From a virus, in the IMG/VR virus record IMGVR_UViG_3300046170_000136, positions 1 through 29,833 of that record: a DNA stretch of 29,833 nucleotides, one strand, 5' to 3'. Numbering within the stretch: position 1 is the stretch's first letter; each line of letters opens with the position of its first letter. Of the stretch, positions 1-29,833 are shown in pieces. The notes beneath the pieces were generated by a model, which saw only the letters and a program-made list of their open reading frames with translations, searched no databases and was not told the DNA's origin. Both the position numbers and the translations under genes were made by a program.

Positions 1-180
1 TACAGATAAACATTGCTCTACCCTACTCGTACCTACTCATGATAGCCTCAGCTAGTTAGCCCTACTCTATCACCCCTGTGCGTTACGCCTCTGTTAAAAA
101 CGTTGTTCCGCCACAAGCTATAAGTGCCAGCTAAGCACTTAATTGTTCGTTAAAAAAGTTATACTTGAAATCCTAACAAA
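1..180. promoter_or_regulatory. Non-coding leader upstream of the helicase gene
   Basis: No open frame of useful length crosses this stretch on either strand. It holds three copies of the heptamer CCTACTC (22-28, 32-38, 62-68), a 7-bp inverted repeat (121-141) and a TATACT hexamer at 160-165 that resembles a sigma70 -10 box. No convincing -35 box lies 16-18 bases upstream of it. It most likely carries the promoter or operator of the plus-strand gene, but only the position supports this. No tRNA cloverleaf was found. Confidence 0.4.
121..141. repeat. 7-bp inverted repeat, 7-nt spacer
   Basis: TAAGTGC (121-127) and GCACTTA (135-141) are perfect reverse complements separated by CAGCTAA. No T-run follows, so it is not a standard intrinsic terminator. 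It lies about 20 bases upstream of a possible -10 box, as an operator might. A transcript hairpin is the alternative. Confidence 0.5.
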
Positions 181-1665
181 ATGCAATATATTATTTTGTA
201 TATGGCTAACTTTTTTTTGAAGGAACCTTTTCTTCATCAACTAAAGGCAAGACGAATTTGTCATGATACAAACATCAACAATTTCGCCTATTTGATGGAG
301 ATGGGAACAGGTAAAACTATAACAGCAATCATGGACTTGATGTGTCTGCATCATGAAAAAGGTGTGGATAATTGTGTAATCTTTGCACCGAAGTCCGTGT
401 ATCGTAATTGGTATAAAGAAATTACGGAGTTTGTAAACTTTGATAAAACAAAATATTGCATTAGTACGTGGGACCCGAGTTTAAAAGATCCTGTTACTAA
501 AGCTAAGTTAACCATTCTTTTAGAAAGACAAGATCACATTCCTTTAAATATTTTTTTGATGAACATTGAAGCTATCTCATCACCGAAGGGTGTAAAGTTT
601 TTAGAAAAATATCTCAGTGTACAAGATAAAAAGAAAACAATGATGATTGTTGATGAAAGTACAACTATCAAAACACACAATGCTAAACGTACAAAAAACT
701 TAATTAAGTTGACAAAAGATTTAGCTTACAAAAGAATTTTAACAGGCACACCTATTACTAAATCACCTCTAGATATTTATACACAGTTTGCTTTTCTTGA
801 CCCTAAGATACTAGGTCAAACTAATTACTATGCTTTTCGTGCTCGCTACGCAAAGGTTATTAATAGACCTACGTCAGGTGGTCGTCACTTTCCGATGATA
901 ACAGGCTATCAACGTTTAGATGAATTAGAAGAAAAGATTTATACTCATGCTTTCCGTGTCAAGAAAGAAGAATGCACGGACCTGCCTGAGAAAATATATA
1001 TGAAAAGGTTCATACCTATGAGTGAGAAACAACTTGTAGCTTATGAATCATTGAGAAGAAACGCAATGTTTATTTTCAATGACAAAACAACGACATCTGT
1101 GAACCGGCTCTCACAGATTGTTAAGTTGCACCAGGTATGTTGTGGATTCACTATTAATGATAATGGTGAAATCCATGACGTGCCTAACAAACGATATGAT
1201 GAACTATTAAATGTCCTAGAGGAAGTCGATGGCAAAGTAATTATCTGGGCAAACTATAGACATAATATTGAAACAATAACTCAAAAACTAAAGGAGAAAT
1301 ACGGTGATACTTCGACTGCAGCTTTTTATGGTGATACAGAAAATCAAGTACGCATGGATCTTGTTAAAAATTTTCAGGACAAAGGACATGATCTCACGTA
1401 CCTTGTTGCGAACCCTAAGACTGGTGGATATGGAATCACTCTTACTGCCTCTCACACTGTTGTGTACTTTTCAAACAATTATGATCTTGAGATAAGATTA
1501 CAAAGCGAGGATCGTGCTCACAGAATTGGTCAGAAGAATAAGGTTACCTATGTTGATTTTGTTTGTCAGGGAACGGTTGATGAAAAAATATTAACTGCCT
1601 TGAAGAACAAAGTCGACATAGCCAGTCAAGTGATGGGTGATGAGTTGAAAAGTTGGATTACTTAA
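181..1665 (+). CDS. SNF2/DEAD-type superfamily II helicase
   Basis: This is a nucleic-acid-dependent ATPase of helicase superfamily 2, SNF2-like. The N-terminal RecA domain shows Walker A MGTGKT (residues 41-46), Walker B DEST (158-161) and motif III TGTP (188-191). The C-terminal domain shows GGYGITLT (415-422) and the arginine-finger motif QSEDRAHRIGQ (441-451), whose DRAHRIGQ form is typical of SNF2 proteins. The length of 494 aa is normal for a compact phage enzyme. Its role is probably DNA replication, recombination or transcription remodelling in the infected cell. The start is unsure: ATG 181 or ATG 202 (MANFFLKEP), neither with a clear Shine-Dalgarno sequence. It is the only plus-strand gene, and its stop interlocks with that of the convergent neighbour. 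Confidence 0.93.
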   Translation: MQYIILYMANFFLKEPFLHQLKARRICHDTNINNFAYLMEMGTGKTITAIMDLMCLHHEKGVDNCVIFAPKSVYRNWYKEITEFVNFDKTKYCISTWDPSLKDPVTKAKLTILLERQDHIPLNIFLMNIEAISSPKGVKFLEKYLSVQDKKKTMMIVDESTTIKTHNAKRTKNLIKLTKDLAYKRILTGTPITKSPLDIYTQFAFLDPKILGQTNYYAFRARYAKVINRPTSGGRHFPMITGYQRLDELEEKIYTHAFRVKKEECTDLPEKIYMKRFIPMSEKQLVAYESLRRNAMFIFNDKTTTSVNRLSQIVKLHQVCCGFTINDNGEIHDVPNKRYDELLNVLEEVDGKVIIWANYRHNIETITQKLKEKYGDTSTAAFYGDTENQVRMDLVKNFQDKGHDLTYLVANPKTGGYGITLTASHTVVYFSNNYDLEIRLQSEDRAHRIGQKNKVTYVDFVCQGTVDEKILTALKNKVDIASQVMGDELKSWIT

Positions 1666-1895
1666 TTCTTGTGGAAAATTTTACCTTTAGAATCAACTCT
1701 GATTCTTCTACCACCACCAGTTTTATAATGACCGGCAGGTAATTTTCTCATTGGTTTACCTGTTATATTATCAAAATATTGTGGAGTTTTTGTGGGATCG
1801 CCAAAAGTTCTTCGGATAGTTTTACCTGCTTTGGTTCTCTTTGCGGCTTTTAAAGCTTTACCAAAGCCTTTTTTTGCAATACCGAAAATACCCAT
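1662..1895 (-). CDS. Small basic protein, 77 aa
   Basis: Function not recognised. The protein is rich in Lys, Arg and Gly (MGIFGIAKKGFGKALKAAKR at the start, then KAGKTIRRTFGDPTKTPQYF). The N-terminus could form an amphipathic basic helix, and the C-terminal part contains GGGRRIRVDSKGK. It is the last gene of the minus-strand block and ends on the same TTAA (1662-1665) as the convergent helicase gene. Nucleic-acid binding or membrane association is possible from charge alone. The codon pattern and packing match its neighbours, so I take it as real. Confidence 0.7.
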   Translation of the reverse strand: MGIFGIAKKGFGKALKAAKRTKAGKTIRRTFGDPTKTPQYFDNITGKPMRKLPAGHYKTGGGRRIRVDSKGKIFHKN

Positions 1896-1897
1896 GA

Positions 1898-2026
1898 TTA
1901 ATCACCTGTGAGTTCGTCTTCAAGCTGTTCAATTTCAGCCATGACTTCTGATTCGTTGTCCTCGGTCATTGAGCCACGAAGTTCTCGGATACGTTCTAGT
2001 AAATCTTCTTCTCTATCGTTCGGCAT
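1898..2026 (-). CDS. Small acidic helical protein, 42 aa
   Basis: Unrecognised. The sequence begins MPNDREEDLLERIRELRG and ends EIEQLEDELTGD; nearly every residue fits a charged helix with heptad-like Leu/Ile spacing, so a short coiled coil is likely. The ATG overlaps the upstream stop as TAATG, and the upstream gene's final codons supply AAGGTG as a Shine-Dalgarno sequence. It ends two bases before the 77-aa gene starts. The strong negative charge contrasts with the basic proteins on both sides, so pairing with one of them is conceivable but unproven. Confidence 0.6.
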   Translation of the reverse strand: MPNDREEDLLERIRELRGSMTEDNESEVMAEIEQLEDELTGD

Positions 2027-2190
2027 TAAAAGACACCTTGAAATTTACCGCCTTGTGTAGCAGCACCCATTCCACGTACTTTTGCTTCACCACCGTCTTT
2101 CATGTAACCCATTTTGTTACGTACTTTTTTTGGTAGTTTTGATAGTCCAGGATTTTTCTTTTTATCAACTGGTTTTAGATTCTTTTTCAT
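2026..2190 (-). CDS. Small Lys/Gly-rich phage protein, 54 aa
   Basis: The protein starts MKKNLKPVDKKKNPGLSKL and ends with RGMGAATQGGKFQGVF. Very similar tiny proteins (a basic N-terminus, 'LPKKVRNKMGY', then 'RGMGAAT-GGKF') are familiar to me from marine phage genomes, though no function is known. A strong AGGAGG lies seven bases upstream of the ATG, which fixes the start. The stop overlaps the next start as TAATG, implying coupled translation with the acidic 42-aa protein. Confidence 0.7.
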   Translation of the reverse strand: MKKNLKPVDKKKNPGLSKLPKKVRNKMGYMKDGGEAKVRGMGAATQGGKFQGVF

Positions 2191-2201
2191 AGAGCCTCCT
2201 A

Positions 2202-2360
2202 TTATTTCTTTTTAGCTTCTCTAGCTCTTCTAGCTCTATCCATGGCTTTTGCAGTTACTTTTACTGGATCTAACTTAATTTCTACTATTTTAGATTCATC
2301 AATTACGCCAGGAGTTGAGAAGAGTTTATGTCCTAAATGTTTGTAAGTGTATTTACCCAT
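2202..2360 (-). CDS. Small protein with charged C-terminal helix, 52 aa
   Basis: Unrecognised. The sequence MGKYTYKHLGHKLFSTPGVI is followed by DESKIVEIKLDPVKV and a charged tail ending RARRAREAKKK, probably one helix. AGGA precedes the ATG by about eight bases, just after the lysozyme stop. It sits between the lysozyme gene and the tiny basic proteins in the same operon. Confidence 0.62.
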   Translation of the reverse strand: MGKYTYKHLGHKLFSTPGVIDESKIVEIKLDPVKVTAKAMDRARRAREAKKK

Positions 2361-2375
2361 GCTTGAATCCTACTC

Positions 2376-2831
2376 TTATACGTTCGTTTTTGCAACTATT
2401 TCTGCAAGACTCTCACATCTTTTTGTTGTCTGTTCATGCCACTTCGAGTCCTTCATCTCAGTAGATGCGTCTTTCCAACGTTTTTCACGCATGGCTTTCC
2501 ACATGTTTTTGAACTTACGAACACCGTTGGTGCCTAATTGAAATACCATTTCTAGTATAACTTCAGATACATTGTCAGGTAAATCGTGTCCAACACACTC
2601 ATCTATCAATAAATCAGCCCCCGCAGCAGCTCTATTCAAGTCTATATCAAATAGTTCTTCAACTTCTTCCATGGATATTTCTACGCCTTCAGCGTATCGT
2701 GTCCGTTCGTGAGGCTGAATAAGGTGGCCTATACCGATCGTGGCTTTGCCTAAACTGTCCAAGTACATTACTGTGCGTACCCCTTCGTGCAAACGTACTC
2801 TAGCTTTCAAGTCATCTGTTAAATCAATCAT
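2376..2831 (-). CDS. T4-type lysozyme (endolysin, GH24)
   Basis: The enzyme cleaves the glycan strands of peptidoglycan for host lysis. It aligns with T4 lysozyme along its length. Counting from ATG 2831 (151 aa), the catalytic Glu is in RLHEG (residue 16), followed by Asp in YLDSLGK (25) and Thr in TIGIGHL (31). The Glu, Asp and Thr have the same spacing as T4 E11, D20 and T26. Further down, MVFQLGTNGVRKF matches the T4 MVFQMGETGVAGF segment. No signal peptide is visible, so a holin or pore is expected. I chose ATG 2831 over ATG 2846 because it overlaps the preceding small frame's stop as ATGA and follows a G-rich stretch, while the earlier ATG has no Shine-Dalgarno sequence. Confidence 0.95.
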   Translation of the reverse strand: MIDLTDDLKARVRLHEGVRTVMYLDSLGKATIGIGHLIQPHERTRYAEGVEISMEEVEELFDIDLNRAAAGADLLIDECVGHDLPDNVSEVILEMVFQLGTNGVRKFKNMWKAMREKRWKDASTEMKDSKWHEQTTKRCESLAEIVAKTNV

Positions 2832-2917
2832 GATCCTATCCCCCAATGCTTTTGATGTTCATCGGGATCTCCTTTCTTAAATAAATTTGTAAACCAATAT
2901 TTTAGTCTATATATCAT
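2828..2917 (-). CDS. Possible 29-aa leader-like peptide before lysozyme
   Basis: A short frame starts ATG ATA TAT and encodes MIYRLKYWFTNLFKKGD, followed by a hydrophilic tail ending HWGIGS. The N-terminal half is aromatic, basic and amphipathic. It overlaps the end of the 168-aa gene by 11 bases, and its TGA overlaps the lysozyme start as ATGA. It exactly fills the gap between two genes, in keeping with the packed operon, but its Shine-Dalgarno sequence is weak (AAAGAAAG). It could be a membrane-active peptide or only a coupling frame. Confidence 0.4.
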   Translation of the reverse strand: MIYRLKYWFTNLFKKGDPDEHQKHWGIGS

Positions 2918-3413
2918 AGACTTTCTTTATATCTAAAATTCCAGCAGGTTTCAACATATTTGCTTGCAATAAGTTAGGAACACCACCCATACCTTGTGGC
3001 ATATTAGGATTTGGTGGAATTCCCATGATTCCTGGATCGGGGTCTATAGGATATACTTCTCTAGGGTCAATTACAGGACCATACATAAATCTTTCACTCA
3101 TGGTTGTGCCTTCTGTTGCTCTGTCCATGTAAGGTGTGCTTATAATATCAGGTTCACTAGGAATAGGTCCTTTTATTTCAGGTCTTGGAAAAAAACCACC
3201 TTGTTGGTCCATGGTCCGTGGTTGAACATTAGGCTCACTAGGAATCACTGTTTCTTCTTCTTGTAACATAAACTGATTAGGTCCTGCTTTAAATCCTTCA
3301 AACATCTGTAAAGACTTTGGTGGAGGAACTGATAAATCTCCTCCATCTTTCATACCCGTAGGTAAATTAATAACTCTTACTGAATCAACACCTCCTGTCA
3401 TTGTTCTTTTCAT
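2907..3413 (-). CDS. Pro/Met-rich virion-associated protein, 168 aa
   Basis: No known family. The protein is low in predicted structure and rich in Pro, Gly and Met. It contains two related 'IPSEP(N/D)' stretches (around residues 58 and 84) and a C-terminal segment 'IPPNPNMPQGMGGVPNLLQA' before KPAGILDIKKVYDI. It is translationally coupled to the 948-aa internal protein by a TAATG overlap. Sitting after the ejection-type proteins, it may be a small partner or scaffold for them; that is inference from position. Confidence 0.6.
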   Translation of the reverse strand: MKRTMTGGVDSVRVINLPTGMKDGGDLSVPPPKSLQMFEGFKAGPNQFMLQEEETVIPSEPNVQPRTMDQQGGFFPRPEIKGPIPSEPDIISTPYMDRATEGTTMSERFMYGPVIDPREVYPIDPDPGIMGIPPNPNMPQGMGGVPNLLQANMLKPAGILDIKKVYDI

Positions 3414-6259
3414 TATAGTCCGCCTATTCCTCTTTTGAACATTTGTGTTTCTAAAGCTTCATCTAAACTACCAAAAGCTAAATCTGATCGCACGTCAGGA
3501 CTTAGTTTGCCACTTGCAACTTGAGGTTGACCTGCACCTAAATTAGCTTGAAAAGTTGGTTGTAGTTTTTCTTGTATTAGATTGCCCATATAAGCTTCTC
3601 GTTGAGTTAAACCTCTAGGATTTTGAGGATTTAATTTATTCATTAATTTCATTTGATCTTCTCTTGCTGCTCTGGACTCAACACTTTTTTGAGGTTCTTT
3701 CATTAAACTTAAAATTGATTCTTCAACTTTGTTAGCAAAGTCCATCTGTTCTAAATCTTCTTCGGTAGGTAATGTTGCATTAGCCCAGTCTAAAAGAATT
3801 TTTTGATTTTCTTTTGATATAGTAAAAGGTTTTAAACTTTCTTTTGTAGTTTCAGGTCTTCCTAATGCACTGGCGTAAGCTGAACGTTTAGCAACATCCA
3901 ATCCTGTATCTTGTAAAACTTGTGAAAATGCTTTTAAAACTTTAGGGTCAGTCAATAAAGATGAACCATAACGTAATAGTAAGGGAACCATTAAAGTAGG
4001 TAAACCAAAACCAGCCATGGCTGCACCAGCTTGTGCACCACCAAATAATAATAAACTTTTAAAACCACCTAAAGTTACACGTCTTTGTACAAAAGTTGAA
4101 GGATCGGTAACAGTGAAACTACCTGCTCGTTCTGCTATATCTAAAAATCTTTCAATATCTTTTATTTTTGTTCCAGTAGGTTTTAAAATTTGTTCTAAAA
4201 CTTTTCTTTTGTCAGGACTATTTAATCCTAAATTTTCTGCAAACTTCATAGGATCAAAATCTACTGTTCTAAATCTGAAAACATCTTGTGTATCTTTATA
4301 ACCCTGTTTATAAACTTTTTCTGGATCTAATTTGGCTAAATTTTTATAATCAGTAAATGTTTTTGCAACAGGAAGACCAGACAGTGACCCTTGAAAAGCA
4401 TCATCAAATAATTTTCTCATTATTTTTTTAGCTCCTGCATCAGGTCCCATAGACATAACGGTTTCTTCCGTTGTGATTGTTTTTCCAAAATTAGGATTCA
4501 TATCACCATTAGACAATCGAGGTGTGTCATCTAATGTTTGTACTTTAACTTTAACAGGAACATTTTCTTTCATACCTGCTTTGTAATATGCATCTAGATT
4601 AGCCTTTGGTGTTTTTGCTAATTTTAAAATAGCTGTCATCGCATCAGGATTATCTTTTGACATTTCTAAAACAGTATTTAAAACATCAGAGGCATACATT
4701 GTACCCCCTACTGTTGACTGTGGACCAGGACCAAATATATTTGCATTTACTTGCTTATACATATTAGGAACAGGACCTTCATATTTAGGCATTACATCCG
4801 CTAAATAAGAATTAGCTGTTGTAAGTTTTTTTAAAGCTGTATCAAAAACAACTTTCTCAACATCATCATCAATATTAACCATTTTGTTAAAATCATGTGT
4901 TAGAGCAAGGGATAGTTGTGTAATTCTAGATCCCTCTTTTGCAGGCACAAAACCTTTACCTTCGTTTTTAAAATTTGCTGCAAAATTAGTGAAAAGTTCT
5001 TGAAGCTTTCTAGCTTGTTGAATTGTAATTCCGTCAGGATCTAATCTTTTTAACGTTTGATAGAATTCTCTGAAAGACCTCTCTGATGCTTCACCAGGAA
5101 ATTTAAAATCATACCCGGGAGTTGCAGGCATTTGTCCTTTCAATACTTTGTCAAACTCATCTGCTAATTTTGTAACAGTTTCTGGCTTGATAACTTTTTT
5201 ACCCTCTAATCGTTTTGCATAATTTTCAAAATCTTCATAAAGTAATCTTGATATAGTCATCGTATCCTCATACTCTTTTCTTGCAAATTTCATTACATCT
5301 CCACCTAATGAGGCCATGTGTTGAAAAGGTGCGAAATTACGACTAGCTGTATCAAAATATTGTCTTATTGATTCTTGTGTTCCTTCACCCGCTCTTCTAA
5401 AAGGAGTTCCAATGAAAGGAAATACACCTAAAACTTTAGAATAACCTTTCCAAAAAGCACTATTTGTTGCTTGTATGATACCTAAAGGCATTCCATAAGT
5501 TTCTGCTACTTCTAACATTTTTTGATATTCAGGGTTTTTATTGTCTAGTCCAAATAAAACTCTTCCAACAACAGGTTTAAATGCTTTGACCAGTGGTCCG
5601 AGGGACATGGCTCCTCCTGTAAAAGCTAGATTCATATATGCGTCTTCTAAAAATTTAGCATTTTGTAATTCTCTACTCTCTAAAGGTAAATCATTTAAAT
5701 GTCGTAACATTTGATTTGTCAATTCGTATACTTGTCCACCTGCAGTTGCACCTAAAGAATCTGCAGCAAGTATACTGGCACCCATACCAACAGGACCTGT
5801 CGGAGCTGTTAAAACACCGGCTCCTGCCATTGCTCCTAAAGAACCTATAGCTTCAAAAGAAGGTTTAGAAACCAATTGATCAGGCACTAAACGATCAAGA
5901 CCCATCGGTAATTTACTTTGTAAATCTTTAAAATAATAATTAGCTGGATCTTCAATCAACTTCCTACGTTGATTAGTGTCTGCCATTTTTTGTGCGAGAA
6001 CACTATAATATTGTTTAGCCTGAGTTTCAGGATTAAACGGAATATCTTTAAGTATATTAGCTTGTGTTGCAGTTTTGTATTGATTTAATTGTTCTACAAG
6101 TTGTTGTGGGCTAGCACTTTGATCAATACCATAAAACTCTTTAACTTTTGCAATATCACCTGCAGTAGGATTACTAGGATTTTCAAAATAGAAAGATTGC
6201 TCATTTGGCGTTCCTTTTAAAATTGTAACTTTATTTTTTTTTACTGCTGGTGTGGCCAT
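3413..6259 (-). CDS. Large internal/DNA-ejection-type virion protein, 948 aa
   Basis: This is the largest gene in the window. Two hydrophobic Gly/Ala-rich segments, at about residues 137-175 (IGSLGAMAGAGVLTAPTGP onward) and about 732-770 (LLLFGGAQAGAAMAGFGLP onward), interrupt long charged helical regions. There is no signal peptide. This build resembles podovirus internal (ejection) proteins, which leave the capsid with the DNA and cross the envelope. The gene follows the 609-, 293- and 299-aa genes, as expected for such a set. Start coupling is TAATG with GGAGCA just upstream. I saw no lytic-transglycosylase or peptidase motif. The family assignment rests on architecture, not on a clear homologue. 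Confidence 0.65.
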   Translation of the reverse strand: MATPAVKKNKVTILKGTPNEQSFYFENPSNPTAGDIAKVKEFYGIDQSASPQQLVEQLNQYKTATQANILKDIPFNPETQAKQYYSVLAQKMADTNQRRKLIEDPANYYFKDLQSKLPMGLDRLVPDQLVSKPSFEAIGSLGAMAGAGVLTAPTGPVGMGASILAADSLGATAGGQVYELTNQMLRHLNDLPLESRELQNAKFLEDAYMNLAFTGGAMSLGPLVKAFKPVVGRVLFGLDNKNPEYQKMLEVAETYGMPLGIIQATNSAFWKGYSKVLGVFPFIGTPFRRAGEGTQESIRQYFDTASRNFAPFQHMASLGGDVMKFARKEYEDTMTISRLLYEDFENYAKRLEGKKVIKPETVTKLADEFDKVLKGQMPATPGYDFKFPGEASERSFREFYQTLKRLDPDGITIQQARKLQELFTNFAANFKNEGKGFVPAKEGSRITQLSLALTHDFNKMVNIDDDVEKVVFDTALKKLTTANSYLADVMPKYEGPVPNMYKQVNANIFGPGPQSTVGGTMYASDVLNTVLEMSKDNPDAMTAILKLAKTPKANLDAYYKAGMKENVPVKVKVQTLDDTPRLSNGDMNPNFGKTITTEETVMSMGPDAGAKKIMRKLFDDAFQGSLSGLPVAKTFTDYKNLAKLDPEKVYKQGYKDTQDVFRFRTVDFDPMKFAENLGLNSPDKRKVLEQILKPTGTKIKDIERFLDIAERAGSFTVTDPSTFVQRRVTLGGFKSLLLFGGAQAGAAMAGFGLPTLMVPLLLRYGSSLLTDPKVLKAFSQVLQDTGLDVAKRSAYASALGRPETTKESLKPFTISKENQKILLDWANATLPTEEDLEQMDFANKVEESILSLMKEPQKSVESRAAREDQMKLMNKLNPQNPRGLTQREAYMGNLIQEKLQPTFQANLGAGQPQVASGKLSPDVRSDLAFGSLDEALETQMFKRGIGGL

Positions 6260-8088
6260 TATGCTCCTGCTCCCATTAAATCTTCTGGTTCTAAAAAAAA
6301 TTCATTTTCTTGTGGTTGATCTGTAGAATCATATTGTTGTACATCTTGTTCTGTAGTTGATGAAGGTTGTTGTGGAGGAGGTAGTTCACCTAAAAATTGT
6401 TTATATTTGGTAACATCTTCTTTATATTGTGGTGAATCAAAAACATTCTTGTCCCCACCTGCATAAGAACCTTGACCGTAAATATCCACCTGTGCTTGTC
6501 TAATAAAGGTTAATATTTCTCCCAATTGACCTCTTACAAAATCAGGTGATTTAAATCCTTGAAGATTAACTAATTGAGAAGCTCTGTTAATATCATCAAC
6601 ATTTAATCGGCCTGTAGGTTTCAGGGCACGTGCTAGAGCATATACAATTAAGTTTTCTTGAACTTTTAATTTAGCGTATGTATCGTCATATCCTAAAGAT
6701 GTATAAGTAATTGGTTTGAAGTAGTCGTCAACTTTTACTAATTTATCAACAGGTTTGAAGTCAGATGTAAGTATTGGTATCTTTATACCATCTTTAGGTG
6801 CTTGAAAAGTTACACGTTTTGCTTCTTCTGCTTCCAGACCTGTTACAGGATCTATATCAGGATAAAATATTTTATCTTTATTTCTTAACGTTCCACCTTC
6901 TTGTGTCAACTGATCACCAAGTCCTGGACTAACTGCATTCATGAAAGATCCAAAAGTAGCTCTTGATTCTTTTTTAAAGAAGTCAACAAGACCTTCGGCA
7001 CCAAAAGGTGAGTTTTCTCCTCGTGCAACTTTGTCTGCATCTATAGTCAACATTTTTTGTACAATATCACCTGCACGACCTAATGTTGAGAAATCTCCAA
7101 TCAAATTAGATGCTTGTGTGAAGTTTGGTACACCTGCTGATAAAGCAGCATCTGTTTGTGGTGAATCAAGGGGTGATAAATAAAAACCAGGAGGAGCTTC
7201 TATATCAAAAACAGTATCTCCCTTTTCATCTAATCTTGGTAACATAAATTCATAGACACCTTTTTCTGGATTAAAAACTTTCATGGATGTTGAAACTACT
7301 GGTTGTCCTGTTTCTGGATCAGTAAATGTTATATTGTCAAAAAGTCTATCTGGATTTTTATATAAATCCAAAGCTGCTTTTTGTTTTTCTTTAGCCGTAT
7401 CTATATCAAAATCAGCTAATTTCTTTTGCATGTCCATATCGAAAGAAAGATTTTTCATAAGATATTCATTATCCATATTCATTTTTTTTAGAAAAAAATC
7501 AGCTTCTTTTTCAAGAATTGCTGCGTTTTGAGCTTGCATTTGTTCAATGGCAAGTTCTTTCATTTTTAAATTGTGTGTAATTTTAGCTGCTTTCTCTGCA
7601 CTTTCTCTTTTTAAATATGAACCTGTTGCTTGTGCTAACACATCAAAAATTCCTGCAGCACCCTTATAAGGAGTTCTTGCATTTATTGAATCGACTAAAA
7701 AGTTTATTGATTTCTCTACGCCTTTTGTTTGTGGTAAAGGACCTAATTGTTCTTGTATACCTGATAAAGCATCTTCAAAACTAACTCTTTTTCCAAGACC
7801 CATACTTTCAGCAATCATACTTTGAGTCTCATCCATAGATTGTCTTACAGGAAGAAACTTATCGGCATAATTTAATGCCATTTGATTGTATATAGGTGTT
7901 TGATCAACTGCTGCCTCAGCTAAATTCATATTTACTTCATCTTTAGCCTGTGTTTCCGCTTGTTGTTGCGGATCAGTTACAGTAAATGTGCCACCTTGTA
8001 CATTAGGCAACGGTTGAATAGGACTTATAGGTTTTATTGTTAAATCTGTTTTGAAAGAGTTTAATGTATCAAATCCTGAATTGGCCAT
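6259..8088 (-). CDS. Coiled-coil internal virion protein, 609 aa
   Basis: After a Pro/Gln-rich N-terminus comes a long charged helix at about residues 155-243 (KAAKITHNLKMKELAIEQMQ onward), strongly predicted as coiled coil. A mixed domain follows, and the tail ends in Gln/Pro/Glu-rich sequence and LMGAGA. There is no signal peptide or transmembrane helix. Its place between two other internal-type proteins suggests a component of the ejection apparatus or internal core. The final codons (GGAGCAGGAGCATAATG) form the ribosome-binding site of the 948-aa gene. No homologous family was recognised with certainty. Confidence 0.6.
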   Translation of the reverse strand: MANSGFDTLNSFKTDLTIKPISPIQPLPNVQGGTFTVTDPQQQAETQAKDEVNMNLAEAAVDQTPIYNQMALNYADKFLPVRQSMDETQSMIAESMGLGKRVSFEDALSGIQEQLGPLPQTKGVEKSINFLVDSINARTPYKGAAGIFDVLAQATGSYLKRESAEKAAKITHNLKMKELAIEQMQAQNAAILEKEADFFLKKMNMDNEYLMKNLSFDMDMQKKLADFDIDTAKEKQKAALDLYKNPDRLFDNITFTDPETGQPVVSTSMKVFNPEKGVYEFMLPRLDEKGDTVFDIEAPPGFYLSPLDSPQTDAALSAGVPNFTQASNLIGDFSTLGRAGDIVQKMLTIDADKVARGENSPFGAEGLVDFFKKESRATFGSFMNAVSPGLGDQLTQEGGTLRNKDKIFYPDIDPVTGLEAEEAKRVTFQAPKDGIKIPILTSDFKPVDKLVKVDDYFKPITYTSLGYDDTYAKLKVQENLIVYALARALKPTGRLNVDDINRASQLVNLQGFKSPDFVRGQLGEILTFIRQAQVDIYGQGSYAGGDKNVFDSPQYKEDVTKYKQFLGELPPPQQPSSTTEQDVQQYDSTDQPQENEFFLEPEDLMGAGA

Positions 8089-8098
8089 GGCTCACCTC

Positions 8099-8980
8099 TT
8101 ATGATCCGCCAAAGAAACCACCAATTCCAGCAAGTAATGGATTTCCCATTGATTGAGGTAAAGCAGGTAATGTTGGAAACTGTGATACTAGACCTGATTG
8201 AAACTGTAATGCTTGATAAGGTTGCATAAATCTTGCCATTTGATTTGCTTGCTCTTGATTGAATTGTGCTTGTTGAGCTTGTTGTTCTGTGACACCTAGT
8301 TGACTCAATGTTGTTGCTAATTGTCCTGTAGCTCCTGGAGCTTGTACACCAAAAGTACCATACATTTGACCAATACCTTGACCTAATTCTCCACCTGCTA
8401 ATTGTAAACCAGCTGCAGCTTGTTGTGCTGCTTGTTGATTTTGAAAAGTTTGTTGTGCTTGTTGTTGTGCAGATTGATATCCTGATGCTAATAAACCAGA
8501 TATACCTTTACCTAATTGATCTTGAAAACCTCTTTGTGCTTCAGCTTCAACAACACCTTCTCTACCTCCGCCAAAAGCTCCTGCACCAATTGCTTGTGCA
8601 GCACGACCTTGACCTGAGATATCAAATTGTCTTTGCATTTCTTTTGTGTACTCATCAATAACTTCTGATTGATAAGGATTCATAAATTGTTGATAGGATT
8701 GTGGATCGTAAGCACCAGTTGTTTGTGCTGTTGTCGCCATAGCGTTACCTATGGCTGACTGTGCTCCTTGTAAGGCACCAACACCTTGACCAAAATAATC
8801 AGGCATTTGTGTAGCTGCATTTGCAACTAATCCTGTTGCTTGAGAAACAGCACCAGATGTAGGTGCAACGTTTGCAACTGGAACAGGTGCTCCAGCCATG
8901 TAAGAAGGAGAAGTTATAAGCTCTCCAGCTTTTACTACATTACCATAACCTTGTGCTAATAATTCTTCAAAACTTGCCAT
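8099..8980 (-). CDS. Gln/Ala-rich ejection-type virion protein, 293 aa
   Basis: The protein contains FMNPYQSEVIDEY (residues 99-111), then RAAQAIGAGAFGGGREG, then a Gln/Ala-rich helix (about 165-192) and a Gly/Phe-rich end. The combination 'MNPYQ..VID' with 'GAGAFGGSR' and a Gln-rich helix recurs in marine podovirus virion proteins I know of, often called DNA-transfer or internal proteins. ATG 8980 overlaps the previous stop as TAATG. No enzymatic motif is present. The likely role is part of the DNA-ejection channel. Confidence 0.65.
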   Translation of the reverse strand: MASFEELLAQGYGNVVKAGELITSPSYMAGAPVPVANVAPTSGAVSQATGLVANAATQMPDYFGQGVGALQGAQSAIGNAMATTAQTTGAYDPQSYQQFMNPYQSEVIDEYTKEMQRQFDISGQGRAAQAIGAGAFGGGREGVVEAEAQRGFQDQLGKGISGLLASGYQSAQQQAQQTFQNQQAAQQAAAGLQLAGGELGQGIGQMYGTFGVQAPGATGQLATTLSQLGVTEQQAQQAQFNQEQANQMARFMQPYQALQFQSGLVSQFPTLPALPQSMGNPLLAGIGGFFGGS

Positions 8981-9879
8981 TAAACTCTACCAATCCCCAT
9001 ATTTTTTGCTTTGTCTTCTAAAGAATACATCATGTCATACATTTGTTTAGTACCTTGTTCTCTATCACCGTTACCCGCAGCCATTACTGCTTGTTTCGTC
9101 ATTACAAATTCGCCATCGGAAAGCATTGCAGGGATATCGTCAGATTGACCGTCACCTGGACCATCAATCATACCGTCTTTTTCAGGAAAGTCCATTACTC
9201 CACCACCTTTGTTATATTCTAAAGGTTTGTATACATCAGTAATTTTTATGTCACCACTTAAATAAGGGTTTTGATCAGGATCATATAATCTTTCAGCTTC
9301 TTTCTGACCTAAGCTAGCGGCAGCAACTTGTAAACCAACTTGACCTAATGATAATATTGGAGAATATTTATCAAAGAAATCTGTAACAGGTACAACACTT
9401 TGTGACCCATCAGGATTTGTAATTACTTGTGTATTTTTAATTAATCCCATTCTTTCTAAAAATCCTGGTTCTTTAACTTGATTCAATACATTACTTGTAT
9501 CATACCCTAAATTACCTGCAGCCAACCCTGGATCTACATTTTGAACTGTTGAAGCAGGAGCAATACTACCTGCTTGAGGTGCCATTTGTTTTCCACTGAA
9601 AAACTCCGATACACCACCTGAACCTCCTGTTAAATAAGATCGACCTGCACCTAAAGCTAATCCTTTTGCGACATCCGCTGGTTTCGCACCAGAAAGTAAT
9701 CCGATACCAGATTGTAATAAAGCAGGATTTGTTAAAACTTGACCTGCTATATTTGCTAAGCCTTTTTTAGCTAGTAATCCAGTTGCAAATGATGATCCTG
9801 GAATTAAAGCACCAATACCCATTTGCACAATCGGGTTTTTTAAGGCTTTTTTTGCTGCTTTAAAAAGATCTTTAAACAT
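8980..9879 (-). CDS. Conserved marine-phage virion protein with 'DIPAMLSDGEFVMT' motif
   Basis: The N-terminal third has basic and hydrophobic helices (KAAKKALKNPIVQMGIGALI), which could insert into membrane. The C-terminal part carries DGMIDGPGDGQSDDIPAML and SDGEFVMTKQAV (about residues 235-265), followed by GNGDREQGTKQMYDMM. This motif is shared by proteins in many marine tailed phages and by proteins elsewhere that assemble or attach cargo; its biochemical role is unknown to me. Its position at the head of the internal-protein run suggests a structural or ejection role. The start is ATG 9879, without a strong Shine-Dalgarno sequence. Confidence 0.7.
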   Translation of the reverse strand: MFKDLFKAAKKALKNPIVQMGIGALIPGSSFATGLLAKKGLANIAGQVLTNPALLQSGIGLLSGAKPADVAKGLALGAGRSYLTGGSGGVSEFFSGKQMAPQAGSIAPASTVQNVDPGLAAGNLGYDTSNVLNQVKEPGFLERMGLIKNTQVITNPDGSQSVVPVTDFFDKYSPILSLGQVGLQVAAASLGQKEAERLYDPDQNPYLSGDIKITDVYKPLEYNKGGGVMDFPEKDGMIDGPGDGQSDDIPAMLSDGEFVMTKQAVMAAGNGDREQGTKQMYDMMYSLEDKAKNMGIGRV

Positions 9880-9881
9880 TT

Positions 9882-10136
9882 TTATTCTTTCTTATTTGAT
9901 GCACCCAGACTTGCCAATCGTGGTGCAAAAATTGTAACATCTCTCTTAATATCAGAATCGGTAGTATCGGTATCAGGATTATCAATGTCAGCAGAACAAT
10001 CATCCTCTGACTCATAAGTTGCATTTGTTCGTGTATTCGTAATGACAGTTTCTGTCTTACAACTATATACGGGAACTTGTGCACCATTGATCTCCTTGTG
10101 TCCTAAAAGTTTTGGTTCTTCTATTATTTTATGCAT
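9882..10136 (-). CDS. Small conserved phage protein, 84 aa
   Basis: The sequence runs MHKIIEEPKLLGHKEINGAQ, then VYSCKTETVITNTRTNATYE, an Asp-rich stretch, and SDIKRDVTIFAPRLASLGAS. The 'KTET.ITNTRTN..Y.S....AD..NP.TDT..SDI.RDV' pattern is one I recognise from small marine-phage proteins of unknown function located near tail genes. It is soluble and acidic in the middle. An overlapping 71-aa frame (9872-10087) is rejected as a shadow. Confidence 0.68.
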   Translation of the reverse strand: MHKIIEEPKLLGHKEINGAQVPVYSCKTETVITNTRTNATYESEDDCSADIDNPDTDTTDSDIKRDVTIFAPRLASLGASNKKE

Positions 10137-10154
10137 CTCTAACCTTTATTTGTA

Positions 10155-10511
10155 CTATTGTTGGTCCTTCATTTCAAGCACAGAAACCTTAATAACAAGG
10201 TCATTTGCAGCACTTGATGTTACCTTTAAACTGTCACCACCTTCGAAAACAAAGGTGCCATTGATAATTTTTGTACCTTGATGTTGTACGGCTACATTAT
10301 TTATCTCAAAATCAGTGCTTCCATTATTATAAGTCAACACTGCATTAAGTGTTCCAGATCCTGAATCATTATGTAAAACAATAGTTTTGACCATAAAAGT
10401 AGTCACAGGAACGGGTGGTGTTGCTGCCACATCAGCGACAGGCACTGTAAATAATGTATTTGCTCCTGTATTTGCAGGACTCAAAGCAAAGGTTCTAAAA
10501 CGATCAGGCAT
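10155..10511 (-). CDS. Small beta-sandwich virion protein, 118 aa
   Basis: The protein starts MPDRFRTFALSPANTGANTL at ATG 10511, chosen because AGGAGG sits at the right distance (eight bases); an in-frame ATG at 10532 lacks one. The sequence alternates beta-strands and turns, ending GGDSLKVTSSAANDLVIKVSVLEM. A similar final hairpin (SGDALKVKSDTDASLNVWVS) occurs in the 118-aa protein at 21798-22154, so the two may be paralogues. A minor tail or decoration protein is the likely role. Its start overlaps the 62-aa gene's end by eight bases. Confidence 0.68.
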   Translation of the reverse strand: MPDRFRTFALSPANTGANTLFTVPVADVAATPPVPVTTFMVKTIVLHNDSGSGTLNAVLTYNNGSTDFEINNVAVQHQGTKIINGTFVFEGGDSLKVTSSAANDLVIKVSVLEMKDQQ

Positions 10512-10692
10512 CGGTTGTACCTCCTGTAGCAAAAAACGTAGTTCTTCTGTTCACCTCGTCTTTGTTATCTTGTTGATAAGATGAATTTAATTGTAAAACA
10601 ATTTGTTCTAGCTGTCGAACTAGCTCGGCAAAAGCTCTTGGATTATATTCTTCCGGTGGATCGGGAAATCTGGTTTGAGGTATCTTTGCCAT
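10504..10692 (-). CDS. Small helical phage protein, 62 aa
   Basis: The sequence MAKIPQTRFPDPPEEYNPRA is followed by FAELVRQLEQIVLQLNSSYQ and a polar tail. The pattern 'FP.PPEEYNP..F..L...LE.....LN' is common in short proteins that sit beside tail and fibre genes of marine phages; the function is unknown. One amphipathic helix is likely. It is coupled to the tail-hub gene by TAATG and to the next gene by an eight-base overlap that contains the latter's start. Confidence 0.7.
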   Translation of the reverse strand: MAKIPQTRFPDPPEEYNPRAFAELVRQLEQIVLQLNSSYQQDNKDEVNRRTTFFATGGTTDA

Positions 10693-12557
10693 TACCGTTG
10701 CCCATCTGGAAATACATCCATTGTAAATGTACCCATTTTAAAATTACCTGCTTCTGTGTTGCTTTCAATTTTAAAATTAGCCTGTCTACCTCTGCCTCGT
10801 ATATCTTTTTTAGTATCTGTCGGTGCAACAGTAGAGGCTGTTTGACTTACAACATTGCCATACGGATAATTTTTAAAACTCCAAGTCACTGTTAAGTCGC
10901 CTGATTGATCTCTAAAGTCAGGTATAAATCTTGCAATACGCATCAATTGATCGCCTCCTTCATCAATATTAAAATCACCTGATTGTACAAAAGCTGCCAT
11001 AGCCTCACCATCAGCGTCTGTACCAAACTCTTGTTGATAATAACTTGAAGCACCATTAGATAAACCAATCACTGTGGGAGTTGTATTAGTGGTAGTGTTA
11101 GCTTCATATTCTGTTGCCAAAGGAAACTGAAAGACACCACGGTCAACCCATGATGTTCTATTGAGTGTGCCTACGGACCAAGACTGTTCTAAATAATTAT
11201 AGACAACACAACGATTAACTTGTGGTGCTGGATTGTTATTAGGATTGGTTACATAGAACCAAATAACCTCAGCAAATTCCGTATTGACACCTGCAAAGAT
11301 TTGATCTGACTGTGTTAAATCAATATTTTCAAAAACAAAATCATCTACAGTACACGGTAATTTTTTCACGGTACCATCAAATACAAAGAAAGCATTCTGG
11401 CCCATCCAATAGGCTACATCTCTAACAACAACAGCAGAGTGTTGCCCTAATAATCCACAATTACGACCTAATTGATTTAATCCAAAAGTAAATGGTGGAC
11501 CAATAAATTGTAAGCCATGCAGTGATGTATCTGTCCATACTAAAATTTGACCACGAGCTTTATCTGCTCCAACAATACTAGAACCATCTTGTATTCGAAG
11601 TGACCCTGCAGTGTTTTCTGCTTTTGGTTGATATGTATTAATATCTTCTTGTGATGAGAAACGCAGTAATAAAGGATCTTGTGAACTTGCTGTGCCAACT
11701 GTCTTCTCTGTACCAAATAATATTAAGTGTCTGTCAGGAGTTGAGACTAAAGAAAACTTTGAGGTTGTTGGTGCGTTTGTAACTACACTTGCTTTACCTG
11801 TTAAACCGTCTGATGTCGGCGACCATTGAAAAGTAGATCCATTTAGTGCGGTTGCAATTAATAGTTCACCAAAATTATCTAAAGACCAATCACGCCCATC
11901 TAGTGTCACATTAGAAGTAGATCTTGCGGTGCCCCATGTTTCTGTATTCCAAGTTGATGTACCCCAACCATAACCAAATGTGGAAAAGGCTGGTGCAATA
12001 GCAATATCAAAAACAGCAGTAGCTGTTCCCGTTGTAGCTGTTCCTGTAGATTCATTAGCGTCTTGTTGAATAACAAAAGCATTTGCACTTGTTATTGATT
12101 TAATTTCAAAACTTCGATCAAATTGTTCTGCTGTAAAACTTGTACCAGATAGTCCTGTTGTACCAGAAAAAGTAACTATGTCTCCTGCATTAGCACCATG
12201 AGATGTAATGTTAACAGTGACATTAGCAGAACCGTTTGTTGTTGTAAAAATATTAGATACAGATGAATTAGTTTGTCGTGCAGGTGTAATGTCATACAAA
12301 ATACTGTTAGCATAAATGTATAATTTTTTATCTGTGCCGAGGGCCGCTAATCGTGTGCCATCAAGCGCAACCCAATGATGAGCATCACGAGCCACACCAA
12401 TTAATTTATTGTCTGTGGTCTTTTGCCAACCACCTATTTTTTCAGGAAGTCCGTAACGAAAACGAACATTGTCAGAGTCTATATAACTACCAGCAGCACC
12501 TAAATCACTGGTCTGTTTTTGTATCCCCGGTTTGATTTGTATTTTTGTTAATGTCAT
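10692..12557 (-). CDS. Tail hub / packaged-DNA stabilisation protein (P22 gp10-like)
   Basis: The 621-aa protein has the family's typical opening: MTLTKIQIKPGIQKQTSDLG, then VRFRYGLPEKIGGWQKT, GVARDAHHWVALDGTRLAAL and KKLYIYANSILYDITPAR. The long beta-rich body has repeated Trp-Gly and Gly-x-Asp turns (FGYGWGTSTWNTETWG), consistent with a propeller-like fold. In podoviruses such proteins (P22 gp10-like, T7 gp12-like) form the tail nozzle that closes the packaged head. The conserved N-terminus supports ATG 12557 even though this overlaps the preceding gene by 53 bases. It lies between the fibre cluster and the ejection proteins, as expected for a tail hub. Confidence 0.8.
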   Translation of the reverse strand: MTLTKIQIKPGIQKQTSDLGAAGSYIDSDNVRFRYGLPEKIGGWQKTTDNKLIGVARDAHHWVALDGTRLAALGTDKKLYIYANSILYDITPARQTNSSVSNIFTTTNGSANVTVNITSHGANAGDIVTFSGTTGLSGTSFTAEQFDRSFEIKSITSANAFVIQQDANESTGTATTGTATAVFDIAIAPAFSTFGYGWGTSTWNTETWGTARSTSNVTLDGRDWSLDNFGELLIATALNGSTFQWSPTSDGLTGKASVVTNAPTTSKFSLVSTPDRHLILFGTEKTVGTASSQDPLLLRFSSQEDINTYQPKAENTAGSLRIQDGSSIVGADKARGQILVWTDTSLHGLQFIGPPFTFGLNQLGRNCGLLGQHSAVVVRDVAYWMGQNAFFVFDGTVKKLPCTVDDFVFENIDLTQSDQIFAGVNTEFAEVIWFYVTNPNNNPAPQVNRCVVYNYLEQSWSVGTLNRTSWVDRGVFQFPLATEYEANTTTNTTPTVIGLSNGASSYYQQEFGTDADGEAMAAFVQSGDFNIDEGGDQLMRIARFIPDFRDQSGDLTVTWSFKNYPYGNVVSQTASTVAPTDTKKDIRGRGRQANFKIESNTEAGNFKMGTFTMDVFPDGQR

Positions 12558-13350
12558 CTGCTAAACTAAACATGGATCCGACATGACCATTAAAATGCAT
12601 ACTACCATGATGCTGTAATGGCGAAGCGACATCCGCCCATATCTTACCACCGATCTTAGACCATAGTCTAGAAAAATAATAGTCCTCGCTTAGGTATCTT
12701 TCACTCTCATCCCAAGGTAATTTTCCAACACCAAAAAGGTCATAACAGTTATCAGAACGCCAACTTTTACCATTGATAATCTGATCAGATATATATTTAC
12801 GTTCAGGATAAGCTTTCTTCATCTTTTTAAAGACATCTCTTTTAATAAGCATCATACCTGTTGCTGCTTCCATGACTTCACAAAACCCACCTTGTAATTT
12901 AATACTTTGTGGATTCTCAAAGTTTAAATTGTATCCTAAAGCTTTGTATTGCAATTGTTCTTCTGGAAGATCAGGATTTTTTATCAGTGCGTCTTTGACT
13001 TGATTCCAATGAATACACTTACGAGGATAAATACCACAAGCAATATCTTTGTCAGCACGAATTAGTCGTTCAATATTCATCGGTTGAAAACCAATATCCG
13101 CATCAATAAATAATAAATGAGAACCTATAAAGTTTTGATCATCTAAAAACATAGACGCAATGGTATTTCTTGCACGAGTAATTAAAGATTCATTACCCAT
13201 TGTTTGTAATTTCATACCGACACCTGATTGTGCTGTCCAGGTTTGTAGTCCCAATACACCGTGTAATGTATTTTCACTGAGCATCCCACCATACATAGGC
13301 ATACCTAAATATAATTTTATATTGTGATCTTTAAGATCGCCTTCTATCAT
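12505..13350 (-). CDS. Glycosyltransferase-like protein (GT-A fold)
   Basis: The 281-aa protein looks like a nucleotide-sugar-dependent transferase: SLITRARNTIASMFL, then LLFIDADIGF with a DxD motif (DAD, residues 83-85), then ACGIYPRK, ATGMMLIKRDVF and SEDYYFSRLW (Glu-Asp at 222-223), followed by a paired His (247-248). These follow the order of donor-binding, acceptor and base motifs in GT-A enzymes of the Anp1/family-2 type. There is no signal peptide, so it acts in the cytoplasm. Targets could be phage fibres, phage DNA or host surface sugars. Similar genes occur beside tail genes of marine phages. The ATG has a clear AAGGAG. Activity is untested. Confidence 0.75.
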   Translation of the reverse strand: MIEGDLKDHNIKLYLGMPMYGGMLSENTLHGVLGLQTWTAQSGVGMKLQTMGNESLITRARNTIASMFLDDQNFIGSHLLFIDADIGFQPMNIERLIRADKDIACGIYPRKCIHWNQVKDALIKNPDLPEEQLQYKALGYNLNFENPQSIKLQGGFCEVMEAATGMMLIKRDVFKKMKKAYPERKYISDQIINGKSWRSDNCYDLFGVGKLPWDESERYLSEDYYFSRLWSKIGGKIWADVASPLQHHGSMHFNGHVGSMFSLADDINKNTNQTGDTKTDQ

Positions 13351-13351
13351 T

Positions 13352-13642
13352 TTACTCCTTTCCGAGTTTTTTGTTTTTTGCGTCTATTAAAGTATTTAGT
13401 GTAGCCATATTAGATTTGACCATTTCATTTCTAAAACTTTCAATAGCAGCTCCTGCTTGATTTGTTTGTCTTGAATTTTCTACCAAGAGTAAGGGTAGTA
13501 AAGTGATAGCACAGGCATACTCATCAATATCCTCACCTGTTTGAGGATTCTTTCCTTTTACTTGAGTATACCAAGCGCAATTAAATCTTTTGCATTTTTT
13601 AAATCCATTTAAAGGACAGTTATCTTTGATTTCTATTTTCAA
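13352..13642 (-). CDS. Cys-cluster protein, 96 aa
   Basis: Four Cys (C9, C17, C22, C44) sit in NCPLNGFKKCKRFNCAWYTQ and DEYACAITLLPLLL, a pattern I recognise from small marine-phage proteins near the tail-hub gene ('CPL.GFK.C....CAW...V.GKNPQTGE..DE..CA'). Metal or Fe-S binding is plausible but unproven. The C-terminal half is helical (SFRNEMVKSNMATLNTLIDA). The reading starts at TTG 13642, three bases after the fibre gene's stop and without a Shine-Dalgarno sequence, so reinitiation by terminating ribosomes is likely. There is no in-frame ATG before the Cys motif. Confidence 0.7.
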   Translation of the reverse strand: MKIEIKDNCPLNGFKKCKRFNCAWYTQVKGKNPQTGEDIDEYACAITLLPLLLVENSRQTNQAGAAIESFRNEMVKSNMATLNTLIDAKNKKLGKE

Positions 13643-13644
13643 TA

Positions 13645-14619
13645 TTAATCTTTATTAGCAATAATAAAGTCAACGTACTGAACGTCTAAATTAAATGTAT
13701 CACTAAAAGAGTGAGTGTGTGAACCACCTGCTAAAGAACCCGCATTGTGACTGTGTGAACCGCCACCACCTGTTTCCTCTGTGTTGAATTGACGACCATC
13801 ATTTTCATTACCTGTATTTCTTACATTTCCTGTGTACGTTGAAGTTGTAACACCAAATTCTACAGTGCTACCTTCTAAGTGACTGTGTGCAGGCATTTCT
13901 GCAACAGTTAAGGTGTGTCCCGCTGTTGATCCTGTAATAGTGACAGCAGTGCCTCCAGTTGTACCGCTAACTGTTTGATTAGTATTAAAAGCAGCAGTGA
14001 AAGTATTACTACCTCCTGTGCCTGCCGAACCTGATACAATACGTAAAGACTTGTTATTATGAGTTGTTTGTTTTGTCCAACCTGTTGGAGCTGCTGTTTG
14101 TTGAAATAACATAGAAGTTCCAGCAGGAAATGGTTCAATACCTGTTAAGGAAGCACCACTACCAACAAAGCTAGTAGCTGTAACGCTTCCTGTTACTTTA
14201 AGATCGTCACCAAATAAATCTTCTACTCTGTCTGATTTACAATATACGAAGGTCTTTGCACCCTGAGCAACCACTGTATTATTTGCAGTATGTCCTGTCG
14301 GAGCTATACTTACCGTATAAGATCCAGCAGTGTTATTATAGATAAAATAATTATTTTCTTTAGCAGGAATAAAGACAGTAATATTTCCTGTTAATGTCCC
14401 TGTCAGCTCAATAACTTTATTAGAAGATTCAGCGGTTGCAGAGGCGTTGGCCGTGGTCAGTGTAACGTCAGCACTGCCCGCTACAGATTTGGACAAATAA
14501 CCACCAGCGAACGCATCTAAAACACCGAGATTATTATTTGTTTTATCACCCCAAGTACCAGCGTTTTCGCCCGTTCCTTGTAGTTCTAGTTTAAGTCTAT
14601 CTGAATATGTTGATGCCAT
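13645..14619 (-). CDS. Tail fibre with phage tail-collar domain
   Basis: The 324-aa receptor-binding or fibre protein has an N-terminal anchor-like segment STYSDRLKLELQGTGENAGT and WGDKTNNNLGVLDAF (residues 3-37), common to many phage fibres. Beta-rich repeats follow, with VTGSVTATSFVGSGASLTGI, then the tail-collar domain FPAGTSMLFQQTAAPTGW (164-181). The C-terminal part has three His-x-His motifs (245/247, 289/291, 301/303), resembling the metal-coordinating region of T4 short-fibre tips. It ends VQYVDFIIANKD. It comes directly after the adhesin array, so it may be the main fibre to which other adhesins attach. Its Shine-Dalgarno sequence (GGAGAG) lies within the end of the 58-aa gene. Confidence 0.88.
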   Translation of the reverse strand: MASTYSDRLKLELQGTGENAGTWGDKTNNNLGVLDAFAGGYLSKSVAGSADVTLTTANASATAESSNKVIELTGTLTGNITVFIPAKENNYFIYNNTAGSYTVSIAPTGHTANNTVVAQGAKTFVYCKSDRVEDLFGDDLKVTGSVTATSFVGSGASLTGIEPFPAGTSMLFQQTAAPTGWTKQTTHNNKSLRIVSGSAGTGGSNTFTAAFNTNQTVSGTTGGTAVTITGSTAGHTLTVAEMPAHSHLEGSTVEFGVTTSTYTGNVRNTGNENDGRQFNTEETGGGGSHSHNAGSLAGGSHTHSFSDTFNLDVQYVDFIIANKD

Positions 14620-14621
14620 AA

Positions 14622-14798
14622 TTACTCTCCATTATCCACTATTGTACCACCATTTGCAACCCACTCAAGGATCTCTTGGTAGTGTCGGTTTGCTGTGTCA
14701 TGAGGTACATAGATTGTTGAATTATCTTGAAAAACAACTTTATACATAAATGAATTTGGTGGTAATTTATCATATATTTTTTCTACTGTATTAATCAT
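14622..14798 (-). CDS. 58-aa fibre-associated protein, copy 2
   Basis: The protein starts MINTVEKIYDKLPPNSF at ATG 14798; an upstream in-frame ATG at 14825 lies inside the preceding gene and is unlikely. Its C-terminal half (PHDTANRHYQEILEWVANGG, then TIVDNGE) is nearly identical to the 58-aa protein at 17859-18035; both are exactly 58 aa and both directly follow an 'NGDMSIAQRG' protein. A chaperone or clasp for the preceding adhesin is an inference from this fixed pairing. GCGGAG at the end of the preceding gene serves as its ribosome-binding site. Confidence 0.8.
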   Translation of the reverse strand: MINTVEKIYDKLPPNSFMYKVVFQDNSTIYVPHDTANRHYQEILEWVANGGTIVDNGE

Positions 14799-14800
14799 AT

Positions 14801-15934
14801 TTATAACTCCGCATCTGCTGTCCAAACTTCATAATTATTACCATTTACATAAAACATCACAGCAAAACCCTCCGACCAACCTGTAGAACCATAACCTGAA
14901 GCAATATTAAGATTAAATCCATCAATAGCGCTATTAAGTATTTCGTGCGTTCCTATTGTCCCTACAAAAGCACCAGCTTTTGTTAAAAAAGAAACATTAC
15001 CATCTCCATTTCCTGCTGATTGAGAAATAGTTACAGTAGGGGTAGACCTTTTTTTTACTTTGTATTCAAAATAACATCTAGCAGAAGCGCTACCAAATAC
15101 AGTGGATGCTTTGTGTGAACCACTTGCTGTAAAATTTTCATAATACCTCATACATTTTCTTAGGTTATTTTCTTGACTCTCAAAAGGAAAACTAGGTATG
15201 GATGTAGAATCAAACTCACCGACTTCTAGTTGTACTCCTGTAAAATAAATTTCATTAGATGCATCATCAAAAAAGTTTACTGCATTTGATGACATTTGAA
15301 ATATACTGCTTGTCGCCCATGAACTTGTTGGACTTACTTTATCATTAGGTCCACTTGCAAGATGCCAAATAACTCTTAGTCTTCTAGAACTGTCATAGTC
15401 CAGAGCAACACTTGTATCTCCTACCCATGTTATTATTTTCTTTTCCCATGTGTTTGCTGAAGAAATTGTATAATCAAATAAAACATAACGACCCGTGCTT
15501 CCTTCTGCTTTAATTTGAACACTATATGTTCCCGTTTTATTAGATTTCACCCAAAAACTTAATGTTGCACTTGGTGGATTTGATTGTCCATGTTCTAGAG
15601 GTGCTACATTAAATCCTTCAAGTTTCTGTTGAAAGAGACAATTGCCGCCTCCTGTTGGTGTTTCTGCTGTATCTACGGCTATTTTTACAGATTTAACTAA
15701 ACCAGTATTACTAGGTGCATCTGACTCTTGAGTAATGGTGCAATCTCCAGTAGCTCCACTTGTTCGTTCAAAGTCAAATCTATCTACTGTAAATCCACTG
15801 CTTGAACTAAAAGAAAAAGAAGTACCCCTCTGTGCAATAGACATATCACCATTGATAATGATAGGAGTTACGAGGCGATCGCTTGGATAACCTCTATTCG
15901 TTAATCCTGCGTTGGGTAATGTATTAAGTGCCAT
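14801..15934 (-). CDS. Jelly-roll tail adhesin with 'NGDMSIAQRG' motif, copy 2
   Basis: The 377-aa protein contains IIINGDMSIAQRGTSF near residue 27, DRFDFERTSGATGDCTITQE, SDAPSNTGLVKSVKI, then LSFWVKSNKTGTYSVQIKAE and SANTWEKKIITWVGDTS. This order of motifs is that of carbohydrate-binding-module-like jelly-roll tail proteins in marine phages. It is a paralogue of the 349-aa gene at 18035-19084, and both end in DAEL. The C-terminal third differs strongly between the copies, as expected for a receptor-specific tip. It is preceded by ATAGGAGCATAG, which holds its Shine-Dalgarno sequence. Confidence 0.82.
   Translation of the reverse strand: MALNTLPNAGLTNRGYPSDRLVTPIIINGDMSIAQRGTSFSFSSSSGFTVDRFDFERTSGATGDCTITQESDAPSNTGLVKSVKIAVDTAETPTGGGNCLFQQKLEGFNVAPLEHGQSNPPSATLSFWVKSNKTGTYSVQIKAEGSTGRYVLFDYTISSANTWEKKIITWVGDTSVALDYDSSRRLRVIWHLASGPNDKVSPTSSWATSSIFQMSSNAVNFFDDASNEIYFTGVQLEVGEFDSTSIPSFPFESQENNLRKCMRYYENFTASGSHKASTVFGSASARCYFEYKVKKRSTPTVTISQSAGNGDGNVSFLTKAGAFVGTIGTHEILNSAIDGFNLNIASGYGSTGWSEGFAVMFYVNGNNYEVWTADAEL
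15817..15862. repeat. 46-bp direct repeat, copy within 377-aa adhesin
   Basis: This stretch encodes the NGDMSIAQRG region. It matches 18949-18994 at 43 of 46 positions by direct comparison, in the same orientation. Two of the three differences are third-position changes in a row of synonymous codons, so protein conservation explains part of the identity. Confidence 0.85.
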
Positions 15935-15937
15935 GGT

Positions 15938-16504
15938 CTATGCTCCTATTAATTTAAATCCTTGAAAATATGTATCGGTTGCATTAACAGTTGGTGTTCC
16001 TGCGTATGTTCCTATGTATGCATAAAACTCTATATAGTCATTTACAGATAAACTAACTACAGTATGAACAGTTTTAGATTCTACATTAGAAGGTGCATTA
16101 GAACTATTCATATGGTTATAAGATTGTCTTATTTGTGTACCATTTTTATAAATACTAGGTACATTTGTAGCCAATTGATAAGAGCTACTTGAATTAGCAC
16201 GAAGATTGCCGATAAAAAAATATGTTCCTGCTTCAGTACAAGTGAACTTATAATTAGAAGTATCAAAATTACTTCCTGTATTAATTGTAGTGTTATTTAA
16301 CTGTATTTTAGTATGAGTTGAACCAGTAACAGTTTGATTTGAACCTAAATATGCTTCAAAAACAGGAGTATTCTGAAGTCCACCCACACTTGCTACAGAA
16401 GAAGCTAAACTTGAACTAGCAGTAAAGCTTCCCGAACCATCAGACGTGATGATGTTATTATCACCGCTGTCATTGATTAAATTTACTTTAAGTTTACTGG
16501 TCAT
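15938..16504 (-). CDS. C1q/TNF-like adhesin, 188 aa (array member)
   Basis: A short N-terminal anchor (MTSKLKVNLINDSGDNNI) is followed by a C1q-like beta-sandwich: PVFEAYLGSNQTVTG, YKFTCTEAGTYFFIGNLRAN, VPSIYKNGTQIRQSYN, SLSVNDYIEFYAYIG and FQGFKLIGA. The 'F.A.....QT', 'Y.FT...AG.Y', 'YKNG' and 'DY(I/V)E(F/L)' signatures recur in four neighbouring genes. C1q domains normally form trimers with a ligand-binding face, which suits a receptor-binding tip. The stop and start signals interlock: the Shine-Dalgarno sequence lies in the end of the upstream gene. Confidence 0.8.
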   Translation of the reverse strand: MTSKLKVNLINDSGDNNIITSDGSGSFTASSSLASSVASVGGLQNTPVFEAYLGSNQTVTGSTHTKIQLNNTTINTGSNFDTSNYKFTCTEAGTYFFIGNLRANSSSSYQLATNVPSIYKNGTQIRQSYNHMNSSNAPSNVESKTVHTVVSLSVNDYIEFYAYIGTYAGTPTVNATDTYFQGFKLIGA

Positions 16505-17035
16505 CTATGCTCCTATAATCCTAAATGCTCCAAAGTTAGTGCTTTTATTATCTGTTTCTATTTTAATACTACCACTACCCCCTCTATAAATTTTTCCATA
16601 AAGCTCAACATAGTCATTTGAGTCCATATCTATTATAACAGAAATATCCACACTCATTTGTGTTCCATTATTACTTCTAAAGTCAATCATGCGTTCAGCA
16701 TAAATACTTCCATTTTTGTAAATAGCTGTTTGTCCAAAGAGCATTTGTGAATCTTCAGCTTGAAAACGAGCAGAACCATAAACAAAATATTTTCCTGCAA
16801 TAGTAGGAGTAAATCTATAAGTAGAATTATCATATTTACTGTCTGTATCAAATATTTCAGTTTGCAAACTAACTTTAGTATATGTGTTATTTGAAATAGT
16901 TTGATCTGCGTTGGAATGTGCTTCAAACGCAGGCACCATAGTAAAAGGTCCGGACACAGTATCCCCATCAACACCAATCGTAATTGATGAGCCTGACTGC
17001 TTTATAATCTCATTTACCTTTAACTGCGATACCAC
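16505..17035 (-). CDS. C1q/TNF-like adhesin, 176 aa (array member)
   Basis: The start is GTG 17035, with GGAG seven bases upstream and no competing ATG. The N-terminal anchor MVSQLKVNEIIKQSGSSITI and a 'DGDTVSG' segment lead to the C1q-like domain: PAFEAHSNADQTISNN, TEIFDTDSKYDNSTYRFTPT, IAGKYFVYGSARF, IYKNGSIYAERMIDF, SNDYVELYGKIYRG and FGAFRIIGA. It is related to the members at 19670, 20237 and 20761. The terminal ATAGGAGCATAGATG acts as the ribosome-binding and start region of the next member. Confidence 0.8.
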   Translation of the reverse strand: MVSQLKVNEIIKQSGSSITIGVDGDTVSGPFTMVPAFEAHSNADQTISNNTYTKVSLQTEIFDTDSKYDNSTYRFTPTIAGKYFVYGSARFQAEDSQMLFGQTAIYKNGSIYAERMIDFRSNNGTQMSVDISVIIDMDSNDYVELYGKIYRGGSGSIKIETDNKSTNFGAFRIIGA

Positions 17036-17045
17036 TACTTACTCC

Positions 17046-17375
17046 TTATGACTTAGGGTTTGCGTCTTTAATAGCTTTGATTCTAGTTTTCCACGCATCG
17101 ATGTCTTTATAGATTTCATCGAGCTGTTCACCGATATCTCCGTATGCTGCTCTACGTGTAGCTTTGACTGTATTGTTTGTTTCTTCAGTGTTACCTGCTG
17201 CTTCTTGTGCAGCGAGTTGATCATCTGTTGGTTTGTCCAAACCAGAAATATTCCATTCCTTGATGTAGGGACCTTTACCATCAGAATCATCCTGAAGTAA
17301 AACATCTTTTGTAAAGTCTACAGTCTTCGAGTTAGCTGCGCAGTAAAGTTTTACCTTTGTGCTTAATGATGCCAT
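17046..17375 (-). CDS. Tail-fibre assembly/chaperone-like protein, 109 aa
   Basis: The sequence has KVLYCAANSKT-like strands followed by FTKDVLLQDDSDGKGPYIKE, WNISGLDKPTDDQLAAQ and a C-terminal helix AYGDIGEQLDEIYKDIDAWK, RIKAIKDANPK. The 'YI..W....(PT)..QL' and 'Y..IG.QLD.IY.DI..WK..I..IK...PK' patterns are familiar from small phage proteins beside fibre genes (XkdW/fibre-assembly type). It is the one member of the second cassette without a clear partner in the first. A chaperone role is inferred from similarity and position. Confidence 0.7.
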   Translation of the reverse strand: MASLSTKVKLYCAANSKTVDFTKDVLLQDDSDGKGPYIKEWNISGLDKPTDDQLAAQEAAGNTEETNNTVKATRRAAYGDIGEQLDEIYKDIDAWKTRIKAIKDANPKS

Positions 17376-17385
17376 TGTTTACTCC

Positions 17386-17859
17386 TTATAATATGACCAG
17401 CGTTCCACCACTGGCTACGTTAATTGTCTGTCCTGAGGACACTGTTACAGGACCTACTATACTCGCATTCTCTGTCGCTGCAATAGAAAGTCCTCCTGTT
17501 AATGTTTGTACATTTCTGTATGCACCATTAATACTTGTTAATTTGGCCGCGGTCACCGTTGCGTCTGTAGGAGCACCTACATCAAATGTATCACCAAAGA
17601 TAATACCAGAGAAGGTTGCACCGCTTGCAGGGGCCGCAGTGAAAGCTATCGTACCACTGGAAGAACCTGCAGTAAACGCGGATCCCGGTACTTGATAGAC
17701 TCCGTTAATATGAATCAGTAATTGTGCCAAGCTACCAATGATCTGAGTATTACTGCCTACTTGTATGGTAAACTGTGTTGTTGAACCGTCAAAGCTTCCG
17801 CTCAAATCATCAATCTGAGAGAAGTTACCTTGTACGATTGGATTGCCTAAATAGCCCAT
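17386..17859 (-). CDS. Tail-fibre protein with 'MGYLGNP' start, copy 2
   Basis: The 157-aa beta-rich protein contains GSFDGSTTQFTIQVGSN, LIHINGVYQVPGSAFTAGSS, TIAFTAAPASGATFSGIIFG and the C-terminal TSINGAYRNVQTLTGGLSIA, VGPVTVSSGQTINVASGGTL. It is a paralogue of the 146-aa gene at 21348-21788: both start MGYLGNP and share the 'NG.Y.N.QT(L/I)T' and 'N(A)..GPVT' regions. The 'NGV.Q.P...(F/Y)' domain is a recurring phage fibre module. It is coupled to the 58-aa gene by TAATG. Confidence 0.78.
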   Translation of the reverse strand: MGYLGNPIVQGNFSQIDDLSGSFDGSTTQFTIQVGSNTQIIGSLAQLLIHINGVYQVPGSAFTAGSSSGTIAFTAAPASGATFSGIIFGDTFDVGAPTDATVTAAKLTSINGAYRNVQTLTGGLSIAATENASIVGPVTVSSGQTINVASGGTLVIL

Positions 17860-18035
17860 TATTCACCACCCCCATTATCTGTAATTGTGTTTCCTTCAGC
17901 TACCCATTCGAGTATTTCTTGATAGTGTCGATTTGCTTCATTGTGAGGAACAGTCCATATAGTTCCATCTTGATAATTAATTTCATAATTAAAAGTGCTA
18001 TCTGCATTATATTTTTTTTCAACTGTACTAATCAT
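17859..18035 (-). CDS. 58-aa fibre-associated protein, copy 1
   Basis: This gene is too short for a usual gene caller but well supported. The protein starts MISTVEKKYNADSTFNYEIN and continues VPHNEANRHYQEILEWVAEG, TITDNGGGE. It matches the 58-aa protein at 14622-14798 along its length and in genomic position. Both its ends overlap neighbours as TAATG (18035 and 17859). Its Shine-Dalgarno sequence, GCGGAG, is carried in the final DAEL codons of the adhesin gene upstream. Confidence 0.82.
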   Translation of the reverse strand: MISTVEKKYNADSTFNYEINYQDGTIWTVPHNEANRHYQEILEWVAEGNTITDNGGGE

Positions 18036-19084
18036 TATAACTCCGCATCAAATTTTATTTGGTCAATATGAGTTGTTCCTCCTCTGTTACTAACAGAGGT
18101 AAATATTGAATATCCATTAGGTGATAAATGTTGACTTTCAACACTTTGACTATTAGCAACTGTTTTTGTCACACTTGGACTTGTTCTCATTTCTGTAGTA
18201 AATCCAAGAGTACCACCTAATCTATCAGATGTATTTCCGTCAAGAGCTGTTGTGTACAATCTAAAATCATTTGAATCAAGATTTTTGTAATATCTATCAC
18301 ATCTATTTTTATTTATATCAACAGGTAAGAACTCAAAGTCACTAGCAGATGTACCGACTTCTAGTTGTACTCCTGTAACATACCATTCGTTGGATGTGCT
18401 ATCAGCTAAGTTCACTTGACCGACAAATTGATTTGCATTTGTTACACTATTCCAAGAAGTATTTAAAGTTCCAGAGGTATAAGTTGTTCCTGCACCTAAA
18501 CACCAATTCACAGCAAAGGCATATCCATTATCAAAGTTAGGACCTGAAACAGTATCACCACTTATGGTAATCGTTTTCTTTTCCCATGTAGAGGCAGAAG
18601 ATATTGTGTAGGATTGAGATTGTACTCTTTGATTATCAATATCATAAAACCTTACAATATATGTTCCTGTTTTATTGGATTTAACCCAAAAAGATAGTGT
18701 TAAACTTTCTGCATTAGACGAACCAAACTTAAAACTTTGTGTGTTATATCCTTCTATTGGTTGATTTAAATATAAAAAATCATTGGCACTAGGCGAAGCA
18801 TCAGCAGTCGTACAATCAAATTTCATAGAATTTTTAAAACCTTGACCGCTTGGAACATCAGTTGATTGGGTAATAGTCCAAGTACCTAAACTACTCATAT
18901 CTGTTTTAAATCTGTCTAAATAATAAGCACCGCTTGTCTGTCCTGTAAAAGAAGTACCTCTCTGTGCAATAGACATATCACCATTAATGATGATGTTTTT
19001 AAAGTTTATATTATTAAAACCAGCTTTAGATGCAGTCACTGCATTATCAGCGATCCCCGCTGTTGGTATCGTTGTTACTGCCAT
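18035..19084 (-). CDS. Jelly-roll tail adhesin with 'NGDMSIAQRG' motif, copy 1
   Basis: The 349-aa protein starts MAVTTIPTAGIADNAVTASK, then FKNIIINGDMSIAQRGTSF, YYLDRFKTDMSSLGTWTITQ, STDVPSGQGFKNSMKFD, LTLSFWVKSNKTGTYIVRFY and SASTWEKKTITISGDTVSGP. It ends with GVQLEVGTSASDFEFLPVD and a variable tail to DAEL. The fold is probably a carbohydrate-binding-module-like jelly roll acting in host-surface recognition. It is a paralogue of 14801-15934, including a near-identical 46-bp DNA stretch over the NGDMSIAQRG region. It is followed by its 58-aa partner. Confidence 0.82.
   Translation of the reverse strand: MAVTTIPTAGIADNAVTASKAGFNNINFKNIIINGDMSIAQRGTSFTGQTSGAYYLDRFKTDMSSLGTWTITQSTDVPSGQGFKNSMKFDCTTADASPSANDFLYLNQPIEGYNTQSFKFGSSNAESLTLSFWVKSNKTGTYIVRFYDIDNQRVQSQSYTISSASTWEKKTITISGDTVSGPNFDNGYAFAVNWCLGAGTTYTSGTLNTSWNSVTNANQFVGQVNLADSTSNEWYVTGVQLEVGTSASDFEFLPVDINKNRCDRYYKNLDSNDFRLYTTALDGNTSDRLGGTLGFTTEMRTSPSVTKTVANSQSVESQHLSPNGYSIFTSVSNRGGTTHIDQIKFDAEL
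18949..18994. repeat. 46-bp direct repeat, copy within 349-aa adhesin
   Basis: This is the partner of 15817-15862, 3.1 kb away in the same orientation. Recombination between the two would delete or duplicate the intervening 58-aa, MGYLGNP, chaperone-like and two C1q-like genes. Confidence 0.85.
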
Positions 19085-19085
19085 G

Positions 19086-19673
19086 CTATGTATCTCCTAA
19101 TCTTATAAATTGCACCCAAGTTCTGCTTTGAGAATCTGCTGAATGTAATGTAACTGTACCTGTGCAAAGAGCATTTAATTTACACTTATGGGTGGTTGTG
19201 TTGGTGACATCAAAAATATGACTTGCTAAAATTGATGCTCGGCTAGATGTGTCATTAAAATTTCCAGAATTATCTGTGGCTGTAGAATAAGAAGAATTAT
19301 CTGTAGTGACTGAAATTATAGTTGTGCATCGATTACCAGCTGCTTGAGGGTCTTTAAATTGTACATTCCAAAGTATTTGATAAATACCGGTTTCGGGAAA
19401 AGTCCATATACCTGATGATTCTGACATAGCACTACCAATTGTTCCATATCCATCACTATCTACTTCTTCCCAACCTGCTGTAATAGTAGTTTCTGTATCA
19501 GCAACTAAATTTGTACCTGTGTTTATTCTCCACATACCAGCAACTTTTACTCCAGCAAAGTTAGCATTTGCTCCACTCGCTCTTGTAATAATTCCACCGC
19601 TCTCACCCATCGTAATCGTCTTCGTAGCGTCTGTGCCGAGAGGAGAGATTGTTGATACTTTGATCGTGCTCAT
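19086..19673 (-). CDS. Divergent C1q/TNF-like fibre protein, 195 aa
   Basis: The N-terminal anchor MSTIKVSTISPLGTDATKTI and MGESGG resemble the start of the C1q-like array members. The body differs: VAGMWRINTGTNLVADTETT, ITAGWEEVDSDGYGTIG, IWTFPETGIYQILWNVQF (the strand pair typical of C1q/TNF domains) and TWVQFIRLGDT at the end. It is probably the same beta-sandwich fold with a different receptor-binding surface. The ATG overlaps the upstream stop as ATGA. Confidence 0.72.
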   Translation of the reverse strand: MSTIKVSTISPLGTDATKTITMGESGGIITRASGANANFAGVKVAGMWRINTGTNLVADTETTITAGWEEVDSDGYGTIGSAMSESSGIWTFPETGIYQILWNVQFKDPQAAGNRCTTIISVTTDNSSYSTATDNSGNFNDTSSRASILASHIFDVTNTTTHKCKLNALCTGTVTLHSADSQSRTWVQFIRLGDT

Positions 19674-20236
19674 GTTCCTATCCTGTATGCTCCAAATACA
19701 CCTTGTTCTCCCGGACTGCCTACCGTTGCAGTTCCATTACTGTTATCACTTGATTCGTGAGTGTAATAAATTTCTAAATAGTCACTAGCAGATAAATCTA
19801 AGGTCAATGTTCCATTAAAAAAATTTGAACTATGTAAAGCAGAACTTCCATTATTTTGTGCGTTATCACTAAAAGCTGAACCATTTTTATAAACCTGTAC
19901 TCTTCCAAACTGCCAAGTTGTGCCAAGTGAACTTGCTCTTAATTGATAATAAATAAAATATTTACCCGCCTTACCGCTTGGAACTGTAAACCGATAATTA
20001 CTAGAGTTATCATAAGCAGAGTCTGTGTCAAAAACTTCAGTGTTAAATTGTATTTTTGTAGCAGTATTATAAACTAAAGTTTGAGCACTACTTAATTTAG
20101 CATGGAAGGCAGGATATAGAAAATTACTCTGCACATCACCACTACCCAAGGCAATCGTACCTGCATTCGTGGAACCTAATGTTAAGGTAGTAGTTCCGCT
20201 TCTAGTGTCTATTGTATCTACGAGTATCTTTGACAT
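19670..20236 (-). CDS. C1q/TNF-like adhesin, 188 aa (array member)
   Basis: The anchor MSKILVDTIDTRSGTTTLTL is followed by PAFHAKLSSAQTLVYNTATK, TEVFDTDSAYDNSSNYRFTV, GKYFIYYQLRASSLG, VQVYKNGSAFSDNAQNNG, LSASDYLEIYYTHES and GVFGAYRIGT. The 'TEVFDTDSAYDNS.NYRFT' strip is almost the same as in the members at 16505 and 20761. It starts at ATG 20236, one base after the upstream gene's TAG, with AGGAG inside that gene's final codons. Confidence 0.8.
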   Translation of the reverse strand: MSKILVDTIDTRSGTTTLTLGSTNAGTIALGSGDVQSNFLYPAFHAKLSSAQTLVYNTATKIQFNTEVFDTDSAYDNSSNYRFTVPSGKAGKYFIYYQLRASSLGTTWQFGRVQVYKNGSAFSDNAQNNGSSALHSSNFFNGTLTLDLSASDYLEIYYTHESSDNSNGTATVGSPGEQGVFGAYRIGT

Positions 20237-20761
20237 CTATGCTCCTATGATTCTATAGCCTCCGAAAACTGTTTGACCGCCTGTTCTTCTTAATACTTTG
20301 TCAGATCCAGAATTTTGATAAGCCCTAGCATCGACATAATCAGACGAACCATTTAATTGTACTATAGCAGAAATAGATATATTATTTGCACTTTCATTTC
20401 TAGTTATACCTCCTGCAATTTGAGTTGAGTTATTTTTATACATTTGCATCTCTACGCCGTCAAAATCATCATTTGTATCAAAAGCAGAATGCATAAAAAC
20501 ATAATAGAATCCTGAGGCATTGGGAGTAAATCTGTATGTTGAAGTGCTATAACAACTATTTGTATCTAAAACTTCTGTATCAAGAGATATCACAGTCACT
20601 GAACCTGTGGAAATAGTTTGCTCTGATTCTTGTGTAGCATAAAAAGCAGGCGTATTATAGACCGTGCCCCCTGAACCGAGGTTCACTGTATCACCACTCG
20701 CTCCTAGCGTTAAGCTAGTCCCGGATTGTGGTTCTAAGTTATCGACGAATATTGTTCCCAT
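20237..20761 (-). CDS. C1q/TNF-like adhesin, 174 aa (array member)
   Basis: The anchor MGTIFVDNLEPQSGTSLTLG, with SGDTVNLGSGGTV, is followed by PAFYATQESEQTISTGSV, TEVLDTNSCYSTSTYRFTPN, SGFYYVFMHSAFDTN, MQMYKNNSTQIAGGITR, SSDYVDARAYQNSGSD and FGGYRIIGA. Loops are the most divergent parts relative to its paralogues, consistent with different ligands. Its start overlaps the upstream stop as TAATG. Its end supplies the ribosome-binding site of the next member. Confidence 0.8.
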   Translation of the reverse strand: MGTIFVDNLEPQSGTSLTLGASGDTVNLGSGGTVYNTPAFYATQESEQTISTGSVTVISLDTEVLDTNSCYSTSTYRFTPNASGFYYVFMHSAFDTNDDFDGVEMQMYKNNSTQIAGGITRNESANNISISAIVQLNGSSDYVDARAYQNSGSDKVLRRTGGQTVFGGYRIIGA

Positions 20762-21351
20762 TATACTCCTATTAATTTAAATGCCATAAATCTTGTTTCA
20801 TCTTGACCAGGTTGTACTTGTGAAGTGTCGCTAGTTCCTTTAACATGATATATATATAATTCTATATAATCTGTTGAACCATTCATTTCTATAATACCTG
20901 ATACAGAAGGCGACATAGTATATCCAATACCATCAGTTCTATAATCCCATAATTGACCTAAAACTGTACTACCATTTTTTTTAATTCTAGTAATACCTTG
21001 ATACATATTACTTGGATTAAGACCATTTATAGCTACTTGACCATAACAAAAATACTTACCAGATACTTGCGGTGTAAATCTATAATTTGTTGAATTGTCA
21101 TAAGCATTATCTGTATCAAATACTTCAGTATTAATATTTACTTTTACTTCTGTAGAATCACTGATACCTGTTTGGGCAGAACCAAGATAAGCCGTAAATG
21201 CTGGAGCATTACTCCCACCAAATCCTGTTTGTGTTCCATTGTTGGTAATGGTTACACCACTAGGAATAGTTATTGTATCACCACTATCGCCTAAGGTAAC
21301 TGTGCCATTGTCAGCAAGAGGTGCTAATTTATTTACTTCAAGTGTGCTCAT
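20761..21351 (-). CDS. C1q/TNF-like adhesin, 196 aa (array member)
   Basis: The anchor MSTLEVNKLAPLADNGTVTL with DSGDTITIPSGVTI is followed by PAFTAYLGSAQTGISDS, TEVFDTDNAYDNSTNYRFTP, VSGKYFCYGQVAINGLN, ITRIKKNGSTVLGQLWDY, STDYIELYIYHVKGTSD and FMAFKLIGV. It is the first of the array in transcription order. It starts with an ATGA overlap with the MGYLGNP gene and ends with ATAGGAGTATAATG, which starts the next member. Confidence 0.8.
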   Translation of the reverse strand: MSTLEVNKLAPLADNGTVTLGDSGDTITIPSGVTITNNGTQTGFGGSNAPAFTAYLGSAQTGISDSTEVKVNINTEVFDTDNAYDNSTNYRFTPQVSGKYFCYGQVAINGLNPSNMYQGITRIKKNGSTVLGQLWDYRTDGIGYTMSPSVSGIIEMNGSTDYIELYIYHVKGTSDTSQVQPGQDETRFMAFKLIGV

Positions 21352-21788
21352 ACGACTGTCAGATTACCCTCCACTGTGACGGTGCTTGTAAATGTTACAG
21401 GGCCTGCTAAGAATGCGTTATCGGTTGATGCTACTGTAGTCGTAGCGGTTATAGTTTGTAAGTTTTCATAGACACCATTGAAAGATGTCATCATGCTTGG
21501 TTGAATACTGTTTGCACCCGGTGTGTTTTGATCTAATAAAATACCATTTAGAAAAATAACAAAACAAGAATCAGATGACGCTAAGGCTGTTGTAAAAGTT
21601 ATTTGTGCACCGTTGACTGAGTAGTCTGTCGTTGGTTTCTGCCTCACTCCATTACGAAGAACGGCAATATCTTCTGGTACGGCCGCTGCTGCTGAAAGAG
21701 CATACGATACAGATCCATCACCTGTTAATGTTTGCACGGATGTTGTGGTTGTAAAATCTTTTGTTACTGGATTTCCTAGGTAGCCCAT
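21348..21788 (-). CDS. Tail-fibre protein with 'MGYLGNP' start, copy 1
   Basis: The 146-aa beta-rich protein has MGYLGNPVTKDFTTTTSVQT, LTGDGSVSYALSAAAAVPED, IAVLRNGVRQKPTTDYSVNG, ITFTTALASSDSCFVIFLNG and TSFNGVYENLQTITATTTVA, GPVTFTSTVTVEGNLTVV. The 'NG..Q.P..DY...G..I.FT.A' domain recurs in phage tail fibres. It is a paralogue of 17386-17859 and begins the first cassette. No enzymatic motif is present; it probably forms a shaft or anchor to which the following small adhesins attach. Confidence 0.78.
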   Translation of the reverse strand: MGYLGNPVTKDFTTTTSVQTLTGDGSVSYALSAAAAVPEDIAVLRNGVRQKPTTDYSVNGAQITFTTALASSDSCFVIFLNGILLDQNTPGANSIQPSMMTSFNGVYENLQTITATTTVASTDNAFLAGPVTFTSTVTVEGNLTVV

Positions 21789-21797
21789 ATGTTACCC

Positions 21798-22154
21798 CTA
21801 GGTGCTGATGCTATCTATAAAAGATACCCATACATTTAAACTAGCGTCTGTATCAGATTTAACTTTTAAAGCATCTCCAGACTGAATATTAATTTTTGAT
21901 CCGCCATCTATTAACTCTAAAGATCCACCTGCTGCAATCGGAGTTCCTTTTGCAAAGTAAGAATCAGCTGAACCACCACTAGCAGTGCTAGTAATATAGA
22001 CGTCAGCTTTAATAGTAGCTGTTGTGATATTGGTAAGTCTTATTCCAATAAGAGCATCATCACTATTTGATGTTAAAACTGTTCGTACAGTTGTACCAAT
22101 ATTCACGTCACCTGCGGAATCAAATGCTACAACTCTTTCAAAATCTTGGGCCAT
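21798..22154 (-). CDS. Small beta-sandwich virion protein, 118 aa
   Basis: The sequence begins MAQDFERVVAFDSAGDVNIG, then IGIRLTNITTATIKADVYIT, IAAGGSLELIDGGSKINIQS and GDALKVKSDTDASLNVWVSF. It is probably a compact beta-sandwich. The final hairpin resembles the 118-aa protein at 10155-10511, and proteins of this sort are common near fibre genes of marine phages. A tail decoration or fibre-attachment role is inferred. The start has a Shine-Dalgarno-like AGAGGAG about six bases upstream. Confidence 0.68.
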   Translation of the reverse strand: MAQDFERVVAFDSAGDVNIGTTVRTVLTSNSDDALIGIRLTNITTATIKADVYITSTASGGSADSYFAKGTPIAAGGSLELIDGGSKINIQSGDALKVKSDTDASLNVWVSFIDSIST

Positions 22155-22171
22155 GTTATCTCCTCTTTATA

Positions 22172-22789
22172 TCATAGGGCTACGGCCATAGCAATTACAA
22201 ACCCTGCGCTAGCTCCTGCTGTACCACTAGAAGCCGCTGTAATTCGACCTTTCGCATCAACTGTTAAACTTGTATTTGTGTAACTTGCCGCTGAAACTCC
22301 TGTGCTTGCAAGTGTCACTGCACCTCCTGAAGCTATTGTTGCATCTCCTGACATGTCCGCTTCTTCAAAAGAAGTACCATCTGCTACTAAGATTTTGTTT
22401 GCTGTATTAGTAGGTAGTTTTAATTTTGCACCAATTGTTAAATCATTACCAATCGCAACATTATTACTAGCGTCTTCAACAACTGCCTTACTGGCAGGTA
22501 ATGTACAAAATACGTCTTTTGTTCCTGCTGAGAAATTAACAGCACTATCACTGTTAGAACTGCTAATTACTGTTGTTCTAGCCAGAGTGCTAGAATCGCC
22601 GTTCAATGTACCTAAACCAACTTCGAATTCTGCTGAATTTGGAAGTGTAATACAGTAATAGGTTGTATTGGAATTACCTATTCCTGCAGCAAAAGTTTCA
22701 AAACCAGTAGCGGCACCACCTAAAGTGATTGTGCCTGTTCCTGTGGTTGTTGTAGTTTCTTTTACTCGATCATTTATTACGAAAGCCAT
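22172..22789 (-). CDS. Tail-fibre-type protein, 205 aa
   Basis: The protein starts MAFVINDRVKETTTTTGTGT, ITLGGAATGFETFAAGIGNS, then EFEVGLGTLNGDSSTLARTT, VISSSNSDSAVNFSAGTKDV, FCTLPASKAVVEDASNN. This N-terminal pattern is a well-known opening module of phage tail fibres and attaches to the virion in many marine and enteric phages. The C-terminal half is low-complexity Ala/Ser/Thr/Gly with LTIGAKLKLPTNTANKIL. It may be the base of a fibre whose outer parts are encoded by the array genes downstream. Confidence 0.78.
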   Translation of the reverse strand: MAFVINDRVKETTTTTGTGTITLGGAATGFETFAAGIGNSNTTYYCITLPNSAEFEVGLGTLNGDSSTLARTTVISSSNSDSAVNFSAGTKDVFCTLPASKAVVEDASNNVAIGNDLTIGAKLKLPTNTANKILVADGTSFEEADMSGDATIASGGAVTLASTGVSAASYTNTSLTVDAKGRITAASSGTAGASAGFVIAMAVAL

Positions 22790-22803
22790 GATATTTTATA
22801 GCA

Positions 22804-23730
22804 CTAAGCTACCTCTCTGTCATCAACTTCTGACCATGTATTTGTAGCAGAATCATCAACTTCTGTCCATGTGTTCGTGTTACTGTCATCTACAGGAGTC
22901 CAATCGTTCGTGGCTCCCGGTACGATAGGAGACCAAGCAACAACTCCTACACTTCCTAAAGTGGTGGATATATCAATCCCCGTTAAAGAAACAACAGCTA
23001 TTCCTGTTGCAGTAATGCTACCTTGAGCAGAAGTAATTGATTGTCCTGTAACAGGGACATCGGCTCCTGCTTGACCTTGAGCCTGACCTTGAACAACGGT
23101 GAGAGCTATTCCTGTAGGAGTAACTAAGGCTGATCCTGTGACTGTTTCATCACCAATCGCAGTTGTTAAGCTTTCTCCTGTGACAGAGGCAATTGTGATA
23201 TTTTCAATACTAACAGTTCCAAGAGTTGAGGTTAATGTTTGACCTGTAACAGAAACAGTAACACCTCCGGTAACTAACTCATCACCAATTGTACTTGTTA
23301 AACTTTCTCCAGTAACCGTTGCAACGGCAGATCCTGTAACAACAGAATCACCAATAGTTGTTTCAATAAGAGCTTCTGCTCCAACAACAATGCTTGTCTC
23401 ACCACCAGCAGCAATAGAGTAAGGACCTATTGCAGAGGATATTGACTGTCCTGTTAGTGATACAATAACATCAGAACTAAATATAGTAACACTTCCCTGT
23501 GTAGAAGTGAGAGAAATACCTGTTGGAGTAACATTAGCATTTGCGCTAACGGTTTCGTTACCTATAGCTGTACTGAGGGATTGTCCTGTAAGTGTAACAA
23601 CAGCATTACCTGATATGGTAGCTGTTCCAACAGCAGTATTTAGTGCTATGCCAGAAAGGGCAACTGTAACATTCTTGCTACCTTGAGCACTAAAAGAATC
23701 TTCAGCAAAAGTTGTAGTACCAAAAAACAT
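22804..23730 (-). CDS. Ala/Val/Thr/Gly repeat fibre protein, 308 aa
   Basis: Roughly eleven degenerate repeats of about 22 aa follow the scheme A.V.VTG.SLTS.IG..TVTG, covering residues 19-270 (examples: ATVTGESLTSTIGDELVTG, ASVTGESLTTAIGDETVTG). They probably form a long beta-solenoid or beta-helix shaft. A short C-terminal block has three 11-aa repeats of the type NTWTEVDDS. There is no signal peptide or Cys. Similar repeat proteins beside fibre genes are known to me from marine phages without a function. A fibre or tail-spike shaft is likely; repeat number could vary between relatives. Confidence 0.75.
   Translation of the reverse strand: MFFGTTTFAEDSFSAQGSKNVTVALSGIALNTAVGTATISGNAVVTLTGQSLSTAIGNETVSANANVTPTGISLTSTQGSVTIFSSDVIVSLTGQSISSAIGPYSIAAGGETSIVVGAEALIETTIGDSVVTGSAVATVTGESLTSTIGDELVTGGVTVSVTGQTLTSTLGTVSIENITIASVTGESLTTAIGDETVTGSALVTPTGIALTVVQGQAQGQAGADVPVTGQSITSAQGSITATGIAVVSLTGIDISTTLGSVGVVAWSPIVPGATNDWTPVDDSNTNTWTEVDDSATNTWSEVDDREVA
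22821..22919. repeat. Three 33-bp tandem repeats at the end of the repeat-protein gene
   Basis: Units at 22821-22853, 22854-22886 and 22887-22919 begin CATCAACTTCTGACC, CATCAACTTCTGTCC and CATCTACAGGAGTCC. They encode the C-terminal W-(S/T)-(E/P)-V-D-D repeats of the 308-aa protein. The third is the most diverged. Confidence 0.8.
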
Positions 23731-23769
23731 AATTGTATCTTAGCCCAACTACAACAAAAGCTAAATACT

Positions 23770-23792
23770 TATATTAAGATATTCTTAATATA
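23770..23792 (-). other. Perfect AT-rich hairpin across a stop codon
   Basis: Ten-base arms TATATTAAGA and TCTTAATATA are exact reverse complements around a 3-base loop. The hairpin covers the last codons and stop of the 148-aa gene and leads into one of the few gaps of the operon (43 bases). There is no GC stem and only a weak T-rich tail, so it is not a standard terminator; RNA stabilisation, processing or partial attenuation is possible. Confidence 0.55.
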
Positions 23793-24220
23793 GCGTTAGA
23801 TGCGTCTGCTGCTGGGAACTGAATTGTAAATGTACCTGATGTTGAAGTCTTCACTGCACCAAAATCTAAAACCATAACTGCTGCATTTGTATTAGTTGTT
23901 GCAGTAGTATTTGCGTTATAGATAACGGCAGCTTGCGCTGAGATTGTTGCACTTGTAAAACTTAAATCACTGAAATCAATGAATGCTGTTGCACCAGATC
24001 CTGAGGCACCTTGATTGGTTAATGCTCCACCACCTGCAGCATAAGAACCTGAAGCACTAACTTCATTACCAGTACCATATGCAGTGGTAGTAGCACTCAG
24101 AGATGCAGATGCTGTATACAAAGCAAGTTTAAAAGCGTCTCCACCAGATGATCGAAAATCGTGTTCGCCTTGTAATAGTTCTACTTTAAAACTATTGCAG
24201 ACTGCTTGTGTAATGGCCAT
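23774..24220 (-). CDS. Conserved virion protein, 148 aa ('MAITQAVCNSFK' family)
   Basis: The protein begins MAITQAVCNSFKVELLQGEH, then DAFKLALYTASASLSATTTA, TAFIDFSDLSFTSATISAQA, AVIYNANTTATTNTNAAVMV, LDFGAVKTSTSGTFTIQFPA and ends ASNAILRIS. Proteins with this opening and the 'F.(I/L)ALY', 'A.(A/V)IYN', 'V.DFG..K.S..G.FT(I/V)(Q/T)FP' order are widespread in marine tailed phages and are usually listed as structural; the exact place in the virion is unknown to me. The final codons form part of the perfect hairpin described separately. Confidence 0.75.
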   Translation of the reverse strand: MAITQAVCNSFKVELLQGEHDFRSSGGDAFKLALYTASASLSATTTAYGTGNEVSASGSYAAGGGALTNQGASGSGATAFIDFSDLSFTSATISAQAAVIYNANTTATTNTNAAVMVLDFGAVKTSTSGTFTIQFPAADASNAILRIS

Positions 24221-24222
24221 CT

Positions 24223-24888
24223 TTACTTACCTCCTGGAGCCACTGATTGTAACGGCACACGCAGGACTCCGTCTGCGTATTCGTCTCTTCGTTTCCTGCC
24301 CATTTGAGTAACAGATAAACCTTGTACAGCTTGACTGTACTTCTGATCGTATAATTGCACAAATGTAGGATTTTTCAAGTAGGAAAAAGCTTCAGCAACA
24401 ACACCATATATTAATATTTCTGGTGCATTTGTAGAAAGCCATGTTGTAGTATTGGAACTAGATAATCTATCAGGAGTTTTATTATACCAAAGTTCTACTG
24501 TATAAGTAGCATTTGGTGTAGGAGCGAATATAAAAGTATTCTGATCCCAGTTTGCGTAATAAATCGGTTTTCCTGTGTTATTAATTCTATCTACATTATA
24601 TTCATCAATAAAAGTTGTATCTCTTTGTTCTGCCCAAATACGGTCCTTTGTTGTGTTATCAACAATTTGAACACCTCTTTCTAAATCAAAATCATCAGGT
24701 AAAGTAATAAAAGGACTACCTATGGTGAAACTTGAAGTGGCAAACTTACGGAAAGCATCAAGATCTAATTGTTTTTGTACTTTATTTTCAGTGTTGATTA
24801 TAAATACATTTAAAATAGCATCTGTTAAAACATCAGATCCTACCTCTGTATAATTTCTAACATTGCTAAGAAGTTCAGTATAATTCAT
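24223..24888 (-). CDS. Head-tail adaptor-like protein 2, 221 aa
   Basis: An N-terminal helical part (MNYTELLSNVRNYTEVGSDV, then VFIINTENKVQKQLDLDAFR) is followed by a beta domain (ITLPDDFDLERGVQIVDN, IYYANWDQNTFIFAPTPNAT, VELWYNKTPDRLS) and a C-terminal helix (EILIYGVVAEAFSYLKNPTF). This helix-beta-helix plan is that of connector/adaptor proteins below the portal (P22 gp4, SU10-type, T7 gp11). It is the second of two such genes in a row, both 221 aa. It starts as ATGA with the zinc-ribbon gene. The assignment is by pattern. Confidence 0.72.
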   Translation of the reverse strand: MNYTELLSNVRNYTEVGSDVLTDAILNVFIINTENKVQKQLDLDAFRKFATSSFTIGSPFITLPDDFDLERGVQIVDNTTKDRIWAEQRDTTFIDEYNVDRINNTGKPIYYANWDQNTFIFAPTPNATYTVELWYNKTPDRLSSSNTTTWLSTNAPEILIYGVVAEAFSYLKNPTFVQLYDQKYSQAVQGLSVTQMGRKRRDEYADGVLRVPLQSVAPGGK

Positions 24889-25214
24889 GATATGCTCACA
24901 GTGACATTACCAACTTTAGTCGTAATTATCAACTTTTTGATTTCAGTAGAAGGCTGCATTCCATCAGACTCAAAACTACTATCTCCTGGTGCATTAACGT
25001 ACACAGTAACAGGTTCTTGTCTTGCTGGTCTTGGATCATGTAAAGCTACGGCATCTGCAGGATGATAGGGTGGATCTAATTGTGGATGTTTAGATTCAAA
25101 ACATTCAGGACATGTAAATAAACCATTCCATTCTTGTCTTAGTTCGAGATATTTATATTGTTGACCACATCTATCGCAGATAGCTAGTGCAAATTTACCG
25201 TTTGCAAAAGTCAT
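24885..25214 (-). CDS. Zinc-ribbon protein between adaptor genes, 109 aa
   Basis: Two CxxC knuckles, CDRC (residues 13-16) and CPEC (35-38), should bind one zinc ion. The middle is Pro/His-rich (HPQLDPPYHPADAVALHDPR, PARQEP) and the C-terminus is a beta hairpin (KKLIITTKVGNVTVSIS). Similar proteins sit in the same place between connector genes in marine phages I know of, function unknown. A neck or connector assembly role fits the position. Confidence 0.75.
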   Translation of the reverse strand: MTFANGKFALAICDRCGQQYKYLELRQEWNGLFTCPECFESKHPQLDPPYHPADAVALHDPRPARQEPVTVYVNAPGDSSFESDGMQPSTEIKKLIITTKVGNVTVSIS

Positions 25215-25215
25215 T

Positions 25216-25881
25216 TTACCCTACATAAAAGTCACGAGGCACAATATGCACTGAAGTAGATTGACTATCCTCTGTTAATGCTCTTTGTAATTCTGCTTCG
25301 TATCTTCTTTCTAATTCTTGTGAACGTTCAGGAGCTACTTCTTGTGATGTGTAGTAGGCTAATCCTGAAACTAAACAAGGTAAAAATCTGTAAGGGGCAT
25401 CAGGAGTATTAGTATAAACACCTGCATCTTCGATTCTTCCTACATAATAATAATTAATTTGTGTGTCAGTTGTATTAGGTGTTTGATATAGCGTTATTGT
25501 AACGTTTGTTAAATTTCTTCTTACATAGTATTGACTAGGTGTGCCTTGTGATGTTTTGTTAGGTAAGTTCTCATATTCAGATCTAGAAATCTTAGTCATA
25601 CTAGTATCAGTAGAACCATTTCTAAATACAACTTCCAATACATCAGATGCATCGGAGGGAGCAGTATATGTTGTTGTCCCAGCTGTTAAATTAGATGTAT
25701 TATTTTTAACTTTCCAAAGGTGAATACCTCGGTTTCCCCATTCAGAAAAAAGTAAATTAAGATTATCTCTTGCTGCGGATAGTTGATATCCAGTACGCAC
25801 ATCCATACCACAACGGGCATAGGCACGCTCAACAAGCCTATCAATACTTAAATCGAATGATGTGGTTCCCGAGGTAGCCAT
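25216..25881 (-). CDS. Head-tail adaptor-like protein 1, 221 aa
   Basis: Features are IDRLVERAYARCGMDVRTGY, QLSAARDNLNLLFSEWGNRG, IHLWKVKNNTSNLTAGTTTY, APSDASDVLEVVFRNGS, MTKISRSEYENLPNKTSQGT, PSQYYVRRNLTNVTITLYQT, INYYYVGRIEDAG and YRFLPCLVSGLAYYTSQEVA. This is the phage adaptor (P22 gp4/SU10-type) pattern common in marine podoviruses: N-terminal helices, 'W...GI.LW', then a beta domain with 'GTPSQYYV' and 'DAPYRFLPCL'. It would form part of the ring between portal and tail nozzle. Confidence is higher than for the second adaptor. Confidence 0.8.
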   Translation of the reverse strand: MATSGTTSFDLSIDRLVERAYARCGMDVRTGYQLSAARDNLNLLFSEWGNRGIHLWKVKNNTSNLTAGTTTYTAPSDASDVLEVVFRNGSTDTSMTKISRSEYENLPNKTSQGTPSQYYVRRNLTNVTITLYQTPNTTDTQINYYYVGRIEDAGVYTNTPDAPYRFLPCLVSGLAYYTSQEVAPERSQELERRYEAELQRALTEDSQSTSVHIVPRDFYVG

Positions 25882-25884
25882 AAA

Positions 25885-25995
25885 TTATTTCTTTTTCTTG
25901 TTTTTCTTCTTTACTTGTTTTTTTGCTTTACCGCCACGTTTCATAGCAACAGGCTTACCGCCTCTTTTCATGGCTTGCTTTTTCATTCCCATCAT
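25885..25995 (-). CDS. Tiny Lys/Gly protein with duplicated 'AMKRGGK', 36 aa
   Basis: This gene is below usual gene-calling size. The protein MMGMKKQAMKRGGKPV continues AMKRGGKAKKQVKKKNKKKK. A clear AAGGAG lies eight bases upstream of the ATG, it sits exactly between two genes, and similar short 'MKRGGK' proteins are familiar from marine phages. It overlaps the 206-aa gene's end by 41 bases. It could bind DNA or RNA, but only its charge suggests so. Confidence 0.65.
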   Translation of the reverse strand: MMGMKKQAMKRGGKPVAMKRGGKAKKQVKKKNKKKK

Positions 25996-26575
25996 ATCGT
26001 TTCTCCTTTTTAAAAAGTTTTTCGTAGTCGTTTTGCCGAGTTTTTACGACATCATCATAATACTCAGTTGGCCAATTTTTATAATAACCTATCTTATGTA
26101 GTTTGCAACTTGCTTCATACAACTGTTTAAATTTCTGTATGAGCATCATACTATATTGATACTCAGGCTCCCAATCACACTCCTCATGTGGATTTACAAG
26201 GAATTCTTGTTCTTCTACAGTAGCAGGATTGCTTGGATGAAATCCCATAAAATATACATCTCGTTTATTATAGGTTTTGTTGTAAAAATCTATCTTATCT
26301 TGAAATTGTTCAGCATCATACTGTTCCCAATAAGGGTCACAAAAGATAATAATGTCATGTTGTTTTTTATTCCAATCTTTTAATACGTTTGTGAGATGCT
26401 TCTCATATTTTGTTTTATCAGGTCTGACTTCAATACGAAGCTTATTATCTCTTCTCCATTTTGCAGCAAAAGGACATGCTGGGAAACCTAAATGTTGATT
26501 CATGGGTTCTAAGACATTCTTAGACCAATTGATCACATCACTTTTTATTTTTTCTGCTAGTTTTTTTCGAGACAA
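25955..26575 (-). CDS. Unknown conserved-looking protein, 206 aa
   Basis: No known family. The N-terminal part has LGFPACPFAAKWRRDNKLRI (two Cys) followed by a core resembling alternating strands and helices: DIIIFCDPYWEQYDAEQFQD, DVYFMGFHPSNPATVEEQEF, WEPEYQYSMMLIQKFKQLYE, KNWPTEYYDDVVKTRQNDYE. A 'FP(A)CPFA' motif in a phage or marine bacterial protein of unknown role is something I have met before. The reading starts at TTG 26575 (no ATG before residue 25) without a Shine-Dalgarno sequence and lies inside the preceding gene, with a run of seven A in the overlap. The start is therefore uncertain. Confidence 0.7.
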   Translation of the reverse strand: MSRKKLAEKIKSDVINWSKNVLEPMNQHLGFPACPFAAKWRRDNKLRIEVRPDKTKYEKHLTNVLKDWNKKQHDIIIFCDPYWEQYDAEQFQDKIDFYNKTYNKRDVYFMGFHPSNPATVEEQEFLVNPHEECDWEPEYQYSMMLIQKFKQLYEASCKLHKIGYYKNWPTEYYDDVVKTRQNDYEKLFKKEKRYDGNEKASHEKRR

Positions 26576-26810
26576 TTGTTTTTACATTGGTGGGTTTACC
26601 ACCTGGATTGCCAGCAGCACGTTTTCTTCGTACTGCTGACGCTTTTTGAGATGTGCTCATACCTCTTGCTTTTGCAAGTGGAACACATTTTGGATATTTT
26701 CTTTTTGAACCTTTAGACCTACCGCAGGGTTGATATTTACCATCTTTTTTGGGTGCACCGATGTCCACCCATTTTTCTTTTACCCAAGCACGTAAACCTT
26801 TTTTAGCCAT
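26538..26810 (-). CDS. Basic protein of DUF5872-like type, 90 aa
   Basis: The sequence MAKKGLRAWVKEKWVDIGAP, KKDGKYQPCGRSKGSKRKYP, KCVPLAKARGMSTSQKASAV, RRKRAAGNPGGKPTNVK resembles the DUF5872 pattern ('W.DIG..KKDG....CGR.KG....YPKC.P..KA..M...Q...AVRRKR...'), known from phages and marine viruses. Two Cys (about 29 and 42) flank a Gly/Lys stretch. Its function is unknown; a small virion or DNA-associated protein is possible. It is coupled to the upstream 35-aa gene by TAATG. Confidence 0.75.
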   Translation of the reverse strand: MAKKGLRAWVKEKWVDIGAPKKDGKYQPCGRSKGSKRKYPKCVPLAKARGMSTSQKASAVRRKRAAGNPGGKPTNVKTIVSKKTSRKNKK

Positions 26811-26917
26811 TACCAGATTTGATTATAAATGGCCCATAGAACAACTAATACAAAAACACCAGCAATTGCTTTGCCTTTTTTGTTTAAGTTCTTCCACTTA
26901 CTCCATAATTTTCCCAT
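26810..26917 (-). CDS. One-helix membrane protein, 35 aa
   Basis: This is a tiny but convincing gene. MGKLWSKWKNLNKKGKA is a basic stretch, followed by a hydrophobic helix (AIAGVFVLVVLWAIY) and NQIW. AAGGAGG sits eight bases upstream of ATG 26917. The positive N-terminus and single helix predict an inner-membrane protein with its N-terminus inside. A holin-like or membrane-anchoring role is possible. It ends in a TAATG overlap with the DUF5872-like gene. Confidence 0.65.
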   Translation of the reverse strand: MGKLWSKWKNLNKKGKAIAGVFVLVVLWAIYNQIW

Positions 26918-26928
26918 AATGTACCTCC

Positions 26929-27204
26929 TTAACTGAGTGTGGTTTCTTTCCTACGTATTACTCCACCACAGGCAGCAGCAATAATCTTACCACCTCTGGC
27001 TTTTCTATTTGCAGAAACTTGTTTTCTAGATTGAGATATTTCGTTTACAGAACCACCAAATGCTTTTTTCTTTGGTTTCTTTTTACCGCCAGGTGTTACT
27101 TTACCTGAGCAAACTGCACTAGCATACATATTTGCATATGCGCTAGGATAAACTTTAAACTTTCTTTTTGCGGCGGCTTTGCCTTTTGCGCACAACTTTC
27201 CCAT
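26929..27204 (-). CDS. Basic conserved marine-phage protein, 91 aa
   Basis: MGKLCAKGKAAAKRKFKVYP and SAYANMYASAVCSGKVTPGG are followed by Lys-rich and Ser/Arg-rich stretches and KARGGKIIAAACGGVIRRKE. The 'LCAKGKAAAKRKFKVYPSAYAN.YAS.VC.G' opening is one I recognise from cyanophage and marine phage proteins of unknown function. A strong GGAGG lies eight bases before the ATG. It is highly basic, with four Cys. It is probably packaged or nucleic-acid bound. Confidence 0.78.
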   Translation of the reverse strand: MGKLCAKGKAAAKRKFKVYPSAYANMYASAVCSGKVTPGGKKKPKKKAFGGSVNEISQSRKQVSANRKARGGKIIAAACGGVIRRKETTLS

Positions 27205-27262
27205 TTTTTTTACCTCCAGGTTTCATTATTTGTTGAGCCATTTGTGATCTACTTATGGCCAT
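27155..27262 (-). CDS. Tiny basic protein, 35 aa ('MAISRSQM')
   Basis: The frame encodes MAISRSQMAQQIMKPGGKKN and a Lys/Arg tail (RKRQSRRKKKV). The 'ISR(S/A)Q...QI.KPG.KK' start is like short marine-phage proteins I have met. It begins in a TAATG overlap with the 74-aa gene and overlaps the 91-aa gene by 50 bases in another frame. Because the overlap is long and the tail may simply reflect the Lys-rich neighbour, I am only moderately sure. Confidence 0.5.
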   Translation of the reverse strand: MAISRSQMAQQIMKPGGKKNGKVVRKRQSRRKKKV

Positions 27263-27486
27263 TAATACTCATTATAATTCTTTATTAAAAACTCTTCCAT
27301 CCAAGCCATCTTTTCATCAATCGCTTGAATTTGTACTTTTATAACAGCTAAGTCTTGTTGCATTTTTGCAACACTATCTGCTTTAACTTCTACCGCATTT
27401 AAACGTTCTGACCACATGCCCCATGTCATAGCTAAAGTGCCAAATAGCACTAGATAGGGTAATACTGTTTTAATTTCTAGTTTCAT
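27262..27486 (-). CDS. Membrane protein with coiled coil, 74 aa
   Basis: A transmembrane helix (about residues 7-25, TVLPYLVLFGTLAMTWGMW) is followed by a heptad-patterned helix, NAVEVKADSVAKMQQDLAVI and KVQIQAIDEKMAWMEEFLIK. This single-span plus coiled-coil plan is typical of inner-membrane spanin (Rz-like) and phage accessory membrane proteins. It is not accompanied by a recognisable outer-membrane lipoprotein. It starts as ATGA with the 171-aa gene of similar design, so the two may pair. Confidence 0.65.
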   Translation of the reverse strand: MKLEIKTVLPYLVLFGTLAMTWGMWSERLNAVEVKADSVAKMQQDLAVIKVQIQAIDEKMAWMEEFLIKNYNEY

Positions 27487-27998
27487 TTTGTTTTAGCACT
27501 CATATTACTTAAAGGGTTATTTAAAGCCTTATTAATTTGTAAGTCAAGGTTTTCTTCTATGAGTTTTAGCTCATCTAAAAGCTCTCTCGTGTCCTCTTTT
27601 TGTCTATCTTCTACGTCATTGACAATTTCGGTGATATGTCTTACGTCTCCTTCCATAGAGCGTAAATCCGTTTTAAGGTCATCTTTAAGTTCACGACTAA
27701 CCTGACTTATTAGGTCTATTTCACCTAGTATAATTTCTAATTCACTTTTTAAAGCATTTAATTGTTGTGATACAAGCTCTACTTGTGCTTGAGTTTGACT
27801 TTCTACGAGTGCAATCTTTTTATCAAATCCGCTTAAATCAGGCTCCTGATAGGCCTCTATGGCTGCGGACATATCTTGAAAACGCTTATACATTTCAAAT
27901 CCGCCATACAAAGCACCCACGGCACTACTAAGTGCAAGGATGATTGCCATCATTTTTCCTCCTTTAAAGGAAATTCCGCCTATCGAGACTTCTGCCAT
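27483..27998 (-). CDS. Membrane-anchored coiled-coil protein, 171 aa
   Basis: MAEVSIGGISFKGGK precedes a hydrophobic helix (MMAIILALSSAVGALYGGF, about residues 16-34). A long coiled coil follows (about 60-165), with heptads such as QLNALKSELEIILGEIDLIS and TEIVNDVEDRQKEDTRELLD. A protein with the same opening ('SIGGISF.GGK') and 'LYGGFE.YKR' segment is familiar from marine phages as a membrane protein of unknown function. It may bridge the envelope with the 74-aa and 485-aa proteins. The start is ATG 27998. Confidence 0.68.
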   Translation of the reverse strand: MAEVSIGGISFKGGKMMAIILALSSAVGALYGGFEMYKRFQDMSAAIEAYQEPDLSGFDKKIALVESQTQAQVELVSQQLNALKSELEIILGEIDLISQVSRELKDDLKTDLRSMEGDVRHITEIVNDVEDRQKEDTRELLDELKLIEENLDLQINKALNNPLSNMSAKTK

Positions 27999-29437
27999 TG
28001 TGAGTTCACCATATCATTCATTGTTTCATTTTGAGCCTTATTGAAGAGCATACCATACGGATCATCTATTGTCTTGTTTAAATACTCAGTAACATTTGTA
28101 TCTTGTATGTATGCTTGACTATCAAAAAAGGTTTTTGTATTGCCAAGTATTTGCATCACAATCAAGGTTTTTGTTTGAGCAGCATCATCATATCTGGCTT
28201 TATCATCTATCTTTTTAACTATTTTTGTGGCAGCTTTCTCTTTTTTTGTTACTTTAGGTTCAGATGATTTCTCTTCTTTTGGCTTTTCTTCTGGATCTTT
28301 TTCTTTTTCTTTTGGTTGCAGTTCTTTTTGTTCTGATTCCTGTGGTTCTTCTTGAGATTCTTCGATAGTCTCTTCCTCAGGTTCAGCCTCTACAACTACA
28401 ATTTCTTCCATTTCCATTTCAATCTCCATCTCAAGTTCTGTTTCAACTTCAACAATTTCAGGTTCTGGCTCTGGTAAGTTAATTTCAATTTCAGCTATTT
28501 CTAATTCAACACTTGCAAGTGTTACCTCTTCTACCTCAGGTTCTACAGGAGTGAATGATATCTCTCCTTCTTCCATACTAATATCATTATATTCAAACAC
28601 TTCTTCAACAAAGTCTAATTCAACAGGGTTAAAAATATCTAAATAATATATCTCTTCTAAAGTTGTGATGTGTTGAGTAACAATAGTATTAATTACATTG
28701 TAAAAAACATTGATGCTAACATCATCAAACATTGGACCAATGGCCATATTGATATCTCTTCCACCAACCTCAACAATTATTTTATCTAATACACCACTGA
28801 AATTGAAAGAACCGTTATAAGATTGGTAGCCTGTTGATACTCCAGATTCAGACAAGACGTCAGTGCCTGAAAAGACCGAAGTAGTTCCGTTAAATCCTGA
28901 AACGTGCATATATATTCTATCTTGAGCATCTTGTTTATCTACTTTAATTGAGTATTTGACTTCTCCACCGTTATCTATTTGTAAATCTGATATGTCAATA
29001 GTGTTAAAGAATGTTGTACCCATACCATCAACACCCATAGTAGATGTTGAATTACCACTGCCTGTAATCATGGCACATTTATCTGTACCTAACTGTCCAC
29101 AACTATTGCCACTAGGCATACTTGCAGGACCTTGACCCGACCAGTCATAATCCATATCACCTTCTTTACTCGTGCTTACATAATCATTATCACCATCAAG
29201 AATGTCTCCTGAATCTTCATTAGTGACGGTGGTGGTAGTGGTTGTAACTGTGGTGGTAGTAGTTGTAATTATTTCTGTGCCCTTGTCTTCTTCAGTAATG
29301 TCAATCTGAGTATCTTCTGTAATAGTTACTCCAGGAATACAAAGACCTTCTACATCAGGTAGACAATCTGCTCTAGAATAAGAGGAGACCAGTAGTAATA
29401 AGGAACAAAGTCTTATAAATTGCAATATGACCTGCAT
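27980..29437 (-). CDS. Secreted Thr- and Glu/Pro-rich phage protein, 485 aa
   Basis: A Sec signal peptide is clear: a short start, hydrophobic core FIRLCSLLLLVSS, then SYSRA before the likely cut. Cys at about 25, 33, 113 and 121 could form disulphides in the periplasm. A Thr tract (about 57-71) precedes a folded beta domain (about 95-255). Then come a Glu-rich, Pro-containing stretch (about 280-375), a Lys/Glu/Pro stretch (375-410, reminiscent of TonB-like periplasm-spanning linkers) and a C-terminal helix. The start is ATG 29437 rather than GTG 29440; AAGGAG precedes both. It overlaps the upstream gene by 65 bases. Function unknown; an envelope or lysis role is suggested by export and neighbours. 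Confidence 0.7.
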   Translation of the reverse strand: MQVILQFIRLCSLLLLVSSYSRADCLPDVEGLCIPGVTITEDTQIDITEEDKGTEIITTTTTTVTTTTTTVTNEDSGDILDGDNDYVSTSKEGDMDYDWSGQGPASMPSGNSCGQLGTDKCAMITGSGNSTSTMGVDGMGTTFFNTIDISDLQIDNGGEVKYSIKVDKQDAQDRIYMHVSGFNGTTSVFSGTDVLSESGVSTGYQSYNGSFNFSGVLDKIIVEVGGRDINMAIGPMFDDVSINVFYNVINTIVTQHITTLEEIYYLDIFNPVELDFVEEVFEYNDISMEEGEISFTPVEPEVEEVTLASVELEIAEIEINLPEPEPEIVEVETELEMEIEMEMEEIVVVEAEPEEETIEESQEEPQESEQKELQPKEKEKDPEEKPKEEKSSEPKVTKKEKAATKIVKKIDDKARYDDAAQTKTLIVMQILGNTKTFFDSQAYIQDTNVTEYLNKTIDDPYGMLFNKAQNETMNDMVNSQWQKSR

Positions 29438-29833
29438 CACTTAATTCTCCTTCAACAGGTTTTGCAGCCTGTACATATTCAGTTTTATATCTACTGCCAT
29501 CTGGAATTTTATCAGGGTTTTCTTCCCAATATGTAGCTGCTTCAGCACCTATCAAACCTTTAACAGGGCACGGGGTCCCCGCGTCCATCATACTCGTCCA
29601 AACACGAGGGTCTTGACAAAGTAGGGCCACCGCCGAGACTTTCATGCCAAAAGCATACTGACTGCGAGATAATTTTAAAAGCTGACATAGCTCATCGTCT
29701 ACTAAAACTCCTGTAGCTAAACCTAACACATTATTCTGTATACTTCCGCCAACACCCACTTTACATATATCTGAATTAGAGTTTGGAATTACAGGTGCGT
29801 TTGCTGTTGGTGGTGTATTATTAACTACCGTAC
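29373..29833 (-). CDS. Partial gene, Cys-containing protein with C-terminal hydrophobic helix
   Basis: The frame is open to the window's right edge, so the 5' end is missing; at least 152 residues are visible. The visible part reads NSDICKVGVGGSIQNNVLGL, ATGVLVDDELCQLLKLSRSQ, YAFGMKVSAVALLCQDPRVW, TSMMDAGTPCPVKGLIGAEA, then IYKTLFLITTGLLLF at the end, a probable membrane helix. The 'C..(G/V)V..G.Q...LG......DE.C..LKLS...Y..GMKV.AV..LCQD.RV...M..AGTPCP..G.IG.EA' pattern is known to me from large phages of marine bacteria, function unknown. An internal GTG at 29759 is not needed as a start. Confidence 0.72.
   Translation of the reverse strand, partial: TVVNNTPPTANAPVIPNSNSDICKVGVGGSIQNNVLGLATGVLVDDELCQLLKLSRSQYAFGMKVSAVALLCQDPRVWTSMMDAGTPCPVKGLIGAEAATYWEENPDKIPDGSRYKTEYVQAAKPVEGELSDAGHIAIYKTLFLITTGLLLF

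Follow-up and report, generated by a model that had tools for sequence, protein, structure and literature searches.

SAR11 is an abundant ocean bacterium, and phages of the HTVC023P and HMO-2011 types are common among the viruses of ocean surface bacteria; little is known of how these phages recognise their hosts. A contig from a marine virus related to SAR11 phages, namely the HTVC023P-type pelagiphages (IMG/VR IMGVR_UViG_3300046170_000136; the window is the whole stretch analysed, 29,833 nucleotides) raises the question of what is built from a run of small adhesin genes in which the same gene types occur twice. A near-nucleotide search against phage records gave no match. An ORF check of the window found all of the listed ORFs at their given lengths on the minus strand, and in order of transcription the features are:

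21798..22154 (-), S118, 118-aa conserved structural gene heading the array, upstream of MGY1 in relatives
21348..21788 (-), MGY1, 146 aa, predicted anchor of unit 1, phrog_18673 (tail fibre N-terminus)
20761..21351 (-), p1 adhesin, 196 aa, putative tag MSTLEVN... (~21277-21351) and C1q-type head
20237..20761 (-), p2 adhesin, 174 aa, putative tag MGTIFVDNLEPQSGTSLTLGASGD (~20687-20761) and C1q head
19670..20236 (-), p3 adhesin, 188 aa, putative tag MSKILVDTIDTRSG... (~20162-20236) and C1q-like head
19086..19673 (-), p4 adhesin, 195 aa, putative tag MSTIKVSTISPLGTDATKTIT (~19599-19673) and 'RLGDT' head
18035..19084 (-), tip1 adhesin, 349 aa, putative tag MAVTTIPTAGIADNAVT (N-terminal segment ~19001-19084) and NGDM head
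17859..18035 (-), 58-aa NGDM partner, copy 1
17386..17859 (-), MGY2, 157 aa, predicted anchor of unit 2
17046..17375 (-), XkdW-family gene, 109 aa, PF09636 (2.7e-11)
16505..17035 (-), p5 adhesin, 176 aa, GTG start, putative tag MVSQLKVNEIIKQSGSSITIG (~16961-17035) and C1q-type head
15938..16504 (-), p6 adhesin, 188 aa, putative tag MTSKLKVNLINDSGDN... (~16430-16504) and C1q head
14801..15934 (-), tip2 adhesin, 377 aa, putative tag MALNTLPNAGLTNRGYPSDRLVTP (~15863-15934) and NGDM head
14622..14798 (-), 58-aa NGDM partner, copy 2 (ATG at 14798; a TTG at 14825 gives 67 aa)
13645..14619 (-), 324-aa tail fibre/collar-like gene closing the array, phrog_31104 (5.5e-29) and phrog_12796 (tail fibre)
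10692..12557 (-), 621-aa tail hub/nozzle-like protein, a conserved neighbour, phrog_3287 (6e-84)

The array genes lie on a single strand almost without gaps, and their number and order are fixed. The homologues of S118 in HTVC100P and HMO-2011 are annotated as structural, and the hub/nozzle-like protein is 43% identical to that of HTVC023P. The initial annotation saw four gene types recurring in the same order in two runs, and both the genes and their pairwise homology agree with it: within the window, BLASTP aligns the two MGY proteins (146 and 157 aa) at 32% identity (E 9e-15), the NGDM tips (349 and 377 aa) at 39% (E 7e-49), the 58-aa partners at 58% (E 8e-21) and the C1q-like proteins at 29-40% (E down to 8e-34). 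The claimed cassette also took in the 324-aa gene, which is a separate tail-fibre/collar gene outside the repeat.

The array has the order MGY1-p1-p2-p3-p4-tip1-MGY2-XkdW-p5-p6-tip2 in dozens of related contigs, and sequence comparison shows on every one of the eight adhesin genes an N-terminal tag of its own, specific to the position. This newly found feature spans ~25-35 residues (~10 at the tips). With positions assigned from gene order and not from the tag, tag identity among p1-p6 is 63-94% inside one position (94% for p2) versus 24% across positions. In all but one of the 155 cases (154), the nearest neighbour of a tag comes from the position of that tag. The C1q families used for gene finding were built on full-length proteins, so that the tags helped to recruit members. 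The tag signal declines past about residue 35-40. A tip2 slot tag, M[AP]LNT[LI]P, is present in 28 of 29 tip2 genes, and the tip1 slot tag is common to unrelated heads. Counted with short tag motifs only, the order across 119 stretches is nearly invariant in unit 1 (p1 before p2 in 67/71, p2 before p3 in 56/56, p3 before p4 in 50/50, p4 before tip1 in 45/46), tip1 precedes MGY in 40/40, and unit 2 shows no departures (XkdW before p5 in 29/29, p5 before p6 in 38/38, p6 before tip2 in 39/39); no adhesin tag occurs twice in one of these stretches. A scan for the p5 tag pattern with an ATG start matched only five stretches because the p5 start is often GTG. The p2 tag scan matched 63 stretches once each, nearly all from already-known contigs, and thus added little independent sampling. 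The tags, which are the main feature of the locus, are absent from the initial annotation.

Behind the tags are several types of head (C1q-like, 'GKIGQ', 'RLGDT', NGDM and others). The earlier call of C1q heads is upheld by matches to Pfam PF00386 and to human C1q in the PDB: p6 (34.5 bits, 2.8e-8) and p2 (28.5 bits, 2e-6) score above the PF00386 cut-off of 23.7, p3 and p5 match under it, and p6 matches human C1q at 2.6e-6. Neither p1 nor p4 has a Pfam match; p1 is homologous to p5 by BLASTP (E 8e-34). The 195-aa p4 protein had also been called C1q-like, and this holds only as a remote profile-profile likeness of its head (hhalign 98.4%); what it shares by BLASTP is its first 35 residues.

The heads have been exchanged across positions and phages with the tag kept. 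Heads whose closest relative is less than 50% identical find that relative at the same position in 15 of 76 cases, near chance, and heads that are 97-98% identical are found at different positions. At the tag-head border, DNA identity leaps from ~30-60% to 90-100%. The p2 head is 87.5% identical to a p3 head in contig L247. The best head identity within a genome is no higher than 47%, which rules out head duplication inside one genome and points to other phages as the source of heads. The modular exchange that had been put forward from the window is therefore borne out, with heads swapped behind retained tags.

Could the tags be mainly recombination seams, kept similar by head exchange and having no docking role? 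Over one set of contig pairs the synonymous divergence of the p2-p4 tags is 0.23-0.26 versus 0.40 for MGY1, with which it correlates weakly (r 0.06-0.27), and the lower values suggest that tag conservation comes partly from exchange of tag DNA. However, tag dN/dS is ~0.07-0.33, which shows constraint at the protein level, and HMO-2011-type phages repeat the pattern with unrelated tags. Eight distinct tags persist in fixed order and cross-position swaps begin behind the tag; a seam role thus leaves the difference in tags between positions unexplained. A role purely as seams is weakened by the dN/dS values and the fixed order, and we consider it unlikely that tags are mainly seams.

The two NGDM tips match phrog_4492 (tip1 2e-59, tip2 2e-39). 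A profile search of the PDB gave chance-level matches only, and the fold comes from the model: a beta-sandwich (AlphaFold pLDDT 85) for which Foldseek finds CBM4, CBM16 and CBM22, including CBM4-2 at E 2.5e-6 (TM by target 0.65). The predicted head thus resembles a CBM4/16/22-like jelly roll, in keeping with the carbohydrate-binding-module likeness first proposed. The 58-aa gene is directly behind NGDM in 102 of 103 family members and follows the NGDM tip in 15 of 15 cases, in either slot. (Trimming puts most tip2 NGDM heads under 'other' in the table of head types; tip counts are a separate tally.) The small gene therefore goes with the NGDM head and not with the slot, and its family varies with NGDM (Mantel r 0.50). 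Behind non-NGDM tips, a Phage_tail_APC (PF16778) gene follows in 11 of 40 cases. We also considered whether the 58-aa gene is itself a Phage_tail_APC gene, but copy 1 matches no Pfam family and the sub-threshold match of copy 2 is to an unrelated family. The partner is most likely a folding or assembly chaperone of the NGDM head.

Both MGY proteins appear to be old anchors, each conserved separately. Median identity across contigs is 80% for MGY1 and 90% for MGY2 (86% for the XkdW-family gene), and each MGY is up to 99% identical to proteins in other contigs and 32% to the other. The 80-90% identity of the anchors in related contigs contrasts with 29-43% for the adhesins. The MGY2 profile matches the fibre gp28 of P-SCSP1u (8e-12), at residues 570-678 and not at its resolved N-terminal anchor; the MGY profile also matches a K1 depolymerase. 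The top Foldseek matches of the MGY model (pLDDT 66) are podovirus fibre anchors including 7boz (T7 gp17) and 8i4m (E 1e-3 to 2e-2), and the scores of the model's matches are weak (E 1e-3 to 5e-2, TM ~0.4). Where MGY is part of a longer protein, it is almost always N-terminal, as in C1q, NGDM and S74 fusions. There are 13 MGY-C1q fusions (including HTVC100P gp40 and HTVC115P gp64) and four MGY-NGDM fusions, in accord with the initial suggestion that these separate genes are parts of longer fibres elsewhere.

We think it probable that these genes specify a receptor-binding apparatus that is combinatorial and presumably part of the virion, made up of anchors, docking tags that serve as addresses, interchangeable heads and chaperones dedicated to particular heads. 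The two MGY proteins would anchor the fibres of two units at the virion end, unit 1 carrying four adhesins and a tip and unit 2 two and a tip, in fixed order. Each tag marks its adhesin's place in sequence and may dock it there, and the heads at the C-terminal end, whether C1q/TNF-like, GKIGQ, CBM-like NGDM or of another type, would bind the cell surface. Recombination swaps the head and retains the tag, the NGDM head moving with its own 58-aa partner and many other tip heads with a Phage_tail_APC chaperone. In effect, one long fibre would be broken up into an anchor and several addressed plug-in heads. There is about an even chance that the eight tags form an orthogonal docking code, with one site per head on a two-anchor virion scaffold, through which unrelated folds could be traded singly between positions and lineages at constant stoichiometry and geometry. 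HTVC023P-type and HMO-2011-type phages would then share this logic, each with an independent tag set.

A further reading treats the small proteins as alternatives to one another, with only one or a few adhesins in use at any time, or holds that not all of them are virion parts, and distal fibre parts are indeed seldom resolved by cryo-EM (P-SCSP1u; PMC10575957). This we regard as quite unlikely: the genes lie on one strand, near-gapless and constant in number and order, and the same heads are fused to the MGY anchor in relatives, which argues that heads and anchor work together. Between 12.5 and 23 kb, no repeats are arranged as in a diversity-generating retroelement (DGR) or an invertible cassette (no template-like or paired inverted repeats flank the heads). 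No reverse transcriptase or invertase was found among the scanned proteins of the window, a partial genome, and a DGR or invertible fibre cassette thus finds no supporting repeats or enzymes there.

Segmental duplication, in which one unit was copied as a block from the other and then diverged, would account for the four homologous gene types in matching order and the common ancient ancestor of MGY1 and MGY2, but it is very unlikely, and a recent block duplication is refuted by similarity ranks, anchor tree and slot contents: the in-window pairs are unequally diverged (32, 39 and 58%), window genes are nearer to those of other phages (the 349-aa NGDM protein is 77-86% identical to other phages' NGDM, its in-window partner ranking only 58th of 69), MGY2 clusters with the HTVC115P MGY and not with MGY1 (support 99/93), in most relatives the tip in slot 1, or in both slots, is of a type other than NGDM, and the slot tags of the units differ. 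Adhesin counts of 4+1 (unit 1) and 2+1 (unit 2) are constant across relatives. The anchor by itself may have been duplicated in the distant past.

The overall kind of system, branched and modular receptor-binding proteins, is already known. The sections of Mizuno et al. (2014, PMC3909814) on pelagiphage metaviromic islands report C1q, carbohydrate-binding, tail fibre and XkdW genes, the same ingredients as in the present array, and a variable C1q head attached to a conserved N-terminal portion within one protein, and propose receptor-binding proteins; the ordered array, position tags, cross-position head exchange and anchor and partner genes seen here are not described in those sections. In CBA120 and RaK2 (PMC10253068) several receptor-binding proteins are joined via conserved N-terminal domains and differ in their C-terminal heads, much as the present array has conserved N-terminal tags and variable heads, and the CBA120 TSP4 N-terminus weakly matches the MGY model. 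However, those phages use large N-terminal docking domains (XD/head) and enzyme heads, whereas the present array would dock C1q/CBM heads through tags of ~25-35 residues and through MGY anchors that are proteins of their own. Pfam and PHROG scans of the array found no T4 gp10-like XD branching domains, and it is thus classed as working alike and not as a member of this type.

Closer parallels are in HMO-2011 (GU557055) and its uncultured relatives L008 and L009, which have two MGY-like anchors, small tag-plus-head genes and a terminal pair of NGDM and a 58-63-aa gene, but a different tag set and mostly a different head family. Most tags in these three are 85-100% identical and the heads 23-48%. 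We note that the tag and position pattern is without annotation in the GU557055 record. The Pelagibacter podoviruses HTVC115P and HTVC100P share the NGDM pair (with a 59-65-aa gene), XkdW, C1q genes and MGY, but they have MGY and C1q in one protein of 267-285 aa and a single NGDM tip. In Alteromonas phage A5/V22 (PMC10579305) a head and its cognate chaperone likewise transfer jointly between unrelated phages, but with a single fibre, a single chaperone of 195-240 aa and no addressed array.

If the tags are docking addresses, these phages would have a natural plug-in system in which small parts are put together into many-headed receptor-binding structures, and the hypervariable metaviromic islands of marine phages would have a concrete mechanism. 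For HTVC115P, HTVC100P and HMO-2011 the prediction is that the first 25 residues of a protein should tell where it sits.

All of the open reading frames listed in the initial annotation are present on the minus strand of the window, and the recurring gene types are homologous in pairs: 32% identity (E 9e-15) for the MGYLGNP (MGY) proteins, 39% (7e-49) for the NGDM adhesins, 58% (8e-21) for the 58-aa proteins, and 29–40% for the C1q-like proteins. Among ~260 related stretches from IMG/VR and phage records, the complete ones share a single layout: the structural gene S118, MGY1, four small adhesins (p1–p4), a tip, MGY2, a 122-aa gene, XkdW, two small adhesins (p5, p6), a tip, collar genes and the hub. 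Median pairwise identity is 80–90% for the MGY anchors and XkdW, and 29–43% for the adhesins and tips. The 122-aa gene is present in most relatives (83% identity among those) and absent from the window, where its place is between 17375 and 17386, and from a few other contigs.

Positions were assigned from gene order alone, and each has its own short N-terminal tag, which at the tips is independent of the head behind it.

Position-specific N-terminal tags
p1: MST[LI]EVN
p2: MGT[IV]FVDNLEPQSGTSLTLGASGD
p3: MSKILVDTIDTRSG
p4: MS[TI][LI]KVSTISPLGTDATKTIT
p5: M[VA]SQLKVNEI
p6: MTSKLKVN
tip, slot 1: M[AST]VT[TK]
tip, slot 2: M[AP]LNT[LI]P

Over residues 1–25, tags at one position share 63–94% identity, compared to 24% for tags from different positions; by these residues, 154 of 155 sequences have their nearest neighbour at their own position. 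The position signal falls from 0.92 in residues 1–8 to 0.15 in residues 41–48, and is approximately at background near the C-terminus. The tags are constrained at the protein level (median dN / median dS ~0.07–0.33). Order read from the tags alone is almost invariant, and each adhesin tag occurs at most once per stretch, in a scan de-duplicated by containment only, such that some contigs are counted more than once. In a more distant relative (L041) the tags are rearranged: tip1 is preceded by a p6-like tag, and the second MGY is immediately followed by a p1-like one, an arrangement that may hint at what sets the order. Branched receptor-binding systems that dock through conserved N-terminal domains have been described (PMC10253068); in the open-licence papers searched, we found no report of an ordered adhesin array whose members carry short tags specific to their positions.

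Position has a weak influence on head similarity. The nearest neighbour of a head is at the same position in 58 of 154 instances (25 expected), chiefly near-identical pairs, and in 15 of 76 for heads less than 50% identical. Exchange is evident from heads of 97–98% identity in different phages at different positions (p1 and p2, or p4 and p5); in cross-position pairs DNA identity is ~30–60% over the upstream flank and tag, 90–100% over the head, and drops at the gene end. The window p2 and p5 heads are 87.5% and 74% identical to p3 heads of two other contigs (L247 and L245 respectively). GKIGQ-type heads occupy all eight positions, and C1q-type heads all six adhesin positions and neither tip. 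The C1q assignment is confirmed by a Pfam match and a PDB match to human C1q, although the 195-aa protein is C1q-like only remotely; a 2014 paper reported C1q variability and islands in pelagiphages (PMC3909814). These patterns support the modular exchange proposed initially and show that heads are swapped between positions and phages.

The alternative proposal, segmental duplication of the two units, is ruled out as a recent en bloc event by the grouping of MGY2 and the similarity ranks of the 349-aa tip1 adhesin, NGDM349. MGY2 clusters with an HTVC115P protein and L041 (support 99/93), away from MGY1. NGDM349 shares 86% identity with a protein of a phage with a different layout (L005) and 77% with one of L247, and its in-window partner ranks 58th of 69. 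The NGDM tips in both units are a coincidence of slot filling, one that recurs in part in two other contigs (L033, L200).

The NGDM structural model (pLDDT 85, with a disordered tag) resembles CBM4, CBM16 and CBM22 modules, in agreement with a predicted carbohydrate-binding jelly roll. The 58-aa gene comes directly after NGDM in 102 of 113 cases, and of 103 genes of this type, 102 are placed after NGDM; at the tips NGDM is accompanied by it in either slot (15/15), and 11 of 40 non-NGDM tips have a PF16778 chaperone. NGDM and 58-aa distances are correlated (Mantel r 0.50, 0/999 permutations). Because fibre and chaperone pairs that travel together are known (PMC10579305), the simplest role for the 58-aa protein would by analogy be that of a head-specific chaperone.

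The MGY profile matches residues 570–678 of the cyanophage P-SCSP1u fibre gp28 (E 8e-12) and a K1 capsule depolymerase (3e-9). The top matches of the MGY2 model (pLDDT 66) are podovirus tail-fibre anchors including T7 gp17, which is only suggestive of such a role. Relatives carry fusion proteins in which MGY is the N-terminal part, joined to C1q (13 proteins), NGDM (4) or an S74 chaperone domain, and therefore anchor and heads most likely form one functional chain, split into separate genes in the window. Two closely spaced SU10 adaptor family genes (24223–24888 and 25216–25881; PF24175, E 4e-26 and 5e-14) would make a doubled adaptor, which could have a bearing on the two anchors.

The 29,833-base record has no end repeats and is thus probably a partial genome. 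Its 621-aa hub is 44% identical to that of phage DSL-LC04, 43% to Pelagibacter phage HTVC023P, and 39–40% to relatives of HTVC023P, a type of marine podovirus that is widespread (PMC9599517); a nucleotide-level search of annotated phages gave no matches. The closest contig by hub (IMGVR_UViG_3300046170_000386; 95%) has an unrelated receptor-binding region upstream of the hub, with 361-, 474- and 454-aa genes replacing the eight-adhesin array. Elsewhere in the window, a 281-aa protein between array and hub (12505–13350), conserved in several relatives, has a glycosyltransferase-2 match below threshold only, and a 308-aa protein (22804–23730) is composed of repeated VTGxSLTxxxG-type units and varies in size among relatives. 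Genes of 486, 171 and 74 aa (27262–29440) have no meaningful Pfam match and resemble by eye an HTVC115P group (505, 142 and 69 aa; 15159–18021).

The same tag and head principle, with two MGY-like anchors, is seen in HMO-2011 and two uncultured relatives (L008, L009), although their tag set and head family differ from those of the window. Most of their tags are 85–100% identical, heads 23–48% and anchors 86–97%, with one position and the tip less clear. We infer that the array proteins are present in virions, where the tags would serve in docking and the heads would attach to cell-surface glycans or proteins.
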